Below, piece after piece: positions 1 to 64,000 of a stretch of 64,000 bases of DNA (positions are counted from its first letter, which is position 1; each line of letters starts with the position of its first letter). The position numbers and the translations under genes are program-made. The stretch covers positions 636,642 to 700,641 of the forward strand of contig NZ_UWPD01000001.1 in the NCBI RefSeq assembly GCF_900604965.1, read 5' to 3'. The notes below the pieces were generated by a model. That model did no database searches, was not told where the DNA came from, and was given only the letters and a program-made list of their open reading frames with translations. The stretch comes from Gordonibacter sp. Marseille-P4307 (lineage in GTDB: Bacteria; Actinomycetota; Coriobacteriia; Coriobacteriales; Eggerthellaceae).

Positions 1-909
1 GACGAGCTTGTGGAGAGATTCGTGACGGCGCAGGCCTACAGCGAGGGCGCGGTCGGCATGTTCGAGGGAACGCGGGCATGGAGAAGCCTCGACGTTTCCC
101 CCAGCTCGGTGTTTTCCTGGGATGGAGAGTCCACGTACGTGCGTCGCCCTCCTTACTTCGACGGGATGGGGGCCGATCCCGCTCCCTCCGAAGCGCCTTG
201 CTGCGCGCGCGTCCTGGCCAAGCTGGGCGACTTCATCACGACCGACCACATATCGCCGGCCGGTTCGATCGCTGCGGGATCCCCTGCGGCGCTGTACCTT
301 GAGTCGCACGGTGTGAAAAGCGCCGATTTCAACACGCTGGGTGCTCGTCGAGGCAATCACGAAGTGATGATGCGGGGGACGTTTGCCAATGTGAAGCTGA
401 TGAACGAACTCGCCGCGGGTCGAAAGGGCGGTTGGTCGCTCGATTTCTCCGACGGCCGGGTCAAGCCTTTGTTCGATGTCTCCGAGTCGTATCGGAGCAG
501 CTGCGTTCCCAGCATCGTCGTTGCGGGAAAGATGTACGGGAGCGGATCTTCGCGCGATTGGGCGGCGAAGGGCCCGATGCTGCTGGGAGTTCGTGCCGTG
601 ATCGCGGAGAGCTTCGAGCGCATCCATCGGTCCAATCTCGTTGGCATGGGCGTGCTGCCGCTCCAGTTCGCCGAAGGGCAGAACGCGGAAACGCTTGGGC
701 TGACAGGCGAAGAGTCCTACACGGTTGCTCCGGTGGATTTTTCAAACGGTTTGCCCGAGCCCCGGGTGGTTTCCGTAAGCGCCCGTCGAGACGACGGCTG
801 CGAGGTGCTGTTCGACGCGATCGTGCGCGTGGACACCCCGACCGAGGGTCGCTATATGCAGCATGGGGGTATCTTGCAGTACGTGCTGCGCAGCCTGGCC
901 TCGAAGTAG
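1..909 (+). CDS. acnA: Aconitate hydratase, C-terminal part (5' end outside window)
   Basis: The reading frame is open to the left edge, so only about the last 302 residues of aconitase are present. Aconitase interconverts citrate and isocitrate in the cytoplasm using a 4Fe-4S cluster. The visible part is the C-terminal swivel domain: it has the family stretch GDFITTDHISPAGSI, then a segment around RRGNHEVMMRGTFANVK, and the YGSGSSRDWAAKGP loop that carries substrate-binding Ser and Arg residues. The cluster cysteines would be upstream, outside the window. A good promoter for the ribosomal genes begins right after the stop codon, so aconitase is probably a separate unit. The family is certain; acnA-type rather than the acnB-type follows from the domain order. 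Confidence 0.93.
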   Translation, partial: DELVERFVTAQAYSEGAVGMFEGTRAWRSLDVSPSSVFSWDGESTYVRRPPYFDGMGADPAPSEAPCCARVLAKLGDFITTDHISPAGSIAAGSPAALYLESHGVKSADFNTLGARRGNHEVMMRGTFANVKLMNELAAGRKGGWSLDFSDGRVKPLFDVSESYRSSCVPSIVVAGKMYGSGSSRDWAAKGPMLLGVRAVIAESFERIHRSNLVGMGVLPLQFAEGQNAETLGLTGEESYTVAPVDFSNGLPEPRVVSVSARRDDGCEVLFDAIVRVDTPTEGRYMQHGGILQYVLRSLASK

Positions 910-927
910 ATCGAGTCGGCGGAGTGC

Positions 928-955
928 TTGACAAGACCTGAAAACAGAGTAATAT
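928..955 (+). promoter_or_regulatory. Promoter of the rplJ-rplL operon
   Basis: A perfect -35 box TTGACA (928-933) and a TAATAT -10 box (950-955) are separated by 16 bases. It lies about 220 bases before rplJ and so leaves a long untranslated leader. Confidence 0.75.
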
Positions 956-956
956 G

Positions 957-1165
957 TAATGGCTGCTTTTACGCAGCGCGAACGTAAACCGTTCCGCTAC
1001 CAAAGACAGCAGGTGCCTTTCGGGGCTTAAACGCAACAGCGGCCCGCCGAGGTGGTCATGCGATACGTATGTGCCGACCCTCGCTGTCTTTCGATGGCGG
1101 GGGTCGTTTCGTTTCTACGGACGGCTCCACCCGAAATCGGAGCGGAACCGATTGCAAGCGAAAGG
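957..1165 (+). promoter_or_regulatory. Probable L10 leader (autoregulatory 5' UTR)
   Basis: The roughly 200-base transcribed leader between the promoter and rplJ contains several short self-complementary segments. In many bacteria the L10(L12)4 complex binds such a leader and represses its own translation. The assignment rests on position and length; I did not derive the kink-turn structure base by base. Confidence 0.5.
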
Positions 1166-1176
1166 AGGTGCACTGC

Positions 1177-1698
1177 ATGCCCAACGCACAGAATCAAGCG
1201 ATGATGGCTTCCATCAAAGAGGATCTGACCGACGTCAAGGCCGTTTGGGTTGTGGATTACCGCGGCCTGAGCGTGAAAGAGGTCGAAGGCCTTCGCCGCG
1301 ATATCCGCGAGGCCGACGCATCCATGAAGGTGTACAAGAACACCCTCGTTCGCATCGCTCTCAAAGAGCTCGACATGGCCAGCCTCGATGAGGTTTTGGA
1401 AGGCCCCTCTGCTTTCGTGTTCTGCAAGAACGACCCCGTTGCGTCCGCCAAGGCGCTGACCGAGTTCGCCAAGGATAACGATAAGCTCGTTATCAAGGGT
1501 GGCATGATGGACGGCGACTTCGTTAACGCCGGTCAGTTCGACGCCGTTGCCTCGCTGCCTTCGCGCGAGCAGCTGCTCGCTCAGATCGCCGGCGCCATCT
1601 CCGGTGTCGCCCGCGGCCTCGCCGTTTCCATCAACGGCGTTCCCAGCGGTCTTGCCCGCACGATTCAGCAGGTCTCCGAGCAGAAGCCCGCTGCATAA
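1177..1698 (+). CDS. rplJ: Large ribosomal subunit protein L10
   Basis: This 173-residue protein is L10, the base of the ribosomal stalk on which L7/L12 dimers sit. The N-terminal domain shows the typical VVDYRGLSVKEVEGLRRDIR region followed by the YKNTLVRIAL helix that contacts 23S rRNA. The Ala/Gly/Val-rich C-terminal helix, which binds L7/L12, ends in SEQKPAA. The start ATG at 1177 was chosen because AAAGGAGGTG lies just upstream; the reading frame is open further left but without a better site. rplL follows 82 bases downstream in the standard order, and both are presumably transcribed from the promoter near 930. Confidence 0.97.
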   Translation: MPNAQNQAMMASIKEDLTDVKAVWVVDYRGLSVKEVEGLRRDIREADASMKVYKNTLVRIALKELDMASLDEVLEGPSAFVFCKNDPVASAKALTEFAKDNDKLVIKGGMMDGDFVNAGQFDAVASLPSREQLLAQIAGAISGVARGLAVSINGVPSGLARTIQQVSEQKPAA

Positions 1699-1780
1699 CG
1701 CGTGCAGCATGCGCGGCGTGAAAGCCGCTTAAGTCAACGAAACGCGGCCGCGCGAGCGGCCCCCCTGAAAGGAAAGTGTC

Positions 1781-2152
1781 ATGGCTGTTACCAAAGAAGA
1801 AATCATCGAGGCCCTCAAGGAGATGTCCCTTCTCGAGGCTTCCGAGCTCGTTTCTATGATCGAGGAGACCTTCGGCGTTTCCGCTGCTGCTCCCGCCGCT
1901 GTCGCGGTTGCCGCTGCTCCTGCCGAGGCCGCCGAAGAGAAGTCCGATTTCGACGTTGTGCTCGAGGGCTTCGGCGACAACAAGATCGCCGTTATCAAGG
2001 TTGTCCGCGAGATCACCGGCCTGGGCCTGAAGGAGGCCAAGGAGGCTGTCGAGGGCGCTCCCAAGGCTATCGCCGAGGCTGTCGCCAAGGATAAGGCCGA
2101 CGAGATGAAGGCCAAGCTCGAGGAAGCCGGCGCTGCCGTCACCTTGAAGTAA
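1781..2152 (+). CDS. rplL: Large ribosomal subunit protein L7/L12
   Basis: The 123-residue product is the acidic stalk protein that recruits and stimulates translation GTPases. The order is as expected: an N-terminal dimerisation helix pair (residues 1-30), an Ala/Val/Pro hinge (about 35-55), and a globular C-terminal domain with [20 protein letters not shown], which contacts factors. A GAAAGGAAAG Shine-Dalgarno sequence precedes the ATG. It is the second gene of the L10 operon, and a strong terminator follows about 20 bases after the stop. Codon use is biased, as expected for a highly expressed gene. Confidence 0.98.
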
Positions 2153-2173
2153 ACTGCGTTTTGCGGTTGTTCG

Positions 2174-2201
2174 GAGGGGGCCTGCGGGCCCCCTCTTTTC
2201 G
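2174..2201 (+). terminator. Rho-independent terminator of rplJL
   Basis: GAGGGGGCC (2174-2182) pairs perfectly with GGCCCCCTC (2187-2195) around a TGCG loop, followed by TTTTCGTTT. Confidence 0.9.
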
Positions 2202-2348
2202 TTTGGGCCGCGACGTAACAGTCGCCCTTTATTGAGAAAGTTTCACGCCGTGCAAGGTTTTCGTCAGTTTTTTGTGTTCTTATGAGAAGGTGATAAACGT
2301 ACCTGCGAAAGGGCGGGAACGAAACGCCAATCGAGTGAAGGAGTTGGC

Positions 2349-3512
2349 ATGCGGATCAAGTACTTCCAGACAGCATGGAACGATCTGACTAAGTCGGAAG
2401 GTTGGCTTAGGAAGATGATGCTGCTCGCGCTGATAACGATGATTCCCATTTTCGGTGCGATCGTGGTTATGGGATATCTTTACGGCTGGGCCCGCGATAT
2501 AGCATGGGGGGTGCGCAACCCGCTTCCCGCTCGCATCTTCGCCAACGAGGATGGCAAGCTGTACCGCCGAGGATTCTTCATCTTCGTGATCGGCATCGTG
2601 GCCGGGGTGCTGCCCTACATCGTTTTCACTTTCGCCGAAGGATCGATGGGCGTAGGCTGGGCGGGTTTGCTGGCAAGCTCGGTGAACTCCGGCTATTTCC
2701 CGCACGGCTCGTTTTCCTCGTTCGGGGGTCCGGTCGTTTCCGCTGGAAGCCTGACGACGGGCATGCTGCTGTATCTGCTGGGAATGGTCCTTACGTTGGG
2801 CATATGCTTCTTCCGGTGGGCGGCGAGCATGCGCGTTTCCATTTACGATAATCTTTCTTCGGGATTTCAGGTCGGGAAGCTGTGGAGCATGCTGCGCGCC
2901 GACGGCAGCGGCATCTTGCGCATCTTCGGGATGGTTATTTTGGCCAATATCGTGGCCGGTTTCGTCCTTTTCCTCATTTTCATGCTGCTCATGCTGGTCT
3001 TCGTGGCGATGTTTGCCGGCACGTTCATCTCCATGGTTGACGGAGGCAGTGCGGCGGGCAATGTGGGGGCTGTGATCAGCGCGCTGCTTGTCGGCGGTCT
3101 GTTCTTCACTATCTGGGCATATGCCGCTGTCGTGTGCTCCATGATCGTCGAGACGCTCACCGCGCGCGCTCTTGGTTACTGGGTGGGTCAGTTCGACGTT
3201 CCGCATTGGGGCGGGCAGAATGATCCGGCTCCGTTCGAGAACCCTGCGAGGGAGGTTCGCCCCCAGCAGCCGCAGCCTGTCGATAGCGTCCAGCAGGTTT
3301 GGGGCGCCCCGCAGGCGACGGTGCCGGTTGCCTCGGATGCTCCGGTTGCCGGGCAGCCTCAGAACGAAGAGGCGTCGGCGCCCGCTGCCGTTGAGGGCGA
3401 GGCCGCGGTTGCCGCGGTTCCCGAGGCCGATCCGGGTGCGGACGTTTCCGCAGCGACGGACGCCGGTGCGGATGCGGATTCCGCTGCGGATACGCCGAAG
3501 TCCTCCCAGTAA
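2349..3512 (+). CDS. DUF4013-type multi-pass membrane protein with Ala/Pro-rich tail
   Basis: The 387-residue product has about five or six hydrophobic segments in residues 25-270 (for example around MLLALITMIPIFGAIVVMGY, FVIGIVAGVLPYIVFTF and ILANIVAGFVLFLIFMLLML). The early GYLYGWARDI...NPLPAR region resembles DUF4013 proteins, whose biochemical role is unknown. The last 120 residues form a low-complexity Ala/Pro/Glu/Asp tail, probably cytoplasmic or at the surface. It stands alone between two terminators. The start has GAAGGAG upstream. Membrane location is secure, the family is fairly secure, and the function is not known. Confidence 0.8.
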   Translation: MRIKYFQTAWNDLTKSEGWLRKMMLLALITMIPIFGAIVVMGYLYGWARDIAWGVRNPLPARIFANEDGKLYRRGFFIFVIGIVAGVLPYIVFTFAEGSMGVGWAGLLASSVNSGYFPHGSFSSFGGPVVSAGSLTTGMLLYLLGMVLTLGICFFRWAASMRVSIYDNLSSGFQVGKLWSMLRADGSGILRIFGMVILANIVAGFVLFLIFMLLMLVFVAMFAGTFISMVDGGSAAGNVGAVISALLVGGLFFTIWAYAAVVCSMIVETLTARALGYWVGQFDVPHWGGQNDPAPFENPAREVRPQQPQPVDSVQQVWGAPQATVPVASDAPVAGQPQNEEASAPAAVEGEAAVAAVPEADPGADVSAATDAGADADSAADTPKSSQ

Positions 3513-3559
3513 AGCTTCCTGGTGGGTTCTTGCCGCCTCGGAAAACCGTTTGGTAAACG

Positions 3560-3592
3560 ACGCGGCCCCGAGAAGATTCGGGGCCGCGTTTC
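3560..3592. terminator. Terminator between convergent genes
   Basis: A perfect 12-bp stem, ACGCGGCCCCGA (3560-3571) with TCGGGGCCGCGT (3578-3589), is followed by TTTC. It ends the DUF4013 gene and could act on the opposite strand for the P-type ATPase gene, which ends at 3645. Confidence 0.85.
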
Positions 3593-3644
3593 TATGTGTG
3601 GGGTAGTTTTCGGGATGCACGTACGCGCCTTCGGTGCGCAACGC

Positions 3645-5543
3645 TTACGAGATTCTGAGGGCGCGCATGGCGTTCAGGATGGCGATCACGGATACGCCGA
3701 CGTCTCCGAACACCGCCATCCACATGTTGGCGATCCCGAAAACGGGGAGGGCCAGCACCATGACGAGCACTTTCACACCGATGGCAAACGCGATGTTTTG
3801 CTTTACGATCCGCATCGTTTTTCGCGCGATGCGGATCGCGAGGGCGATCTTCGAGGGACGGTCGTCCATAAGCACGATATCCGCGGCCTCGATGGCCGCA
3901 TCGGAGCCCAGGGCTCCCATGGCGACGCCGACATCCGAGCGCATAAGCACCGGTGCGTCGTTTATGCCGTCGCCCACAAACACCAGCTTGCCGCGTTCGC
4001 TTGTCGAAGCCAAAAGGTCTTCCACCGCGTTAACCTTATCGGCGGGGAGCAGATGGGCTCTGAACTCGTCGATACCCAGATCGTCGGCTACCGCGCTCGC
4101 TACTTCCGCGCGATCGCCGGTGAGCATGACGGTTTTCTTCACGCCGCACCGATGCAGCTCGTCAAGAGCTTTGCGGGCGTCTTCCTTCACCATGTCGGCG
4201 ATGACGATGTGGCCGATGTAGGCGCCGTCTAGCAGCACGTGAAGCACGGTGCCGGTTAGGTCGCACGGTGTCCACGAAGCGTTTTCGCTTCCCATCATGG
4301 CATCGTTGCCAACTACGACGATTCGCTGGTCAACAAGGGCACGTATGCCGTGTCCGCTTTTTTCGACCACGTCATCGACCCGCGCGGCGTCGATTTTCCC
4401 GCTGTACGCTTGACGCAGGGACAGTGCGATGGGGTGGTTGGAATAGACCTCCGCATGTGCGGCGACGGACAACACGAGGTCGGGTTCGACATCGGCTGCG
4501 GGATGGATCGCAACGACGCTGAACGTTCCGTTTGTGAGAGTTCCGGTTTTGTCGAAGGCGACGGTTTCGGCAGAGGCGAGCGCTTCGAGGTAGTTCGATC
4601 CTTTTACCAGGATTCCCGCGCGCGATGCCGCTCCGATTCCCCCGAAAAACGAAAGGGGAACGCTGATTACCAGGGCGCACGGACAGCTAACCACTAAAAA
4701 TATCAAAGCGCTCTTTACGCACTCCGACCACAGCTGCCCCAGTAACAGGGGAGGGATACAGGCTATGACCAGTGCGAGGCCGACGACGACGGGGGTGTAG
4801 TAGCGCGCGAATCGCGTGATGAAGTTTTCGGTTCGCGCTTTGCGATCGCTGGCGTTTTCAACCAACTCGAGGATTCTTTGCACGGTGGATTGGTCGTAGG
4901 GCCGTTCGACGCGGATATGCAGCGGCCCGGTCATGTTGATGCATCCGCTGATGACCTCGGCTCCTGTTTCGACAACGCGCGGGACGCTTTCTCCGGTGAG
5001 GGCGGAGGTGTCGAGCTGGGACGATCCTTCCGTCACCGTTCCGTCCAAAGGGACGCGCTCCCCCGGTTTCACCACGATGGTGTCTCCCGGGTTGACGGAG
5101 TAGGGGTCGACCTGCTCGACGGCCTCGTTTGAGACGAGGTTGGCGTAGTCGGGCGCGATGTCCATCATGGCGGCGATCGATTTACGGGATTTTCCCACCG
5201 CGTAGGATTGAAACCATTCTCCCAATTGGTAGAACAGCATGACGGCGGCCCCTTCGGCCATGTGGGGATCGCTTTCGGGGAACAGCACCAGCGCAAAGGC
5301 TCCGAACGTTGCGATGGTCATGAGGAAGTTCTCGTCGAGCACCTGGCCGTGCGTTATGCCGTGCCAGGCCTTCGCGATGACGTCGTATCCGGCCAGAAGG
5401 TAGGGAACGAGGAACAGCGCGAATTCCAGATACAGGTTTACGGGGGGGTCGGCCAGCCTGTCGAGGGGAGCAAGCTGGAGGCATATGAACAGCGCGAGTG
5501 CGGCGACGATGCGGATGAGGGTCTTTTTCTGGTGGGAGGTCAT
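3645..5543 (-). CDS. Heavy-metal P1B-type ATPase (Zn/Cd/Pb exporter type)
   Basis: This 632-residue P-type ATPase exports soft metal ions at the cost of ATP. It has the actuator motif TGES (about 183-186), the transmembrane metal site SCPCALV (Cys287/Cys289), the phosphorylated Asp331 in DKTGTLT, the P1B-specific HP dipeptide in SNHPIALS, and GDGINDAPVL near residue 530. The CPC motif is typical of the ZntA/CadA group. The usual N-terminal metal-binding domain is missing; a separate HMA protein is encoded just upstream in the same operon. An ArsR-family repressor gene comes first, so the module is a metal-induced detoxification unit. The exact metal cannot be fixed from sequence alone. Confidence 0.93.
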   Translation of the reverse strand: MTSHQKKTLIRIVAALALFICLQLAPLDRLADPPVNLYLEFALFLVPYLLAGYDVIAKAWHGITHGQVLDENFLMTIATFGAFALVLFPESDPHMAEGAAVMLFYQLGEWFQSYAVGKSRKSIAAMMDIAPDYANLVSNEAVEQVDPYSVNPGDTIVVKPGERVPLDGTVTEGSSQLDTSALTGESVPRVVETGAEVISGCINMTGPLHIRVERPYDQSTVQRILELVENASDRKARTENFITRFARYYTPVVVGLALVIACIPPLLLGQLWSECVKSALIFLVVSCPCALVISVPLSFFGGIGAASRAGILVKGSNYLEALASAETVAFDKTGTLTNGTFSVVAIHPAADVEPDLVLSVAAHAEVYSNHPIALSLRQAYSGKIDAARVDDVVEKSGHGIRALVDQRIVVVGNDAMMGSENASWTPCDLTGTVLHVLLDGAYIGHIVIADMVKEDARKALDELHRCGVKKTVMLTGDRAEVASAVADDLGIDEFRAHLLPADKVNAVEDLLASTSERGKLVFVGDGINDAPVLMRSDVGVAMGALGSDAAIEAADIVLMDDRPSKIALAIRIARKTMRIVKQNIAFAIGVKVLVMVLALPVFGIANMWMAVFGDVGVSVIAILNAMRALRIS

Positions 5544-5570
5544 GAGGTTCCTCGATGCGGATCTGGGCTT

Positions 5571-5789
5571 TTATGCGACGATCGAGCAGGTGGGCTCGAT
5601 TTTTTCGAAGATTCTTTTCGATTCTCCGAGCAGCTGGTCGAAGCGATCGTCTTCGGCGTCGAGGGTGAACTTGAGCGTGAGGAAGTTGATCTTGGCTTCG
5701 TTGACGCCGTCGAGCCGGTTTATGGCATCCTGGATTTTCCCGCCGCAGTTCGGGCAGATGTCTCCTTCAAGCTTGAATACCTTTTTCAT
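5571..5789 (-). CDS. Stand-alone HMA (heavy-metal-associated) domain protein
   Basis: A 72-residue single ferredoxin-like HMA domain with a CPNC metal-binding pair (Cys12, Cys15); the usual preceding GM is replaced by GDI. It also carries Cys69 near the C-terminus, which may add a third thiol. It lies 27 bases before the P-type ATPase gene and downstream of the ArsR-type gene. Because the ATPase lacks its own N-terminal HMA domain, this protein probably acts as a detached metal-binding domain or a chaperone that hands metal to the pump. That role is inferred from context. Confidence 0.85.
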   Translation of the reverse strand: MKKVFKLEGDICPNCGGKIQDAINRLDGVNEAKINFLTLKFTLDAEDDRFDQLLGESKRIFEKIEPTCSIVA

Positions 5790-5814
5790 AGGGTGTTCTC
5801 CTTTCGGCTTTTCG

Positions 5815-6147
5815 TTATTCGCAGATGTGGTTCATGCCCTGCGCAAGCATGGTTCTAACGTGGTCGTCGGCAAGGGCGTAGGCGATGTTTTTGCCGTCGC
5901 GGCGAAACTTCACCAGGTGAGCTTGCTTGAGGATTCTCAGCTGATGGGACACCGAGCTTTGCGTGGCGTTGACGGATTCGGCTATATCGGCCACGTACCG
6001 TTCGTGCTCCATAAGCGTGAACAGGATTTTTATTCGCGTTGTATCGGAAAACACCTTGAACAAGTCGGCCAGCTCGTATAGCAGCTCCTCCTCGGGTGCG
6101 CCCTCGCTCAAATCGATCGTCTCGTCGATGTTTTCCTGCGCGTTCAC
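5815..6147 (-). CDS. ArsR/SmtB-family metal-sensing repressor
   Basis: The 110-residue winged-helix repressor has the family core ELADLFKVFSDTTRIKIL and the recognition helix region NATQSSVSHQLRILK. Its last helix (residues 94-110, beginning DDHVRTML) has Asp94, His96, His107 and Glu110, spaced exactly as in the alpha-5 zinc site of SmtB/CzrA sensors. No N-terminal CxC motif of the CadC type is present. A perfect 12-8-12 palindrome lies 20 bases before its start codon and is the likely operator. Zn(II) or a similar ion is the expected inducer, leading to expression of the HMA protein and the exporter. Confidence 0.92.
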   Translation of the reverse strand: MNAQENIDETIDLSEGAPEEELLYELADLFKVFSDTTRIKILFTLMEHERYVADIAESVNATQSSVSHQLRILKQAHLVKFRRDGKNIAYALADDHVRTMLAQGMNHICE

Positions 6148-6167
6148 GATAACCTCCTTTTTATCAC

Positions 6168-6199
6168 ATAATCATATGAGCACTTATTCATATGATTAT
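6168..6199 (-). promoter_or_regulatory. ArsR/SmtB operator palindrome
   Basis: ATAATCATATGA (6168-6179) and its perfect inverted copy TCATATGATTAT (6188-6199) are separated by 8 bases. The layout matches the 12-2-12-type operators of SmtB/ZiaR-like repressors, with the half-site TGA and its complement nearest the centre. Confidence 0.82.
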
Positions 6200-6319
6200 A
6201 CGGAAGCGGCGGCGCCGGTCAAGAGCGAAGCGCTTGTGGACGGTGTTTGGCATCAGACGATTCGATGAGATTACAGTATGCGCACATGGGGAAGGGAAAG
6301 GCTTTTCGGTGCTATAGTC

Positions 6320-6349
6320 TTGCGGGTGCTAATCTTATCCGACTATAAA
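6320..6349 (+). promoter_or_regulatory. Probable promoter of the MOSC gene
   Basis: TTGCGG (6320-6325) and TATAAA (6344-6349) are separated by 18 bases, about 70 bases before the MOSC start codon. It is a moderate match to consensus. Confidence 0.4.
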
Positions 6350-6417
6350 TAAGAGACGTGCGCGGTCCATTTCGCAGATCGGATGGTTCGCTGGGGCGAG
6401 AGAGATGAGGGTGCTTC

Positions 6418-6954
6418 ATGAGCAGTGCATCAAACGGCGCATTCGTGCGCTCCATCAATGTTTCGACGCGCAAGGGTACGCGCAAGACTCCCGTGGGAGG
6501 CGTTCCGCAGACGGTCAAGGAGCAATGGGGCTTTGTAAACGACGCGCATGCCGGCGACTGGCATCGCCAGGTGTCGTTTCTGGCCCAGGAGTCCATCGTC
6601 AAGGCGCAGGGTATGGGCCTTGACGTGAAGGAGGGGGATTTCGGGGAGAACTTTACCACCGAGGGCCTGGACGTTCTTGCGCTTCCTTTGGGAACCCAGC
6701 TGAGGATCGGCGACGATCTGCTGGTTGAGATCAGTCAGATCGGCAAAGTGTGCCATACGCGTTGTGCGATCTACTACCTTGCCGGAGACTGCATCTTCCC
6801 GCGCGAGGGCATCTTCGCCGTCGTTTTGGAGGGTGGCGAGGTAAAAGCGGGCGACCCTATCGAAGTGGTCAAGAGGGGAGATGGAACTTGCTCGTTTGCT
6901 CCTCCCGAGGCGCTTGCCGAGGTTGAGGCCGCACGCGCCGCCGGAACCCTGTAG
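6418..6954 (+). CDS. MOSC-domain protein (molybdenum cofactor-related)
   Basis: A 178-residue single MOSC domain. It shows HAGDWHRQVSFLA, where the early His and Trp are conserved, a GDFGENFTTEG segment, and a Cys-containing KVCHTRCAIYY strand; in MOSC proteins a conserved Cys handles sulfur for, or binds, the molybdenum cofactor. The protein is not fused to a MoaB/MogA domain. Molybdate and molybdopterin genes lie about 12 kb away, which fits an organism rich in Mo/W enzymes. A purine-rich GAGAGATGAGG lies before the ATG. The precise reaction is not known. Confidence 0.85.
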   Translation: MSSASNGAFVRSINVSTRKGTRKTPVGGVPQTVKEQWGFVNDAHAGDWHRQVSFLAQESIVKAQGMGLDVKEGDFGENFTTEGLDVLALPLGTQLRIGDDLLVEISQIGKVCHTRCAIYYLAGDCIFPREGIFAVVLEGGEVKAGDPIEVVKRGDGTCSFAPPEALAEVEAARAAGTL

Positions 6955-7140
6955 CGTTTGCGCGAGTTTGCCTTCGTATCCACTCGACCCCATGTCGAGC
7001 TCCGTTGACGATCCGTTGTTTTCGGTCGATGCTGTGAGCAAAGGATTTGCGGAAAAGCCGCGCCGGTGTTCGTGGCACAATATCGAAGGTCGCGTGATGT
7101 GGCCGCATATATCGGTTTCGGATGGAAGGCGGAGGCAAGC

Positions 7141-8559
7141 GTGAGCGATGATCAAATTCCCACTATGGGGTCGAAGGACAATCCCGACGCGATTTACGAT
7201 GCGCGGGTGCTGGGTGCTCCGAAGGTGATCCTTTTCGGGCTCCAGCATATGTTCGCCATGTTCGGCGCGACGATTCTGGTTCCCATCCTGACCGGGCTTC
7301 CCGTTTCGACCGCCCTTTTGTTCGCCGGATTGGGAACGTTGCTGTTCCACCTGATCTCCAAGGGCAGGGTTCCCGCGTTTCTCGGATCGTCGTTCGCCTT
7401 TATTGCGGGATATGCGGTTATCGCTCCGAACGGAGAGGCGGAGCTTCTGCCTTATGCATGTCTGGGCGTTGCGTGCACCGGCCTGCTTTACTTGGTGCTG
7501 TCCTGCCTGTTCAAGGTGTTCGGCACTGCGCGCGTTATGCGGTTCTTCCCTCCCGTAGTTACCGGCCCCATCGTCATCGCGATCGGATTGAGCCTGTCGG
7601 CTTCGGCCATCAACAACTGCCAGACGTATTGGCCCGTGGCCCTCGTTGCCATTGCGTCCATCGTTGTTTGCAGTATTTGGGGTAAGGGCATGATCAAGAT
7701 CGTTCCGATTCTCATCGGCGTTCTGGTTTCCTACGCAACCGCTGCCGCGATCGGTCTGGTTGATTTCTCCCGCGTTGCAGACGCGGCTTGGGTTGGCGTT
7801 CCCCTCGCTTGGGATAAGACCGTCTTCGGCTTGTTCAACGAGAATTTCGATGCGGGCCTCGCGGTGACGGCCATCATCACCATCGTCCCGCTTGCGTTCG
7901 CCACCATCATCGAGCATATCGGAGACGTTTCCGCTATCAGCTCCACGGTGAATCGCAACTATATCGCCAAGCCGGGCCTGCATCGCACGCTTCTGGGGGA
8001 CGGTTTGGCCACTATCGTCGCGTCTCTGTTCGGCGCTCCCGCGAATACGACGTATGGCGAGAACACCGGCGTGCTCGCGCTTACCAAGGTGTTCGACCCT
8101 CGGGTTGTCCGCATCGCAGCGCTGTTCGCGGTGCTGTTCTCCTTCTGTCCGAAGTTCGTCGCGCTCATCGAGGTTATGCCCGCTTGCGTTGTCGGGGGCG
8201 TCTCCATCGTTTTGTACGGCATGATTTCCGCGGTCGGCATCCGCAATCTGGTTGAGAACAGTGTCGACTTCATGAAGAGCCGCAACGTGCTTATCACGGC
8301 TATCATCATCGGTTTTGCGGTGGGCATCTCCTACAGTCAGGCGGGTTCGATCTCCTTCGCCGTTGCGGGCATCACCATATCGCTGTCCGGTTTGGCGGTC
8401 GGTTCGATCGCGGGTATTTTGCTGAATATGGTGCTTCCGGGGCGCGAGGACATCGTCGGCGTGGATGGCAGCATGGTCGAAGGGGATCACGATGCCCTGC
8501 CCGATGAGGACCTGCTTCCCCTTGAAGGGCCGCGCCCTGTCGCAAAACCCGTCGAGTAA
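7141..8559 (+). CDS. uraA: Uracil permease (NCS2 family)
   Basis: This 472-residue inner-membrane transporter belongs to the NCS2 nucleobase family and probably takes up uracil by proton symport. It has about 14 hydrophobic segments, an FGATILVPILTGLP stretch in the first membrane helix, and the strongly conserved region from EHIGDVSAISS through PGLHRTLLGDGLATIVASLFG to NTTYGENTGV, where the Glu residues contact the base. This pattern matches UraA better than xanthine/uric acid members. The GTG at 7141 has AGGCGGAGGC upstream and gives an N-terminus of normal length; the open frame further upstream has no such site. murB follows after only 10 bases. Confidence 0.9.
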   Translation: MSDDQIPTMGSKDNPDAIYDARVLGAPKVILFGLQHMFAMFGATILVPILTGLPVSTALLFAGLGTLLFHLISKGRVPAFLGSSFAFIAGYAVIAPNGEAELLPYACLGVACTGLLYLVLSCLFKVFGTARVMRFFPPVVTGPIVIAIGLSLSASAINNCQTYWPVALVAIASIVVCSIWGKGMIKIVPILIGVLVSYATAAAIGLVDFSRVADAAWVGVPLAWDKTVFGLFNENFDAGLAVTAIITIVPLAFATIIEHIGDVSAISSTVNRNYIAKPGLHRTLLGDGLATIVASLFGAPANTTYGENTGVLALTKVFDPRVVRIAALFAVLFSFCPKFVALIEVMPACVVGGVSIVLYGMISAVGIRNLVENSVDFMKSRNVLITAIIIGFAVGISYSQAGSISFAVAGITISLSGLAVGSIAGILLNMVLPGREDIVGVDGSMVEGDHDALPDEDLLPLEGPRPVAKPVE

Positions 8560-8569
8560 GGATCGGGGT

Positions 8570-9487
8570 ATGTCTCCTGACTTCGAGCGAAAACTTATCG
8601 GCGCCCTCGGATCGGATTCGATTCTGATCGCGGAGCCGATGGCGCTGCATACAACGTTCAAAATTGGCGGACCGGCGGACTACCTGGTGAGGCCCACGGC
8701 GGTGGAACAGGTGCGCGCCGTGGTCGATTTGTGCCGGGATAACGGCGTCGATCTGCGCGTGATCGGATTGGGCAGCGATCTTTTGGTGTCCGATTCGGGG
8801 CTGCGGGGCGTCGTCATGGAGATAGCCGACAACTTTTCGGAGATCAACGTGGATGAGCGGGGGTTGGTTTCGGCTCAGGCCGGAGCCAGCAACGCTTCGG
8901 TTGCTCGGGCGGCTCTCGAAGCGGGCTTGTCCGGATACGAGTTCGCCAGTGGGATACCTGGAACTGTAGGCGGTGCCGCGATCATGAACGCGGGAGCGTA
9001 CGGGGGGGAATTCTCCGATGTCGCGCTTTCGTGCGTGTGCGTGACGCGTGAAGGCGATCTTCTCGAAGTTAGAGCGGATCAGGCCGACTGGGGATATCGC
9101 CATAGCCGCATGGACGATGAGGGAATGATCGTCCTGGCCGTTCTGTTGCAGCTTGTTCCCGGAGACAAAAACGAGATTCAGGCGCGTATGGACGATCTTG
9201 CGGAACGGCGGGCCGCCAAACAGCCTCTCGAGATGCCCAGCGCCGGCTCTACGTTCAAACGGCCCGAGGGGCACTATGCGGGCAAGCTGATTCAGGACGC
9301 GGGGTTGCAGGGCACGGCGGTTGGCGGTGCCGAGGTGTCGAAAAAGCACGCGGGCTTCGTGGTGAATGCTGGTGGCGCTACCGCAGAGGATGTTCGCGGG
9401 CTCATCGGGTTGATTCGAGATTCTGTTTTCGACGAATCGGGCGTGCGGTTGGAACCCGAGGTTCGCATGTGGGGCTTCGGGAGGTAG
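8570..9487 (+). CDS. murB: UDP-N-acetylenolpyruvoylglucosamine reductase
   Basis: MurB reduces UDP-GlcNAc-enolpyruvate to UDP-MurNAc with NADPH and FAD, the second committed step of peptidoglycan synthesis. The 305-residue protein begins with the FAD-domain segment TFKIGGPADYLV, then has GLGSDLLVSD, ASGIPGTVGGAAIMNAGAYG (FAD binding) and SAGSTFKRP, whose Ser is the proton donor. The C-terminal region KLIQDAGLQGTAVGGAEVSK matches the type IIa/B short form, lacking extra loops. The start ATG at 8570 was chosen from the position of GGATCGGGGT and the protein length. It is tightly linked to the uracil permease gene upstream. Confidence 0.96.
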   Translation: MSPDFERKLIGALGSDSILIAEPMALHTTFKIGGPADYLVRPTAVEQVRAVVDLCRDNGVDLRVIGLGSDLLVSDSGLRGVVMEIADNFSEINVDERGLVSAQAGASNASVARAALEAGLSGYEFASGIPGTVGGAAIMNAGAYGGEFSDVALSCVCVTREGDLLEVRADQADWGYRHSRMDDEGMIVLAVLLQLVPGDKNEIQARMDDLAERRAAKQPLEMPSAGSTFKRPEGHYAGKLIQDAGLQGTAVGGAEVSKKHAGFVVNAGGATAEDVRGLIGLIRDSVFDESGVRLEPEVRMWGFGR

Positions 9488-9509
9488 CGGCGCGTCTGTA
9501 TCGCTTCTG

Positions 9510-10379
9510 TTACGCGGGGTCGGCATAGACGAGCGTCCTTTCATTTTCGGGATTCGTTCGATAACTGCAGGTGCAGAATGTGAATAACTGTTCGATACTC
9601 GGTTCGCCCTCATCCCCGTCAAGCGTGAAGTCGGCGTTGTTCCGAACGCTTTCGAGGTATGCCGCAAACGCCGCATCGGTTGAGAACCGCACGCATTTCC
9701 CGGAATCGGATCCCGGTATCGTTTTGACCCCGAAGACGTTGAGAACTTTGGTTTTCTCGGGCGAGAGCACGTAGACGGTTCGGTGGTTTCGGGCGAACCC
9801 GACGTCGGAGTATCGGGAGAAATCGGCGAAAAGGCGATCGGACCATCCTGTGTTGTGCCCGCTTATCACCACGTGTCGAGCGTCAAGCCCGCGCGTGCCG
9901 CAAGCGGCATCCAGATAGGGGCACCCTGCCGGGTCGGAGTGCCCCCACGCGTTATGGTCGAGGTAGAACAGAGGGTCGGATGCGGGAGCCTGCGCCACTG
10001 GATAGCTGATACGGGTGCCGGGGACATAGATCCATGCAACGATATCGGGGTTGGCTTCGCGCCAGGCCTTCCAATCGACAACGGGGATGCCGTCTGCCCC
10101 ATCCTCCGAATCTCCCTTCCCCAAGACCCGTTCGGCTACCGAAGCAGGCCATTCGCGCTTGGCGAAGGGGTCTTCGGGTCGGGGCGGCACCGACGTGACA
10201 TCGTTTGCCAGCGGTATGAGAAAGATTGCCGTGAGGCAGGAGATCGCCGCCGCCCCGATTGTTCCCGATACCCACCTGAGAATGCGATGCGCCCGTGCGT
10301 GATCCGATCGTCCGACGCATCTCTTCGCAGAGGCGTATCGGCGCCCCTTATCTGCATCGGGGTATCTTGAACGCGCCAC
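9510..10379 (-). CDS. Class B sortase
   Basis: The 289-residue transpeptidase anchors surface proteins to cell wall or pilins. It has one N-terminal membrane helix (about 36-58), then the class B hallmark NPDIVAWIYVPGTRISYPV, and the catalytic triad His175 (SGHNTGWSDRLF), Cys271 (FTFCTCSY) and Arg281 (NERTLVYA). The usual TLxTC is changed to TFCTC. The GTG start has AAGGAGG nine bases upstream. Its first 32 bases overlap the end of the large surface protein gene, so the two are translated together and that protein is the likely substrate. Confidence 0.92.
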   Translation of the reverse strand: MARSRYPDADKGRRYASAKRCVGRSDHARAHRILRWVSGTIGAAAISCLTAIFLIPLANDVTSVPPRPEDPFAKREWPASVAERVLGKGDSEDGADGIPVVDWKAWREANPDIVAWIYVPGTRISYPVAQAPASDPLFYLDHNAWGHSDPAGCPYLDAACGTRGLDARHVVISGHNTGWSDRLFADFSRYSDVGFARNHRTVYVLSPEKTKVLNVFGVKTIPGSDSGKCVRFSTDAAFAAYLESVRNNADFTLDGDEGEPSIEQLFTFCTCSYRTNPENERTLVYADPA

Positions 10380-12942
10380 CTGCGGATCGCCTCCTTTTCA
10401 GTTCGCAGGCGAAAAACACGGTTCCGGAGGCTATTCCGATCAATCCCAGGAGGGCGGCAAGTTTCCAATGAGAGAATAGCTCGTTGCCCGTCTTGTCGAA
10501 CGGCTCTTCGTTGCCGCCTTGATCGTCTTTTGTCGGCTGGTCGCCGCGCTCAACGAGGTGGCGTATCTTGTTCGAGGTGTTCGGTAAGGGGTCTCCTTTT
10601 TTCCAATCAGGTTGGTAGCGGACTTGATTATCGAGGTGGTCTATGTTGCCCGCCGCGTCTTCTCTCACGCGCACCGTGAACGAAAGCGTGGTTACGCCAC
10701 CTGGTTCCATCTTGTCGATAAGCCAGCTCACGGTTCTATTCGAAGCATCGAAGGTGGCTGAGTGGTCGCTTGAGAGGCTGTCTTTGATCAGCTCGCATCC
10801 GTCGGGCAGGGGATCTTCGATGCGCACCTGACGTGCGTCATCGCTGTCGGCCGAGCCTTTGTGGGAAACGTCGATGAAGTACGTTACGGTGTCTCCGTGC
10901 TTGACGAGGGTTCCCGTGCGGGGGTCCGATCGTTTGACGACGTGGAGCTGGGCGGGCGCTTTCGTCGTCGCGGTGGGGTGAACGGTGGTGCTGGTCGAGC
11001 CGGTCGGTTGGGCGTTAGCGGGGTCTCCCGGCTTTACCGGGACTTCGTGCGTGTCGTAGAACGCGGTGTTCAGGATGGCGCTTCTCTCTTTAGCGGCCCT
11101 CTCCGATACCGAGACGCGAAACCTCAGCTCTACCTTCTTGCGCGGAGGAAGATTCGCTACCGCCCATTCCAGATACGCTCTGCCGTCGTCCGATGCCGCG
11201 ACGTAGGAACCCTCATCGGTTGCCGAACCCTCGACGTAGGAGGTTCCTTCGGGGATGAGATCTCGTACGAGGGTGCAGGCGCTGGGCACGCTTCCCGTGT
11301 TCTCAACCGTGATGAGGTATTCGATTTCGTCGCCGGCTTTCACGGGCGTTCCCGAGGCTGGAGTCGATTGTTTCTGGGCGGTGACGAAATCCCCCGTGGT
11401 GGGAGTGATGTCGGGAGGCGTCGGAGGTGCGGGCGGCTTAGGCGGATCGACCGGTTGGGGAGGTTTGGGCGTCTCGATGCGGATAGAGGCCTTCGTTTCG
11501 GCGCGGTGGTGGTTGATGAGGGTTTCGGCGGTGTTCTCGACCGTGGATCCCGCGGCGTCGTTTGCTGCCGAGGCCTCGATGACGAGGTGGTATGTTTCCC
11601 CTGCAAGAGGCATGGAGCTTTCAAGCCAACCGGGATCGAACCGGTACGAGAGCGTCTTGCGCTCGGCGTCCCAGTTGAGTTTGCCTGCGGTGTTCGTCAC
11701 GTCGTCTTTTTTGCCGCCGCTTTCCTTTACGACTTTGGCAGTTCGGTATTCCAGGGCATCGGGCAGATGATCGATGATTTCGAAGTGTCGATACCTGCTG
11801 AGCACGTCCTCTCCGAGCGTGCCTACTTGCTGGCTGACATCCCACACGATGGGTTGACCAGGAGCGGCGCTTTCGCGGTCGGCTTTTTTCTGGGGCGCGG
11901 GCGGGGCTCCGGTGCCCAGGCTTGCGCTTGCGAAGCTGAACCAGCCGGTGAAGGGGGCCTTAATAGCGAACCGTTCGTCTTGATAGAGGGTCACGGCGTT
12001 TCTGGTATAGGTAGGTTTTCCCAGATGATCCTCGAATTCGTTGCTGACAGGGTAGGCGTGGATGTATTCGGTGCCTCCGATCGTCACGGATTTCGTTTTC
12101 ATGTTGGTCTGCTGAGACAGGGCGATCTTCTTTGTGTCTTCGGATCGAACGAGAACGCTTTCCGAGTAGGTATCGCCTGATAAGGGGATGTTCGGGTAGT
12201 CTTCGACCTTGGAGGGAGGGTAGTAGTTCAGGGAGCAGAATGTGAGATAGCTGCCCCTCAGCTCGACGGGTCGTTTGTCCGAGCAGTAGAAGAATTCGAT
12301 CTGCATATCGGTATCTTGCATGTTGAACAGGTATCCCCCTGCATAAAGGAGGTCGGGAAGTTGGATGACGGGGCAGTCGAGTTCGGGCCAGGTTTTGCTG
12401 TACGAGCTGGCGACGGAAAGTCGCGCTCCGACGGGCTCGTTGTCGTACACGCCGACGCAGGGGTATTCGAACGTGGCTGAAATCTTGTCTCCCGGCTTCC
12501 AGGTTCGGCCTTCGAACTCGAAGGTGGTTCCCTGCGTGGCGAAGTCGTCGCACCCGAAAAAGCTGTGGAGTCCGCTGCGCAGAATGGGAAGGGTGGCTTC
12601 GCCTCCGACCAGCTCGTCGTTTGCGTAAAGCTTGGCGACATGGGTTGTTTTGCTTACGGATGGCTGGCTCTCGACCAGGCGCGCGGGCTGTCTTACGTTC
12701 ATGTGATGCTCGGCGATGGCGGGATCTGATGGAAGTCCCGTTGATATGACCAGCGGATTTCGTGCGTTTCCGTTATCGGCTGGGATGGTTTCGATCGGTA
12801 CGGTTGCGCCGTGACCTTCCGGAACGGAGAACAGAGCCACTGCCGAGATTACGGCGATACGCAAAGCTGCCGAAATGACGAAGCGCCATCCATGCGGCGG
12901 ATGCTTTGCGCGCTGCGTCGACAGGAGGTCTGGTCGCTTCAT
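10348..12942 (-). CDS. Large sortase-anchored surface protein with DUF11-like repeats
   Basis: The 864-residue product has a basic N-terminus and a signal sequence (about residues 17-45), a novel N-terminal region rich in Cys and aromatics, then three or more beta-sandwich repeats of the DUF11/isopeptide-forming type, recognisable by GDEIEYLITVENTGS and GDTVTYFIDVSHKGS. A proline-rich linker (PPKPPAPPTPP) separates domains. The C-terminus is a sorting signal: PFDKTG (about 814-819), a membrane segment, then KRRR; the motif differs from classical LPxTG. Start ATG 12942 has AGGAG five bases upstream; the longer open frame was not used. Probably an adhesin or fimbrial subunit handled by the coupled sortase. 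Confidence 0.85.
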   Translation of the reverse strand: MKRPDLLSTQRAKHPPHGWRFVISAALRIAVISAVALFSVPEGHGATVPIETIPADNGNARNPLVISTGLPSDPAIAEHHMNVRQPARLVESQPSVSKTTHVAKLYANDELVGGEATLPILRSGLHSFFGCDDFATQGTTFEFEGRTWKPGDKISATFEYPCVGVYDNEPVGARLSVASSYSKTWPELDCPVIQLPDLLYAGGYLFNMQDTDMQIEFFYCSDKRPVELRGSYLTFCSLNYYPPSKVEDYPNIPLSGDTYSESVLVRSEDTKKIALSQQTNMKTKSVTIGGTEYIHAYPVSNEFEDHLGKPTYTRNAVTLYQDERFAIKAPFTGWFSFASASLGTGAPPAPQKKADRESAAPGQPIVWDVSQQVGTLGEDVLSRYRHFEIIDHLPDALEYRTAKVVKESGGKKDDVTNTAGKLNWDAERKTLSYRFDPGWLESSMPLAGETYHLVIEASAANDAAGSTVENTAETLINHHRAETKASIRIETPKPPQPVDPPKPPAPPTPPDITPTTGDFVTAQKQSTPASGTPVKAGDEIEYLITVENTGSVPSACTLVRDLIPEGTSYVEGSATDEGSYVAASDDGRAYLEWAVANLPPRKKVELRFRVSVSERAAKERSAILNTAFYDTHEVPVKPGDPANAQPTGSTSTTVHPTATTKAPAQLHVVKRSDPRTGTLVKHGDTVTYFIDVSHKGSADSDDARQVRIEDPLPDGCELIKDSLSSDHSATFDASNRTVSWLIDKMEPGGVTTLSFTVRVREDAAGNIDHLDNQVRYQPDWKKGDPLPNTSNKIRHLVERGDQPTKDDQGGNEEPFDKTGNELFSHWKLAALLGLIGIASGTVFFACELKRRRSAGGAFKIPRCR

Positions 12943-13238
12943 GAGGACTCCTAACGTTGTTGTCGAATCTTCGGATGCCGACAGGCTAGAGGCGCGCCCT
13001 ATCGGGCGGCCAACGGTTTGCGCAAGGGCCTTCAACCGATCGTCGCTTTCGCTCCATTGGACGTTCGGCGATTTCCAACCGAAGCAGGGTGAGTTTTTCG
13101 CTCGGTTCAAGTCATCCGCTCGTCGGTTTATCCCTGGCGTTTGATCGAGGCGGGGGCGGATAGCGCATTCGTCTCGGTACAATGGGTCGGTTAAGACCCC
13201 GCCCCAAGGGCGGTGCGATGCGACATGAAGGAGATCCC

Positions 13239-15062
13239 ATGTGCGGAATCGTTGGATATACCGGCTCTAAGCAGGTTGCGGGCATCTTGCTTGAAGGTTT
13301 GAAGCGGCTCGAGTACCGAGGCTACGATTCGGCCGGGGTCGCGGTTCAGCGCGAGGGTTCGTTGCAGGTGGTGCGCCGTAAGGGTCGCGTTGCCGAGCTC
13401 GAGTCCGCCGTGAAGCAAAGCGAGGTGGAGGGAACCTGCGGTATCGGACATACTCGCTGGGCCACTCACGGTCGTCCCAGCGAGGCGAACGCTCATCCCC
13501 ATGCCTCAAACGACGGGCGCATCGCAGTGGTGCACAACGGCATCATCGAGAATTTCGCCGAGCTGCGCGACGAGCTGGCGGCCCGTGGCTACGCATTCGG
13601 CAGCGATACCGACACCGAAACCATCGCCCATCTGGTGGAAGATGCATACGAGGGCGACTTGCTGGCTGCGGTTCGCGCAGCGACCGAGCAGGTTGTCGGT
13701 TCGTATGGATTGGCGGTGACCTGTGCCGACGAGCCTGGTGTTATCGTGGCCACACGTAAGGACTCCCCTCTTATCGTGGGTAGAGCCGAAGACGGCTGCT
13801 ATGTGGCTTCCGATGCGATTGCGATGATCGATGCGACGCGCGACGTGGTGGTGCTCGAGGACGGTTGGTTCGTTCGGATGGATGGGGAGTCCATGGGGTT
13901 CTTCGACGAATCGCTGTCCCCTCTCGAGCCGACGGTTACCCATATCACCTGGGATATGGACGTGGCCGAAAAGGGCGGGTACCCCGATTTCATGCTGAAG
14001 GAGATCCACGAGCAGCCGCGCGTGATCCGCGACACGCTGGCCGGGCGCCTGGTGAACGGCCGCTTGGAAATCGACGAGTTGGGCATGAGTCCCGAAGAGC
14101 TGAATCTGATCGATCGCGTGTACGTGATCGCATGCGGAACCAGCTATCATGCGGGATTGGTGGCAAAGGAGCTTATCGAGGGCTGGGCGCGTATCCCCAC
14201 CGAGGTCGAGGCCGCAAGCGAGTTTCGTTACCGCAACCCCATCATCACGCCCACCACGCTGGTGGTGGCGGTGTCCCAGTCGGGCGAGACGGCCGATACG
14301 CTGGCGGCTATTCGCGACGCCCGCGTGAAGGGCGCGCGCGTGTTCGGCATCACCAACGTGCTGGGCTCTCCGGTGGCGCGCGAGTCCGACGGCGTGATCT
14401 ACACGAAGGCGAACAAGGAGATCGCCGTGGCGTCGACCAAGTCCTTCCTTGGGCAGATCGTAAGCCTGACGCTGCTTGCCCTGCTGTTGGCTCAGGCTAA
14501 GGGCAAGCTCAAAATGAACCAGATTCGCCTGCTCTTCCGGGAACTGGCCGATACCGCCGAGCAGGTCGAGTGGATCTTGGCGCACGCCGACGAGGTGAAC
14601 GAGGCGGCCCGGGCCTGCTCCGAGGCCCGCTCCGCCCTGTTCGTGGGTCGCGGCATGGGAGCCGCCATTGCCCGGGAGGGCGCCCTGAAGCTGAAGGAGA
14701 TCAGCTACCTGCATGCCGAAGCGTATCCGGCTGGAGAGATGAAGCATGGTCCGATTGCGCTTATCGACGAGGGATTCCCCGTGATCGTTGTCGCGACGAA
14801 GAGCCCCGTGTACGATAAGACCGTCTCCAATATGCAGGAGAGCAAGGCGCGCGGAGCGACTATTATCGCCATCGCCACGGAAGGCGACGAGGACATCAGG
14901 GCCCACGCCGATTATGTGATCTACATTCCGAAGGTGCGCGATGCGTTCTCGGCGATCACGGCCAGCGTTCCTTTGCAGCTGCTGGCCCGCACCATAGCCG
15001 TTCTGCGCGGGTGCGACGTCGATCAGCCCCGCAACCTTGCAAAGTCGGTGACGGTCGAATAA
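13239..15062 (+). CDS. glmS: Glutamine-fructose-6-phosphate aminotransferase (isomerizing)
   Basis: GlmS makes glucosamine-6-phosphate from fructose-6-phosphate and glutamine, the entry to peptidoglycan and amino-sugar synthesis. The 607-residue protein begins MCGIVGYTGSKQ, where Cys2 is the glutaminase nucleophile after removal of Met, and keeps the GHTRWATHGRPSE motif. Two SIS domains follow, with CGTSYHAGLVAK, SQSGETADTLAA and the terminal KSVTVE. ATG 13239 has GAAGGAG at the right distance. No glmS ribozyme-like leader was recognised. acpS begins 7 bases downstream, so it heads the operon glmS-acpS-nnrD-ligA. Confidence 0.98.
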   Translation: MCGIVGYTGSKQVAGILLEGLKRLEYRGYDSAGVAVQREGSLQVVRRKGRVAELESAVKQSEVEGTCGIGHTRWATHGRPSEANAHPHASNDGRIAVVHNGIIENFAELRDELAARGYAFGSDTDTETIAHLVEDAYEGDLLAAVRAATEQVVGSYGLAVTCADEPGVIVATRKDSPLIVGRAEDGCYVASDAIAMIDATRDVVVLEDGWFVRMDGESMGFFDESLSPLEPTVTHITWDMDVAEKGGYPDFMLKEIHEQPRVIRDTLAGRLVNGRLEIDELGMSPEELNLIDRVYVIACGTSYHAGLVAKELIEGWARIPTEVEAASEFRYRNPIITPTTLVVAVSQSGETADTLAAIRDARVKGARVFGITNVLGSPVARESDGVIYTKANKEIAVASTKSFLGQIVSLTLLALLLAQAKGKLKMNQIRLLFRELADTAEQVEWILAHADEVNEAARACSEARSALFVGRGMGAAIAREGALKLKEISYLHAEAYPAGEMKHGPIALIDEGFPVIVVATKSPVYDKTVSNMQESKARGATIIAIATEGDEDIRAHADYVIYIPKVRDAFSAITASVPLQLLARTIAVLRGCDVDQPRNLAKSVTVE

Positions 15063-15069
15063 GGGACGC

Positions 15070-15639
15070 ATGAGCGAAAACGAGCAGATGATCTGCAATG
15101 ACGATATGGAGATGGAGACGCGCGAAGAGGCGCTTGAGGCCGTTGCGCACCGATCGGCATCGTTTGCGGACGGCGCGGTTGGTTTAGGCGTCGACATCGT
15201 CGAGATCGATCGCATACGCCGGATCCTCAAAAGGAGCCCGTCGTTTGCGAGCAAGGTGTTCTCAGAGGCAGAGCGCGCTTACTGCGAGGGCTCGTCGATT
15301 CCCGCCACGCACTTCGCGCTGCGCTTCGCCGCGAAGGAGGCGGTGGTGAAGGCGTTGGGCACCGGGTTTTCGCGCGGCATAGGCGTGCGCGATATCGAGG
15401 TGGGGCGCTTGGCTTCGGGAAGACCCTGCGTCGAGCTGCACGGAGCGGCTCGAGAGGCCGCCGACGAGCTGGGAGTGCGTGAGATTCCGTTGTCTTTGTC
15501 GTTCACCCACACCGATGCGGTGGCGTGCGCTCTTGCCATCACCGAACGCTCGGCGCGCGTTGCCGAAGCGCGCATCGATCAGAGGCAGCGACTCGCCCGC
15601 ACATTCAAGGAAACGCGCAAGATTCTGGACGAGCTGTAG
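15070..15639 (+). CDS. acpS: Holo-[acyl-carrier-protein] synthase
   Basis: AcpS transfers 4'-phosphopantetheine from CoA to apo-ACP. The core has the GLGVDIVEIDRI motif, where the Asp binds Mg2+, and the second signature FALRFAAKEAVVKALGTG with its conserved Glu and Lys. At 189 residues it is longer than usual (about 120-130): there is an acidic N-terminal extension of about 38 residues and a charged C-terminal helix after ALAIT. A start at a later codon would remove the N-terminal extension, but ATG 15070 immediately follows the GGGACGC spacer after glmS. Middle gene of an operon; nnrD follows after 2 bases. Confidence 0.92.
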   Translation: MSENEQMICNDDMEMETREEALEAVAHRSASFADGAVGLGVDIVEIDRIRRILKRSPSFASKVFSEAERAYCEGSSIPATHFALRFAAKEAVVKALGTGFSRGIGVRDIEVGRLASGRPCVELHGAAREAADELGVREIPLSLSFTHTDAVACALAITERSARVAEARIDQRQRLARTFKETRKILDEL

Positions 15640-15641
15640 CG

Positions 15642-16544
15642 ATGGGGGCCTTTCCGCCGAAAAGGTTTTCGATCGAGAAGGCTGCGGACCTGCTTCCGTT
15701 TCCCGCTTCCCGTACGCACAAATACGCGCGCGGGAAGGTTACCGTGGTTGCGGGCAGCCCGCGCTATCCGGGCGCAGCGGTTCTTGCGTGCCGCGCCGCC
15801 CAGCGTATGGGCGCAGGGTACGTCGAGGCGGTCGTGTCCGCCCAAGCCGTCCTTCCCGTTCGAATGTCGGGACCCTCGCTGGTGGTGGCCGATCGGGACG
15901 GATGGGATCCCCCTCTTTTGGAATCGACGGCCGAAAGGCCTCTGTCGGTGCTGATAGGGTCTGGTTTCGATGCCGTAGGAGATGCGGCGGAGTGCGGGCG
16001 GTTATGCGAGCTCGTCTTCGATCGGGCGATGTGCCCTGTGGTTGTCGATGGGGGCGCGCTGAGCTTCGTCGCGCGCAGGGATATGCGCTCTGCGTTGCGC
16101 GCCCGTGCGAATCGGGGGGCTGTCGCGGTGCTCACGCCCCATGCGGGCGAAGCGGATCGCCTGGCCGAAGCGGCCGGTCTTCCTGACGTTTTTCTGTCAG
16201 AGTCTCCGTGGGAGGCCTGCGCGCACTTGGCACGGGCTTATAGTGCCGTAGTGTGTTTGAAGGGTCCCGATACGTACGTTTCGGACGGGATCCGGACGTA
16301 TCTGATCGATCAGGGCGGGCCCGAGCTGGCCAAGGCGGGAACGGGAGATGTTCTTGCGGGCATGGTGGCGGCGCTTGCGGCGCAGCGGCAAGACGACGTT
16401 TTCCGTGCGGTTGCGACGGCGGTTTCGCTTCATGCGGAGGCGGGACGGCTTGCGGCCGACGATCGGACTTCGATCGGCGTGATTCCCGAAGATGTGGTGG
16501 AGAAGCTGGGCGCGGCCATCAAGTGGGCAGCTTCTTATCGATAG
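15642..16544 (+). CDS. nnrD: ADP-dependent (S)-NAD(P)H-hydrate dehydratase
   Basis: This 300-residue protein repairs hydrated NADH and NADPH using ADP. It is a ribokinase-like fold with the family motifs KYARGKVTVVAGSPRYPGAA near the N-terminus, LTPHAGEADRLA in the middle, and AGTGDVLAGMVAAL near the C-terminus, containing the catalytic Asp. Many bacteria fuse this domain to the NAD(P)HX epimerase NnrE; here only the dehydratase domain is present and no epimerase domain appears nearby. It begins 2 bases after acpS. Confidence 0.93.
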   Translation: MGAFPPKRFSIEKAADLLPFPASRTHKYARGKVTVVAGSPRYPGAAVLACRAAQRMGAGYVEAVVSAQAVLPVRMSGPSLVVADRDGWDPPLLESTAERPLSVLIGSGFDAVGDAAECGRLCELVFDRAMCPVVVDGGALSFVARRDMRSALRARANRGAVAVLTPHAGEADRLAEAAGLPDVFLSESPWEACAHLARAYSAVVCLKGPDTYVSDGIRTYLIDQGGPELAKAGTGDVLAGMVAALAAQRQDDVFRAVATAVSLHAEAGRLAADDRTSIGVIPEDVVEKLGAAIKWAASYR

Positions 16545-18683
<2,139 letters not shown>

Positions 18684-18697
18684 CGGTCGGGATCGTT

Positions 18698-18722
18698 AAA
18701 TTATTTTATCTGAAAATAATTT
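18698..18722. repeat. AT-rich inverted repeat between ligA and modA
   Basis: AAATTATTTT (18698-18707) and AAAATAATTT (18713-18722) form a perfect 10-bp inverted repeat around ATCTG. It lies directly before the modA -35 box. It could be a regulator operator for the mod genes or a weak ligA terminator. Confidence 0.6.
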
Positions 18723-18725
18723 CAA

Positions 18726-18754
18726 TTGACTATCATTCTCGTTCTCACGATACT
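18726..18754 (+). promoter_or_regulatory. Promoter of the modABC operon
   Basis: TTGACT (18726-18731) and GATACT (18749-18754) are separated by 17 bases, about 70 bases before modA. Confidence 0.5.
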
Positions 18755-18826
18755 GAACCCAGCGATATGAGCGACCGGCCGCTTGCCCGGTCCATCGGGG
18801 GAAGCGCGACAAGAGGAGGATCTCGC

Positions 18827-19693
18827 ATGAAAAAGTATTCGTTTGCGGCGGCAGCGTGCTCGCTTGCGCTTGCCGGCGTTTTTGCGTTGACCGGGTGTGC
18901 AGGCGGAGGTTCGTCGGCGTCGAAGGCGGATGCGCCCGCTCAACCGGTCGAGCTTACCGTGTTTGCGGCTAATTCGCTGGAAAAGGCGATGCCCGAGGTT
19001 CAGGCGCTGTATACAGCCAAGACGGGAGTGATGTTTGCCGATACCCAGTTCAAAGCTTCGGGTGATCTGGTGAGCCAGCTGCAGGCCGATTCGAAGGCGG
19101 CCGACGTTCTTATTACCGCTTCTCCGGCGACGATGGACGCAGCCGCCTCTAACGGGTCTGTCGATGAGTCCACGCGTCTCGATATGTTCAAGAACGACCT
19201 GGTGCTGGTGGCTGCCGCCGGATCGGGGATCAAGGTTTCTTCGGTCGCCGATCTTGCGAAAGAGTCCATCTCGTCGTTTGCGCTGGGAGAGCCCAATGCG
19301 GTTCCTGCGGGCAAGTACGCCGTTCAATCCCTCGAGGCTGCCGGCTTGTGCTCGACGGTGGCCGACGACGCCAAAAAGATTTCCGTGAAGTGGGACGACG
19401 CCGTTTCCTCGAAGGTGAATGCGGGTGCCGACAAGGTGGGCACGGTTGCGAAGTACGTGGCAAGCGGCCAGGCCGAGGTTGGGTTCGTGTACAGTTCGGA
19501 CGTGTATCGATACGACGGCATCGAAGCTATCTTCACAGTTCCGGCCGATACCCATAAAAGCATCAAGTATCCGGGGGCTGTGTGCGCCGAAAGCGCTCAC
19601 TCGCAGGCTGCGGCGGACTTCTTGAAATTCTGCATGGAAGATTCCGATGCCCAGAAGGTGTTCTCGAAATACGGTTTCGAGCTTGTCGCATAG
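18827..19693 (+). CDS. modA: Molybdate-binding lipoprotein of the ModABC transporter
   Basis: A 288-residue extracellular solute-binding protein that captures molybdate or tungstate for import. It has a lipoprotein signal with lipobox LTGC (Cys near residue 24). The mature part has FAANSLEKAMPEV and ASGDLVSQL, typical of ModA, with Ser residues that bind the oxyanion, and the later VKWDDAVSSKV and GEPNAVPAGKYA segments. ATG 18827 follows AGAGGAGGATCTCGC; an upstream in-frame ATG lacks such a site. modB and modC follow, and moaA-moaC come next. The family is clear; the preference for Mo over W is not. Confidence 0.93.
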   Translation: MKKYSFAAAACSLALAGVFALTGCAGGGSSASKADAPAQPVELTVFAANSLEKAMPEVQALYTAKTGVMFADTQFKASGDLVSQLQADSKAADVLITASPATMDAAASNGSVDESTRLDMFKNDLVLVAAAGSGIKVSSVADLAKESISSFALGEPNAVPAGKYAVQSLEAAGLCSTVADDAKKISVKWDDAVSSKVNAGADKVGTVAKYVASGQAEVGFVYSSDVYRYDGIEAIFTVPADTHKSIKYPGAVCAESAHSQAAADFLKFCMEDSDAQKVFSKYGFELVA

Positions 19694-19720
19694 AGCGAAC
19701 GGGCGTTTTTTGGAGAACTC

Positions 19721-19747
19721 GGAGCACCGGCGCGTCGCCGGTGCTCC
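19721..19747 (+). terminator. Intercistronic hairpin between modA and modB
   Basis: A perfect 12-bp stem, GGAGCACCGGCG (19721-19732) with CGCCGGTGCTCC (19736-19747), is followed only by TTCTGT. A leaky terminator or a protective 3' stem for modA mRNA would both give more binding protein than permease, as is common for ABC importers. Confidence 0.6.
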
Positions 19748-19769
19748 TTCTGTACAGGCGGGAGGATTC

Positions 19770-21245
19770 GTGGGCGGACGTTCAACGGAATCGGTGGCGA
19801 CGCGGGCGACCGGAAGGGCGTGCACGGCGGGAATGGTTTCGGTCCTTCTTGCGTTCGCATGCACCCTGCCCGCGTTTTCTGACGAGCCGGCGGCTTTTTC
19901 CACGGCTTCGCGCACATTGGCCGAAACGCCTGTCGTTTCAGACGCTCCCCTGGTTTTCACCGACGCGGAGGGACGCTCTATTTCCGCTGGTTCGGGTGAC
20001 GCCTCCGAGATCGAGGGGGCCGTGTCGGTATCCGAGGATTTCTCCGCGTCTACGCTTGATCGCTGCGGGTTCGGTATCGATTCGTTTTCGCGGCAGAACA
20101 AGGGAACCAATCGGGCCGCAGACGGCGTTTCCATCGGGTATCGTTGGCCCATGGCATCCGATAGGGCGTTCGCCATTATCGTCACTCGCGAGGCGCTGGT
20201 TGTCTATATTCCCTCAGAAATCGCTTCTGAACTGGGAATCAATATCGACGACGAACGTTTTCAAAGCCGTTTCCTCGCGCAGGTCGAGGCACTGGATCGA
20301 GGGGCTTCAAGCGGGGGCGCGCTTCTGGATTCCGCGGGCAAGGCGCTGTATTTCACCAGCAGTGATACGGTTTCGGCGGGTGCGTTCACCTACGGCTTCT
20401 CTCGGGAAGCGAAAGGGGTCTTCTATGCCGTCAGCCAGGCTGTCGGGTCTGACGATGGAAGCGCGGGCGGCCTGTTCATGGAAACCGGCGAGCTGAAGCC
20501 GGCAGCCGATGTCGCGGTGGTTGAAAAGCCCGAGGGTCTCGCGGCGGCCGCGGCGTTCTTCTCTGCTTTGGATTGGGATCCTTTATGGGTGTCGCTGCGC
20601 ACGACGGGTGTCGCTATCGTGTTCATCTTCGCATTCGGCCTCGTTGCGGCATGGGCCACGATGAGGGTATCCGATCGTGCGAAGGGGGTGCTGGATACCG
20701 TGTTCACCATTCCCATGGTGCTTCCGCCCACGGTGTGCGGCTTTCTGCTGCTGATGGCGTTCGGCAACTCGACGGCGACGGGTCGCTGGCTTATCGAGCA
20801 CGGCATCGATGTGGTGTTCACGTGGCAGGCGGCGGTTATCGCCTGCGTGGTGGTGGGATTTCCCATGATGTATCGCACGGTGCGCGGGGCGTTCGAGAAC
20901 CTGGACGGCGCCATGCTCGATGCGGCGCGGACGCTTGGTTGGGGCGAGGGAAAGGTGTTCTTCCGCCTTATGCTGCCGTTGGCTTGGCCCTCCATTGCGG
21001 CGGGTACGGTGCTTGCGTTTGCGCGGGCCATGGGCGAGTTCGGCTGCACGTTGTTTTTCGCGGGTAATTACGCGGGGGTCACGCAGACCATCCCCATCGC
21101 CATCTACTTCGATTGGATGGGCGGCAAATCCGACGTTGCGCTGTTCTGGGTGCTGGTGGTCATTGCGCTGTCGTTTTTGGTGATATTCCTCATCAACGGG
21201 TATTCGTCGCGCACGCAGCGATTCAAGAGGAGACTGGGAGACTAG
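19770..21245 (+). CDS. modB: Molybdate ABC permease with long N-terminal extracytoplasmic extension
   Basis: The C-terminal roughly 215 residues are ModB: five hydrophobic helices and the EAA-type ATPase-contact loop GAMLDAARTLGWGEGKVFFRLMLPLAWP. The N-terminal 270 residues are unusual for the family: a signal-like helix (about 20-40), then a Ser/Ala/Thr-rich stretch and a folded region of about 150 residues (DRAFAIIVTREALVVYIPSE, FTYGFSREAKGVFYAVSQ) that would face outside. I do not recognise this domain. GTG 19770 was chosen for GGGAGGATT just upstream. modC begins 1 base after the stop. Confidence 0.85.
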   Translation: MGGRSTESVATRATGRACTAGMVSVLLAFACTLPAFSDEPAAFSTASRTLAETPVVSDAPLVFTDAEGRSISAGSGDASEIEGAVSVSEDFSASTLDRCGFGIDSFSRQNKGTNRAADGVSIGYRWPMASDRAFAIIVTREALVVYIPSEIASELGINIDDERFQSRFLAQVEALDRGASSGGALLDSAGKALYFTSSDTVSAGAFTYGFSREAKGVFYAVSQAVGSDDGSAGGLFMETGELKPAADVAVVEKPEGLAAAAAFFSALDWDPLWVSLRTTGVAIVFIFAFGLVAAWATMRVSDRAKGVLDTVFTIPMVLPPTVCGFLLLMAFGNSTATGRWLIEHGIDVVFTWQAAVIACVVVGFPMMYRTVRGAFENLDGAMLDAARTLGWGEGKVFFRLMLPLAWPSIAAGTVLAFARAMGEFGCTLFFAGNYAGVTQTIPIAIYFDWMGGKSDVALFWVLVVIALSFLVIFLINGYSSRTQRFKRRLGD

Positions 21246-21246
21246 C

Positions 21247-22347
21247 ATGGCCGCATCGATCGATATACGCAAGAGGCTCGACGCGTTCACGCTCGAGGTG
21301 GCGTTCGAGGCGGGGCGGGAGACGCTGGGGCTTCTCGGGGAAAGCGGTTGCGGGAAATCGATGACGCTGCGCTGCATCGCGGGCATCGAGACGCCCGACG
21401 AGGGAAAGATCGTCGTTGACGGGGTTGTGTACTTCGATTCGGCCGCCGGGATCAACCTGTCGGCCCAGCAGCGCAAAACCGCCTTGCTGTTCCAGAACTA
21501 CCTGCTGTTTCCCCATATGACGGTAGAGCAGAACATCGCGGCGGGCATAGGAGACGCAACGCGGGCCGAGCGGGATCGCGCCGTGGCCGAAGAAGTGAGC
21601 CGGTTTGCGTTGACGGGACTGGAGAAGCGCTACCCGCTTCAGCTTTCGGGTGGACAGCAGCAGCGCGTGGCCTTGGCGCGCATGCTGGCGGCCCGACCGG
21701 GCATCCTCATGCTGGACGAGCCGTTCTCGGCGCTTGACTCGCATCTGAAAGGGGGACTCGAGCAAAGCCTGTCTCTTCTGTTCGATCGATTCGAGGGAAC
21801 GGTTCTCTACGTCAGCCACGATATCGACGAGGCCGTCCGCCTGAGCGATCGGATCGCGGTGGTCGAGCGCGGCGCGATCAGGGAGCTGTCCGCATCGTCG
21901 GATCTGATCGAATCCCCCCAATCGGTTGCCTCGCTCAAGCTGTCGGGCTGCAAAAACATCGTGTCGGCCCAGGCTGCGGGCGACGGCCGCATACGGGTTG
22001 CGGCGTGGAATGCCGAGCTTGAAGTTGCCCGTCCTCTTCCAGCGCGGGTCGGTAAGGCGGGCGTGCGGGCGTTTCGCATCGAACGCGCGGAGGGCCCGGG
22101 GGTCAACTGCTTCCAGGTGCGGGTCAAGCACGCCATCGATTCCCGCTTCGATCGGACCTGCCTGCTTGACTTCGCGGGTGGGGAAGCCTCGACCGAAGCC
22201 GGTTCGGAACGCGACGGCCTTCTTTCTGAAAGCGATCTGGTGTGGCGTACAAGCAAGCTGACCGTTGGGGAACGGGGGCTGCCTTGCCCGGGCGATGTGC
22301 TGTGGGTGCGCATACCTCCCGAACACATCTACGTGGTTGCCGACTAA
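21247..22347 (+). CDS. modC: Molybdate ABC transporter ATPase
   Basis: The 366-residue ATPase powers molybdate import through ModB. It shows Walker A GESGCGKS, a Q-loop in LLFQNYLLFPHMTVEQNI, the signature LSGGQQQRVALARML, Walker B ILMLDEPFSALD and the His switch in YVSHDIDEA. The last 75 residues fit a TOBE/MOP-like domain used for oxyanion sensing. The protein starts 1 base after modB, and moaA starts about 105 bases after its stop. Confidence 0.93.
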   Translation: MAASIDIRKRLDAFTLEVAFEAGRETLGLLGESGCGKSMTLRCIAGIETPDEGKIVVDGVVYFDSAAGINLSAQQRKTALLFQNYLLFPHMTVEQNIAAGIGDATRAERDRAVAEEVSRFALTGLEKRYPLQLSGGQQQRVALARMLAARPGILMLDEPFSALDSHLKGGLEQSLSLLFDRFEGTVLYVSHDIDEAVRLSDRIAVVERGAIRELSASSDLIESPQSVASLKLSGCKNIVSAQAAGDGRIRVAAWNAELEVARPLPARVGKAGVRAFRIERAEGPGVNCFQVRVKHAIDSRFDRTCLLDFAGGEASTEAGSERDGLLSESDLVWRTSKLTVGERGLPCPGDVLWVRIPPEHIYVVAD

Positions 22348-22452
22348 CGTAACGAGTTGGTTTCGTTGCCCTTGCCGTGCATGTGGTTATGCGCGGAGGT
22401 GACGAATCGTGCTTCGGGTCGCGTATACTGGCGCGTAAGGATCGAGGGAGCA

Positions 22453-23457
22453 ATGAAAGACGGGCACGGCCGAACAATCGATTATCTGCGCATTTCTCTG
22501 ACGGATCGGTGCAACCTCCGTTGCGTTTACTGCATGCCGGAAGAGGGCATCGATCTGATCGAGCATGAGGATATCCTGCGCATCGAAGAGATCCAGCGCA
22601 TCGTGCGGGTTGCCGTGCGCATCGGCATCAGAAGCGTGAGGCTTACCGGCGGAGAACCCACCGTTCGCCGAGGTATCGAGGATCTGATCAGCGATATCGT
22701 ATCCCTTCCCGATATAAGGAACGTGTCGCTTACCACCAACGGGATCCTTCTTCCCCGCATGGCGCGCCGTCTTCGCGAGGCGGGTCTGTCGCGGGTGAAC
22801 ATCTCGCTCGACACGTTGGATAGGCAGCAGTACGCTCGAATCACGCGGCGCGACTGCCTTCCCGCAGCGCTTGCGGGCATCGATGCCGCTTTGGAGGCGG
22901 GGCTTGACCCGGTGAAGATCAACGCGGTTACCGTGCGCAGCCTGAATCAGGATTATTTCGAGTTCGCCAAGATGTCGATCGATCGCCCCCTTCACGTTCG
23001 TTTCATCGAGTACATGCCGGTGGGCGACAGCGCGGGCATCGATGGCCTGGGTTGGGGCGAACGGGACGTCTACCCCAGCCATCAGCTGGTCGAAGACATT
23101 AATGCGCGCGCGATCAGCCAAGGTTTTTCGCCTCTGGAGGCCTGTGACGGCGACAGCGGCCCCATCGGGTGGGGTCCTGCCCGTTATTTCGCCTTTCCGG
23201 GGGCGCAGGGAACCGTGGGGGTGATTTCTCCCCGATCGCGGCATTTCTGCGGAGACTGCAACCGGCTGAGGCTGACGGCCGAAGGGAAGCTGAGGCCCTG
23301 CCTGTTCTCCGATCGTGAGTTCGACGTGCGGGCCGCCTTGCGCTCCGGAGGCGAGGAGGCCGTGTACGCGGTGTTTCTCGAGGCGCTGGGCGAGAAGCCC
23401 GACGATCACCACGATCGGGTGGGAACCCGGCGCGGTATGAGCCAAATCGGGGGATAG
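22453..23457 (+). CDS. moaA: GTP 3',8-cyclase (molybdopterin biosynthesis)
   Basis: MoaA is a radical SAM enzyme that rearranges GTP to 3',8-cyclo-GTP, the first step of molybdopterin synthesis. The 334-residue protein has the N-terminal cluster motif Cys20-x3-Cys24-x2-Cys27 (RCNLRCVYC), the SAM-binding LTGGEPTVRRG, a second 4Fe-4S site (FCGDCNRLRLTAEGKLRPC), and the C-terminal double glycine (SQIGG) essential for cyclase activity. ATG 22453 follows GGATCGAGGGAG; upstream codons in the open frame lack a ribosome site. It pairs with moaC just downstream. Confidence 0.96.
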   Translation: MKDGHGRTIDYLRISLTDRCNLRCVYCMPEEGIDLIEHEDILRIEEIQRIVRVAVRIGIRSVRLTGGEPTVRRGIEDLISDIVSLPDIRNVSLTTNGILLPRMARRLREAGLSRVNISLDTLDRQQYARITRRDCLPAALAGIDAALEAGLDPVKINAVTVRSLNQDYFEFAKMSIDRPLHVRFIEYMPVGDSAGIDGLGWGERDVYPSHQLVEDINARAISQGFSPLEACDGDSGPIGWGPARYFAFPGAQGTVGVISPRSRHFCGDCNRLRLTAEGKLRPCLFSDREFDVRAALRSGGEEAVYAVFLEALGEKPDDHHDRVGTRRGMSQIGG

Positions 23458-23544
23458 CCCGTGCTTTCGCAAGGTTCCCGAGCGTCTGGTTGCGGTTGAC
23501 GCAGAGACGCTACCGCGAAGTCCGTTTCAGAAACGAGGAGCATC

Positions 23545-24057
23545 ATGTCCGAGCACCAGCTCACCCATATCGACGAAAAAGGCGACGTCCGTATGGTGGA
23601 CGTATCCGAGAAGGCCGACACTCGACGCATTGCCGTTGCGGAAGGGTTCATCTCCATGCGCCGGGAGACGCTTGACCTCATCGTTGAGGGAAAGGCTGCG
23701 AAGGGGGACGTTCTGGCATGCGCCCGCGTCGCCGGCATCATGGCCGCCAAGCAAACCAGCGCGCTTATTCCGATGTGCCATCCGCTGAACATCACGAAAG
23801 CGAAGGTGGAGTGCGTGCCGGTCGGTTCCGAAGATCGAAGCGACGGCAAGGTGGGTATCCGCGTTCTGGCAACGACGGGCGTGACCGGCAAAACCGGCAT
23901 CGAGATGGAGGCTCTTACGGCGGCAAGCGTGGCCTGCCTTACCGTCTACGATATGTGCAAGGCGGTCGATCGGGGCATGGAGATTGGAGAGGTCCGTCTT
24001 CTGCGCAAAGAGGGGGGCAAAACCGGTTTGTGGGAGCGCGACCCTTCCCGGCCCTAA
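23545..24057 (+). CDS. moaC: Cyclic pyranopterin monophosphate synthase
   Basis: MoaC converts the MoaA product 3',8-cyclo-GTP to cyclic pyranopterin monophosphate. The 170-residue protein starts with [18 protein letters not shown] and contains [19 protein letters not shown], the [11 protein letters not shown] motif, and the catalytic [20 protein letters not shown] region with conserved Glu, Asp and Lys. A Shine-Dalgarno ACGAGGAG precedes it. It directly follows moaA, and other moa/moe genes must lie elsewhere. Confidence 0.97.
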
Positions 24058-24247
24058 GGCTTGCGCTTTGCGGTTCGGGACGTAATCTTGCGGGTTCGCA
24101 AGGCGTCCATCCCTGAAGAGGCGACCGTTTGCTCTCCATATTTGTTATATATGCTTTACTTTGTTCGGGTTCGATGGTAGGTTAGCCGCTGGTGTGAAAC
24201 GGTTATCAAGGGCGTCGGGGTTCATCGGCGCCGTGCACGGAGCGGGT

Positions 24248-24673
24248 ATGTCAGACACACGGACTGCGCAAATCGAAGCCAAGGCCTCCCGGTGCCGGTT
24301 GGTTCGGTGCGCTTGGGCGACTCTGGGCTTTTTCTGCTTCGGGTTGGCCGTGGTCGGGTTCGTGCTGCCGCTCATTCCCTGCACCCCGTTTCTGCTGGTG
24401 TCCGCTTTTTCTTTCGCGCGCAGTTCCGAGCGGCTTGATCGGTGGTTCAAAACCACCAAGCTCTATCGTGTGGTGCTGGAAAACTACGTCGCCAAAAAGA
24501 CCATGACGCTGAAAGCGAAACTCACCCTGCTTGTTCCGGTTACGCTGCTTTTGGCCTTCGCTTTTGCGATGATGGGATCGGCGCCTGTCGGGCGTGCCAT
24601 CGTGACTGTCGTTTGGATCGGCCACATCGTGTATTTCGGATTCGTCGTGAAAACCGAGCGGGAAGCGTCATAA
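24248..24673 (+). CDS. DUF454 (YbaN-like) small membrane protein
   Basis: A 141-residue protein with three hydrophobic segments. The first two are joined by the family signature LPLIPCTPFLLVSAFSFARSS, typical of DUF454/YbaN inner-membrane proteins of unknown function. A short cytoplasmic part with RWFKTTKLYRVVLENYVAKK follows, then the last helices. ATG 24248 has GGAGCGGGT at good spacing; the open frame upstream shows no such site. It is transcribed alone and ends before a hairpin near 24785. Confidence 0.8.
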   Translation: MSDTRTAQIEAKASRCRLVRCAWATLGFFCFGLAVVGFVLPLIPCTPFLLVSAFSFARSSERLDRWFKTTKLYRVVLENYVAKKTMTLKAKLTLLVPVTLLLAFAFAMMGSAPVGRAIVTVVWIGHIVYFGFVVKTEREAS

Positions 24674-25058
24674 CCCGCCGCGCTCTCGGTTTCGCAGTTG
24701 CGCCCTTTTTCGGCGCCCTCTGCTGCTTTTCGATCTTCGGGCATGGTTCTTTTCCCTGTTTCCAAAAAAAAAGCGTTTCTTGCGGGTCGGGAAACGCCTT
24801 CTTCGTTCGTTTTATAGATGAAAGCGGAAATACGAGGCGGCAACGGCGCGGGCGAACATCTTCGGTCAGATGGCAACGGCGCGCGGTCGCGGCTAAGGAG
24901 GTATGCGGTGGGGATGGGCGACGAGCGAAACGACGAGGCACGGGCCCGACGAGCCGTGTCGCTGTACGCCAATCTTATCCTGCGGCTGATCGCGTGCCGA
25001 ATATTTGATATTATATCAAGATCCTATTTCGAAGGTGCAAGAAGAAGGAGCGTGCGTA
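24674..25058. other. 385-base gap without a convincing gene
   Basis: It contains a terminator-like hairpin (GCGTTTC at 24773-24779 with GAAACGC at 24791-24797, flanked by an A-run before and T-rich bases after, so possibly bidirectional). A perfect palindrome, TTGATAT-T-ATATCAA (25005-25019), lies about 40 bases before the surface protein start and may be an operator or promoter element. An open frame from 24818 was judged not coding. Confidence 0.6.
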
Positions 25059-26483
25059 GTGGAGAAGAGGAAAACCGTTCCCAGTTGCTTGCTGGCCCTA
25101 GCTTTGGCGAGTGGATTGAATCCGGCGACGGCTCTTGCGGAAGACGCATCCTCTGTCGATCGGGCAGAGTCCGTCGTGGCTTCGACGGACTCTGCATCCA
25201 TGGTGGAGAAGGCGTCCTCGCAGTTGGATGCACAGGAAAGCGTGGGACAAGAAGCTGCTGCCCCGAAGGCTCCTGCCAATCAGCAGATGACCATCAACTA
25301 CAAGTGGAACAAGAAAGATTCGAAGGGGTATTACAATCCTCAGGATGCGGGAAAGGATTTTTCATTTCGCATTTGGTACTCTCTGAGAGGAACAGATGAA
25401 AATGGAAAAAAAGGCACATTCTGGACCGGAGTGCAGACCATTACCGGGCAAGTTGGCGTAGATCAGACGGTCGCGTTCGATCTTTCCGAAGTGAAAGACC
25501 AGTATGGTAAGACTTGGACGAACTGCACATGGGAAGCTGCCCATTGGTCTCCCCTTACGGAAGATTCTCATACGTATTCGGTGGGAGAAAGCTATACGAC
25601 AACATCTCCGTTTACGACTGAATATTTGTTACAGCAGAACATGGAGACCAACGTCGCTATGAAAACAGCTGATGGAGCCATAGTCGCGCCCATGGATCTT
25701 AAAAGGCTTTTGATCGGTTACCACGTGACAAAAGACGGTGACACTAAGCCGTTGACGGCCAACAGCGGTAAAAACATCTCGGCTGAGGAGCTGTTTGAAA
25801 ATGGCAGCACTCTGGGTTTGTATAAGAAACCCCTCTTCAACGATGCAATCAACCAAAACTCATTGACCATGTTCAATCCCTACAATGACAACAAGACCAA
25901 CTACCAACTCAATTCCGCTTTCGCTGGAAGCGACAAGGAAGCGCTCGAGCAGCGTTACGGTCTCTCTCTTAGCGGAAACGACCTGAGTGGTTGGGTGCTC
26001 ACGCTGACATCGAAAGTCAAGAAGAGGCCTGTAATCACCAAGACCGATATTCCCGTTCCAGCCGAGATCGAGTACGTCGACGATCCCACGCTCGACGAGG
26101 GTGTCGAGGAAGTCGTGAGCGAAGGAGCTGCGGGGACGTCCACGACTACCTATGATGAATACTATCTGCCTGCAGTTGGTGGCGAACCGGAGAAGATTAT
26201 CGAAAAGACCGAGCCCAAGACCGCTACGGTGGACCCCACCAAGAAGAAGGTTCGTCGTGGCACCAAGCCGAAGGCTCCAATCGAAGATGAGGTTGCTCCC
26301 AAACCCGAGCCCATGCCACAGCTTGTTAAACCTGCTGTCTCTGAAAAGCCCGCGCTTGTCTCCAATGCGACGGAAATGCCCAAGACGGCAGACAATGCCC
26401 GGGATTGGTTCGCCCTCGCATCGTTCGGTTTCGTTTCGAGCGTCGCACTCGCCCTTTTCGCTCTCAGGAAGAGAAGGTCGTAG
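25059..26483 (+). CDS. Sortase-type surface protein with a G5-like domain
   Basis: The 474-residue product has a signal peptide (about residues 1-28, ending ATALAED), a unique region of about 290 residues rich in Asn, Lys and Thr, then a G5-like domain (roughly 320-410: IEYVDDPTLDEGVEEVVSEG, then TTTYDEYYLPAVGGEPEK, ending RRGTKPKAP). The C-terminus is a cell-wall sorting signal: MPKTAD (440-445), a hydrophobic helix and LRKRRS. The anchor motif starts with Met rather than Leu. GTG 25059 follows AAGGAG at 8 bases. G+C is lower here than in the core genes to the left. Likely adhesive; ligand unknown. Confidence 0.8.
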   Translation: MEKRKTVPSCLLALALASGLNPATALAEDASSVDRAESVVASTDSASMVEKASSQLDAQESVGQEAAAPKAPANQQMTINYKWNKKDSKGYYNPQDAGKDFSFRIWYSLRGTDENGKKGTFWTGVQTITGQVGVDQTVAFDLSEVKDQYGKTWTNCTWEAAHWSPLTEDSHTYSVGESYTTTSPFTTEYLLQQNMETNVAMKTADGAIVAPMDLKRLLIGYHVTKDGDTKPLTANSGKNISAEELFENGSTLGLYKKPLFNDAINQNSLTMFNPYNDNKTNYQLNSAFAGSDKEALEQRYGLSLSGNDLSGWVLTLTSKVKKRPVITKTDIPVPAEIEYVDDPTLDEGVEEVVSEGAAGTSTTTYDEYYLPAVGGEPEKIIEKTEPKTATVDPTKKKVRRGTKPKAPIEDEVAPKPEPMPQLVKPAVSEKPALVSNATEMPKTADNARDWFALASFGFVSSVALALFALRKRRS

Positions 26484-26542
26484 GACGGTCCATCTCGTTC
26501 TTTCTGCCAGGGTTTCTTGAGACGGGAATCAAGGCTATCAGT

Positions 26543-26579
26543 ATCGGGCATCGGAGAGAATCCGGTGCCCGATTTTCCT
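26543..26579 (+). terminator. Terminator after the G5 surface protein
   Basis: A 13-bp stem with one G-T pair, ATCGGGCATCGGA (26543-26555) with TCCGGTGCCCGAT (26561-26573), is followed by TTTCCTT. Confidence 0.85.
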
Positions 26580-26627
26580 TGAGATGCGAGGATCGCATTG
26601 CTTCAGGTGGTATTGTTTGCTCGTTAA

Positions 26628-26877
26628 GGGGGAGCGGGTCGCATCGACCTCATCGTTAGCCGGTTCATCTCGCTGACGGGAGAAGGCGAGCTCGTTCGCG
26701 CGAAACGCTACAGCCGCTATCTCGAACGTCGCCCCATCGATGATGTCATGTGGCAATTCAGCTACCTGATGATCAGGGGAATCATCCAATATCGCAGCGG
26801 CAACCTGGAGGAATCGAGGAAGAACCTCGAGAAGATGTACCATGTTTTTTATCGACGGGGAAGAATGGAGCAATGAG
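26628..26877 (+). pseudogene. Possible gene remnant before the peptidase gene
   Basis: An open frame with protein-like composition and no stop runs from 26628 to a TGA at 26875-26877. It has no start codon before ATG 26748, which would leave only 42 residues (MWQFSYLMIRGIIQ ... RRGRMEQ). The segment IQYRSGNLEESRKNLEKMY has the helical pattern of a TPR-like repeat. It ends 8 bases before the peptidase start, so it may be the tail of a decayed regulator or simply a leader ORF. Not recognised; low certainty. Confidence 0.3.
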
Positions 26878-26885
26878 GGTCGTTC

Positions 26886-28010
26886 ATGGCTGATGGTTTC
26901 GAGGGCGTTCAGATCGGCATCTCCCGCGGTGGAGTCACCATGACTCGCGATGGCAACACCGATTTCCTGCTTTACCCAGCAGCTCATGCAGTTGTTCGCA
27001 ATATTCAATCCATCGCTGGCTATCTGGTTGTGGTTCGCTGGGAGCATCTGGAAACCGTTCTGTACACGTTTTCGATAGCGAGGTTGGACGAAAAGCCGGG
27101 CGTCACGCGCTTCACCCCGTCTCGCCCGTTGTTGGTGACGGTCGACGCCGACGGTTGCCAGCTCGTGGCGGAGGACCCTGCGACCGAACCGGTCGCCTTC
27201 GACATCGATCTCGCCTCGATGCCGGATTCGATCAACTTTCCCAGCCTGCTGCGCGTTTCCACGGTCCCTTCATCTGCGGGTGGCGTTCCGATGCAGGCCA
27301 CTTTCCCCGATGATGGCAGCACCGGGCGCATCTTGATCACCGCGTATGCCGGGTTCGGGATTTGCCTGCCGATGAATTTCGACCCTTCGGTGCGTGATTG
27401 GCTGGAGGGCTCTGGGGCCTGGGCGCAGATCTTCGCACGCGGCGGTGGCGAATTGGGACGTGGCTGGCATAGGGCTGGCGCTGGGGCTGGGTCTCTGGCT
27501 GGTGCTGATGACATTTTGACAGTCGTGCGCTCGTTGCGTTCATCCGGTGCGGGGCGAGAGGTTTTCGGCTATGGGTTTTCACATGGCGCCACCCAGCTGC
27601 TCCGCGCGTTTCTGCTCGATCCGACGGCATTTGACAGGCTGGCTCTTTGGTCGCCTGCTGTGGAACTCTGCGAACCTGATGACTCTTGGCCACAGCTTTG
27701 GTGTGCCGAATACGGCGATGTCAGTTGTCCTGACGAGCGCACCGCCATGGTGAAAGCCTGCCCCACGGCGATGTTGCGCCACGTTCTCGAGATTTCTCCG
27801 GAATCTCTCGCCAATTGCCAGATCCTGATTCTTTCCAGCACTGATGACGATCGTGTGCCGCCTGCGCAGATCGCCGAATTCAGTTCTCTGCTTTCCATTG
27901 GAGCCGATGTGCGATTCCACCAGGTCGAATCCGCCGGTCACGCCGGACTGCACGATAACGTGCAGTCCGCAGTGCAGAGGCAATTGCTTTGGGATTTTCT
28001 TACCGCCTAG
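26886..28010 (+). CDS. Prolyl-oligopeptidase-like (S9 family) serine peptidase, short form
   Basis: The C-terminal half is a prolyl-oligopeptidase catalytic domain: the family stretch ARGGGELGRGWHRAG (about 185-199), nucleophile Ser232 in GYGFSHGATQ, acid Asp321 or Asp322 in TDDDRVPP, and His352 in SAGHAGLHD. LWCAEYGDVSCPDE also matches the family. At 374 residues it is about half the usual 700; only about 130 residues remain of the beta-propeller that normally restricts access. It heads the YcaO-peptide region. Prolyl oligopeptidases cut after Pro, and the peptide encoded at 32456 has a single Pro just before Cys-Cys, so it is a good candidate for leader removal. That role is inferred. Confidence 0.82.
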   Translation: MADGFEGVQIGISRGGVTMTRDGNTDFLLYPAAHAVVRNIQSIAGYLVVVRWEHLETVLYTFSIARLDEKPGVTRFTPSRPLLVTVDADGCQLVAEDPATEPVAFDIDLASMPDSINFPSLLRVSTVPSSAGGVPMQATFPDDGSTGRILITAYAGFGICLPMNFDPSVRDWLEGSGAWAQIFARGGGELGRGWHRAGAGAGSLAGADDILTVVRSLRSSGAGREVFGYGFSHGATQLLRAFLLDPTAFDRLALWSPAVELCEPDDSWPQLWCAEYGDVSCPDERTAMVKACPTAMLRHVLEISPESLANCQILILSSTDDDRVPPAQIAEFSSLLSIGADVRFHQVESAGHAGLHDNVQSAVQRQLLWDFLTA

Positions 28011-28019
28011 GTTGGCGGG

Positions 28020-28787
28020 CTAGGCTTTTTGGAACACGTGGATGCACATGGGGCTATCCTGGCTTGCAGGCGTGCCGTCCCAGTTCTGCCAAACTTCCGT
28101 CAATTCCAACCCCGCGTTGCTTCCCATCTGAATCAATTCGGAACGTTCGTTCCATCGCAATGCGGCAGTGTAGACATCTGGCGTTTTCCTGTCTTTCAGA
28201 AAGACGAAGGCTTGGGTGAATATATGCCTGTCCGGATGGTAAACCTCGTATGACAAGGTCACTTCCCCGGGGACGATTCGCATGATATGGGTGTGCTGCC
28301 CTTCGAGCCGGTAGCCGGAGGGATTCATGCATTCGACGATTAAGAAGCCGCCAGGCCTTAGATGCTCGGATGCTCGAAAGAAGAATTCCTGCTGCTTGTC
28401 GATCGTCAAGATGGTCTGGATTTCGAGCGCCAGGTTGAACACCAGGTCGAAAGTCTTTCCCAGGCGCATTTCGGCCGGATCGCCCAGATGGGTCACGACT
28501 CGATCGCTTCCCGGCTGTTCCTTGAGCTTGTTCAGCATCGCTTCATGACGTTCGATCGCTTCGATGCTGGAGCATTTGCCCACCAACGGCAGAACATGGC
28601 GGCCGGTTCCGACCGCCGTGCCCAGGATGTCGCCTCCTTTAGACAGCCGCAGCAGCTGTGCCACCGCCGGTTCGGTCTCCGGTCGATAGCCAAATTTTTC
28701 GTGCCAGCGGTCTGCCCATGGTTGGCTGTTGGAATAGTCGTTCAATTCGTCGAAGTCAACTCGATAATCAAGCACGTTATCCTCCAT
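28020..28787 (-). CDS. SAM-dependent methyltransferase (class I)
   Basis: A 255-residue class I methyltransferase. Motif I is DILGTAVGTGRHVLPL (53-68), followed by the acidic end of strand 2 at IEAIERHEAML, and the later HLRPGGFLIVECMNPSGY corresponds to motif III. The closest-looking group is the small-molecule methyltransferase fold (Methyltransf_11/25 type). It is transcribed towards the peptidase gene (the stops are 10 bases apart) and divergently from the ABC genes, sharing their 113-base control region. In this setting it may methylate the peptide product; the substrate cannot be read from sequence. Confidence 0.82.
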   Translation of the reverse strand: MEDNVLDYRVDFDELNDYSNSQPWADRWHEKFGYRPETEPAVAQLLRLSKGGDILGTAVGTGRHVLPLVGKCSSIEAIERHEAMLNKLKEQPGSDRVVTHLGDPAEMRLGKTFDLVFNLALEIQTILTIDKQQEFFFRASEHLRPGGFLIVECMNPSGYRLEGQHTHIMRIVPGEVTLSYEVYHPDRHIFTQAFVFLKDRKTPDVYTAALRWNERSELIQMGSNAGLELTEVWQNWDGTPASQDSPMCIHVFQKA

Positions 28788-28810
28788 TCCTCGATTTTTC
28801 GAAACAAATA

Positions 28811-28840
28811 TTAGACAAAACTAACTCATTTTGCTACTGT
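28811..28840 (+). promoter_or_regulatory. Control region of the ABC/peptide/YcaO operon with shared motif
   Basis: TTAG-N6-CTAA (28811-28824) runs into CTAACTCATTTTGCT (28821-28835), which recurs with one change upstream of the Fec-type operon at 37836. TTAGAC (28811-28816) and TACTGT (28835-28840) could be a weak -35/-10 pair with an 18-base spacer. The placement suggests a common repressor for both operons, possibly metal-responsive. Confidence 0.5.
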
Positions 28841-28900
28841 GCGGGATATGAGATGTTAGGAATGAATAACTGTCCATTCTATCTACTTGATTGGAGGAGC

Positions 28901-30649
28901 ATGCCTGACCGCGATATTCTCGGACTCGGCCGTGCCGGGTGGCTGCCGATGATCGCCTCCTTCTCCGTCGGTCTGCTCTTGTCCGGAATCTTGCTATGCC
29001 AAGCGTGGCTTCTATCGCGTATCTTCTCCACACTCTACTCATGGGATTTCTCGCATCTGGCGTTGCTTCTGGGGATGTTCGCCGTAGTGCTCTTGGTGCG
29101 CCCTCTCGTCATGCTCGTCCAAGAGCTGCTCGTCAGCCGAGTTGGCAGGAACATCAAGCTCGATGTCCGCGTTCAGTTGCTCGAGCATCTGAACAAGATG
29201 GGGCCCTTCGGCTTGTCCTCGAAGCGCACCGGCGAAGCCGAAGCGCTCGTCACCGATGGCGTCGAGCTGCTGGAGGATTATTACGGGCGCTATGTCCCGC
29301 AGTTGGGGGTCACCATCGTGACGGTGGTCGTGGCCATCGCCTTCTTGTTCGAGCTCGATCCCCTGGTTGCGCTCGTGGGTGGATGCGCGGCATTGCTCAC
29401 CCCGATCCTCCCAAGTCTGTGGAATAGGACGCTGAAGCGTCGCGGCTATCAACATTGGGACCAGTATTCCCAGATGAATGCCGAAGTGGTTGATGCAATG
29501 CAGGGCATGACGACCTTACAGCTCTTCAACAACGTGGAGCGTCAACGGGAAAAGATCGACTCTGCCGCCCAATCCCTTTTAGCCGCCACGTTATCGCAGA
29601 TGCGAACCTCTTTGTTGGGGTCGGCCATTTCGTCTTGGATGGTCAACGGCGGTCCCGTGATAGTGTTGACGCTGGGCATCATCCAGGCTTGGTATGGCTC
29701 TGTGGATATCGCACAACTTTTCTGGTGCCTTTTCCTCAGCTACGAGCTTTTCCGTCCTTTCCAAGATCTCAGCGCCCATTGGCACGCTGGCTTTCATGGC
29801 TATTCGACCGCACGGCAGGCACTCGAACTGCTGAAAGCTCGCACGCCTCACGATGACGATTTGCCAAACCAGGCACTTCCAACAACCTCCTTCGATATAT
29901 GCTTCGATCGGGTTTCGTACCGCTACCCGTCGACAGAATCGAATGCGGTCAGCGACGTTTCCCTCGATATCGAATCTGGCAAGACGGTCGCGTTGGTGGG
30001 GCAGTCTGGCTGCGGCAAGTCTACCTTGCTCGGGCTCCTGCTCAGATTCGGCGACCCGTCTGCTGGGCGGATCAGCATCGGCGGCGTCGACTTGCGCGCG
30101 CTTTCCCGCGACGACCTGTCTTCGCTCATCACGCTTGTTCCGCAGGAACCGGTCATCTTCAATGGAACCATCGCCGAAAACCTGCGTGCCTGTGCGCCAG
30201 AGGCCTCCGATCGACAGCTACGTGATCTGTGCCTTTCCCTCGGGCTCGATGATATCTCCCCCAGCATTGACGAGCTGCTCGACACTCCCGTGCGGGAACG
30301 TGGCGGCGGCGTTTCCGGCGGCCAGCGTCAGCGCCTGGCCATTGCTCGGGCTCTGCTCCGAAACACCCCGATCCTGCTGCTGGACGAAGCCACGTCGGCT
30401 CTCGATGCCAGAGCGGAACAACTCGTGCTGTCCACTATCGAAAACCACCGCAAAAAGCTATCCGGCCAGGGAAGGACCCTGACCGTCATCATGTCCGCCC
30501 ATCGGCTCGAGATGGTTCGGCCTGCCGACCTGATCGTCGTCTTGTCCCAGGGCAACCTTATCGAAATCGGCGACCATGAAAGCTTGCTGCTCCAAAACGG
30601 GGTCTATGCGGCCCTCGTCGGCACGGCTCGAGAGTTGGTCCGATCATGA
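28901..30649 (+). CDS. ABC half-transporter, membrane domain fused to ATPase (first of pair)
   Basis: The 582-residue protein has an N-terminal six-helix exporter-fold membrane domain (about 1-310) and a C-terminal ATPase with Walker A GQSGCGKST (about 367), SGGQRQRLAIARAL and LLLDEATSALD. It looks like CydD or the YbtP/IrtA group, whose members import siderophores despite the exporter fold. ATG 28901 sits right after GGAGGAGC; a start 16 codons upstream is possible. Its stop overlaps the next gene by 4 bases (ATGA), so the two form a heterodimer. Co-location with a YcaO enzyme and Fec-type genes favours a role in handling the peptide product, either export or uptake. Confidence 0.9.
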   Translation: MPDRDILGLGRAGWLPMIASFSVGLLLSGILLCQAWLLSRIFSTLYSWDFSHLALLLGMFAVVLLVRPLVMLVQELLVSRVGRNIKLDVRVQLLEHLNKMGPFGLSSKRTGEAEALVTDGVELLEDYYGRYVPQLGVTIVTVVVAIAFLFELDPLVALVGGCAALLTPILPSLWNRTLKRRGYQHWDQYSQMNAEVVDAMQGMTTLQLFNNVERQREKIDSAAQSLLAATLSQMRTSLLGSAISSWMVNGGPVIVLTLGIIQAWYGSVDIAQLFWCLFLSYELFRPFQDLSAHWHAGFHGYSTARQALELLKARTPHDDDLPNQALPTTSFDICFDRVSYRYPSTESNAVSDVSLDIESGKTVALVGQSGCGKSTLLGLLLRFGDPSAGRISIGGVDLRALSRDDLSSLITLVPQEPVIFNGTIAENLRACAPEASDRQLRDLCLSLGLDDISPSIDELLDTPVRERGGGVSGGQRQRLAIARALLRNTPILLLDEATSALDARAEQLVLSTIENHRKKLSGQGRTLTVIMSAHRLEMVRPADLIVVLSQGNLIEIGDHESLLLQNGVYAALVGTARELVRS

Positions 30650-32400
30650 AGCACGTTGCATTTCGCGAAGCGTTCGAACCCCTTCTTCGGCTTTTGCCAA
30701 GACTCGCATGCTACAGAAAATACATCGTGCTCATCTTCGCGATGCTTCTGCTGCATCGCGTCTGCGTGACCGTTCTCAACGTATTGGGCGCCGCGCTCGT
30801 CTCGCACGTCATGCTCGTCAATCATGTAGACGGCCTTGCCTGGTGGGTATTAGCGGGCCTGGCAATCCTGGTCGTATCGATCGGGGTGACCTGGTGGTTG
30901 GACATGTGGTTCGCCCATGTCTACAGCTACAAGATAATCGCAGACCTTCGCATCGACATATACGATGCCATCAACAGGATAAGCCCTTCCGGGCTGCAGC
31001 ACAGGACGACGGGAGACATTACCGCTGCAGCCATGTCCGATGTCGAAATCACCGAATGGTTCTACGCCCATACCGTAATCGATTCTCTGGCCACGCTTGC
31101 AGTCAACGTGATCTTCACTGCGGTGATGATCGTCCTGGTCGGTCCGTCCGGGGCGGTCTTGCTTGTGGCCACCACGGCGATTTTACTAGTGCCGATCTTC
31201 ACCCTGCCCTTGCAGAATAGGCAGGGCGAGAACATCCGGCAGAGCCTGGCTAGGCAGAAGAGCAGATCCTTGGAGATGATCCAGGGGTCACGCGAGATCA
31301 CCAGCCTTGGATTGGTCGAGAGGCAGTTGGACGTGATTCGGGAATCCACCTTGGAGGTTCAGCGGTGCAAGCGCAGCTATATCGTACGTTCGGGCATAGA
31401 GATTGCAATCTCCCAGCTGATGGTTTCGGTTGCGACCATAGGTACTCTTGCCTGGCTCCTTGCGCTGAACCAGACTGGTAGCGTGGAATTGGTCTATATA
31501 CCGTCTGCGATGATGCTGCTCAGCGCATCTTGCAAAGCCTGCCTGAGCTTGTCGAGCATGTTGCGCAAGCTCGGTGAGGTTTCCGGCGCCGCCCGCAGGT
31601 TCTTCGAGTTGGTTGGCATGCCCCAGCAGATTCCAGACGAAGGCGAGCCGGCAGATTTTCCCGACGGGGCATTGGGTATCGAATACCATGATCTGACCTT
31701 CGGATACTCCGATGGTACCAAGGTACTGGACGATTTCGACCTTTCGATCGAGGCAGGTTCCTCGGTGGCGCTCGTCGGTCGGACCGGAGTCGGCAAGTCC
31801 ACGATCGCTGCATTGACCGTGAGACTCTATCGACCACGGTCTGGCAGCATCTGCATCGATGGCAGGCCAATCGATTCGATCCCGCTCGACCAATTACGAA
31901 ACCTCGTGACGCTCGTACCGCAGCATCCATATATCTTCCGCGGCACCGTTCGAGACAATCTGCGCATGGCCAAGTTGGATGCTTCCGATGACGAGCTTTG
32001 GCGGGCGCTTGAGATCGCCCAGCTAGACGATGTGGTTCGCAGGCTGCCCAACCAGATGGACACCTTGATAGGAGAGCGCGGCGCGACCCTTTCGGGCGGA
32101 CAGAGGCAGCGTCTCAGCTTGGCTCAAGCGTTCCTGAAGAATTCCCCGATCGTCATCTTGGACGAGGCCGTATCGAATCTCGATCCGAATTTGGAGCAGA
32201 GGCTCATCGAGGCGGGCCGGTTCATCTACGAAGGTCGAACCATTATAACCATCGCACATCGTCTTTCCACCATACGCTCGGCAGATTCGGTGGCCTTCAT
32301 CGAGGACGGCAAGATTCTCGCTTTTGGGGCTCACGAACAACTGCTGAGGGATTGCCCACGTTATCGTGCCTTCATGGAACCTGCAACTGGTGCCATGTAG
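30646..32400 (+). CDS. ABC half-transporter, membrane domain fused to ATPase (second of pair)
   Basis: The 584-residue partner of the preceding gene has six membrane helices in residues 20-310, then an ATPase with Walker A GRTGVGKST (about 377), Q-loop LVPQHPYIFRGTVRDNL, signature LSGGQRQRLSLAQAF, Walker B IVILDEAVSNLD and His switch TIAHRLSTI. Walker B ends in AVSNLD and keeps the catalytic Glu. The start ATG overlaps the previous stop. The peptide gene begins 55 bases after its stop. The pair resembles YbtQ/IrtB and CydC; direction of transport is not shown by the sequence. Confidence 0.9.
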   Translation: MKHVAFREAFEPLLRLLPRLACYRKYIVLIFAMLLLHRVCVTVLNVLGAALVSHVMLVNHVDGLAWWVLAGLAILVVSIGVTWWLDMWFAHVYSYKIIADLRIDIYDAINRISPSGLQHRTTGDITAAAMSDVEITEWFYAHTVIDSLATLAVNVIFTAVMIVLVGPSGAVLLVATTAILLVPIFTLPLQNRQGENIRQSLARQKSRSLEMIQGSREITSLGLVERQLDVIRESTLEVQRCKRSYIVRSGIEIAISQLMVSVATIGTLAWLLALNQTGSVELVYIPSAMMLLSASCKACLSLSSMLRKLGEVSGAARRFFELVGMPQQIPDEGEPADFPDGALGIEYHDLTFGYSDGTKVLDDFDLSIEAGSSVALVGRTGVGKSTIAALTVRLYRPRSGSICIDGRPIDSIPLDQLRNLVTLVPQHPYIFRGTVRDNLRMAKLDASDDELWRALEIAQLDDVVRRLPNQMDTLIGERGATLSGGQRQRLSLAQAFLKNSPIVILDEAVSNLDPNLEQRLIEAGRFIYEGRTIITIAHRLSTIRSADSVAFIEDGKILAFGAHEQLLRDCPRYRAFMEPATGAM

Positions 32401-32455
32401 CAGCTGCAAATATGCACGAGGTACGCGAACGAGTAATGCAAAGGAGGTGATATCC

Positions 32456-32545
32456 ATGCTCGACGTGACGATCAACATGATCGAAGAGGACGCAAGCGAA
32501 CGTCTGGTGGCCCCGTGCTGCCATGCGACCTCGACCGCCAATTAG
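32456..32545 (+). CDS. Candidate RiPP precursor peptide (29 residues)
   Basis: An ATG preceded by AAAGGAGGTGATATCC, about the strongest ribosome site in the window, opens a 29-codon gene. The first 20 residues (MLDVTINMIEEDASERLVAP) look like an acidic leader; the tail is CCHATSTAN. Cys21, Cys22, Thr25, Ser26 and Thr27 are the residues that a YcaO cyclodehydratase could convert to thiazolines and (methyl)oxazolines. The single Pro20 sits right before Cys21 and matches the cutting preference of the prolyl-oligopeptidase-like protein encoded upstream. It lies between the ABC genes and the YcaO gene, the usual place for a precursor. Identification rests on position, ribosome site and composition, not on a known homologue. 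Confidence 0.72.
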   Translation: MLDVTINMIEEDASERLVAPCCHATSTAN

Positions 32546-32626
32546 CTTCTAGCTAATTGAGTGCTGGGAGGGTCGGGAAGCCCCGTGATGCTCGTTGCTC
32601 ACGTGGGTGCTTCCTGGCCCTTTTTT
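32540..32626 (+). terminator. Hairpins between peptide gene and YcaO gene
   Basis: AATTAGCT-tct-AGCTAATT (32540-32558) is a perfect inverted repeat spanning the stop codon. A second stem pairs GGAAGC+CCC+GTGA (32576-32588) with TCAC+GGG+GCTTCC (32599-32614, small bulges) and is followed by a T6 run at 32621. This arrangement could let most transcripts stop after the peptide gene, giving far more peptide than enzyme. Confidence 0.65.
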
Positions 32627-32656
32627 ACGGATAGGGGCCTTTTGGAGGGGTTCTGT

Positions 32657-34828
32657 ATGGAATTGAACTTGCTGGCAGATTTCGGTCTTGAGGTGGCTCC
32701 TTCTTTCGAATTGCGGGAGTTGCCGCATCGCAGTACGTTGCTCACCGACGCGGCTTCGACCCACTATGTGATCGAGCTACCGCTTTCCCAGACGCTTTCC
32801 TTCTATCGATCTTGGCAAGCTGGCGAACGGGATGTTCCCGACAGCTTGAGAGATCTATTTACCACATCGCAACAGCTTTATGAGCGGCTATGCCGTCAAT
32901 ACGGGCTCTTGGATCCGGCAAATCTCATCGCATCTGATGAGAGCCGCTCGGATGCGAAGTATCTTCTGGCGGGAAATCCGTCGCTGGGGCGTCTTCTGAT
33001 GGAAAATTCCGGCAGGATGGATCTGGAGGTTTGCGCACTTCCCGATGATGAGGTGTTGCACATGGCTTTTTCCTCTGGTGCGACGCCTATCAGGTTGGAG
33101 CCTCAGATGGACGAGCTTGCGTTTGGTCATTTCGACCAGCTTGCGCGCAATTATCGTTTCCCATGGTGTCCTCTGGTCTGGCGGCGCGACTCACTGTGGC
33201 TTGGCCCTATGTTTTCTTCCGGCGAGGGTCCGTCATGGACCGATTTGCAACGGCGTAGGATAGCGGCTCAGTTCAACGAGCCTATAGCTCGCGCCCTTCA
33301 ACGTCCATCGGTCACGGGCCCTGTTATGATGATCGGCGTCGAGGCGCTGAAGCATGCCGTCCAGCTGTTGCCAAGCTTGGAATCGGGGCTCATGCTGGAA
33401 ATAGGACTCGATGGAACGGTGACCGAACATACCGTCCTGGCATGGCCGGCTCGACTTGATGCCACTCGCGCCAAGGTAGAGCCGCAACAGCTCGTTTCAC
33501 CTGAATGCGGCATCATTCGCCGGCTTCGCAAGATTAAGCATCATCCTGATCTACCTAGTCGCATCGTTACCTATCAAGCGGATATGTCATTCATACAAAG
33601 AGTATCTTCATGGAATTGCGCCTATACCTGCGAGGGGTCTTCATGGGGTGATCCCGGTCAAGCGTATTTCGCTGCTTTGGGAGAATCTTGCGAGCGTTAT
33701 GCGGGCAATGCATTGGATACGCTGCCGGTAATGCAGGGCTCGTTCAGCGAATTGCGAAGAAAGGGGATCGATGTGCTCTCTCCGGAATCCATCGTCTTGT
33801 TCCGGGATGAGGATTATCGGCGACCTGGATTTCCATTCGCGCCATTCACCAGGGATTTACCTGTTGGATGGGTGCCGGCAAGATATTTGGACACCGATGA
33901 ATCCGTCATGGTTCCGGCATCGTTGACCTATTCGAATTGGCATTCATACCCCAACGGCTTCGAAAAGCCATTGCTGAAATGCCCGTTCGCCGGGATAGCG
34001 GCTGGCAGCAGCTACGAGAATGCGGTTTGCAGCGCGATCGAGGAAGTGATCGAGCGTCATGCGACGATGACATGGTGGCTTACGGGCATCAGGTTACCTG
34101 GTCTGGAAGTGTCGGGCGAGTTGCTGGCACAGCTCGGCGAATTCCCAGACTATCAGGAAATCTTCCTGACGCGCCTGGAAAACGTGTTCGGCTTCCCCGT
34201 CGTCTGCGCAACAGTGCTCAATCATCGTTGGAAGACGATCAACATGGGCTTCGCCGCTCGGCCTGCTGAACGGGATGCTGCGTTGAAGGCGCTGTTGGAG
34301 GCATTCAGCTTGCAAGAGGGAAGCATCGACCTGCTCGACCAATCCGGCTCTCACTGGAATGCTATTGCGGGTGGCCGGTTGCCGCGCGGCGGGTTGCGCG
34401 CATACCGGCAAGATCGCGCGTATGCAAAGGATTATGCACCTGATTTTTCGGATTGCACTGACCTCATGGCGCAGCAGCAGTATTATCTTGATCCCAGCAC
34501 ACATGAAGCTGTCATGTCAATCGTCAGGTCAGATGCGGTTTTGCCCTTGGAAAACGAGAATCGAATCTCGCGGGGAGTTTCTAATTACGTGACATTACTT
34601 GCCGAACAGGGCTTTAGACCGATTGTGGTTGACCTTACCCCACCCGATATATCCCAGAGTGGCATTAAGGTGGTTCGCGTCATTGTTCCCGGAACCGTGA
34701 TGAATTCTCCGGCGGCTTTCCCTCATCTGGGAAACGATGCCGTGCGTCATACAGCGGAGAAGTTGGGATGGATCGATGATGTGCAGGCTTCGATAAATTG
34801 GAATCTGCGCCCCCTCCCGCACGCTTGA
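32657..34828 (+). CDS. YcaO-domain cyclodehydratase fused to an N-terminal partner domain
   Basis: The 723-residue protein has a YcaO domain in about residues 300-723. It shows the ATP/Mg-binding motifs QAYFAALGESCERYAG (Glu343, Glu346), AVCSAIEEVIERHA (Glu462/463, Glu466) and ALLEAFSLQE (Glu548, Gln553). The C-terminus is RPLPHA, close to the PxPxP end typical of azoline-forming YcaO enzymes. Residues 1-290 resemble a degenerate E1-like partner (C protein): WLGPMFSSGEGPSWTDLQRR recalls its GPL..PG..PC..C segment but has no zinc cysteines; this part may bind the leader. Such enzymes use ATP to turn Cys/Ser/Thr into azolines. No flavin dehydrogenase is nearby. ATG 32657 follows GGAGGGG. Confidence 0.88.
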   Translation: MELNLLADFGLEVAPSFELRELPHRSTLLTDAASTHYVIELPLSQTLSFYRSWQAGERDVPDSLRDLFTTSQQLYERLCRQYGLLDPANLIASDESRSDAKYLLAGNPSLGRLLMENSGRMDLEVCALPDDEVLHMAFSSGATPIRLEPQMDELAFGHFDQLARNYRFPWCPLVWRRDSLWLGPMFSSGEGPSWTDLQRRRIAAQFNEPIARALQRPSVTGPVMMIGVEALKHAVQLLPSLESGLMLEIGLDGTVTEHTVLAWPARLDATRAKVEPQQLVSPECGIIRRLRKIKHHPDLPSRIVTYQADMSFIQRVSSWNCAYTCEGSSWGDPGQAYFAALGESCERYAGNALDTLPVMQGSFSELRRKGIDVLSPESIVLFRDEDYRRPGFPFAPFTRDLPVGWVPARYLDTDESVMVPASLTYSNWHSYPNGFEKPLLKCPFAGIAAGSSYENAVCSAIEEVIERHATMTWWLTGIRLPGLEVSGELLAQLGEFPDYQEIFLTRLENVFGFPVVCATVLNHRWKTINMGFAARPAERDAALKALLEAFSLQEGSIDLLDQSGSHWNAIAGGRLPRGGLRAYRQDRAYAKDYAPDFSDCTDLMAQQQYYLDPSTHEAVMSIVRSDAVLPLENENRISRGVSNYVTLLAEQGFRPIVVDLTPPDISQSGIKVVRVIVPGTVMNSPAAFPHLGNDAVRHTAEKLGWIDDVQASINWNLRPLPHA

Positions 34829-34839
34829 GAAAAAACGAA

Positions 34840-34882
34840 CCACCCGCTTAGCGGACGGTCTTGGGGGGGTGGCTTACTCCTT
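34840..34882. terminator. Terminator between convergent YcaO and Fec-type operons
   Basis: AACCACCC pairs with GGGTGGCTT a short distance later, followed by ACTCCTTTTTTG; on the other strand an A-rich AAAAAACGAA precedes the stem, so it may act in both directions. Confidence 0.6.
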
Positions 34883-34904
34883 TTTTGATCCTTCGGTTCG
34901 AATC

Positions 34905-35684
34905 TCAGGACTCGAGTGGGAGCATGACGAGCTGTATTACCCCATCCACGACAAAACGGTTGATGGACATCTTGTAGACGTCTTCTATCAGGTCTGCACG
35001 TAGGATTTCATCCGGAGTTCCCATGTCGATCACCTTGCCATGATCGAGAACCGCCAGGTAGTCGCAGTAGCGTGCAGCAAGGTTCAGGTCATGCAGGACC
35101 ACTACCGCCGAGAAGTTCTTCTTGCGCACAGTTTGCAGGATCTTGTGCTGCTGGAAGACATCGAGATGGTTCGTCGGTTCGTCCAAGAGCAGGACATCGG
35201 TTTTCTGGGTCAGGGCCCGCGCCAACATGGTGCGCTGGTATTCGCCGCCGCTTATCTCGGTGATCGGGCGGTGTTGGATTTCCTCTATTCCCAGCTCGGC
35301 AAGAGCTTCGTCCACGATGGATTCGTCTTTCGCAGTGAATCCATCGAGCACGTTATGATGAGCTGCGCGACCCAAGCGCACATACTCGCGGATCGTCAGC
35401 GGAATCGATGCGGATTCCGTCTGAACCACGACGGCCATCTGTTTAGCCAGCCCTCTCGTGGAGTAGCTGCCCAGGTCGTTGCCGATGAATGTGATTTTGC
35501 CGGACGTGGGGCTTAAGGAACGGTAGAGGCATTTCAGGAACGTGGATTTGCCCGAACCGTTCGGTCCGATTATCCCAAAGATGCAATCTTTGGGAATGGA
35601 GAGGCAAACCCCGGTCAAAGTGGGGTTTGCCTCGCGAATTCCCGCGTAACGAAACGTTATGTCCTCGCAGCTGAAGAGTGTCAT
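34905..35684 (-). CDS. FecE/BtuD-type ABC ATPase for metallophore import
   Basis: A 259-residue ATPase of the iron-siderophore/heme/cobalamin import family. It has Walker A GPNGSGKST, the Q-loop region MAVVVQTESASIPLTIREYV, the signature ISGGEYQRTMLARAL, Walker B VLLLDEPTNHLD and HDLNLAARYCDYLAVLDHGK, all typical of FecE/FepC. It is the last gene of a three-gene operon read in the order permease, binding protein, ATPase. The whole importer lies next to the YcaO-peptide genes and shares a promoter motif with them. Confidence 0.92.
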   Translation of the reverse strand: MTLFSCEDITFRYAGIREANPTLTGVCLSIPKDCIFGIIGPNGSGKSTFLKCLYRSLSPTSGKITFIGNDLGSYSTRGLAKQMAVVVQTESASIPLTIREYVRLGRAAHHNVLDGFTAKDESIVDEALAELGIEEIQHRPITEISGGEYQRTMLARALTQKTDVLLLDEPTNHLDVFQQHKILQTVRKKNFSAVVVLHDLNLAARYCDYLAVLDHGKVIDMGTPDEILRADLIEDVYKMSINRFVVDGVIQLVMLPLES

Positions 35685-35690
35685 GAAGCT

Positions 35691-36707
35691 CTATTTCAAC
35701 GAGTCGGAAATAGCCTGCATCGCAGGTATGATTGCCGGCGTGGGCCAGATGTTATGGTTGGAGATGCCGACGATCTTATCATTCTTGACCGCTTTCATGG
35801 TGTCGGCGCCGGGTTCGGTGAGCAGGCGGGCCTTGTCTTCCTCGAAGGTGGAGCCGGTGCGACCATACTTGATGATGATCACGTCCGGGTCTTTTTCAAG
35901 GATCGTCTCCCAGTTCACTTCTTCGACGTAAGGGGCCTTTTCGTCAGCGAAGATGTTTTCCAGTCCCAAGCGCTCCATCATCTGACCTTCGATGCTCGCA
36001 TTGCTGACGGACATCACGGGATATTCTGGGGAGAAATAGAAGAGCAACGCCGCAGTTTTCCCTTTGCCGGGCTTTTCCTTGTCGAACTGGGCCAGTTTCT
36101 TCTCGAATTCCGCAGCTTTCTCTTCACCGCGTTTCGGTTGTCCCATAACTTTGCCAAGTTCACGCAAATCGCTGCTGATGAGCTCGAAGGGGCTTTCATC
36201 TGGAACTTGCAGGGAGTCAGCGCCGTCTGCCTTGGCATGAACGACGATGGAATTGGGAACTATTACCTTGATTCCGGCTTCTTCCACCTTTTTGGGGTCG
36301 AATCCGGTGAAGGTATCGGTAATGACCAGATCCACATCTTGGGAGATGATGCTTTCCGTGCTGAGCTCGCCATCCGAGAGGATTTTTGCTCCCATTGCGT
36401 CCGCTTCTGGATTGGGGTCTTTGAATTCGCCCGAACGATAGGCGAACTGTCCTTGCTCTGCCAGTTCAGCAGCATAGATGGCAGACGTCGGGCCAGAGGT
36501 GAGAATCTTTTCCGGTGCCTTGTCGAAGGCGACTTCACGACCGCCATAATTGTAGGTCATGGGGTAGGCAGCATCTGCGGATGCCGATGCCGATGGTGCT
36601 TCGACCGACTCGTTGCCGGTGCTCGAGCAGCCCATGAGTCCGCCCATCAGCAAGGCGCTGACAGTTAGGGTCGCCCCCAGTCGTTTGAACATCGTTGTCT
36701 TTTTCAT
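35691..36707 (-). CDS. FecB/BtuF-type substrate-binding lipoprotein
   Basis: The 338-residue protein has a lipoprotein signal with lipobox LMGC (Cys about residue 27). The mature part is a helical-backbone binding protein: MTYNYGGREVAFDKAPEKIL opens the first lobe, STESIISQDVDLVITDTF and EKDPDVIIIKYG are the conserved strands, and the long central helix is present. These proteins bind ferric siderophores, heme or cobalamin; specificity cannot be read. Asn/His/Trp-rich SNHNIWPTPA near the end may be part of the ligand site. Its start overlaps the permease stop and has a strikingly purine-rich ribosome site. Confidence 0.9.
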   Translation of the reverse strand: MKKTTMFKRLGATLTVSALLMGGLMGCSSTGNESVEAPSASASADAAYPMTYNYGGREVAFDKAPEKILTSGPTSAIYAAELAEQGQFAYRSGEFKDPNPEADAMGAKILSDGELSTESIISQDVDLVITDTFTGFDPKKVEEAGIKVIVPNSIVVHAKADGADSLQVPDESPFELISSDLRELGKVMGQPKRGEEKAAEFEKKLAQFDKEKPGKGKTAALLFYFSPEYPVMSVSNASIEGQMMERLGLENIFADEKAPYVEEVNWETILEKDPDVIIIKYGRTGSTFEEDKARLLTEPGADTMKAVKNDKIVGISNHNIWPTPAIIPAMQAISDSLK

Positions 36708-37771
36708 TTCCTTCCTTTCCTTCCTTTCCTAGGTCCTTTCTTTCCGACATTCAGTGCACTGCCCTGGCTGTACTGCCGGCGCACCAATGCGATGAGGACA
36801 GGGGTTCCAACCAGCGCGGTGATGATACCGAGGGGTATTTCCCTTGGCTGGAAAGCAATTCGTCCGATAACGTCCGCCCAGACCATCAAAACCGCGCCAA
36901 GCAGTGCGGATATGGGGATTACGGATCGGTTGGTGGCGCCCACCAACCGGCGTGCCGCATGGGGGATTACCAGACCCACGAAGCCAATTTGACCAGCTAC
37001 CGAGACCAGAACGGCGATGCAAGCCGATACCAGGAGCATGCTCGCCATCCTGAGGCGTTGTGGATTGAAGCCACTGATCTGCGCGGTTTCGTCCGACACG
37101 GACATGGCATCCAGACCTGACCCCATTCCCATTCCGATAATTGTCGTTATCAGCAGTGCAAGGGCTGGGAGCAGCATCTGATCCCAGTTCGCAAGAGTCA
37201 GAGAACCGAGCATCCAGAACATCACCGAGCGGGCTGCTCCTTCGTCGCCTGATGCAAAGACCATCAGATTGGTAAGAGCCGTCATGGCGAATCCGATTGT
37301 AACGCCCGCCAAAATCACGCGACTGGATGTCAAACTACCGCCTGTCGAGGCTATGGCGAACGTCGCGACCGTGGCTATGACTGCACCTATGAAGGCTGCA
37401 CCTGCCAATCCGAACGCGCCGCTGATTCCAAATACCAGGACGGTTGCCGCTCCAGCAGATGCTCCCGAAGCGGTGCCCAGCAGATAGGGGTCTGCCAGGA
37501 CGTTTCGTACCAGGCTTTGCATGATGGCTCCGCAAACCGAAAGGCCAGCTCCAACGATTGCGGCGAGCATTATGCGCGCGCCGCGCACTTCCCAGATGAT
37601 CACCTCTTCGCGTTGGCTGAACGAGCCGGGACTGCCGGAAATCTTGCTCCAGAAAACTTCCAGGATGGTGCGAGGCGAAACGTGTGCGAACCCGATGCCG
37701 AACGCCATGAATATCGAGACGATCAATAGGGCAGATCCTGCAAAAGTTAATAAAATCGCACGTCGGTTCAT
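36704..37771 (-). CDS. FecCD-family ABC permease
   Basis: A 355-residue permease with about ten membrane helices. GARIMLAAIVGAGLSVCGAIMQSLVRNVLADPYLLG (the family signature after helix 2) and GQIGFVGLVIPHAARRLVG (the ATPase-contact loop) are diagnostic for FecCD/BtuC permeases. It is first in the operon, and the binding protein and ATPase follow with overlaps or a 6-base gap. The last residues (KGPRKGRKGRK) are encoded by a purine repeat that also serves as the next gene's ribosome site. The single permease gene implies a homodimer. Confidence 0.93.
   Translation of the reverse strand: MNRRAILLTFAGSALLIVSIFMAFGIGFAHVSPRTILEVFWSKISGSPGSFSQREEVIIWEVRGARIMLAAIVGAGLSVCGAIMQSLVRNVLADPYLLGTASGASAGAATVLVFGISGAFGLAGAAFIGAVIATVATFAIASTGGSLTSSRVILAGVTIGFAMTALTNLMVFASGDEGAARSVMFWMLGSLTLANWDQMLLPALALLITTIIGMGMGSGLDAMSVSDETAQISGFNPQRLRMASMLLVSACIAVLVSVAGQIGFVGLVIPHAARRLVGATNRSVIPISALLGAVLMVWADVIGRIAFQPREIPLGIITALVGTPVLIALVRRQYSQGSALNVGKKGPRKGRKGRK
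36712..36729 (-). repeat. Polypurine tandem repeat at permease/binding-protein junction
   Basis: TTCCTTTCC occurs twice in tandem (GGAAAGGAA on the coding strand) with a further TTCC next to it. It encodes the basic tail of the permease and forms the ribosome site of the binding-protein gene. Confidence 0.8.
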
Positions 37772-37835
37772 TTGCAGACTGTCCTCATTCTCGTATCTTT
37801 AAACGGGCTGTCCGAATTGTTAGCCGAGACTTATT

Positions 37836-37871
37836 CTAACTCGTTTTGCTTGATAAGTTAGCTGATTCTAA
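37836..37871 (-). promoter_or_regulatory. Control region of the Fec-type operon with shared motif
   Basis: CTAACTCGTTTTGCT (37836-37850) differs by one base from the motif at 28821. TTAG-N6-CTAA (37858-37871) follows. Both lie 65-100 bases upstream of the permease start codon. The CTAAC/GTTAG half-sites recall DtxR/IdeR-type iron-box halves but do not match that consensus in full. Confidence 0.5.
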
Positions 37872-38112
37872 TTAATTGATCGTAGAAACGGGTGAATGGT
37901 CTTATCTCCGAAGGGAAAGGCTAACTCGAAAGAAACAGGTGGATTTGAGGGGAAGCCAATGGGGGTTTTGGCTCGAGATCACTGCACAATCCTCCATTAT
38001 TACAAAGTGGGTGCGATTGATGTAGGCGGGCTAGCTGCATTTTGCCCCTGTTCCCCCCGCTATTCTGTGGGAGAATGAATGAGTAGGCATTACCTAACTT
38101 CAAGGAGCCAAT
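37872..38112. other. AT-rich gap upstream of a membrane methyltransferase gene
   Basis: A 60-codon open frame (37896-38078) ends in a Gly-Gly-containing segment and CPCSPRYSVGE, but it lacks a good ribosome site. Otherwise I see only promoter-like AT-rich sequence; AAGGAG just before 38113 belongs to the next gene. Confidence 0.4.
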
Positions 38113-38604
38113 ATGAGCAAAGAAGAAAGCCATTTGCCCCTGTTTGGCCCCGGACCAGCATATGTCATGACGATAGCCTTGCTCACCGTTGCCGGGATCG
38201 CGCTTTCGACATTAGGATTTTTGCCCGTGGCTAGCGCGGGTGCCGCTTCTGTGGTACTTACGGTGCTTGGTTTTGCCTTCATGGTCGGGGGAGTCGCGTT
38301 GTGGATGACGGCTGTGATTGGCGCTCGCATCGACCGGGGGATCAAGTCGAATCGACTCGTCACCGATGGCATCTATGCTTTCGTGCGCAATCCCGTCTAT
38401 TCCGCTTTCATGTTCCTATGCACGGGCATCGTTTTCGCCTTCGGCAACCTCTGGCTGCTCGTCCTGCCTTTCGTGTTCTGGGCGGTTCTCACCATCTTCA
38501 TGAAGGCTACTGAGGAGAAATGGCTATCTGGCCTCTATGGTCAGGATTACGCTGACTACTGCAAGCGCGTGAACCGCTGCATTCCCTGGTTCCCAGGAGG
38601 ATAG
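38113..38604 (+). CDS. Isoprenylcysteine/phospholipid methyltransferase-family membrane protein
   Basis: A 163-residue integral membrane protein with four hydrophobic segments. The family motif is at GIYAFVRNPVYSAFMFLCTG (RNPxY) and the C-terminal EEKWLSGLYGQDYADYCKRVNRCIPW, which bind SAM in ICMT/PEMT-type enzymes. Bacterial members methylate varied lipids or small molecules; the substrate here is unknown. Its closeness to the YcaO region could mean a role there, but it lies beyond the shared control regions and may be independent. A clear AAGGAG precedes the ATG. Confidence 0.8.
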   Translation: MSKEESHLPLFGPGPAYVMTIALLTVAGIALSTLGFLPVASAGAASVVLTVLGFAFMVGGVALWMTAVIGARIDRGIKSNRLVTDGIYAFVRNPVYSAFMFLCTGIVFAFGNLWLLVLPFVFWAVLTIFMKATEEKWLSGLYGQDYADYCKRVNRCIPWFPGG

Positions 38605-38974
38605 GCTGCTTGCCCCCGCTTATGAAGCTCCTGAGGTGCGATACGTCATCATCGCGCTGGCGGTGCTGGCGGCGTCGAATGCATGCAAGGATCTGCTGCG
38701 GTCGCGCCGCAGCATGCGGATCGTAGCGCTGGATCAGGCACCCGAAATGGCCGCTCCTGAGCCCGACTAGGCGTATCGAGAGGTTTTCGATCGCATGATG
38801 GATCTGCCCGTCGGATATCGCGAGGCGCTGTTTTTCCATTATGTCGAAGGGTATTCGGCTGCCGAGATTTCCCATATGCAGGGCAAGTCGGAATCTGCCG
38901 TATTCAAGGCCTTGAGCCGCGGGAGGCAGATGATCCGCGAGTCGATCGGAGGAGGGCAAGATGAGCGATCGTAG
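38605..38974 (+). pseudogene. Broken ECF-type sigma factor gene
   Basis: In a single frame, SNACKDLLRSRRSMRIVALD is followed by APEPD, a TAG stop (38768-38770), then AYREVFDRMMDLPVGYREAL and a complete sigma region 4 helix-turn-helix (EGYSAAEISHMQGKSESAVF). Both sides are clearly parts of one ECF sigma factor; a GAG-to-TAG change would explain the stop. Region 2 is absent because the frame runs straight into the preceding gene, so the N-terminal part was lost too. A shorter product of 59 residues from ATG 38796 could still be made, but it would lack core RNA polymerase binding. The small ORF at 38961 overlaps its end. Confidence 0.72.
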
Positions 38975-39170
38975 GACGGACGGTTTTACGGAGCGAGAGG
39001 CCGATGCGGTGGTGGGCGATGCGCATGGGTATGCGGTGGTGTACAGCATCAGCCGCGACGATGGCGGGACGGTTATCTGGTCTCGCAACGTGTTCTTCGA
39101 TCGGATCATCGATCCAAGCGAGGTGGCATCGGTGGAGATCGGCGGTGCATCCATCAAGCCGCTGGCTTAG
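38961..39170 (+). CDS. Small hypothetical protein after the sigma remnant
   Basis: A 69-residue soluble protein (MSDRRTDGFTEREADAVVGD ... GGASIKPLA) starting at an ATG with GGAGGAGGGCAAG upstream, overlapping the sigma remnant by 14 bases. That overlap is typical of an operon partner of the former sigma factor, such as an anti-sigma or accessory protein, possibly shortened. No known domain is recognised; the ribosome site and overlap are the evidence. Confidence 0.5.
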   Translation: MSDRRTDGFTEREADAVVGDAHGYAVVYSISRDDGGTVIWSRNVFFDRIIDPSEVASVEIGGASIKPLA

Positions 39171-39259
39171 GAATCGATGCTCGGCCGTAAAGGGAAAAAC
39201 GCACCCGGGCCAGGTGCGCATCGAGGGGGCTGCGATCAGCCCCCTCTTTCAGTTTCAAG

Positions 39260-39343
39260 TGGTGCCCGAGGCGAGAGTCGAACTCGCACGAGTTTCCCCA
39301 ACGGTTTTTGAGACCGCCGCGTCTGCCATTCCGCCACTCGGGC
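39260..39343 (-). tRNA. tRNA-Leu (anticodon CAA)
   Basis: On the minus strand the acceptor stem GCCCGAG pairs with CTCGGGC; the discriminator is A and CCA is encoded. The anticodon loop is CTCAAAA, giving CAA. A long variable arm (TTGGGGAAACTCG region) is typical of class II tRNA-Leu, and the T loop TTCGACT is intact. A G-rich/T-rich hairpin just outside the 3' end (GAGGGGGCTGCGATCAGCCCCCTC on the opposite strand near 39223-39246) is a likely terminator. Confidence 0.96.
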
Positions 39344-39420
39344 GCAGGGTTGGATTATAGCTCATCGGTCGGAACAGCGCGAGATGGTTCCCAACATCAT
39401 AATTCCAACGCTTGCCCTGT

Positions 39421-40392
39421 CTAGGCCTTGAACAGGTTGCGCTCACGGATCTCTTCGCGCACCGTGCGCAGCATAAGGTCGGCGTCATCCAAGCCCAGAT
39501 GGCGCTCTGCCTGGTCGGGAGCAAGGGTGCCACGGCGGCGCGCCCAGTTTTCCAGCGCAGCCGGCTTGGCGTCGAAGGGCATGAACTGCGTTTCGCGGTC
39601 CAGCTGGCGGCAGATGTCGCGCGTGTCGATGGGAATGATGCGCCCTGCTTTGCGCCCTTCGGCGTACCCCTTGAGGTTCAGCATGAACCACGAGTCCTCG
39701 AAAGCGGCGTTGTGAGCCATGTAGGGATGCGATTCCAGCACCTGCAGCAGCTTGGCCTGGAGCTCGGGGTTCTCGCGCAAGGGCTTTTCGTCTTTCACGT
39801 CATCCCAGGTAATCTTATGGATGTTGGCCAGGGGCACGCCTTTTTGCTCGTATTCGGCGGGCAGGCCGCAATACAGGCTGACCGCATCGCGGGGCTCGGC
39901 GTCGGCTTTCAGCTCCATAAGCTCCCATCCGATATTGATGATGCGCCCGCGATCGGGGTGGCGCGACGTGGTTTCGATGTCGATGCCCACCACGGTTCCG
40001 CACATGCCGTTTCCTCCGGCGTAGGCCGTGGCGATGGGCTGGCGGCGCTGGACGGTTTCCTTCAAAACGGTTTCGGGGCGGCAGCGGCGCAGCTTGGCGA
40101 TGGCGCGTACCAGGTCATCGTCGGACAGGCCTCGGGACAGGTTCAGCCCGCGCATGCGCTCGATGCGATCGCTTTCCAGCTGATCAGCCAGATCGCGGTT
40201 GCGATCGGCCAGCTCGAGCACCAAGTCGAACCCGAATCCCGGGTTGTCTTGAGCCATGAAGGCATCGGTGAGCACCTTGATGGCCTCCTCGTTTTTCGCG
40301 CACTCGGTCTCGATCGCCTCATCCCCGAACGCGAGCAGAAAGTCGGGGAAGGCGAAGGCGTTTGCATGTTCGAGAGCCTGGTCGATGTTCAT
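39421..40392 (-). CDS. DnaQ-like 3'-5' exonuclease
   Basis: The C-terminal part (residues 135-323) is a DEDDh exonuclease: GIDIETTSRHP supplies the first Asp and Glu, HNAAFEDSWF the second motif, and HLGLDDADLM the His and last Asp. The N-terminal 130 residues are helical and charged with no recognised domain, and may direct the enzyme to a partner. The family includes proofreading subunits and RNase T-like enzymes. The stand-alone setting gives no further hint. Confidence 0.85.
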   Translation of the reverse strand: MNIDQALEHANAFAFPDFLLAFGDEAIETECAKNEEAIKVLTDAFMAQDNPGFGFDLVLELADRNRDLADQLESDRIERMRGLNLSRGLSDDDLVRAIAKLRRCRPETVLKETVQRRQPIATAYAGGNGMCGTVVGIDIETTSRHPDRGRIINIGWELMELKADAEPRDAVSLYCGLPAEYEQKGVPLANIHKITWDDVKDEKPLRENPELQAKLLQVLESHPYMAHNAAFEDSWFMLNLKGYAEGRKAGRIIPIDTRDICRQLDRETQFMPFDAKPAALENWARRRGTLAPDQAERHLGLDDADLMLRTVREEIRERNLFKA

Positions 40393-40598
40393 GGGGTTTC
40401 CTTCGGTTCGGGTGGGAAGCGGTTGCTCGCAGCGCCCGCTTGCGGGTTAGTCGAGGATAATCCTAGCACGAGGGATGCCGTTGATGCCTTTCGCGTTAAT
40501 CTAGGCATCGAGTCGATAGAGATGCCGTTGCACGCCTGCTTTGCCTGCGCTGTGCAGCGGCCAGCTTCCGGGTCCGAAGTGGAAGGCGGGGATGGAGA

Positions 40599-41999
40599 AT
40601 GGACGAACGCGATTTGCTTGCGGCGGCAGATAGGTATCTGGAGGATCATTGGGACGCTATGCTGAGCGATATCGAGACACTCGTCTCTGTGGAAAGCGTC
40701 GAGGATTTGGGGTCTGCGCAGCCGGGAGCTCCGTTCGGTCCCGGGCCTCGCGCGGCTTTGACCTGCGCGCTGGACATCGCGGCCGGATATGGTTTCGACG
40801 TGTGCGATTGCGAGGGGTATCTGGGATACGCCGATGCGCCGGGACGAAGCGCCACCCAGATCGGCGTGATCGGACATGTTGACGTCGTCCCCGCGGGGCC
40901 GGGCTGGACATACCCGCCGTTTTCCCTTACGCGTAAAGACGGGTTCGTCTTGGGTCGGGGGACAAGCGATGACAAGGGGCCGATGGTCGTGGCTCTGCAC
41001 GCCGTTCGCCTGATCAAAGATGCATGCGGTCCTTTGCCCTACACGGTGCGCCTTCTGTTCGGAGCCAACGAGGAGACGAACATGAAAGACGTCGAGCACT
41101 ATCGCGCCCATCACGCGGACCCCGCGTTTCTATTCACGCCCGATGCCGAGTTCCCCGTCGGATACGGAGAGGCGGGCATCTGCAGCGGGACGGTCGAGGG
41201 GCCCATCGTCGAGAACGGCGACATCGTCGAGTTCGAGGGAGGTGCGGCGGTGAACGCCGTACCCGGGCAGGCCCGGGCGGTCGTGCGCAGCGATCGGGCG
41301 CTCGCTTCGAGCGACTGCGTGGAGGCGACGCCGCTCGGAGGCGGTATGTTCGATCTGTTCGCACGCGGGAAAAGCGCGCATGCCTCGACGCCCGAGCTGG
41401 GCCGCAACGCCATCGGGCTTCTTGTGGGCTATATGCTGGAAAACGGAGTGGGCACACCCGAGGAGCGGGCGTTTCTGAACTTCGAGCGCGCATTGCTGTC
41501 GGTGAGCGACGGGTCGGGCGTGGGGATCGAGGCAGTAGACGACGACTTCGGAGCGCTCACCTGCGTCGGGGGGGTCGCATCGCTTGAAGGGGGGCGGTTG
41601 CGCCAAACGATTGACTGCCGGTATCCCACCACGACGTCGGCCTCTTGCATCGCACGGCGCGTAGAAGCCGCCGCGCACGAGGCGGGCGCGGCGTTTTCGC
41701 TCGATCATGACAAAAAGCCTTTTCTCACCAGCCCCGACTCCGAGGCCGTCCAGGCTCTCCTGGGAGCTTACAGGCGGGTGACCGGGCGCGACGACGCGGC
41801 TTTCACCATGAAGGGGGGCACGTATGCGCGTCTGTTTCCATGCGCGGCAAGCTTCGGACCCGAAATGCCCGACGAGGTTCGTCCCGCCTGGGTGGGAACG
41901 ATGCACGGACCTGACGAGGGGATAAGCGAGGACACCTTGAAGGACGCGTTCAGAATTTACGTTTTGTCCCTCGCCGCTCTGATGAAATGCTCCCTGTGA
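40599..41999 (+). CDS. pepV: M20-family dipeptidase (PepV type)
   Basis: A 466-residue di-zinc peptidase, probably cleaving dipeptides in the cytoplasm. The metal ligands are visible in order: IGHVDVVP (His, Asp), GTSDDKGP (bridging Asp), GANEETNM (catalytic and metal Glu), TPDAEFPVGYGEAG (Asp), and MHGPDEGISE (His). The lid domain with GGGMFDLFARGKSAHAS is typical of PepV. ATG 40599 has a GGCGGGGATGGAGA context. It is a single gene with a 206-base gap upstream holding its control region. Confidence 0.88.
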   Translation: MDERDLLAAADRYLEDHWDAMLSDIETLVSVESVEDLGSAQPGAPFGPGPRAALTCALDIAAGYGFDVCDCEGYLGYADAPGRSATQIGVIGHVDVVPAGPGWTYPPFSLTRKDGFVLGRGTSDDKGPMVVALHAVRLIKDACGPLPYTVRLLFGANEETNMKDVEHYRAHHADPAFLFTPDAEFPVGYGEAGICSGTVEGPIVENGDIVEFEGGAAVNAVPGQARAVVRSDRALASSDCVEATPLGGGMFDLFARGKSAHASTPELGRNAIGLLVGYMLENGVGTPEERAFLNFERALLSVSDGSGVGIEAVDDDFGALTCVGGVASLEGGRLRQTIDCRYPTTTSASCIARRVEAAAHEAGAAFSLDHDKKPFLTSPDSEAVQALLGAYRRVTGRDDAAFTMKGGTYARLFPCAASFGPEMPDEVRPAWVGTMHGPDEGISEDTLKDAFRIYVLSLAALMKCSL

Positions 42000-42087
42000 T
42001 CCTTGCGCTTGCTCTATAATCAGTGCCGTGTAACCAACCGCAGGACAGCTCTTTTGTCGAGGGGCTGACGTTTGAGGAAGGTCCGCT

Positions 42088-42801
42088 GTGCTTAAAGCGA
42101 TTATCGTTGACGACGAGGCCCCTGCCCGTTCCGAGCTCAGGTTTCTGCTTGACGAACTTGGTCAGACCGAGGTCGTGGCCGAGGCCGCAAGCGTGCGGGA
42201 GGCCATCGAGAAGCTGAAGGAGTACCCCTGCGACGTCATGTTCCTCGATGTGAACATGCCTGAGGCAACCGGACTGAAGCTCGCCGACGGCCTGCAGCAC
42301 CTGAAGTTTCCCCCGGCCGTGGTGTTCGTAACCGCCTACAGCGAGTATGCGCTGGACGCGTTCAAGGTGAACGCCGTCGATTACCTGGTGAAGCCGGTCG
42401 AAACCGAGCGTCTGGCCCAGGCGATCTCCCGGGTGCGCGAAAACGTGGCGCTGCACCTCCAGGCTCAGAAGTCCGAGCGCATCCCCGTCGAGAAGGGGGG
42501 CAAGAAGATCTTCATCCCCATCGACAGCATCCGCTTCGTCATGGCGCGCGACGATTACGCCTACCTGCAAACCGACGATGACCGTTACTTCTCCACGGTC
42601 AGCTTGGCTCAGCTGGAGAAAAGGCTGGACGGACATGGGTTTTTCCGCGTGCATCGCGGCTATCTGGTGAATCTCTCGCTGGTCGAAGAGGTAGAGCCGG
42701 TGGCCGGCGGAACGCTGTCCCTTGCGCTGAACGGCGTGGACGAGCGCATCCCCGTCTCTCGCCGCCGCGTGTCGCTCTTGAAGAAGGCGCTGGGGCTGTA
42801 G
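42088..42801 (+). CDS. LytTR-family response regulator
   Basis: The 237-residue protein has a receiver domain (1-120) with IIVDDEAPARSEL, phosphoacceptor Asp54 in VMFLDVNMP, the VFVTAYSEYALDAFKVNAVDYLVKP region, and a C-terminal LytTR DNA-binding domain (from about 135) with FFRVHRGYLVNL. Such regulators control surface, competence or bacteriocin genes. No sensor kinase is adjacent in the window. The start is GTG with GAGGAAGG upstream. A terminator follows at about 42840. Confidence 0.93.
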   Translation: MLKAIIVDDEAPARSELRFLLDELGQTEVVAEAASVREAIEKLKEYPCDVMFLDVNMPEATGLKLADGLQHLKFPPAVVFVTAYSEYALDAFKVNAVDYLVKPVETERLAQAISRVRENVALHLQAQKSERIPVEKGGKKIFIPIDSIRFVMARDDYAYLQTDDDRYFSTVSLAQLEKRLDGHGFFRVHRGYLVNLSLVEEVEPVAGGTLSLALNGVDERIPVSRRRVSLLKKALGL

Positions 42802-42824
42802 CAGGCACGTTACGAGCGAGGAGG

Positions 42825-42851
42825 GCCCCAGGCACGGTGCTTGGGGCTTTT
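42825..42851 (+). terminator. Terminator of the LytTR regulator gene
   Basis: GCCCCAGGCA (42825-42834) pairs with TGCTTGGGGC (42838-42847; one G-T) around CGG, followed by TTTT. Confidence 0.88.
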
Positions 42852-42981
42852 GCTTAACGGTTCGAACCGCGCCAAGGAACATGCCGTTCGAGCCTTCGGC
42901 GAGCCCTCGCCGGCGTTTCGGTAAAATGACGTGCGTGTGTGCATTCGCACGTTCCCAAAACGGATGAGAGGATTTCCTCAG

Positions 42982-44706
42982 ATGATTTCCGTAGAGATGG
43001 AAAAGCTGTACCCATCGGGTAAGACCTTGGTGAGAGAGCATATTGCGAGCCGCATCCACGCCAAGGACGCTTCGGTGTACGATTTTTCCGACGAGGCGCT
43101 GGAATGTGCCCGCAATTACATGGGCTGGACCGATCTGGCCAGCAACCCCCCGTGTTCGTTTTCCGATATTCGCTCGTTTGCCCGCGAGGCCGTTGACGCC
43201 GGGATGACCGACGTGGTCCTTATCGGCCAGGGGGGTTCGACCCAGGCTTCGATGACCATTACGAAATACAACAAGGTGGATTCGTCCGATATACGGTTTC
43301 GCACGCTCGATTCCGACTCCCCGGTGCGGTTGCGCGAGGTGTTGGCCATCGTGAATCCGAAGACCACGCTGGTGGTGATCTCGTCGAAAAGCGGCGGGAC
43401 CGTCGAGCCCCGCTTGATGCTGGCGGCGGTGCGCGAGGCGTTTTGCAGGGTTCTGACCGAAGACGAGGTGCGCCGCCGTCTGGTGGCCATCACCGATCCG
43501 GGCTCCGAGCTTGAACGCCAGGCGCGCGACGAGGGGTGGCGAGCGGTGTTTTCCGGCGAACCCACGGTGGGTGGCCGCTATTCGGCTCTGTCGGTGTTCG
43601 GCCTTCTGCCTGCCGCGCTTGTGGGTATCGATATCGAGCATATGATGGCGTGCGCTCTCGAGGCGGAGCGGGCCTGCAGCGAGGACTCCATCGACAACCC
43701 GGCCATTGGGCTGGCGTCGTTTCTGTACGACAACTACCTGAAGGGCCGCAACAAGTTTTCGGTGCTCACGCAGAAGCGCGGTCGCGTTCTGGGCCTGTGG
43801 ATCGAGCAGCTGGTGGCCGAGAGCCTGGGCAAGGAAGGCCAGGGGATCCTTCCCAACATCGAGGTGGACTCGCTTCTGCTCTCGTCGGACCCGGGCGATC
43901 GCAGCGTGGTGATGTACCAGACCAAAAACGACTCGTGGGACGAGATGCGCAATTTCGAGATGAGCCTGTCGTATGTCGATCCCACCATCCCTCGCTTGAA
44001 CTACCGTATCGAATCGGTCGAAGAGCTGGCCGAGCACTTCGTGGTGTGGGAGTACGCCATAGCCATGTGCGGGTACCTGATGAAGGTTTGCCCGTTCGAT
44101 CAGCCCGATGTCGCTTCGGCCAAGTCCGAGGTCATGGACATCCTCGAAAAAGGCGAGCCCGCCCCCGATTTCACCGAGCACTTCATTGGCGAGTGGGATA
44201 TGGGCGAGGCCGAGGTGCGCGTCGGTTCTCGTCTTGCGGGTCCGGGCACCATCCGAGAGGCTCTGCGCGGCCTGCTGGGGTCCATCGAGCAGGGGGACTT
44301 CTTCGCGCTGAATGCGTTTCTGCCGTTCACGGGGGAGGGCCGCCGCGAGGCGCTCGAGGTCGTTCGCCACGGGGTCGCCTCGGGGTTCGGGGTGGTGTCG
44401 TGCCTGGAAGTGGGTCCGCGCTACCTGCATTCGACCGGACAGCTGCAGAAGGGGGGGCGCAACGACGGGGTGTTCCTCATTCTTTCCGCAGACGAGCTGA
44501 AAGACATTCCCCTGCATGACGCGGTGGCTCCCAGCTTGGGGACGCTTGCCAAAGCTCAGGCGGTAGGCGATTTCGTTACGCTCTCCTCGCGCGATCGGCG
44601 CGTGGTGCACCTGCACCTGCCCGATAACTCCGGGGTGACGCTGCGTGCGCTTGCTTCCGAGATCACGTCGGTGATCAGGGAGATCCAAGAGCAGCGAGGG
44701 ATCTAG
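42982..44706 (+). CDS. pgi: Glucose-6-phosphate isomerase
   Basis: A 574-residue SIS-fold isomerase that interconverts glucose-6-phosphate and fructose-6-phosphate. VLIGQGGSTQASMTI and VVISSKSGGTVEPRLML bind the sugar phosphate; FSGEPTVGGRYSALSVFGLLPAAL matches the family's GRxS segment. It is of the long bacterial/actinobacterial type rather than the compact archaeal kind. ATG 42982 was preferred because GAGAGGATTT lies upstream. It lies alone between a terminator and hypF. Confidence 0.92.
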   Translation: MISVEMEKLYPSGKTLVREHIASRIHAKDASVYDFSDEALECARNYMGWTDLASNPPCSFSDIRSFAREAVDAGMTDVVLIGQGGSTQASMTITKYNKVDSSDIRFRTLDSDSPVRLREVLAIVNPKTTLVVISSKSGGTVEPRLMLAAVREAFCRVLTEDEVRRRLVAITDPGSELERQARDEGWRAVFSGEPTVGGRYSALSVFGLLPAALVGIDIEHMMACALEAERACSEDSIDNPAIGLASFLYDNYLKGRNKFSVLTQKRGRVLGLWIEQLVAESLGKEGQGILPNIEVDSLLLSSDPGDRSVVMYQTKNDSWDEMRNFEMSLSYVDPTIPRLNYRIESVEELAEHFVVWEYAIAMCGYLMKVCPFDQPDVASAKSEVMDILEKGEPAPDFTEHFIGEWDMGEAEVRVGSRLAGPGTIREALRGLLGSIEQGDFFALNAFLPFTGEGRREALEVVRHGVASGFGVVSCLEVGPRYLHSTGQLQKGGRNDGVFLILSADELKDIPLHDAVAPSLGTLAKAQAVGDFVTLSSRDRRVVHLHLPDNSGVTLRALASEITSVIREIQEQRGI

Positions 44707-44816
44707 GTACGCGGATGCGGCGGTTGCGAAGAAGCGCTGGCCCGCGATTCGCTCAGTGTGCTGAAAACGATCCCTCTTGCGGATGCGGGAGGGATCGTCT
44801 GCTTTAGGAGGTTGCT

Positions 44817-47300
44817 ATGATCGAAGCGATCGACATTCAGGTGAAGGGAGTCGTGCAGGGGGTTGGGTTTCGCCCCTTCGTCTATCGTCTGGCCAAGCGC
44901 TACCTCGTCAACGGCTGGGTACTGAACGCTATCGACGGAGTAACCATCCACGCCGAAGGCGAGCGGTCCCATCTTGACGGGTTCGTCATGGAAATAGCCG
45001 ATAATGCGCCGTCGGCCGCCAAGGTCGAGCGCATCAAGATGCACGACGCCGTACCGGAGGGCTTCACCGAGTTCGAGATCCGATTCTCCGACGACGGGGC
45101 GGCCGATGCGACGACGCTCGTGTCGCCCGATCTGGCAACATGCGAAGACTGCCGGCGGGAGCTGTTCGACCCCGAGAACCGGAGGTACCGCTACCCGTTC
45201 ATCAACTGCACGAACTGCGGTCCGCGCTTCACCATCATCAACGGGCTTCCGTACGACCGCCCGAAAACGTCCATGGCCGATTTCCCGATGTGCCCCCATT
45301 GCGCCCAGGAGTACGCCGATCCGCTTGACAGGCGATTCCATGCGCAGCCCGACGCATGCTTCGAGTGCGGGCCTCATATCAGCTGGTGCGAGGTGACCGA
45401 CGGGATTGCGGGCGAGGTGACATGGGGGGCAACCCGCGAATCAAGCGATCGCATCCTGTCTGAGGCCGTGCGGGTTCTGTCGGCCGAAGGCATCGTTGCG
45501 GTGAAGGGTCTGGGCGGCTTTCATTTGGTGTGCGATGCGTCCAGCGAGGCCGCGCTTGCCAAGCTGCGCGCGCGCAAGAAGCGCGACGGCAAGGCGTTCG
45601 CGGTGATGGCGGCCGGCATCGAAGACGCCCGCATTTCGTGCGAGGTGGATGAGGCCGAAGCGGCCCTGCTCGAGTCTCCCGCGCGTCCGATCGTACTTTT
45701 GCGCAAGCGTTCGGACGCTTCTTTGGCTGCGGGGTTGGCAGACGGTTTGCCCGATCTGGGGGTCATGCTTCCCGCCACTCCGGTCCAGTATCTGCTCATC
45801 CACGATTTCGCAGAGGCGACGGGAAAGCGCATGCTGGTTATGACTTCGGGAAACGTCCATAACGATCCCATCGTCACCGACGATGGGGCTGCGCGCGCCT
45901 TGCTGGCCCCCATCGCCGATGCCGTTCTGGGCAACGATCGCGTCATCGAGTCGCGCTACGACGATTCGGTCGTGCGCGTGCTGAGCGTTCCGGGAGCGGA
46001 TGCGGCGGGACGACCCAATCGCGCGGTGCAGTTCTTCCGCCGTGCTCGCGGGTTCGCTCCGGCGCCCTTGAGGCTGGGTTCCGTCGATGGCGCGGCGGGG
46101 TCTTCCGGAGCCGAGGGCGCGCATGTGAACGAAGGTGCGGCTGGGCAAAGGGCCGCGGAGGCGGATTTGGCACCGGCCGAAGTTCAGCCCCCCTCTATTT
46201 TGGCCTGCGGGTCCGAGCAGAAATCGACGCTTGCCCTCACTCGCGTACCCGAGGTGTTCGTCTCCCAGCACATCGGGGACGTCGAAAACGTCGAGACCTA
46301 CGATGCCTGGTTTGAAGCGAAGCGACGATACGAGAATCTATTCGGGTTGACCCCGACCGTTGTGGCGTGCGACGCCCACCCCGAGTACCTTACGGCGAAA
46401 TGGGCTCGCGAACAGGGTTCTCCTCTGATCGAGGTTCAGCATCACCACGCCCATATCGCCTCGGTTCTGGGCGAGCACGGAATCGGCGAGGCGGTGTGCG
46501 GCATCGCGTTCGACGGAACCGGGTACGGCGCCGATGGAGCGCTGTGGGGCGGCGAGGTGCTGTTGGCCAACCGATCCGATTACGAACGCTTCGCGAACTT
46601 TTCGTATGTGCCGATGCCGGGAGGTGCGGCCGCCATCGAGAACCCGCTGCGTATGGCCTACGGCGTTTTGTGGGCGTTCGATTTACTTGGGCACCCTTGC
46701 GCCCGCCGCGTTATCGACCAGCTGGGCGATCAGGCGGCGGTGTGCGACCAGATGATCGAGAGGGGTCTGAACGCGCCTTCCACTTCGTCGGTGGGCAGGC
46801 TCTTCGATGCGGCCGCGGCGCTTACGGGCGTGTGTGCGCATCCCACCTACGAGGGCGAGGCGGCAATCCTGTTCGACGCCGCCAGACAAGGGGAGCTCCG
46901 AATCGAAGACGATGATCGCTACCGCATCGCGATCACGAAAAACGCCGCGCTTCCCCAAAGCACCGCCCGCGACACCTCGGTGGTCCTGCTTGATGCGAGC
47001 CCGACGTTTTCAGCGTTGCTGGACGATCTTGAAGCGGGCGTTTCCGTGCAGGTTGTTTCGCTGAGGTTCCACAGCGCGTTCGTGCGCGCGATGGTGGACG
47101 TGGCCGAGCTGGTGCGCGGTGTGTACGGAATCTCGACCGTCGCGCTGTCGGGAGGGGTGTTCATGAACCGCTATCTGATCGAGCGCGGGCTGGAGAAGCT
47201 AGAGGCGGCGGGGTTCACCGTTGCCATCAACGCCGAGTTACCTCCGAATGACGGATGCATCTCTTTCGGTCAGGCGGTGGTAGCATCGGCCGTGTGTTAG
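44817..47300 (+). CDS. hypF: [NiFe]-hydrogenase maturation carbamoyltransferase
   Basis: HypF uses carbamoyl phosphate to make the thiocarbamate that becomes the CN ligands of [NiFe] hydrogenase. The 827-residue protein has an acylphosphatase domain (VKGVVQGVGFRPFVYRLAKR), two zinc fingers (CEDCRRELFD, CTNCGPRFTI, CPHCAQEYAD, CFECGPH), a YrdC-like domain, and a Kae1-like domain with QHHHAHIASVLGEHG and FDGTGYGADG. A low-complexity Ala/Gly/Glu insert of about 50 residues lies between the last two. AGGAGG precedes the ATG. hypC and hypD follow. Confidence 0.95.
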   Translation: MIEAIDIQVKGVVQGVGFRPFVYRLAKRYLVNGWVLNAIDGVTIHAEGERSHLDGFVMEIADNAPSAAKVERIKMHDAVPEGFTEFEIRFSDDGAADATTLVSPDLATCEDCRRELFDPENRRYRYPFINCTNCGPRFTIINGLPYDRPKTSMADFPMCPHCAQEYADPLDRRFHAQPDACFECGPHISWCEVTDGIAGEVTWGATRESSDRILSEAVRVLSAEGIVAVKGLGGFHLVCDASSEAALAKLRARKKRDGKAFAVMAAGIEDARISCEVDEAEAALLESPARPIVLLRKRSDASLAAGLADGLPDLGVMLPATPVQYLLIHDFAEATGKRMLVMTSGNVHNDPIVTDDGAARALLAPIADAVLGNDRVIESRYDDSVVRVLSVPGADAAGRPNRAVQFFRRARGFAPAPLRLGSVDGAAGSSGAEGAHVNEGAAGQRAAEADLAPAEVQPPSILACGSEQKSTLALTRVPEVFVSQHIGDVENVETYDAWFEAKRRYENLFGLTPTVVACDAHPEYLTAKWAREQGSPLIEVQHHHAHIASVLGEHGIGEAVCGIAFDGTGYGADGALWGGEVLLANRSDYERFANFSYVPMPGGAAAIENPLRMAYGVLWAFDLLGHPCARRVIDQLGDQAAVCDQMIERGLNAPSTSSVGRLFDAAAALTGVCAHPTYEGEAAILFDAARQGELRIEDDDRYRIAITKNAALPQSTARDTSVVLLDASPTFSALLDDLEAGVSVQVVSLRFHSAFVRAMVDVAELVRGVYGISTVALSGGVFMNRYLIERGLEKLEAAGFTVAINAELPPNDGCISFGQAVVASAVC

Positions 47301-47382
47301 TGCCGTGCGAACGGGTCGGGCGCATGGGGCGCGCTTCGGCGAGAGGGGCTATTCTGGAGCCGACCAGAAAGAGGGTTTGGAT

Positions 47383-47640
47383 ATGTGCCTAGCGATTCCC
47401 GCTCGGATCACCGAGCTGAAAGACAACAACATGGCCGAAGTGTCCATCATGGGCACGACGCGCGACATCTCCATCGACCTTACCCCCCAGGCGGGGCTGG
47501 ACGATTACGTGCTGGTGCATGCGGGTTTCTCCATCGAGGTGGTGGGCGAGGAATACGCGAAGGAGACGCTGGCCCTCATAGACGAGATGTCTGAACTGGT
47601 TGACGATTTCGAGGCTGGCCCTCAGACGGCGGTTCTCTGA
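47383..47640 (+). CDS. hypC: Hydrogenase maturation chaperone HypC
   Basis: An 85-residue chaperone beginning MCLAIPARI, where Cys2 coordinates the Fe(CN)2CO unit together with HypD. It keeps the small beta-barrel pattern AEVSIMGTTRDISIDL and ends in the family's acidic helix. The start was set at the MCLAIP motif rather than the longer open frame. hypD overlaps by 1 base (TGATG). Confidence 0.95.
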   Translation: MCLAIPARITELKDNNMAEVSIMGTTRDISIDLTPQAGLDDYVLVHAGFSIEVVGEEYAKETLALIDEMSELVDDFEAGPQTAVL

Positions 47641-48776
47641 TGGAGCGCACGGCAGATCGTGCGGCGGGCTCTTTCGAGCGAGGGGTTTTTTCGATGGAGG
47701 AAGAGCTTGCCCGCTTCAAGGATCCGGTGCTGGCCCGCAGGATGCTCGATGCGATTGCGGCGTTCTCTCCCGGCGAAGCGGTGCTTATGGAAGTATGCGG
47801 GACGCATACGGTGTCCATCGCCCGCAGTGGCATTCGCGATCTGATGCCCGAAGGGGTGCGCCTGGCGTCGGGGCCGGGCTGCCCGGTGTGCGTCACGTCG
47901 AACAGCGACATCGACACCGTCATCGCGCTGGCGCGCATCCCCGAGGTGACCATCGCCACGTTCGGGGATATGACGCGCGTTCCGGGGTCTACGTCCAGCC
48001 TGCTGAAAGAGCAGGCTGACGGACGCGATATCCGAATCGTGTACTCGCCGTTGGACGCTTTGAGAATCGCACGGGACAACCCCGACCGCGAAGTGGTGTT
48101 CGTGGGCGTCGGGTTCGAGACGACCACGCCCCTGGTGGCCATCGCCGTCAAGCGGGCGCTTGAAGAGGGGTTGGGAAATTTCAGCGTGTTCGCGGCGCAC
48201 AAGAACATGCCGGGGGCCATCGAGGCGATCATCGCCGATCCGAAGCTTAAGGTATCGGCGCTCATCCTTCCCGGCCATGTCAGCACCATCATCGGAGCCG
48301 AGCCGTACCGCTTCCTCGCTGAAAAATACGGTATTCCCGGGGTTATCACCGGTTTCGAGCCGGTGGATATGCTGCAGGGCATCGCCATGATCATGCGCCA
48401 GCTGCACGAGGGTCGCGCCGAGATCGAGATCGCGTATGCGCGCGGAGTCATGCCCGAGGGCAACCCCGTGGCGAAAGCCGCGATCGACGAGGTGTTCGAC
48501 ACGTGCACGGCCATCTGGCGCGGGTTGGGGCCCATCGAGGGGTCGGGGTATCGGCTGCGCGAGCGCTACCAAGGCTTCGATGCCGTTGCGAAGCTGCGGC
48601 CCCGGGTCGAGCAGACGCGCGAACCGAAGGGGTGCCGTTGCGGCGATATCTTGCGCGGTATCATGCGACCAGACGAATGCCCGCTGTTCAGAAAGGTATG
48701 CACGCCGGAAAACCCGGTGGGACCCTGCATGGTGTCGAGCGAGGGCAGCTGCGCGGCGTATTTCCGCTACTACTGA
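47640..48776 (+). CDS. hypD: Hydrogenase maturation protein HypD
   Basis: The 378-residue iron-sulfur protein assembles Fe(CN)2CO with HypC. It has MEVCGTHTVSIARSGI (catalytic Cys), SGPGCPVCVTSNSDID, GFETTTPL and the C-terminal cluster cysteines (CRCGDILRG, CPLF, CTPENPVGPCMVSSEGSC). The first 18 residues may be extra; an internal ATG at MEEELARF is an alternative start. hypE, the usual next gene, is absent; the following gene is on the other strand and overlaps by 7 bases. Confidence 0.95.
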   Translation: MERTADRAAGSFERGVFSMEEELARFKDPVLARRMLDAIAAFSPGEAVLMEVCGTHTVSIARSGIRDLMPEGVRLASGPGCPVCVTSNSDIDTVIALARIPEVTIATFGDMTRVPGSTSSLLKEQADGRDIRIVYSPLDALRIARDNPDREVVFVGVGFETTTPLVAIAVKRALEEGLGNFSVFAAHKNMPGAIEAIIADPKLKVSALILPGHVSTIIGAEPYRFLAEKYGIPGVITGFEPVDMLQGIAMIMRQLHEGRAEIEIAYARGVMPEGNPVAKAAIDEVFDTCTAIWRGLGPIEGSGYRLRERYQGFDAVAKLRPRVEQTREPKGCRCGDILRGIMRPDECPLFRKVCTPENPVGPCMVSSEGSCAAYFRYY

Positions 48777-49942
48777 TCGGCTTCGTTGCGAGAGGGGCCG
48801 TACACGGCTTCCAGCAGCAATCGGGCGGTTGCGTCCCACGAGCACCGATCCTTCGCCCGCCGGTAGGCGGCCTCTCCCTGCGATGCGGTGAGCGCTCGGT
48901 TGCCCGCGGCCTTTCTCAGCGCCTGCGCCACCGTTTCGGGACGGGCGTCCGCCAGCAGAACGCCGAACCGCTGATCGGGGATCAGCTCGTCGGTGCCGCC
49001 CACGGCGGTGACGATTGCGGGCGTCTTGCAGGCGGCGGCTTCGAGCAAGGCGGTGGCGAAGCCTTCCGAGCGCGAGGGCAGGGCCATCGCGTCGGCTCGA
49101 TGCAGCAGCGCAGCCAAGTCTTCGCGCGAAAGCTTTCCCAGCGCGTGAACGCGCTTGCATCCGAGCGCTTCGATCGCGTGGCTTTCGGGCCCCGCTCCGG
49201 CGATGAGGGCGCAAACGGGAGCCCCCTCTTCCTTCTCCAGAGAAGCGATGGCCCGGGCAAGCGCGAGCGCCCCTTTTTCGGGCACCAGCCTTCCGGCGAA
49301 CGCCACGATGAACGCATCGTCTTCAAGGTGCAGCTCGGAGGCGAAATCGCGTTCGCTTGCAAGCGAAGCGAACGCATCGGCGTCGATCGCGTTGGGAAGC
49401 TCGCCGGATGACGCGATGCCGAAGTGGCCCAGCCATGCGCTGGCTTTGCGGGAAACAGCGAAGAACCTGGGCCGATAGCGCATGACGCGCCTTGTCATCG
49501 CGTGTTCGACCGCGCGTACCGCAAGATCGACGAATGCGTGTCCCATGGTGAGGTGCGCCGAGCCGTGTTCGACTACGATGCCGCTGGCGCCCAGCCTGTC
49601 GGCAAGGGCCAACCCTTCGAGCGAATGCGGGTAGAACCGGGCGTGCACCACGACGCAGTCGATGGTCTGCGTTTCAAGCCAGGATACGAGCCGGCGGTAT
49701 TCGGCGTTTCTCTGGGGGACGGGGTAGCGGCCGCCCAGCAGGTTGCGACAGGGAAGCCGCACCACGTCGAATCCAGATTCCGACGTGCGGCTTTCCAGCC
49801 CGTGGGTGTTCGAGGTGACCACGATCACGCGGATGCCCAGCCGAACCAGGGTGCGTGCCAGGTGCTCTGTGTACGATTCGACGCCGCCTACGTTCGGGGC
49901 GTAGCGGGTGGAGAACATGCAGATGCAGCGTTGGCGGTTCAT
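48770..49942 (-). CDS. Glycosyltransferase family 4
   Basis: A 390-residue GT-B fold retaining glycosyltransferase. The N-terminal domain begins ICMFSTRYAPNVGGVESYTEHLAR (glycine-rich acceptor loop), and the C-terminal domain has FAGRLVPEKGALALARA and PSRSEGFATALLEAAACKTP with the ExxxxxxxE sugar-nucleotide motif. It probably adds a sugar to a lipid-linked or surface glycan. It reads away from the other glycan genes but is the first member of the 48.8-56.8 kb locus. Confidence 0.9.
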   Translation of the reverse strand: MNRQRCICMFSTRYAPNVGGVESYTEHLARTLVRLGIRVIVVTSNTHGLESRTSESGFDVVRLPCRNLLGGRYPVPQRNAEYRRLVSWLETQTIDCVVVHARFYPHSLEGLALADRLGASGIVVEHGSAHLTMGHAFVDLAVRAVEHAMTRRVMRYRPRFFAVSRKASAWLGHFGIASSGELPNAIDADAFASLASERDFASELHLEDDAFIVAFAGRLVPEKGALALARAIASLEKEEGAPVCALIAGAGPESHAIEALGCKRVHALGKLSREDLAALLHRADAMALPSRSEGFATALLEAAACKTPAIVTAVGGTDELIPDQRFGVLLADARPETVAQALRKAAGNRALTASQGEAAYRRAKDRCSWDATARLLLEAVYGPSRNEADQ

Positions 49943-50066
49943 GGCGTTCGGTTCTCCTCCGAGGTGGTGAAATGAATCAAAGCGCGATCAATGGTATCAT
50001 GTGAAGTCTTTTGCATGGAAATCGACCGGGGATCGAGCAACGACGGATAGACAAGTGACGGGTGGC

Positions 50067-51548
50067 ATGTCGGAAGGATCGCAGACGGAGAAGGGCGCGC
50101 GTGCGGAACGCATCGTTCTTTTCGGCTTCTATTTCGCGTTCGTCATCGTAGGCGAAGCTGCGCTGCTTGGTGCGCTGTGCGCCCATTATCGCGAGGGATG
50201 GGCCACCCTTGCCACCGGCCTTGCCGTTGCATGCGCGGGGGTTTCCCTGGTGCTGTTCGCTCGCCTGTTCGATCGATACCGCACCAGTCCCGAGCGCTTG
50301 TTCCTCGTTTTAGCCCCGATCCTTTTGGGCGGGTTCGCCTTCTTCATGATGCCCTATGCGGTACCCGACGAGTTCACCCATATCAATCGCATATTCGATA
50401 ACAGAGCGGGCCAGGCGCTCCTCGATGTGCCCGCCCAGCTGCACCAGGCATACGTGTTCATAGACAACTACGAGCAGCTTGCCGCCGAGCTGTTGGTTCC
50501 TTTCGATTACACCCAGGTCAGGCAGACGGATTTCACCGTCGCGGCGTATTCGGAGGCGAACTACCTCGTTCCGTCTTTGACGGTGCTGGCGGGAAAGGCC
50601 CTCGGCCTGAACGCCTATGTGCTCATCTATCTTGCGCGCCTGTCCAACGCTGCGTTGTTCATGCTGGCGGGGTGGTGGATTATCAGGCGGCTTCCGTCGG
50701 GAAAGCAGTTCGCCCTGGTGTTTCTGCTCAACCCCATGCTGCTACAGCAAGAAGCGTCGTGTTCGGCCGACGCCCTGTGCAACATCGCCATTCTCTGCTT
50801 CCTTGCGCAGGTGGTCGCGCTGCGAGCCGAGGGGCGCGTGGGGATTCCCTGGCGTCAGTGGGCGCTGCTGGGCTTCTTTTTCGCGTTGGTGTTTCTTTGC
50901 AAGTACGCCTACCTTCCCCTTACGGCGGCGGCTCTGGTTCTGCTTCCCCAAATCAAACGGCGCTGGATACGCTGGGGCGTTCCGTTTGCCATGGCGGGAT
51001 TCGCGGTCTTCGCGGTTGCGTTCGTCTTGTCGAGCGGGTACCGGCGCCTTCTGGACGAGGCCGCGCATCGGTTGGAGCCCTCGATGTTCATCCAGCGGCT
51101 GCTTGAGACCGTCCAGCATCGCAGCGTGCCGACGATCTGCCAGTTCGCGGGAGAGAATCTGGGGTGGCCGCACGAAGCGCTCTATCCGGCTGCCGCGCAC
51201 GTTCCGCTTGTGTGGGCCGCCTACCTTGCGGTTCTGCTGGTGGCGCTGCTGGCCAGTTTCGACGGTCGCCTGTCGATTCCCTGGCACAACAGGCTGACGT
51301 TCTTTCTTCTGGCCGTGGTAGAGCAGCTTATGCTATTTGCGGTGTTTCTGCTGGATTGCTCCGATGATGCGGGTCCCGTCGAGGGGGTCCAGGGCCGCTA
51401 TTTTATTCCCGTAGCGTTTTTGGGCGCGGCTTCGCTGTTCTCCCTCAAGCGTTTGCGGATAGGCGAGGCTCCGGCCCACCTGTTTGCAATCGCGGTGCTT
51501 GCGCTTGATGCGATATCGTTGGCGTTCGTTATCATATGGTTCTGGTAG
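50067..51548 (+). CDS. DUF2142-type polytopic membrane protein
   Basis: About eleven hydrophobic helices in 493 residues. The DUF2142 hallmark appears after helix 3: PYAVPDEFTHINRIF (P-x-DE-x-x-H), and in related GT-C enzymes the acidic residues of such a loop bind the lipid-phosphate sugar donor. LLQQEASCSADALCN in the middle also fits. It is most likely a GT-C type glycosyltransferase or a partner of the neighbouring GT2. ATG 50067 or GTG 50001 can start the protein. Confidence 0.75.
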   Translation: MSEGSQTEKGARAERIVLFGFYFAFVIVGEAALLGALCAHYREGWATLATGLAVACAGVSLVLFARLFDRYRTSPERLFLVLAPILLGGFAFFMMPYAVPDEFTHINRIFDNRAGQALLDVPAQLHQAYVFIDNYEQLAAELLVPFDYTQVRQTDFTVAAYSEANYLVPSLTVLAGKALGLNAYVLIYLARLSNAALFMLAGWWIIRRLPSGKQFALVFLLNPMLLQQEASCSADALCNIAILCFLAQVVALRAEGRVGIPWRQWALLGFFFALVFLCKYAYLPLTAAALVLLPQIKRRWIRWGVPFAMAGFAVFAVAFVLSSGYRRLLDEAAHRLEPSMFIQRLLETVQHRSVPTICQFAGENLGWPHEALYPAAAHVPLVWAAYLAVLLVALLASFDGRLSIPWHNRLTFFLLAVVEQLMLFAVFLLDCSDDAGPVEGVQGRYFIPVAFLGAASLFSLKRLRIGEAPAHLFAIAVLALDAISLAFVIIWFW

Positions 51549-51591
51549 CGGGTTGCGTGGCGGCGGTTCTATCCGTTCGATAGGGTTGGGT

Positions 51592-52320
51592 ATGGCTGAT
51601 TTGAGAAAACGGGTGCTGGCGCTGGTGCCGGCGTATAACGAGGAAGGCAGCATCGTCTCTGCCATCGAGGATCTGAAGGCGCATGCGTCCGACATCGACT
51701 ACCTGGTGGTCAACGACGGTTCGCGCGATGCGACCGAATCGATCTGTCGCGAGCGGGGCTACAGGATGCTGTCGCTTCCCATTAATCTGGGCTTGACCGG
51801 GGCGTTTCAGGCGGGCATGAAATACGCCTACGAGCAATCCTACGATTACGTCATTCAATTCGACGCCGATGGGCAGCACTCGGCGGCCTACATCTCGGAT
51901 TTGGTGTCGTGCGCCGAGGGCACCGGCGCCGACATCGTGGTGGGATCCCGATTCGTGAACTGCAGGAAGCCCGTTTCCGCGCGCATGGTGGGTTCGACGT
52001 TGATCACGGCTATGATCAAGCTCACTACCGGCCAGAGGATCCAGGATCCGACATCGGGCATGCGGCTGTTCAGTTCGCGCGTTGTGCCCCTGTTCGCCCG
52101 CGATTCCGATTTCGGACCCGAGCCCGACACGCTTTCGTATCTGATGCGCAGCGGCTTCAAGGTATGCGAGGTTCCCGTCGAGATGCGCGAGCGCATTGCG
52201 GGGGAAAGCTATCTGAACTTCACGAAGTCGGTGTTGTACATGCTGCGCATGGGCGTTTCCATCTTGCTGGTGCTGTGGTTCAGAAAGAAAGGGGAGATAT
52301 GCTCGTCTTCGTGCTTGTAG
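51592..52320 (+). CDS. Glycosyltransferase family 2 (dolichol-phosphate-mannose-synthase-like)
   Basis: A 242-residue GT-A enzyme with VPAYNEEGSIVSAIEDL, DYLVVNDGSRDATESICRE, YVIQFDADGQHSAAYI (DxD-like) and DPTSGMRLFSSRV, the last being typical of polyprenyl-phosphate sugar synthases. It probably makes lipid-phosphate sugar for the DUF2142 membrane protein upstream. A hydrophobic C-terminal stretch keeps it at the membrane. The following DUF2304 gene overlaps by 22 bases, a common pairing. Confidence 0.9.
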   Translation: MADLRKRVLALVPAYNEEGSIVSAIEDLKAHASDIDYLVVNDGSRDATESICRERGYRMLSLPINLGLTGAFQAGMKYAYEQSYDYVIQFDADGQHSAAYISDLVSCAEGTGADIVVGSRFVNCRKPVSARMVGSTLITAMIKLTTGQRIQDPTSGMRLFSSRVVPLFARDSDFGPEPDTLSYLMRSGFKVCEVPVEMRERIAGESYLNFTKSVLYMLRMGVSILLVLWFRKKGEICSSSCL

Positions 52321-52631
52321 CGGGAGCGATTCTTACGTTCGCGTTCATCCTCGTCAAGATCCGCCACGAGAAGATGAAGGTGGACGAGGCCATGTTCTGG
52401 TTCTTCTTGGCGCTGGCGTTGGTTATCTTGTCTGTGTTTCCCCAGATCGCATTCTTCTTCTCGAACCTGCTGGACATCGAGTCCCCCTCGAACTTCGTGT
52501 TTCTGTGCGTTATCGCCATCTTGGTGGTGCGCGGGTTCTACCTGACTATGGAGCTGTCCAGTTTGAAGAAGAAGGTTGCCGAACTCGCTCAGGACTGCGC
52601 ACTGAGGGATCTGCGCGATCGAGAGTCGTAG
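52299..52631 (+). CDS. DUF2304 small membrane protein
   Basis: A 110-residue protein with three hydrophobic helices (residues 2-18, 32-55, 66-84) and a charged coiled C-terminus. DUF2304 proteins are usually encoded beside dolichol-phosphate-mannose-synthase-like GT2 genes, as here, and are thought to help their membrane function. GGGGAGAT precedes the ATG, which overlaps the GT2 gene in another frame. Confidence 0.85.
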   Translation: MLVFVLVAGAILTFAFILVKIRHEKMKVDEAMFWFFLALALVILSVFPQIAFFFSNLLDIESPSNFVFLCVIAILVVRGFYLTMELSSLKKKVAELAQDCALRDLRDRES

Positions 52632-52641
52632 GAGGCGGGCC

Positions 52642-53442
52642 GTGGAGCCGTTAAGCGTCAACGAGGTAAAGAGCATCGAGCTCGAAATCTTGGACGAGTT
52701 CGTGCGTATATGTTCCGAACAGGGAATCACCTACTATTTGGGGTACGGAACCCTGCTGGGCGCTGCGCGCCATGAGGGCTTCATTCCCTGGGACGACGAC
52801 ATCGACGTCATCATGATGAGGGAGGACTACGAGCGCCTTGTCGCCGGGTTCGACCGGTGGCGCTCCAGCGACCGGTTCTCGCTGGCGTTTTACCGCGATG
52901 GGCGGTCGGTCTATCCCTTCGCGAAGATCGTCGACGCGAACACGCTGGTGAAGGAGGATTTCGCTCGCAAAGATATCGCGACGGGCGTGTGGATCGACGT
53001 GTTTCCCCTCGATCGCGTGGATCTGTCCGACCTGCGGGCGTCCAAGCGCATCGGGCGCCTGTCGCTTGCGCGGTCGTTCATCGTGGCCGACCCTTCGGTG
53101 GGATCGTCCTTTCTGGCGAAGGCCGCCAAGCGCATCGTGTGTCCCGTCGCCCATCGACTTGATGCGGTGAAGTACGCGCGCCTTATCGACGAGAGCGCAC
53201 GCGATGCGTGCGATCGAGATACGGGCTATGTGGCTGCTCTGGTCGATGACGGATATCCGCCGCGCCCCATTCCCGATGCGGTGTTCTCATCGGTTGTCCA
53301 TCTGCCGTTCGAGGGACGCTCTCTTTCGGTTCCCTCGGGATACAAGGAGCTGCTCGGCTTGCATTACGGCGATTGGAAGCAGATTCCTCCCGAGGATAAG
53401 CGGGCCGTGCACGTGGTCGAGGCGTATCGGTTGTCGCGATGA
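52642..53442 (+). CDS. LicD-family phosphotransferase (first)
   Basis: The 266-residue protein has the LicD core: YYLGYGTLLGAARHEGFIPW followed by DDDIDVIM, whose Asp residues bind metal and nucleotide, then GVWIDVFPLDRV. LicD proteins transfer phosphocholine or similar phospho-groups from CDP donors to cell-surface glycans. The donor here is uncertain because no licABC choline genes are in the window. Its end overlaps the flippase start by 4 bases. Confidence 0.92.
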   Translation: MEPLSVNEVKSIELEILDEFVRICSEQGITYYLGYGTLLGAARHEGFIPWDDDIDVIMMREDYERLVAGFDRWRSSDRFSLAFYRDGRSVYPFAKIVDANTLVKEDFARKDIATGVWIDVFPLDRVDLSDLRASKRIGRLSLARSFIVADPSVGSSFLAKAAKRIVCPVAHRLDAVKYARLIDESARDACDRDTGYVAALVDDGYPPRPIPDAVFSSVVHLPFEGRSLSVPSGYKELLGLHYGDWKQIPPEDKRAVHVVEAYRLSR

Positions 53443-54728
53443 GGTCCCCTCGCGTTTTCCGCAACGAGCCCGCACCCGAATCCGTGCCCCCGCTGTCCAT
53501 GAAGGGAAACATGCTGTGGAACTCGGTGGGGTCGCTTGTCTATTTGGCTTGTCAGTGGTTGGTGACGGTGCTGGTGGTGCGCCTGTCGCTTGGCGGCTAC
53601 GACGCGGCGGGGTTGCTGGCGCTTGCGATGTCGGTTGTGGGTCTGTTCGGCACCCTGGCAAACTACAAGATGGGAACCTACCAGATCTCGGACGTGAATC
53701 GGGAAAACGAGCTATCCGAATACCTGGGATTCCGCGTGGTCATGCTGGCGGCCTCTTTCGTGCTTTGCATGGCTTATGCGTACGCCACCTGCGCATGGTA
53801 CGCGCTGCCCACGATCGCGCTGTTCTACTGCTTCAAGGCAATAGGCTTGGTCATCGATGTGCTGCACGGAACCGACCAGCAGCATCGCAGGCTGGACTAT
53901 GCGGGAATGTCGTTCATTCTCCAGGGCGTGTCCACGCTTGCGGCCTTCTCGGCGGTGTTCTACTTCACGCAGAATCTCGATCTGGCCATCATCGCCATGG
54001 GCGCGGCTGCGTTTTCGGTGCTTGTTTTCTGGGATATCCCGCGCACGGCTCGGTTCGAGCCGGTGTGTCTGAAGCTTACCGGGGCAAAGGCGGTCTTTTT
54101 CCTGAAGACCTCGTTTCCGTCCACGATAGCGGCGCTTGCCGCCGGTTCCCTGTTCGTGATTCCCAAGCAGATGCTGTCGTATCTGTCCGGAGACGCCGCC
54201 TTGGGTATCTACTCATCGGTGGCGGCGCTTGCGCTGGTGGTTCAGATGGGCGCCAACTACCTGTACGGTCCGTTGTTGGACGTGTTCCCCGCGCTGTACT
54301 TCGGGGGGAAGCGCGCGAAGTTCCTGAAGCTGTTCGCGCGGACGGCGCTTGGCATCATTGCCGTGGCGGTCGTCTGCTCGGTGGGGTTGGCGCTGGCAGG
54401 GGCGTGGGTGCTCGAGCTCTTGTTTGGCCAGAGCATACTTTCGTACGTGTACCTGCTCCAACCCATTCTGATCGCCACGTTGGCGACGGCGTTCCTCTGG
54501 TTTTTCGGGGATCTGCTTATCGCGCTGCGCGATTTCAGGGGGAACCTGATCGGCAACGCGGTGGCGTTTGCGGCAGTTGCGGTGCTCAGCTATCCGTTCG
54601 TATCGATATGGGGCATGAACGGCGTGAGCTTCACCGGCATGGCGGCCTGCTTGCTGGGTGCGGGCATGCTGCTGCTGTTCATCGTGAGGAAGCTAGGGCA
54701 GTGTCCCGTCGGCGCTGCGGAAGAGTGA
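53439..54728 (+). CDS. Wzx-type oligosaccharide flippase
   Basis: A 429-residue MOP-superfamily membrane protein with about twelve helices. The first helix region MKGNMLWNSVGSLVYLACQW and the following charged loop are typical of O-antigen/teichoic repeat-unit flippases. It should move the lipid-linked glycan built by the locus across the membrane. It is translationally coupled to the LicD gene (ATGA overlap). Confidence 0.88.
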   Translation: MRSPRVFRNEPAPESVPPLSMKGNMLWNSVGSLVYLACQWLVTVLVVRLSLGGYDAAGLLALAMSVVGLFGTLANYKMGTYQISDVNRENELSEYLGFRVVMLAASFVLCMAYAYATCAWYALPTIALFYCFKAIGLVIDVLHGTDQQHRRLDYAGMSFILQGVSTLAAFSAVFYFTQNLDLAIIAMGAAAFSVLVFWDIPRTARFEPVCLKLTGAKAVFFLKTSFPSTIAALAAGSLFVIPKQMLSYLSGDAALGIYSSVAALALVVQMGANYLYGPLLDVFPALYFGGKRAKFLKLFARTALGIIAVAVVCSVGLALAGAWVLELLFGQSILSYVYLLQPILIATLATAFLWFFGDLLIALRDFRGNLIGNAVAFAAVAVLSYPFVSIWGMNGVSFTGMAACLLGAGMLLLFIVRKLGQCPVGAAEE

Positions 54729-54798
54729 CCGGCCGTCTGCCGGCGTTCGCTGTTGCAGGAGGTTCGAGAGAGCCTGTCCGGTTCGAGAAAGGTGAGAG

Positions 54799-55935
54799 AT
54801 GCGTGTTCTCCAGGTGATCGGCGCCATGGATCGCGGCGGTGCCGAAACGATGATCATGAACCTGTACCGCGCGATCGATCGCGAACGGATCCAGTTCGAT
54901 TTTCTCGTCCACGAACAGCGCCTATGCGATTACGACGAGGAGATAGCCGATCTGGGCGGATCGGTGTTTCGGGAGCTGCCGCGCTTCGTCGTGTCGAATG
55001 CGTGCTCGTACCGCAGGGCGTGTCGGGACTTCTTCGACCGTCATCCCGAGCATGAGATCGTTCACGGGCATATCGGAAGCAGCGCGCTTATCTATCTGCC
55101 CGAGGCGCGTCGGGCGGGAAAGGCCGTCATTGCGCACAGCCATGCGCGGAATTTCCCCCTCTCGCCAACCGAGGTAGCGTTTCGCGCTCTGTCGCTTCCC
55201 GTGAGGTTTCAGGCAGACGGGTTTCTGGCCTGTTCGCTTGAGGCGGGCATCGATCGCTTCGGTCGTGCGGTCGTTGGGGGGAAGCGATTCTCGGTGCTGC
55301 GCAACGCAATCGACGTAGCGGCGTTTCAATGCGACGAACCTGCTCATAGGCAGGCAAAGCGAGATTTTGGATGGGCGGACCGCGTGGTGGTGGGCCATGT
55401 GGGGCGCTTCGATCCGGTGAAGAATCACCGCTTCCTCATCGATGCCTTCGCGCGGTTCAAGCGGCGCGTACCCGAAGCGTTGCTGGTGCTGGTGGGTCGC
55501 GGCGCGATCGAGGATGAAGTGAGGGCGCACGCGGTGGACAGTGGGTGCGCGGACGATGTGGTGTTCTGGGGTGTGACCGATGAGGTCGCCCGTTTGCAGA
55601 AGGCGTTCGACCTGTTCGTTTTCCCGTCGTTGTCAGAGGGTCTTCCCGTGTCGGTTATCGAGGCTCAGGCCGCGGGTGCGCCCACGCTGCTGTCCACCGG
55701 CGTGCCGGAACTCTCTGTGATGGATGCGCGCATTGCGACCAGGCTCGATTTGACGCAAGGGCCGCAGGTTTGGGTCGATGCCATGGTCGGCGCGCTCGAG
55801 CGTTCGCCCGAGCGCGCGCTAGGAGCCCGGGCGGTGCGGGCCGCAGGCTTCGATATCGAGCGCACCGCGGCGTGGCTCGAACGGTATTATCGTAGTTTGG
55901 CGGACGCATCGACGAAGCGGACGGAAGGTGAGTGA
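54799..55935 (+). CDS. Glycosyltransferase family 4 (EpsF-like)
   Basis: A 378-residue GT-B enzyme: MRVLQVIGAMDRGGAETMIM at the N-terminus, VVGHVGRFDPVKNHRFLIDA at the start of the second domain, and FPSLSEGLPVSVIEAQAAG as the donor-binding Glu motif. This pattern is common in exopolysaccharide GT4 enzymes such as EpsF. A GAAAGGTGAG ribosome site precedes the ATG. The second LicD gene begins just after its stop. Confidence 0.92.
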   Translation: MRVLQVIGAMDRGGAETMIMNLYRAIDRERIQFDFLVHEQRLCDYDEEIADLGGSVFRELPRFVVSNACSYRRACRDFFDRHPEHEIVHGHIGSSALIYLPEARRAGKAVIAHSHARNFPLSPTEVAFRALSLPVRFQADGFLACSLEAGIDRFGRAVVGGKRFSVLRNAIDVAAFQCDEPAHRQAKRDFGWADRVVVGHVGRFDPVKNHRFLIDAFARFKRRVPEALLVLVGRGAIEDEVRAHAVDSGCADDVVFWGVTDEVARLQKAFDLFVFPSLSEGLPVSVIEAQAAGAPTLLSTGVPELSVMDARIATRLDLTQGPQVWVDAMVGALERSPERALGARAVRAAGFDIERTAAWLERYYRSLADASTKRTEGE

Positions 55936-55937
55936 AT

Positions 55938-56789
55938 ATGCGCTACGACCCGGAGATGCTGCGCAGACTCCAGCTTCTTCAGCTGGAGATACTGAAGGAC
56001 GTCGATCGCGTCTGCCGTGCCGAGGGGATCACGTACTTCCTCGATGGCGGCACGCTTCTGGGCGCGATGCGGCACGGAGGGTTCATCCCCTGGGACGACG
56101 ACATCGACCTGGGGATGCCGCGCACCGATTACGAGCGGTTCATGCAGGTGGCGCCCCGCGCGCTGGGGGAGCGCTACCGGGTGTCGGATCCCCGAACATG
56201 TCCGCAGCAGGCGGGCATGTTCGGCAAGGTGTGCAGATCGGGAACGCGCTTCCATACTCGGGAGACGCTTGATGCGGGGTTCGACCAGGGGGTGTTCATC
56301 GATATCTTTCCGTACGACGTCATGCATGCCGACCCCCGCGTGGCGGCGCGCCAGCGTGCGCGCTGCCGGCAGCTGCAAAGCACGCTGTACCTGCTTCATT
56401 CGGGTTGTGTAGGCGTTCCGCATACGGGGGCGCTGGGAGAAGCCGAGAAGGCGGTTTGCCGGGTTGCCCATGCGGTCTTAGGGCTTGCGTCCGACCATCG
56501 GCGCCTGGTCGAGCGGTTCGAGCGCGAGGCGGCGCGGGGGCTCGAGTCGCCGGGACGCGAGTACGCCACCCTCGCGTGGCCCTCGATCACCCTTCCCGCC
56601 GAAGGGTTCGACCGCGTCTCTCCCCTTTCGTTCGAGGGGTGCGAGTTCTTCGGCCCGGCCGATCCCGAACGCCATCTGTCGATCATGTACGGGGATGGCT
56701 GGACGGAACTGCCGCCCGTCGAGGCGCGGCGCAACCATGCCCCGCTTGTGCTGGATTTAGGCGAAGGGGGGGCGCGGGCCCTATCGTAG
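55938..56789 (+). CDS. LicD-family phosphotransferase (second)
   Basis: A 283-residue LicD protein: ITYFLDGGTLLGAMRHGGFI then PWDDDIDLGMPRTDYERF, and QGVFIDIFPYDVM. It is only distantly like the first LicD, so the two probably modify different sugars or positions. ATG 55938 has GGAAGG at a fitting distance; GTG 55932 is the alternative. Its 3' end overlaps the convergent TetR gene by 9 bases, and it closes the glycan locus. Confidence 0.91.
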   Translation: MRYDPEMLRRLQLLQLEILKDVDRVCRAEGITYFLDGGTLLGAMRHGGFIPWDDDIDLGMPRTDYERFMQVAPRALGERYRVSDPRTCPQQAGMFGKVCRSGTRFHTRETLDAGFDQGVFIDIFPYDVMHADPRVAARQRARCRQLQSTLYLLHSGCVGVPHTGALGEAEKAVCRVAHAVLGLASDHRRLVERFEREAARGLESPGREYATLAWPSITLPAEGFDRVSPLSFEGCEFFGPADPERHLSIMYGDGWTELPPVEARRNHAPLVLDLGEGGARALS

Positions 56790-57368
56790 CAGCGCGTGGC
56801 TGACGAAGTCGGCGATACGCGCTCGGAACTGGTCTTTCGAAACGGTCGGCTCGCCGTCGGGTCCGGTGGCGTACAGGGTGTCGGTGATGATGAGGCCCAG
56901 GATGCCGTTGGCCACGAAGGTGGGATCGAGCGATTCTCTGAACAGGCCGTCGGCTTTGCCGCGCTCAACCTGCTCGGCCAAAAGCTCGATGATCGCTTCG
57001 ATTTTCTGGCGCATGTCGGTCGACCAGGTGCGCCCCTCGCGCCACAGCTCGTTCATGAGGAAGCGGGTGAACGACCGGTCGTCGAAGGCGATGTCCACGA
57101 ACTTGCCCAGCATTGCGGCCAGCGCCTCGGCCGCATCCTTTTCGACCGCGCACGATTTCAGATCCTCGAAGATCTGCTCGGTGCGGATATCGAGGATGCT
57201 GTTTCCTATCTCCTCCTTGCTTTTGAAGTGATAGTAGGCAACCCCCTTGGATACGCCCGCCTCTTTGACGATCTCGTCAACGGTGGCGGCGCTGTACCCT
57301 TTTCGGCTGATCACACGGAGGGCCGCTTCGAGGAGCCGTCCTCTGGTCTGTTCGGATTTCTTCATCAT
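56781..57368 (-). CDS. TetR-family repressor
   Basis: The 195-residue regulator has a TetR DNA-binding domain (RLLEAALRVISRKGYSAATV, then VSKGVAYYHFKSKEE) and a ligand domain of the TetR_C_6/AcrR type. It is the third gene after the ABC ATPase and YhgE genes, with a 21-base gap. Palindromes upstream of the ATPase gene are likely its operators, which would make it a self-regulated efflux or envelope-stress module. The ligand is unknown. Confidence 0.92.
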   Translation of the reverse strand: MMKKSEQTRGRLLEAALRVISRKGYSAATVDEIVKEAGVSKGVAYYHFKSKEEIGNSILDIRTEQIFEDLKSCAVEKDAAEALAAMLGKFVDIAFDDRSFTRFLMNELWREGRTWSTDMRQKIEAIIELLAEQVERGKADGLFRESLDPTFVANGILGLIITDTLYATGPDGEPTVSKDQFRARIADFVSHALLR

Positions 57369-57389
57369 GCGCCTATTCTAGCCAAGATC

Positions 57390-59963
57390 CTAACTGAGCG
57401 ATATGACGGGATGGAGGTCGGTCATGACCACGTTGCGCTTCGCGCGCGCGACCAGCACGGTGCCTGCAAAGCTGGCGATGCCGATTCCCGCCAGGACGGC
57501 GGCGGCGCTCAGCATGGCGGCGACGTCCAGTCCGGCCATGGCCTGGCGCAGCGATGCGACCGAGTACGTCATGGGCATGAACGGGTTGATGGCCTGGAAG
57601 AACGGCGGCGTCATCTCGATGGGGAAGGTCCCTGCGGCGCTGGTGAGCTGCAGCATGAGGAAGACGATGGCCACGACGCGTCCCGGTACCTTCAAGGCCG
57701 CGAATATGAGCTGCATCAGAGCTGCGAACACGAGGGCGACCAAGATGCCGATCAGATAGAACGCCGCAACGTTGTCGATCTGGAGATGCAGGGCGAACTG
57801 CAGGGTGGTCAATAGCAGCAGCGCCTGGATGATGGCCATAACCGCCAAGGGCATGAAGCTGGAGAATGCGACCATCGCCGGATGGGCTCCCGAGAGGATG
57901 AGGCGGTTGTTCAGCGGTCTGAAGATGAATCCCACCATGAGCGCGCCAACCCACAGGGCCAGCGAGATGAAGTAGGGCGCAAATCCGGTTCCGTAGTTCA
58001 GGACGTCGGTGTAGTGGCTTTCGTTCAAATCGATCGGGGAGCTCATCATCTCGGCCCGCGCCGGGACGTTGTCGATGCGCATGGAGTTTTGCGCATCTGC
58101 CAGAGCCGATGCCAGCTCATCCGATCCGTCCGTCAGATCCCCCAGGCCATCGGCGAGCTTCTGCTCGTTTTCGGCCAAGGCGGCCGCCCCGCTGTTGATC
58201 TTTCCGGATCCGTCGGAGGCGCCTCGGGCGCCGTCTGCCAACTTGGAGGCCCCACCGTCGAGCTTCGCCGCGCCGTCGGCGAGCTCGGTTGCGCCTGCGG
58301 CAGCACCCTCTGCGCCGTCGGCAACCTGGCGGCTTCCCGAAACGAGGGATTGCATGTTCGCGTCAACCTCGCCCGCTCCTTGTGCGAGCGCTTGCATCTT
58401 GGCGTCCAATCGATCGGCGCCGTCTGCCAGCTGCCCTATGGCCGCTTTGAGGGCGGGAGCGTTTGAGATCAGGGGGGAAACCGCGCTTGAAAGCGTTTCG
58501 TATCCGTCTTTCAGCTGGGTTGTCGCACCCGAGAGCGCGTTCATGTTCGTCTGCAGCGACGCCAGGCCCCGGGAGATGCCATCGGTTCCGGTGGAAAGTT
58601 CGCCCAGTCCCGACTGCAGGCCGGTCGCGCCCGCGGCGATTCTTTCCTCGGCGGTCTTCACGCCCGCCGCCGCCTGTTGAGCGCCCTTGAGGTAGGAGAT
58701 GGCCTGCTGCGTTGCCGCGTCGGTGCTACCCGAGCTCTGCAGCGCCGCAAGCGCTGCGTCGATGGCTGCGGACTCGCTGTTGCTCAGCCCGTAAAGCGTC
58801 GATGTTCCGGTGTCGCCCGACGACCCGATGCCGGATGCGAGCGCATCGGCACCGCCTTTCAGCTGGCTAGCTCCGGAGGACACGCGTTGGGCGCCATCGC
58901 CGAGCTGGTTGATGCCGCCGAACAGAGTGGTCGAATCGCTGTCAGAGGACGTTCCCACCTTGGCCGATAGGGAAGAGAGACCGCCCTTAAGCTGGTTGTC
59001 GGCCGCTTGCAGTCGCGCGACTTGATCGGAGGTGGGAAGCGCCGCGGTCGCCTGGCGCAGCTGGTCGGCGCCAAGGGACAGGGGCGCGGTTCCCTGCGTC
59101 CTCAGCTGGTCGGCTCCGTGCGCCACGTTTGCGGTTCCCTGGTTTTTCAGTTCGCCGGCACCTGCGGCCACCTGGTTCGCCCCGTCTGAAAGCCGATCGG
59201 CCCCGGTCTGAAGGCGGGATGTCCCTGCGACCAGCGACCCCGTTCCGCTTTTCAGTTCCCCCGCGCCTGAAGACAGGGTGTCCAGGCCGTCTGCCAGGGT
59301 GCCGAGGGCGGTATGCAGGGTGAACGCCCCGTCGGTCAGCCGGTTCGCCCCGTCTTGCGCGGTTTGGGTTCCGTCCGATATCCGTCGGGCGCCATCGACG
59401 GCCTGCCCCAGATCGTCGGCCCCGCTGTTTATGCTGTTGTAGGCGGTTTCCCAGTACTCCCTCACCACGGCTTCGCTCACCTGGCTGCGCACCTGCTTCC
59501 AGGCGCTCGAGCCCAGCTGCGAGGCCAGCATGTTGGTGGCTTCGTTATACGTCACCAGCATGCTGGCGTGTTCGGGCGTGCTGGTTTCGGCGGAGCCGAT
59601 CTTGTCGGTGAAGTCGGACGGGATGGTGGCGACCATGTAGTACGCGCCATCTCGAAGACCCTCTTCGGCTTCGTCCGCATCGACGAAATTCCACTGGAAT
59701 CCCTGGTCGGATTCTTGCAGCCGCTCCTTTACCTGCTGTCCGACGTTGCGCTGCTCGCCGTTGACGACCGCGCCTTCGTCTTCGATGACGACGGCGACGG
59801 GCACGGTGTCCAGCGTCTCGTAAGGGTCCATGAACGCATAGAGGTAGAGCGCTCCGTACAGCAGCGGAATCACGCCGATGGCCGCGATCACGATCTTCAT
59901 GACGCCGCCCGACATGCTGTTTTTCACTTCGGACACGGCGAACCTTAAACCCTTGAAAGCCAC
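57390..59963 (-). CDS. YhgE/Pip-family membrane protein
   Basis: An 857-residue protein with one N-terminal helix (about 22-45), a large extracellular part, and five or six C-terminal helices of the ABC-2 permease type (residues 670-850). The extracellular part is filled with degenerate repeats built on Asp-Gly-Ala (SGAGELKSGTGSL, DGANRLTDGA, DGAAKLDGGASKL), predicted to form long helices. Pip is the phage-infection protein of Lactococcus. With the adjacent ATPase it probably forms an ABC-type transporter for drugs or envelope components. The ATPase gene ends 3 bases before its start. Confidence 0.92.
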   Translation of the reverse strand: MAFKGLRFAVSEVKNSMSGGVMKIVIAAIGVIPLLYGALYLYAFMDPYETLDTVPVAVVIEDEGAVVNGEQRNVGQQVKERLQESDQGFQWNFVDADEAEEGLRDGAYYMVATIPSDFTDKIGSAETSTPEHASMLVTYNEATNMLASQLGSSAWKQVRSQVSEAVVREYWETAYNSINSGADDLGQAVDGARRISDGTQTAQDGANRLTDGAFTLHTALGTLADGLDTLSSGAGELKSGTGSLVAGTSRLQTGADRLSDGANQVAAGAGELKNQGTANVAHGADQLRTQGTAPLSLGADQLRQATAALPTSDQVARLQAADNQLKGGLSSLSAKVGTSSDSDSTTLFGGINQLGDGAQRVSSGASQLKGGADALASGIGSSGDTGTSTLYGLSNSESAAIDAALAALQSSGSTDAATQQAISYLKGAQQAAAGVKTAEERIAAGATGLQSGLGELSTGTDGISRGLASLQTNMNALSGATTQLKDGYETLSSAVSPLISNAPALKAAIGQLADGADRLDAKMQALAQGAGEVDANMQSLVSGSRQVADGAEGAAAGATELADGAAKLDGGASKLADGARGASDGSGKINSGAAALAENEQKLADGLGDLTDGSDELASALADAQNSMRIDNVPARAEMMSSPIDLNESHYTDVLNYGTGFAPYFISLALWVGALMVGFIFRPLNNRLILSGAHPAMVAFSSFMPLAVMAIIQALLLLTTLQFALHLQIDNVAAFYLIGILVALVFAALMQLIFAALKVPGRVVAIVFLMLQLTSAAGTFPIEMTPPFFQAINPFMPMTYSVASLRQAMAGLDVAAMLSAAAVLAGIGIASFAGTVLVARAKRNVVMTDLHPVISLS

Positions 59964-59966
59964 AGC

Positions 59967-60662
59967 CTAGCTCCTTTCGCTGAGGTAGTACGCGTTATCG
60001 GCCGCTTCGGCCAGCTCCGGCTCGAGAACGCCGACGAGGATGGTGACGTTGCGGGCTTTGGAGAAGCGCTTGATGTTTTCGAGGATGGAGAAGGACTGGT
60101 CGAGCGTCAGCTCGCTTTCGATGTTGTCGACCACGATGATGTCGGGGTGGCTCACCCAGGCCAGCGCGACTCCCAATTCGGTCAGCTTTTTCGAGGTGAG
60201 CTCGCCCACGGTTTTCGATGCTTCGCCGTCGAGCCCCCATTCTGCGAGATAGGAGATCACGTCGGATTTAGCGGGCCGTCGCCCGTACAACTCGAATTCA
60301 GCCGCGACGGCATCGACCGCCTTTTGGGTGTTCGGAAGGTCGTTGAGCCCCTTGAACAGTCCGAGCCCTACGTGCTTTTGCGCTTTCGACGATTGACGGG
60401 GAAGCCGGTAGCCCAAGATGCGCAGGCTGCCCTTCGAATACTTCATGCGCCCGGCAAGGGTAAGCAGCAAAGCGGATTTTCCCGATCCGTTCTTGCCGCA
60501 GACGGCAAACGTTTCTCCCTGCAGCACCTCGAGGCTTACGTCACGGTAGGGGGTTCCCAGAAGCGTGCTGAGGGTGAGGTCCTGGCAACTGAGGACGGTC
60601 TCGCCTCCGGCATAGGGCGCGATGCCCTCGCCACGCACGATGCGTTTCGATTGAGCGTTCAC
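59967..60662 (-). CDS. ABC transporter ATPase paired with YhgE
   Basis: The 231-residue ATPase has Walker A GKNGSGKSALLL, but several motifs are weak: the signature is replaced by VGELTSKKLTELGVALAW and Walker B ends in IIVVDNIESELT. It may therefore hydrolyse ATP slowly or act as a regulated partner. GTG 60662 has AAAAGGAG just upstream, while the longer open frame lacks a site. It is first in the operon ATPase-yhgE-tetR, controlled by the palindromes at 60677-60747. Confidence 0.82.
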   Translation of the reverse strand: MNAQSKRIVRGEGIAPYAGGETVLSCQDLTLSTLLGTPYRDVSLEVLQGETFAVCGKNGSGKSALLLTLAGRMKYSKGSLRILGYRLPRQSSKAQKHVGLGLFKGLNDLPNTQKAVDAVAAEFELYGRRPAKSDVISYLAEWGLDGEASKTVGELTSKKLTELGVALAWVSHPDIIVVDNIESELTLDQSFSILENIKRFSKARNVTILVGVLEPELAEAADNAYYLSERS

Positions 60663-60676
60663 GGTTCTCCTTTTAT

Positions 60677-60747
60677 ACTGACTGGTCAGTTTTTTGAAGA
60701 GTATAGAACCGGCGTCCAGTAGTGCTATAAAAATGACCGAACAGTCA
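60677..60747 (-). promoter_or_regulatory. TetR operator candidates
   Basis: ACTGACTGGTCAGT (60677-60690) is a perfect 14-base palindrome, and TGAC-N6-GTCA (60734-60747) is a second one. They flank the presumed start of transcription of the ATPase-yhgE-tetR operon; on the minus strand, TATACT in between may be the -10 box. Confidence 0.65.
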
Positions 60748-60761
60748 GAAAATGCACACAT

Positions 60762-61045
60762 TCCCTGAAAGGGCCCTCAAATTCCCTGATTTCAGACTCA
60801 ATAATTAAACATAACTGTAAAAAATGTTCAATAATGTTCGATAATGATTAAACAGGTGATTATCATTCATATCAAAACATATCGTTCAATGTCTCTGATC
60901 TGGGGGAATGATACTTTTAAGACCTTGCGGGATCGATGGAAAGCGGGAATAATTGATGGATGCAGGCATTACTGCGTGCAATTCGATTGTGTGCTTTGTG
61001 TCTGGGGAAAGCAATCGAAAAGGGATAAGAAAGGGGAGGTGCAGT
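60762..61045 (+). promoter_or_regulatory. AT-rich control region of cydAB
   Basis: No gene is seen. The left half is strongly AT-rich with a tandem 10-base repeat (ATGTTCAATA at 60824-60833, ATGTTCGATA at 60834-60843) and AT-rich inverted segments (GATAATGA ... TGATTATC at about 60840-60863). These are likely sites for an oxygen- or redox-responsive regulator; I cannot name it. Confidence 0.45.
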
Positions 61046-62452
61046 ATGGATATCTTTACCGACGTCGTCACGCTTTCGCGTATCCAGTTTGCGTTTACGG
61101 TAGCGTTTCATTTCATCTTCGTGCCGCTGTCGATCGGCCTTGGTCTGATCGTTGCGATTTTCGAGACGAAACACTATCGCTCGGGCAAGCAGGAGGACGC
61201 GGCGGCCGCGAATTTCTGGCTGAAGATCTTCACTACTACTTTCGCAATCGGTGTTGCCACGGGCATTACCATGGAATTCTCGTTCGGAACGAACTGGGCG
61301 GACTATTCGCGCTTCGTGGGCGATATCTTCGGCGCTCCGTTGGCTGCCGAAGCCCTGTTCGCGTTCTTCCTGGAGTCGGTGTTCCTGGGGGTTCTGCTGT
61401 TCGGCCGCAAGCGCGTGTCGCGTAGATTCTACATGGTGTCCGCGTGGCTGGTTTGGGGCGGCTCCATGCTCTCCGCTCTCTGGATCCTCATTGCGAATTC
61501 GTGGATGCAGACGCCGGCCGGGGCCGAGCTGGCCAGCGACGGCTCGAAGGCTATCATCACCGACTTCTTCGCAGCCGCGTTCAACCCGTCCACCGCTGCG
61601 CGCTATTCGCACACGGTTTTGTCCCTGCTGGTTCTCGGCGCGTTCGTGTCCATCGCCATCGGGGGCTACTATCTGTTGAAGGGCCGTCACAAGGACTTCG
61701 CCGTGAAGACCGCCAAGGTTGGCGCTGTGGTTGGCTGCATCGCGACGGCGCTTCTTCTGGTTTCGGCTCACTCCACCGCCGTGGGCGTGGCCGAAGAGCA
61801 GCCCACCAAGCTCGCTGCGATGGAGGGCCAGTACGGTGACGAGCCCTCCGCTCTGTACCTGTTCGGATACGTCGATGCCGAAAACGAGAAGGTTGTCGCG
61901 CCCGTCGCTATTCCCGGCGGCACCAGCTTCCTTGCCACCGGCTCGTTCGACACGGTTATGCCCGGTCTGAACTCGCTGTCCGAGACCGAGAAATTCGGCG
62001 CGCTCGATCCGCACGATATTCCCGTCAACGCGATCTTCCAGTCGTACCATCTGATGGTGGCCTGCTTCGGCCTGATCGCGCTCGTGTTGATCCTGGTGTT
62101 TTTGGGCCTCAAGAAGCCCTCTCTGCTTGAGAAGAAATGGCTGCAGCGCCTGATGCTGATCGGCCCCCTCTTCCCGTTCGTTGCGATCCAGGCCGGTTGG
62201 ATGACCGCCGAGGTGGGACGTCAGCCCTGGGTCGTCTATCCTTCCACCACGGGTCCCGATGGGATCTCCCTGCTCACCGCCGATGCCATTTCGCCGTCGG
62301 TGTCGGCTCCCGAGTTGCTGCTGACCATGGCGCTGTTCATCCTGGTGTACGTGTTCTTGTTCGTGGCCTGGGTTCGCGTCATCGGGCGCTTCCTGAAGGA
62401 AGGCCCCCAGAACGTCGAGCTGCACGACGCTGTTGCAAAGGACGGTGAGTAA
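61046..62452 (+). CDS. cydA: Cytochrome bd ubiquinol/menaquinol oxidase subunit I
   Basis: CydA holds the three hemes of the bd oxidase, which reduces oxygen with very high affinity. The 468-residue protein begins MDIFTDVVTLSRIQFAFTVAFH, with His22 as heme ligand; the second His lies in ARYSHTVLSLLVLG, and VGRQPWVVY is the heme b-595/quinol motif. It has nine or so helices and the short Q-loop form. ATG 61046 follows GGGGAGGTGCAGT. cydB starts 2 bases after the stop. In an anaerobe the enzyme would mainly remove oxygen. Confidence 0.97.
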   Translation: MDIFTDVVTLSRIQFAFTVAFHFIFVPLSIGLGLIVAIFETKHYRSGKQEDAAAANFWLKIFTTTFAIGVATGITMEFSFGTNWADYSRFVGDIFGAPLAAEALFAFFLESVFLGVLLFGRKRVSRRFYMVSAWLVWGGSMLSALWILIANSWMQTPAGAELASDGSKAIITDFFAAAFNPSTAARYSHTVLSLLVLGAFVSIAIGGYYLLKGRHKDFAVKTAKVGAVVGCIATALLLVSAHSTAVGVAEEQPTKLAAMEGQYGDEPSALYLFGYVDAENEKVVAPVAIPGGTSFLATGSFDTVMPGLNSLSETEKFGALDPHDIPVNAIFQSYHLMVACFGLIALVLILVFLGLKKPSLLEKKWLQRLMLIGPLFPFVAIQAGWMTAEVGRQPWVVYPSTTGPDGISLLTADAISPSVSAPELLLTMALFILVYVFLFVAWVRVIGRFLKEGPQNVELHDAVAKDGE

Positions 62453-62454
62453 GC

Positions 62455-63495
62455 ATGGACTTCACTTTCTTGCAGGTACTCTGGTACTTCTTGATCTTCC
62501 TGCTCATCGCTGGCTATTTCATTCTCGATGGCTTCGATCTGGGTATCGGCATCCTGGCTCCGTTCGTGGCTAAAAACGAGCACGAGATGGAGATCGCCCG
62601 TCGTGCGATCGGACCGGTTTGGGACGGCAACGAGGTGTGGCTGCTCACCGCGGGCGGCGCTTTGTTCGCGGCGTTCGCGCCCGCATACGCCACCACGTTC
62701 TCGGGTTTCTACCTCGCCATTATGCTGGTGCTGTTCGGCCTGATCCTGCGTGTGGTCGGCCTTGAGTTCGCCCACCGCGATCCTGCGTGGCTGAAGGTGT
62801 GGAACGTGCTGTTTTTCGTAGGCTCCCTGTTCCCGGCCTTGCTTACGGGCGTTGCCGTCGGCAACATCTACGCGGGCATTCCCATGGATGCGGCCGGCAA
62901 CTACATCGGCGTTCCGTTGCTGGGCCTGGTTACTCCGTTCACTCTGCTTTGCGGCCTGCTGGGTCTTGCCATGATGCTCGCTGCGGGGGCCTGCTGGCTT
63001 GCTCTCAAGGCGCCGATGGGCTCCGACCTGCGCAAGCGTTCGGTTTCGATCCGTCGCCCGCTGCAGATCGCGGCATGCGTGCTGTTCGTGCTGGTTTCCG
63101 TGTACGGGCACTTCGTGATCCAGCCCGCCATGGATCCGGCTCTGGGCGTTCTGCGCTGGGTGTTCGTCCTGCTGTTCGTGGCGGCGCTGGTGGGGTCGCT
63201 CGTGTTGGCCGCTCGCGATGAGGCCGATCTTCCCGTGTTCGTGCTGCAGTCTGCTGCCGCGTTCGCGCTTGTGTTCCTGCTGGCCACCTCGATGTTCCCG
63301 AATCTGGTGGTCGCTTCGGCCGACAGCATCGGTCCTGCGCTGACCATAGCGAACTCCGTGGCCGCCGATTCCACGCTGTTCTGGATGACCCTCATCACGT
63401 GCGTGGGCGTGCCTTTGGTGCTTGCCTATCACGTGGTCACGTACCGCCTGTTTGCGGGCCGCGTCACCGACGAGGATCTGGAGGGCGGCTACTAG
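62455..63495 (+). CDS. cydB: Cytochrome bd oxidase subunit II
   Basis: The 346-residue partner of CydA has eight or nine helices. It begins DFTFLQVLWYFLIFLLIAGY and has the conserved FILDGFDLGIG and GPVWDGNEVWLLTAGGALFAAF segments. It is cotranscribed with cydA and followed by a strong terminator. cydC/cydD genes, needed for assembly in many bacteria, are not adjacent. Confidence 0.97.
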   Translation: MDFTFLQVLWYFLIFLLIAGYFILDGFDLGIGILAPFVAKNEHEMEIARRAIGPVWDGNEVWLLTAGGALFAAFAPAYATTFSGFYLAIMLVLFGLILRVVGLEFAHRDPAWLKVWNVLFFVGSLFPALLTGVAVGNIYAGIPMDAAGNYIGVPLLGLVTPFTLLCGLLGLAMMLAAGACWLALKAPMGSDLRKRSVSIRRPLQIAACVLFVLVSVYGHFVIQPAMDPALGVLRWVFVLLFVAALVGSLVLAARDEADLPVFVLQSAAAFALVFLLATSMFPNLVVASADSIGPALTIANSVAADSTLFWMTLITCVGVPLVLAYHVVTYRLFAGRVTDEDLEGGY

Positions 63496-63568
63496 GCTGT
63501 TTTCCCGACCCGAGTGAGCGGTTTTGGCGCCCCTGAGCGTTTCGGAGAACCGATCTGGGGTATTCGAG

Positions 63569-63598
63569 GGCCCCGTCGCGTAAGCGGCGGGGCCTTTT
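63569..63598 (+). terminator. Terminator of cydAB
   Basis: GGCCCCGTCGC (63569-63579) pairs with GCGGCGGGGCC (63584-63594; one T-G) and is followed by TTTT. Confidence 0.9.
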
Positions 63599-63759
63599 GC
63601 ATGCGATGGGGGTTCGGGGGTCCTTCCCATCGGGGCGCTTGCGCGCTGGGTTCGCCTGTCGGCTCCGCGTACTTTTCCCGGTGGATTCCTCGTAGGGTTC
63701 GCCGAAAGGGGAGGGCGTCCAGCGCGATCGGGGAGGTTTGGTCTGGTAAAGTGGGGAAT

Positions 63760-64000
63760 ATGAATCCTTCAGCGAAATCAGAGCCCGATCCGGGCCTTCT
63801 CTCCCGTCTCAAGAGAGCATGGGGGATCGGACGCCGCGCGCAGGTCTCGGAAGAGGACATAAAAACCCTTGTTACCGGAACCGATAACATCATCGACGAC
63901 AAGAAGCGCATGATCGGGGAGATCCTCGATCTCGACTCACTGGTGGTAAGCGACGTTATGACGCCGCGCGTCGATATGATCTGCGTTGAAGACACCGAAA
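63760..64000 (+). CDS. CorC/HlyC-family CBS-domain protein, N-terminal part (cut by window end)
   Basis: Eighty codons are visible before the window ends. After a short basic N-terminus (about 35 residues) comes KRMIGEILDLDSLVVSDVMTPRVDM, the start of a CBS-domain pair of the CorC/HlyC group, in which the MTPR motif is diagnostic. No membrane helices are seen before it, so it would be a soluble CorC-like or TlyC-like protein unless a transmembrane part follows. AAAGTGGGGAAT is the ribosome site region. Confidence 0.82.
   Translation, partial: MNPSAKSEPDPGLLSRLKRAWGIGRRAQVSEEDIKTLVTGTDNIIDDKKRMIGEILDLDSLVVSDVMTPRVDMICVEDTE

What the first reader, a model, noticed from the sequence alone, without database searches (positions are those of the whole stretch)
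26886..37771. Candidate ribosomal thiazoline-peptide metallophore system: peptidase, methyltransferase, YbtPQ-like ABC pair, precursor, YcaO and Fec-type importer
Seen: a YcaO cyclodehydratase with intact ATP motifs, a 29-residue peptide gene with Pro-Cys-Cys-His, a prolyl-oligopeptidase-like peptidase, a methyltransferase, two fused ABC half-transporters and a complete FecBCD-type importer in about 11 kb. Known: YcaO enzymes make thiazolines; yersiniabactin, a nonribosomal thiazoline metallophore, is imported with the fused ABC pair YbtP/YbtQ; FecBCD-type systems import metal chelates. Inference: a two-Cys, His-containing, thiazoline-bearing peptide would be a compact metal ligand, so the cell may make a ribosomal counterpart of such chelators and take it back. 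I know of no described system with this exact make-up, but I could not search.
Basis: partly seen in the sequence, partly recalled or inferred. Interest (0 to 1): 0.92.

Follow-up and report, generated by a model that had tools for sequence, protein, structure and literature searches.

The report
Ribosomal peptide metal-scavenging cassette with importer
A gut-type bacterium carries a recently inserted 13.7-kb DNA island that appears to make a short enzyme-modified Cys/His-bearing peptide and a dedicated importer to take it back, under a shared iron-type switch; related cassettes across several phyla suggest an unrecognised family of ribosomally made metal scavengers, although metal binding itself has not been shown.

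Summary
The window holds an S9 peptidase, a methyltransferase, an ABC pair, a 29-aa peptide (MLDVTINMIEEDASERLVAPCCHATSTAN), a fused RRE/E1-like–YcaO enzyme and a FecB-FecCD-FecE importer. It is a 13.7-kb, lower-GC island inserted in a sigma-factor gene that a close congener keeps uninterrupted.

The metallophore inference gains support. Relatives in Actinomycetota, Chloroflexota and Acidobacteriota share the fused YcaO and a previously unmodelled precursor family (…[LV]AP-x(0-3)-H…). All 12 members of the closest clade keep a Fec importer, whose tree mirrors the YcaO tree; three Gram-negative members carry a TonB-dependent receptor instead. In this genome, biosynthetic and importer promoters share an exact AGTTAGN6CTAA box (9 genome hits, several at siderophore- and heme-type genes); the closest relatives have IdeR/DtxR-like boxes, others Zur-like boxes.

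Corrections: architecture of this type is already described (streptamidine BGCs, PMC8442711), where metal binding was sought and not found; thiazoline chemistry is unproven; YbtPQ likeness is not specific; the importer is a separate, convergent operon here. The precursor fails the streptamidine models and the YcaO lies outside that clade. Verdict: a new variant of the streptamidine-like YcaO RiPP clusters, most likely a metallophore, probably iron-responsive here.

The parts
24990..38667 (.). Acquired island (13.7 kb, GC 0.555 against 0.617 for flanks) inserted in an ECF-type sigma-factor gene
   Evidence: In congener G189 (79-86% DNA identity) window 22342-24988 and 38668-39008 lie 122 bp apart, with an uninterrupted frame across the join
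26886..28010 (+). S9 (prolyl-oligopeptidase family) serine peptidase; candidate leader peptidase cutting near the conserved Ala-Pro
   Evidence: PF00326 53 bits; GFSHG, Asp and His motifs by eye; homologue (30%) in Rhodococcus streptamidine locus L004
28020..28787 (-). SAM-dependent methyltransferase
   Evidence: PF13649/PF08241; weak daptide_MTase similarity, 45.6 bits, cut-off 175; homologues beside YcaO in L032 and L048-L051
28811..28826 (.). Putative DtxR-type iron box (AGTTAG-N6-CTAA, minus strand) between methyltransferase and ABC1
   Evidence: One of 9 exact matches in the 1.81-Mb genome; control pattern 1
28901..30649 (+). ABC half-transporter 1 (fused membrane and ATPase domains)
   Evidence: PF00664+PF00005; RBS TTGGAGGAGC-ATG at 28901; pairs with ABC1 of related loci
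30646..32400 (+). ABC half-transporter 2; with ABC1 the probable exporter
   Evidence: PF00664+PF00005; pairs with ABC2 of related loci
32456..32545 (+). Precursor peptide MLDVTINMIEEDASERLVAPCCHATSTAN
   Evidence: same position and LAP..H motif in 24 of 26 clade loci
32566..32626 (+). Strong hairpin plus T-run between precursor and YcaO; partial terminator that would favour precursor over enzyme
   Evidence: Fold -47.5 kcal/mol, z -3.2; followed by TTTTTT
32657..34828 (+). Fused RRE/E1-like-YcaO cyclodehydratase (723 aa; longest frame starts at 32561)
   Evidence: PF02624 182 bits; model pLDDT 85.8 matches LynD Z 33.2, MusD 30.8, TruD 29.7
34905..35684 (-). FecE-type ATPase
   Evidence: PF00005 111 bits; homologues in related loci
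35691..36707 (-). FecB-type substrate-binding lipoprotein
   Evidence: PF01497 89 bits; 34% to the Solirubrobacteraceae locus protein
36704..37771 (-). FecCD permease
   Evidence: PF01032 292 bits; groups with L030/L032 permeases (98/97), 51% identical, against 28-32% to own-genome paralogues
37856..37871 (.). Putative DtxR-type iron box (AGTTAG-N6-CTAA) upstream of the importer operon
   Evidence: Exact genome-wide match; overlaps the only 13/19 IdeR-consensus match in the 64-kb window

Best explanation
The island encodes a ribosomally made, YcaO-modified peptide metallophore and its own uptake system. When iron is scarce, a DtxR-type repressor leaves the two boxes and both operons are expressed. 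The fused enzyme binds the precursor leader and, with ATP, cyclises backbone positions in the short Cys/His tail after the conserved Ala-Pro, giving an azoline or an amidine. The leader is removed near Ala-Pro by the S9 peptidase or by the YcaO itself, the methyltransferase may cap the peptide, the ABC pair exports it, and the FecB-FecCD-FecE importer takes back the metal complex. Shown by sequence comparison: the gene set, the precursor family, the fused-enzyme fold, co-inheritance of importer and YcaO, the shared promoter boxes, and the insertion. Inferred: every biochemical step, the metal, and the direction of the ABC pair.
For: Importer in 12/12 closest and 20/26 wider relatives; TonB-dependent receptors directly downstream in three Acidobacteriota members. 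FecCD tree mirrors the YcaO tree and excludes own-genome paralogues. Gene order varies while linkage persists: downstream on the same strand, divergent, or convergent. Exact AGTTAGN6CTAA boxes at both promoters (9 in 1.81 Mb, control 1); other sites precede an ABC pair and a PPTase/SDR/thioesterase cluster, and one-mismatch sites a NEAT/Fec heme locus. IdeR-like boxes (14/19) in L030/L032; Fur/Zur-like boxes in eight further loci; a COG0523-type CobW gene in the L024 operon. Invariant His and frequent further His/Cys in the precursor tails. LynD/TruD/MusD-like fold.
Against: Streptamidine, from clusters of similar make-up, bound no tested metal, and its null mutant showed no metal phenotype (PMC8442711). 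No product has been seen. Six of 26 clade members lack a FecCD importer within the DNA held. In this genome the importer is a separate convergent operon. The iron box is defined by comparison only. Only this one of 299 genomes searched in the order has the YcaO.
Confidence: 0.6

Rival explanations
1. Streptamidine-type RiPP whose product is not a metallophore: the Fec-type importer takes up the peptide itself, or a cofactor or inducer needed for its synthesis, and the role is signalling or another unknown.
For: In the streptamidine cluster, deleting amiF1-F4 abolished production, no metal binding or antimicrobial activity was found, and the mutant was unaffected by metal starvation (PMC8442711). 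Architecture and precursor spacing (LA-x4-H) are similar.
Against: Precursor fails NF040714/NF040715, YcaO lies outside the streptamidine clade; iron- and Zur-like boxes plus TonB-dependent receptors point to metal supply.
Confidence: 0.2
2. Two unrelated iron-regulated modules on one island: an ordinary Fec-type siderophore or heme importer next to an antimicrobial RiPP cluster.
For: Importer is a separate convergent operon with its own promoter; the genome has several other FecCD systems.
Against: Linkage and tree agreement across 12 loci with different gene orders; same box at both promoters.
Confidence: 0.1
3. Azoline peptide antibiotic or Trojan-horse toxin that mimics a metallophore; the importer gives uptake or self-protection.
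For: YcaO RiPPs are often antimicrobial (established knowledge); a dedicated ABC exporter is present.
Against: Short His-rich cores without a Ser/Thr/Cys-rich azole tract; no immunity gene recognised; metal-type boxes.
Confidence: 0.07

Closest known systems
Streptamidine-family RiPP clusters (amiA-F, amiT1-T2; NF040714; PMC8442711)
   Same: YcaO, E1-like partner, short precursor with LA-x4-H spacing, two ABC half-transporters, FecBCDE-type importer and a hydrolase; importer permeases of L004/L029 fall in the same broader clade (95/91).
   Different: Here partner and YcaO are fused, the YcaO is in another clade, the precursor has LVAPCCHATSTAN with no ALV motif, there is no AmiE dehydrogenase, and iron-type boxes are present.
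Cyanobactin-type fused heterocyclases LynD, TruD and MusD
   Same: Domain order and fold of the E1-like and YcaO domains and a Pro-rich C-terminus (PLPHA).
   Different: About 20% identity; different precursor and neighbours; no cyanobactin proteases.
Methanobactins, bufferins, bulbicupramide
   Same: Ribosomal peptides shown or proposed to bind metal (PMC12538549).
   Different: Made by MNIO enzymes, not YcaO; copper-centred.
Yersiniabactin system (YbtPQ) and coelibactin
   Same: Metallophore logic with dedicated transport and metal control.
   Different: Nonribosomal; the ABC pair here is no closer to YbtPQ than to CydDC-type exporters.

Membership tests
Streptamidine family RiPP | Precursor matches NF040714 or NF040715 | tested here: not met
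   No NCBIfam match for the window peptide nor any RiPP model match for eight relatives; Rhodococcus AmiA scores 66.5 bits
Streptamidine family RiPP | ALV motif shared by motifs A and B | tested here: not met
   Absent from MLDVTINMIEEDASERLVAPCCHATSTAN
Streptamidine family RiPP | Standalone YcaO in the streptamidine clade with separate AmiB | tested here: not met
   Fused 723-aa protein; tree separates it from L004/L026/L027 (100/99)
Streptamidine family RiPP | FecBCDE-type importer and two ABC half-transporters in the cluster | tested here: met
Streptamidine family RiPP | Flavin-dependent dehydrogenase AmiE | tested here: not met
   No such gene among the island ORFs; the paper notes many family clusters lack it too
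Streptamidine family RiPP | Amidine ring in the product | not testable with these tools
   Needs the isolated product
Azoline-forming fused YcaO cyclodehydratases (LynD/TruD/MusD) | E1-like domain fused to YcaO | tested here: met
   VIA-align Z 33.2, 30.8, 29.7 over residues 97-723
Azoline-forming fused YcaO cyclodehydratases (LynD/TruD/MusD) | N-terminal RRE binding the leader | tested here: inconclusive
   Three strands plus helices in the model, but the isolated domain found no clear PDB match
Metallophore systems | Dedicated metal-chelate uptake conserved with biosynthesis | tested here: met
Metallophore systems | Metal-responsive promoter | tested here: inconclusive
   Box sequences found, no binding or expression data
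Metallophore systems | Product binds metal | not testable with these tools
   Needs the product; the related streptamidine showed none (PMC8442711)
Methanobactin/bufferin RiPPs | MNIO (DUF692) enzyme | tested here: not met
   None among the island ORFs scanned

The most novel reading that the evidence does not exclude
A widespread, previously unrecognised family of YcaO-made ribosomal metallophores with cores starting at a conserved Ala-Pro and bearing His (or Cys plus His), in at least three bacterial phyla. Metal use has shifted between lineages: zinc (Zur-like boxes, NxNHHxH cores) in most, iron (DtxR/IdeR-like boxes, Cys-containing cores) in this genome and the Propionibacteriaceae.
Probability: 0.45. 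Interest if true: 0.87.

Novelty: new variant of a known kind. Interest (0 to 1): 0.73.

Why it matters
Known ribosomal metallophores (methanobactins, bufferins) are made by MNIO enzymes and centre on copper. If these YcaO cassettes make iron or zinc carriers, they add a genetically encoded class of metallophores and offer an answer to why so many YcaO clusters, streptamidine included, carry Fec-type importers, a question the streptamidine study left open after finding no metal binding. The Cys/His-rich relatives and culturable hosts (Cellulosimicrobium, Oerskovia, Microbacterium, Nonomuraea) make the question directly testable.

Tried and rejected
Single-sequence scans for the YcaO in genome and viral contigs found nothing; an alignment query succeeded. 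The YcaO was not found in 298 other genomes of the order, and whole-locus DNA search in relatives gave only short matches, mostly in the ABC genes. Rejected: membership in the streptamidine precursor family. Rejected: a specific YbtPQ relationship. The isolated N-terminal domain gave no fold match, so the RRE is left open. Paper searches for zincophore/RiPP/YcaO, precursor motifs, Zur with RiPP, and TonB with YcaO found no description of this family; the library is open-access only. With one mismatch the iron-box pattern is not enriched over its control, so only exact matches carry weight.
Full report
1. What is there. Two starts are better placed downstream of the longest frames: ABC1 at 28901 (TTGGAGGAGC-ATG) and YcaO at 32657 (TTGGAGGGGTTCTGT-ATG). 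The 29-aa peptide has the strong site AAAGGAGGTGATATCC-ATG. Between peptide and YcaO lies a hairpin of -47.5 kcal/mol (z -3.2) followed by six T, a layout that would give more precursor than enzyme transcript (inference). The importer is on the other strand, convergent to YcaO; the methyltransferase is divergent from ABC1, and the peptidase converges on it.

2. It is an insertion. Congener G189 shares the flanks at 79-86% DNA identity, but window 24989-38667 is missing and only 122 bp lie there instead. In G189 that spot is part of an uninterrupted frame resembling an ECF-type sigma factor (by eye); in the window the two halves are separated by the island. Island GC is 0.555 against 0.617 for the flanks. 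The YcaO was found in no other genome of 299 searched in the order. The cassette was therefore probably gained horizontally.

3. Relatives. A protein search in plasmids gave a Rhodococcus rhodochrous locus annotated as streptamidine family, with Fec importer, S9 peptidase, hydrolase, YcaO and ABC pair. An alignment-based scan of 84,980 species gave 70 loci. The nearest, two Propionibacteriaceae MAGs, have ABC-ABC-peptide-YcaO-FecD-FecB-FecE on one strand (one contig starts inside ABC2), and the complete one has the methyltransferase too. Cellulomonas, Oerskovia, Aeromicrobium, Microbacterium, Mobilicoccus, Glycomyces and Cellulosimicrobium have the importer divergent from ABC-ABC-peptide-YcaO. 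A Solirubrobacteraceae locus has CobW-peptide-YcaO-ABC-ABC-FecD-FecB-FecE on one strand.

4. The precursor family. At the same place before YcaO, 24 of 26 clade members encode a short peptide with [LVI]AP followed by a His-bearing tail, for example VAPHCHHTQTTF, LAPNSNHHGHVATAFSWA, LAPNSNHHSHSTVGISFSWAL, VAPHNHSTGFRAFRWS. Ala19 and His23 (window numbering) are invariant and Pro20 nearly so in an alignment of 20 that includes Rhodococcus AmiA, whose LA-HLSATH fits the same spacing. This suggests distant common origin with streptamidine precursors, but no NCBIfam RiPP model recognises the new ones. L085, in another part of the tree, has an intermediate-looking peptide with VHTNSHNHALVENPFAW. The 15-member sister clade (mostly Streptomyces) has neither the precursor nor the importer in the DNA held.

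5. Enzyme. The AlphaFold2 model (pLDDT 85.8, pTM 0.86) matches LynD, MusD and TruD over residues 97-723 (Z 33.2, 30.8, 29.7). Residues 16-81 look like an RRE, but the isolated domain gave no confident match. Relatives share the ExxER and EExxER motifs and the PxPHA end. MusD is deposited as a YcaO with ATP-dependent peptidase activity (PDB 7u58 title), which offers a way to remove the leader in relatives that lack a peptidase gene (inference).

6. Importer co-inheritance. In the YcaO tree the window joins L030/L032 (100/97) inside a 12-member clade (100/99) in which every locus has a FecCD importer. In the FecCD tree the window permease joins the L030/L032 permeases (98/97), and the same 12 loci form a clade (100/98); own-genome paralogues fall outside at 28-32% identity against 41-51% for the RiPP-linked ones of this clade. 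Three Gram-negative Acidobacteriota members without a FecCD importer carry a TonB-dependent receptor directly downstream of their second YcaO. An importer kept through rearrangement, and an outer-membrane receptor where an outer membrane exists, is what a take-back system would show.

7. Regulation. In this genome AGTTAGN6CTAA occurs exactly nine times in 1.81 Mb (control pattern: once). Two of the nine are the methyltransferase/ABC1 promoter (window 28811) and the importer promoter (37856). Others precede an ABC pair and a PPTase/SDR/thioesterase cluster; one-mismatch sites precede a NEAT/Fec heme locus. Not every site is metal-related: one lies near a cell-wall-binding surface protein, another near an amidinotransferase-like gene. 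The core TTAG-N6-CTAA is that of the DtxR/IdeR box (consensus from general knowledge), and the genome has one DtxR-family repressor. L030 and L032 carry 14/19 IdeR-like boxes. Most divergent promoters of the other clade members carry TGATAAnCATTnTCA-like boxes (11-14 of 15 in eight of nine loci, against a background where about 4% of 500-bp stretches reach 11). The assignment to Zur rests on general knowledge of actinobacterial Zur boxes and on the COG0523-type CobW gene in L024, a class listed among Zur-regulated genes (PMC6103462). It remains an inference.

8. What it is. The best reading is a ribosomal metallophore cassette, with the metal probably iron in this organism. The main counterweight is experimental: streptamidine, from a related cluster, bound no metal tested and its mutant had no metal phenotype, while its importer genes were needed for production. 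The precursors here differ in the relevant respect, having Cys and His or several His where streptamidine has HLSATH. After cleavage behind Pro the window peptide would start Cys-Cys-His, an N-terminal X-X-His pattern known to bind Cu(II) and Ni(II) in other peptides (general knowledge; speculative here). Cleavage behind Ala, as in streptamidine, would leave Pro first.

9. Novelty. The architecture class is known from the streptamidine work; that study looked only at standalone YcaO proteins, so this fused clade and its precursors were outside it. No paper found here describes them. I rate it a new variant of a known kind, with a plausible path to a new functional class.

Noticed in passing
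window 38113-38604: A PEMT/ICMT-type membrane methyltransferase gene lies inside the island, with a 12/19 IdeR-like match just upstream (38079); whether it acts on the peptide is unknown.
   Followed up: partly
window 25005-26483: A G5-domain surface protein with a C-terminal LPxTG-like sorting signal also belongs to the island; lowest GC of the region (0.495).
   Followed up: no
window 26640-26877: An open frame without a start (RIDLIVSRFISLTGEG...RRGRMEQ) just before the peptidase gene, probably a gene remnant.
   Followed up: no
window 24900-25020 and 38668-39000: The two separated parts of the sigma-factor-like gene that the island splits; the right part also differs from G189 by an in-frame stop.
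   Followed up: yes
G000:C2 1365500-1370500 (L143): A PPTase/SDR/thioesterase/MFS cluster with four exact iron-type boxes, possibly a siderophore cluster of the same organism.
   Followed up: partly
L085: A Thermoanaerobaculia locus whose peptide contains VHTNSHNHALVENPFAW, combining the streptamidine-like ALVENPF end with an HNH stretch; a possible link between the families.
   Followed up: no
L047:6865-7065: A Chloroflexales precursor with two tandem leader-core units (RRWDKAIAPNHNHHTVPAAQWG / QRWDKAIAPNHNHHTVPGPQWG).
   Followed up: no
L031, L033-L035, L037-L040, L042: A second, more distant YcaO-like protein follows the fused YcaO in these actinobacterial loci but not in the window.
   Followed up: no
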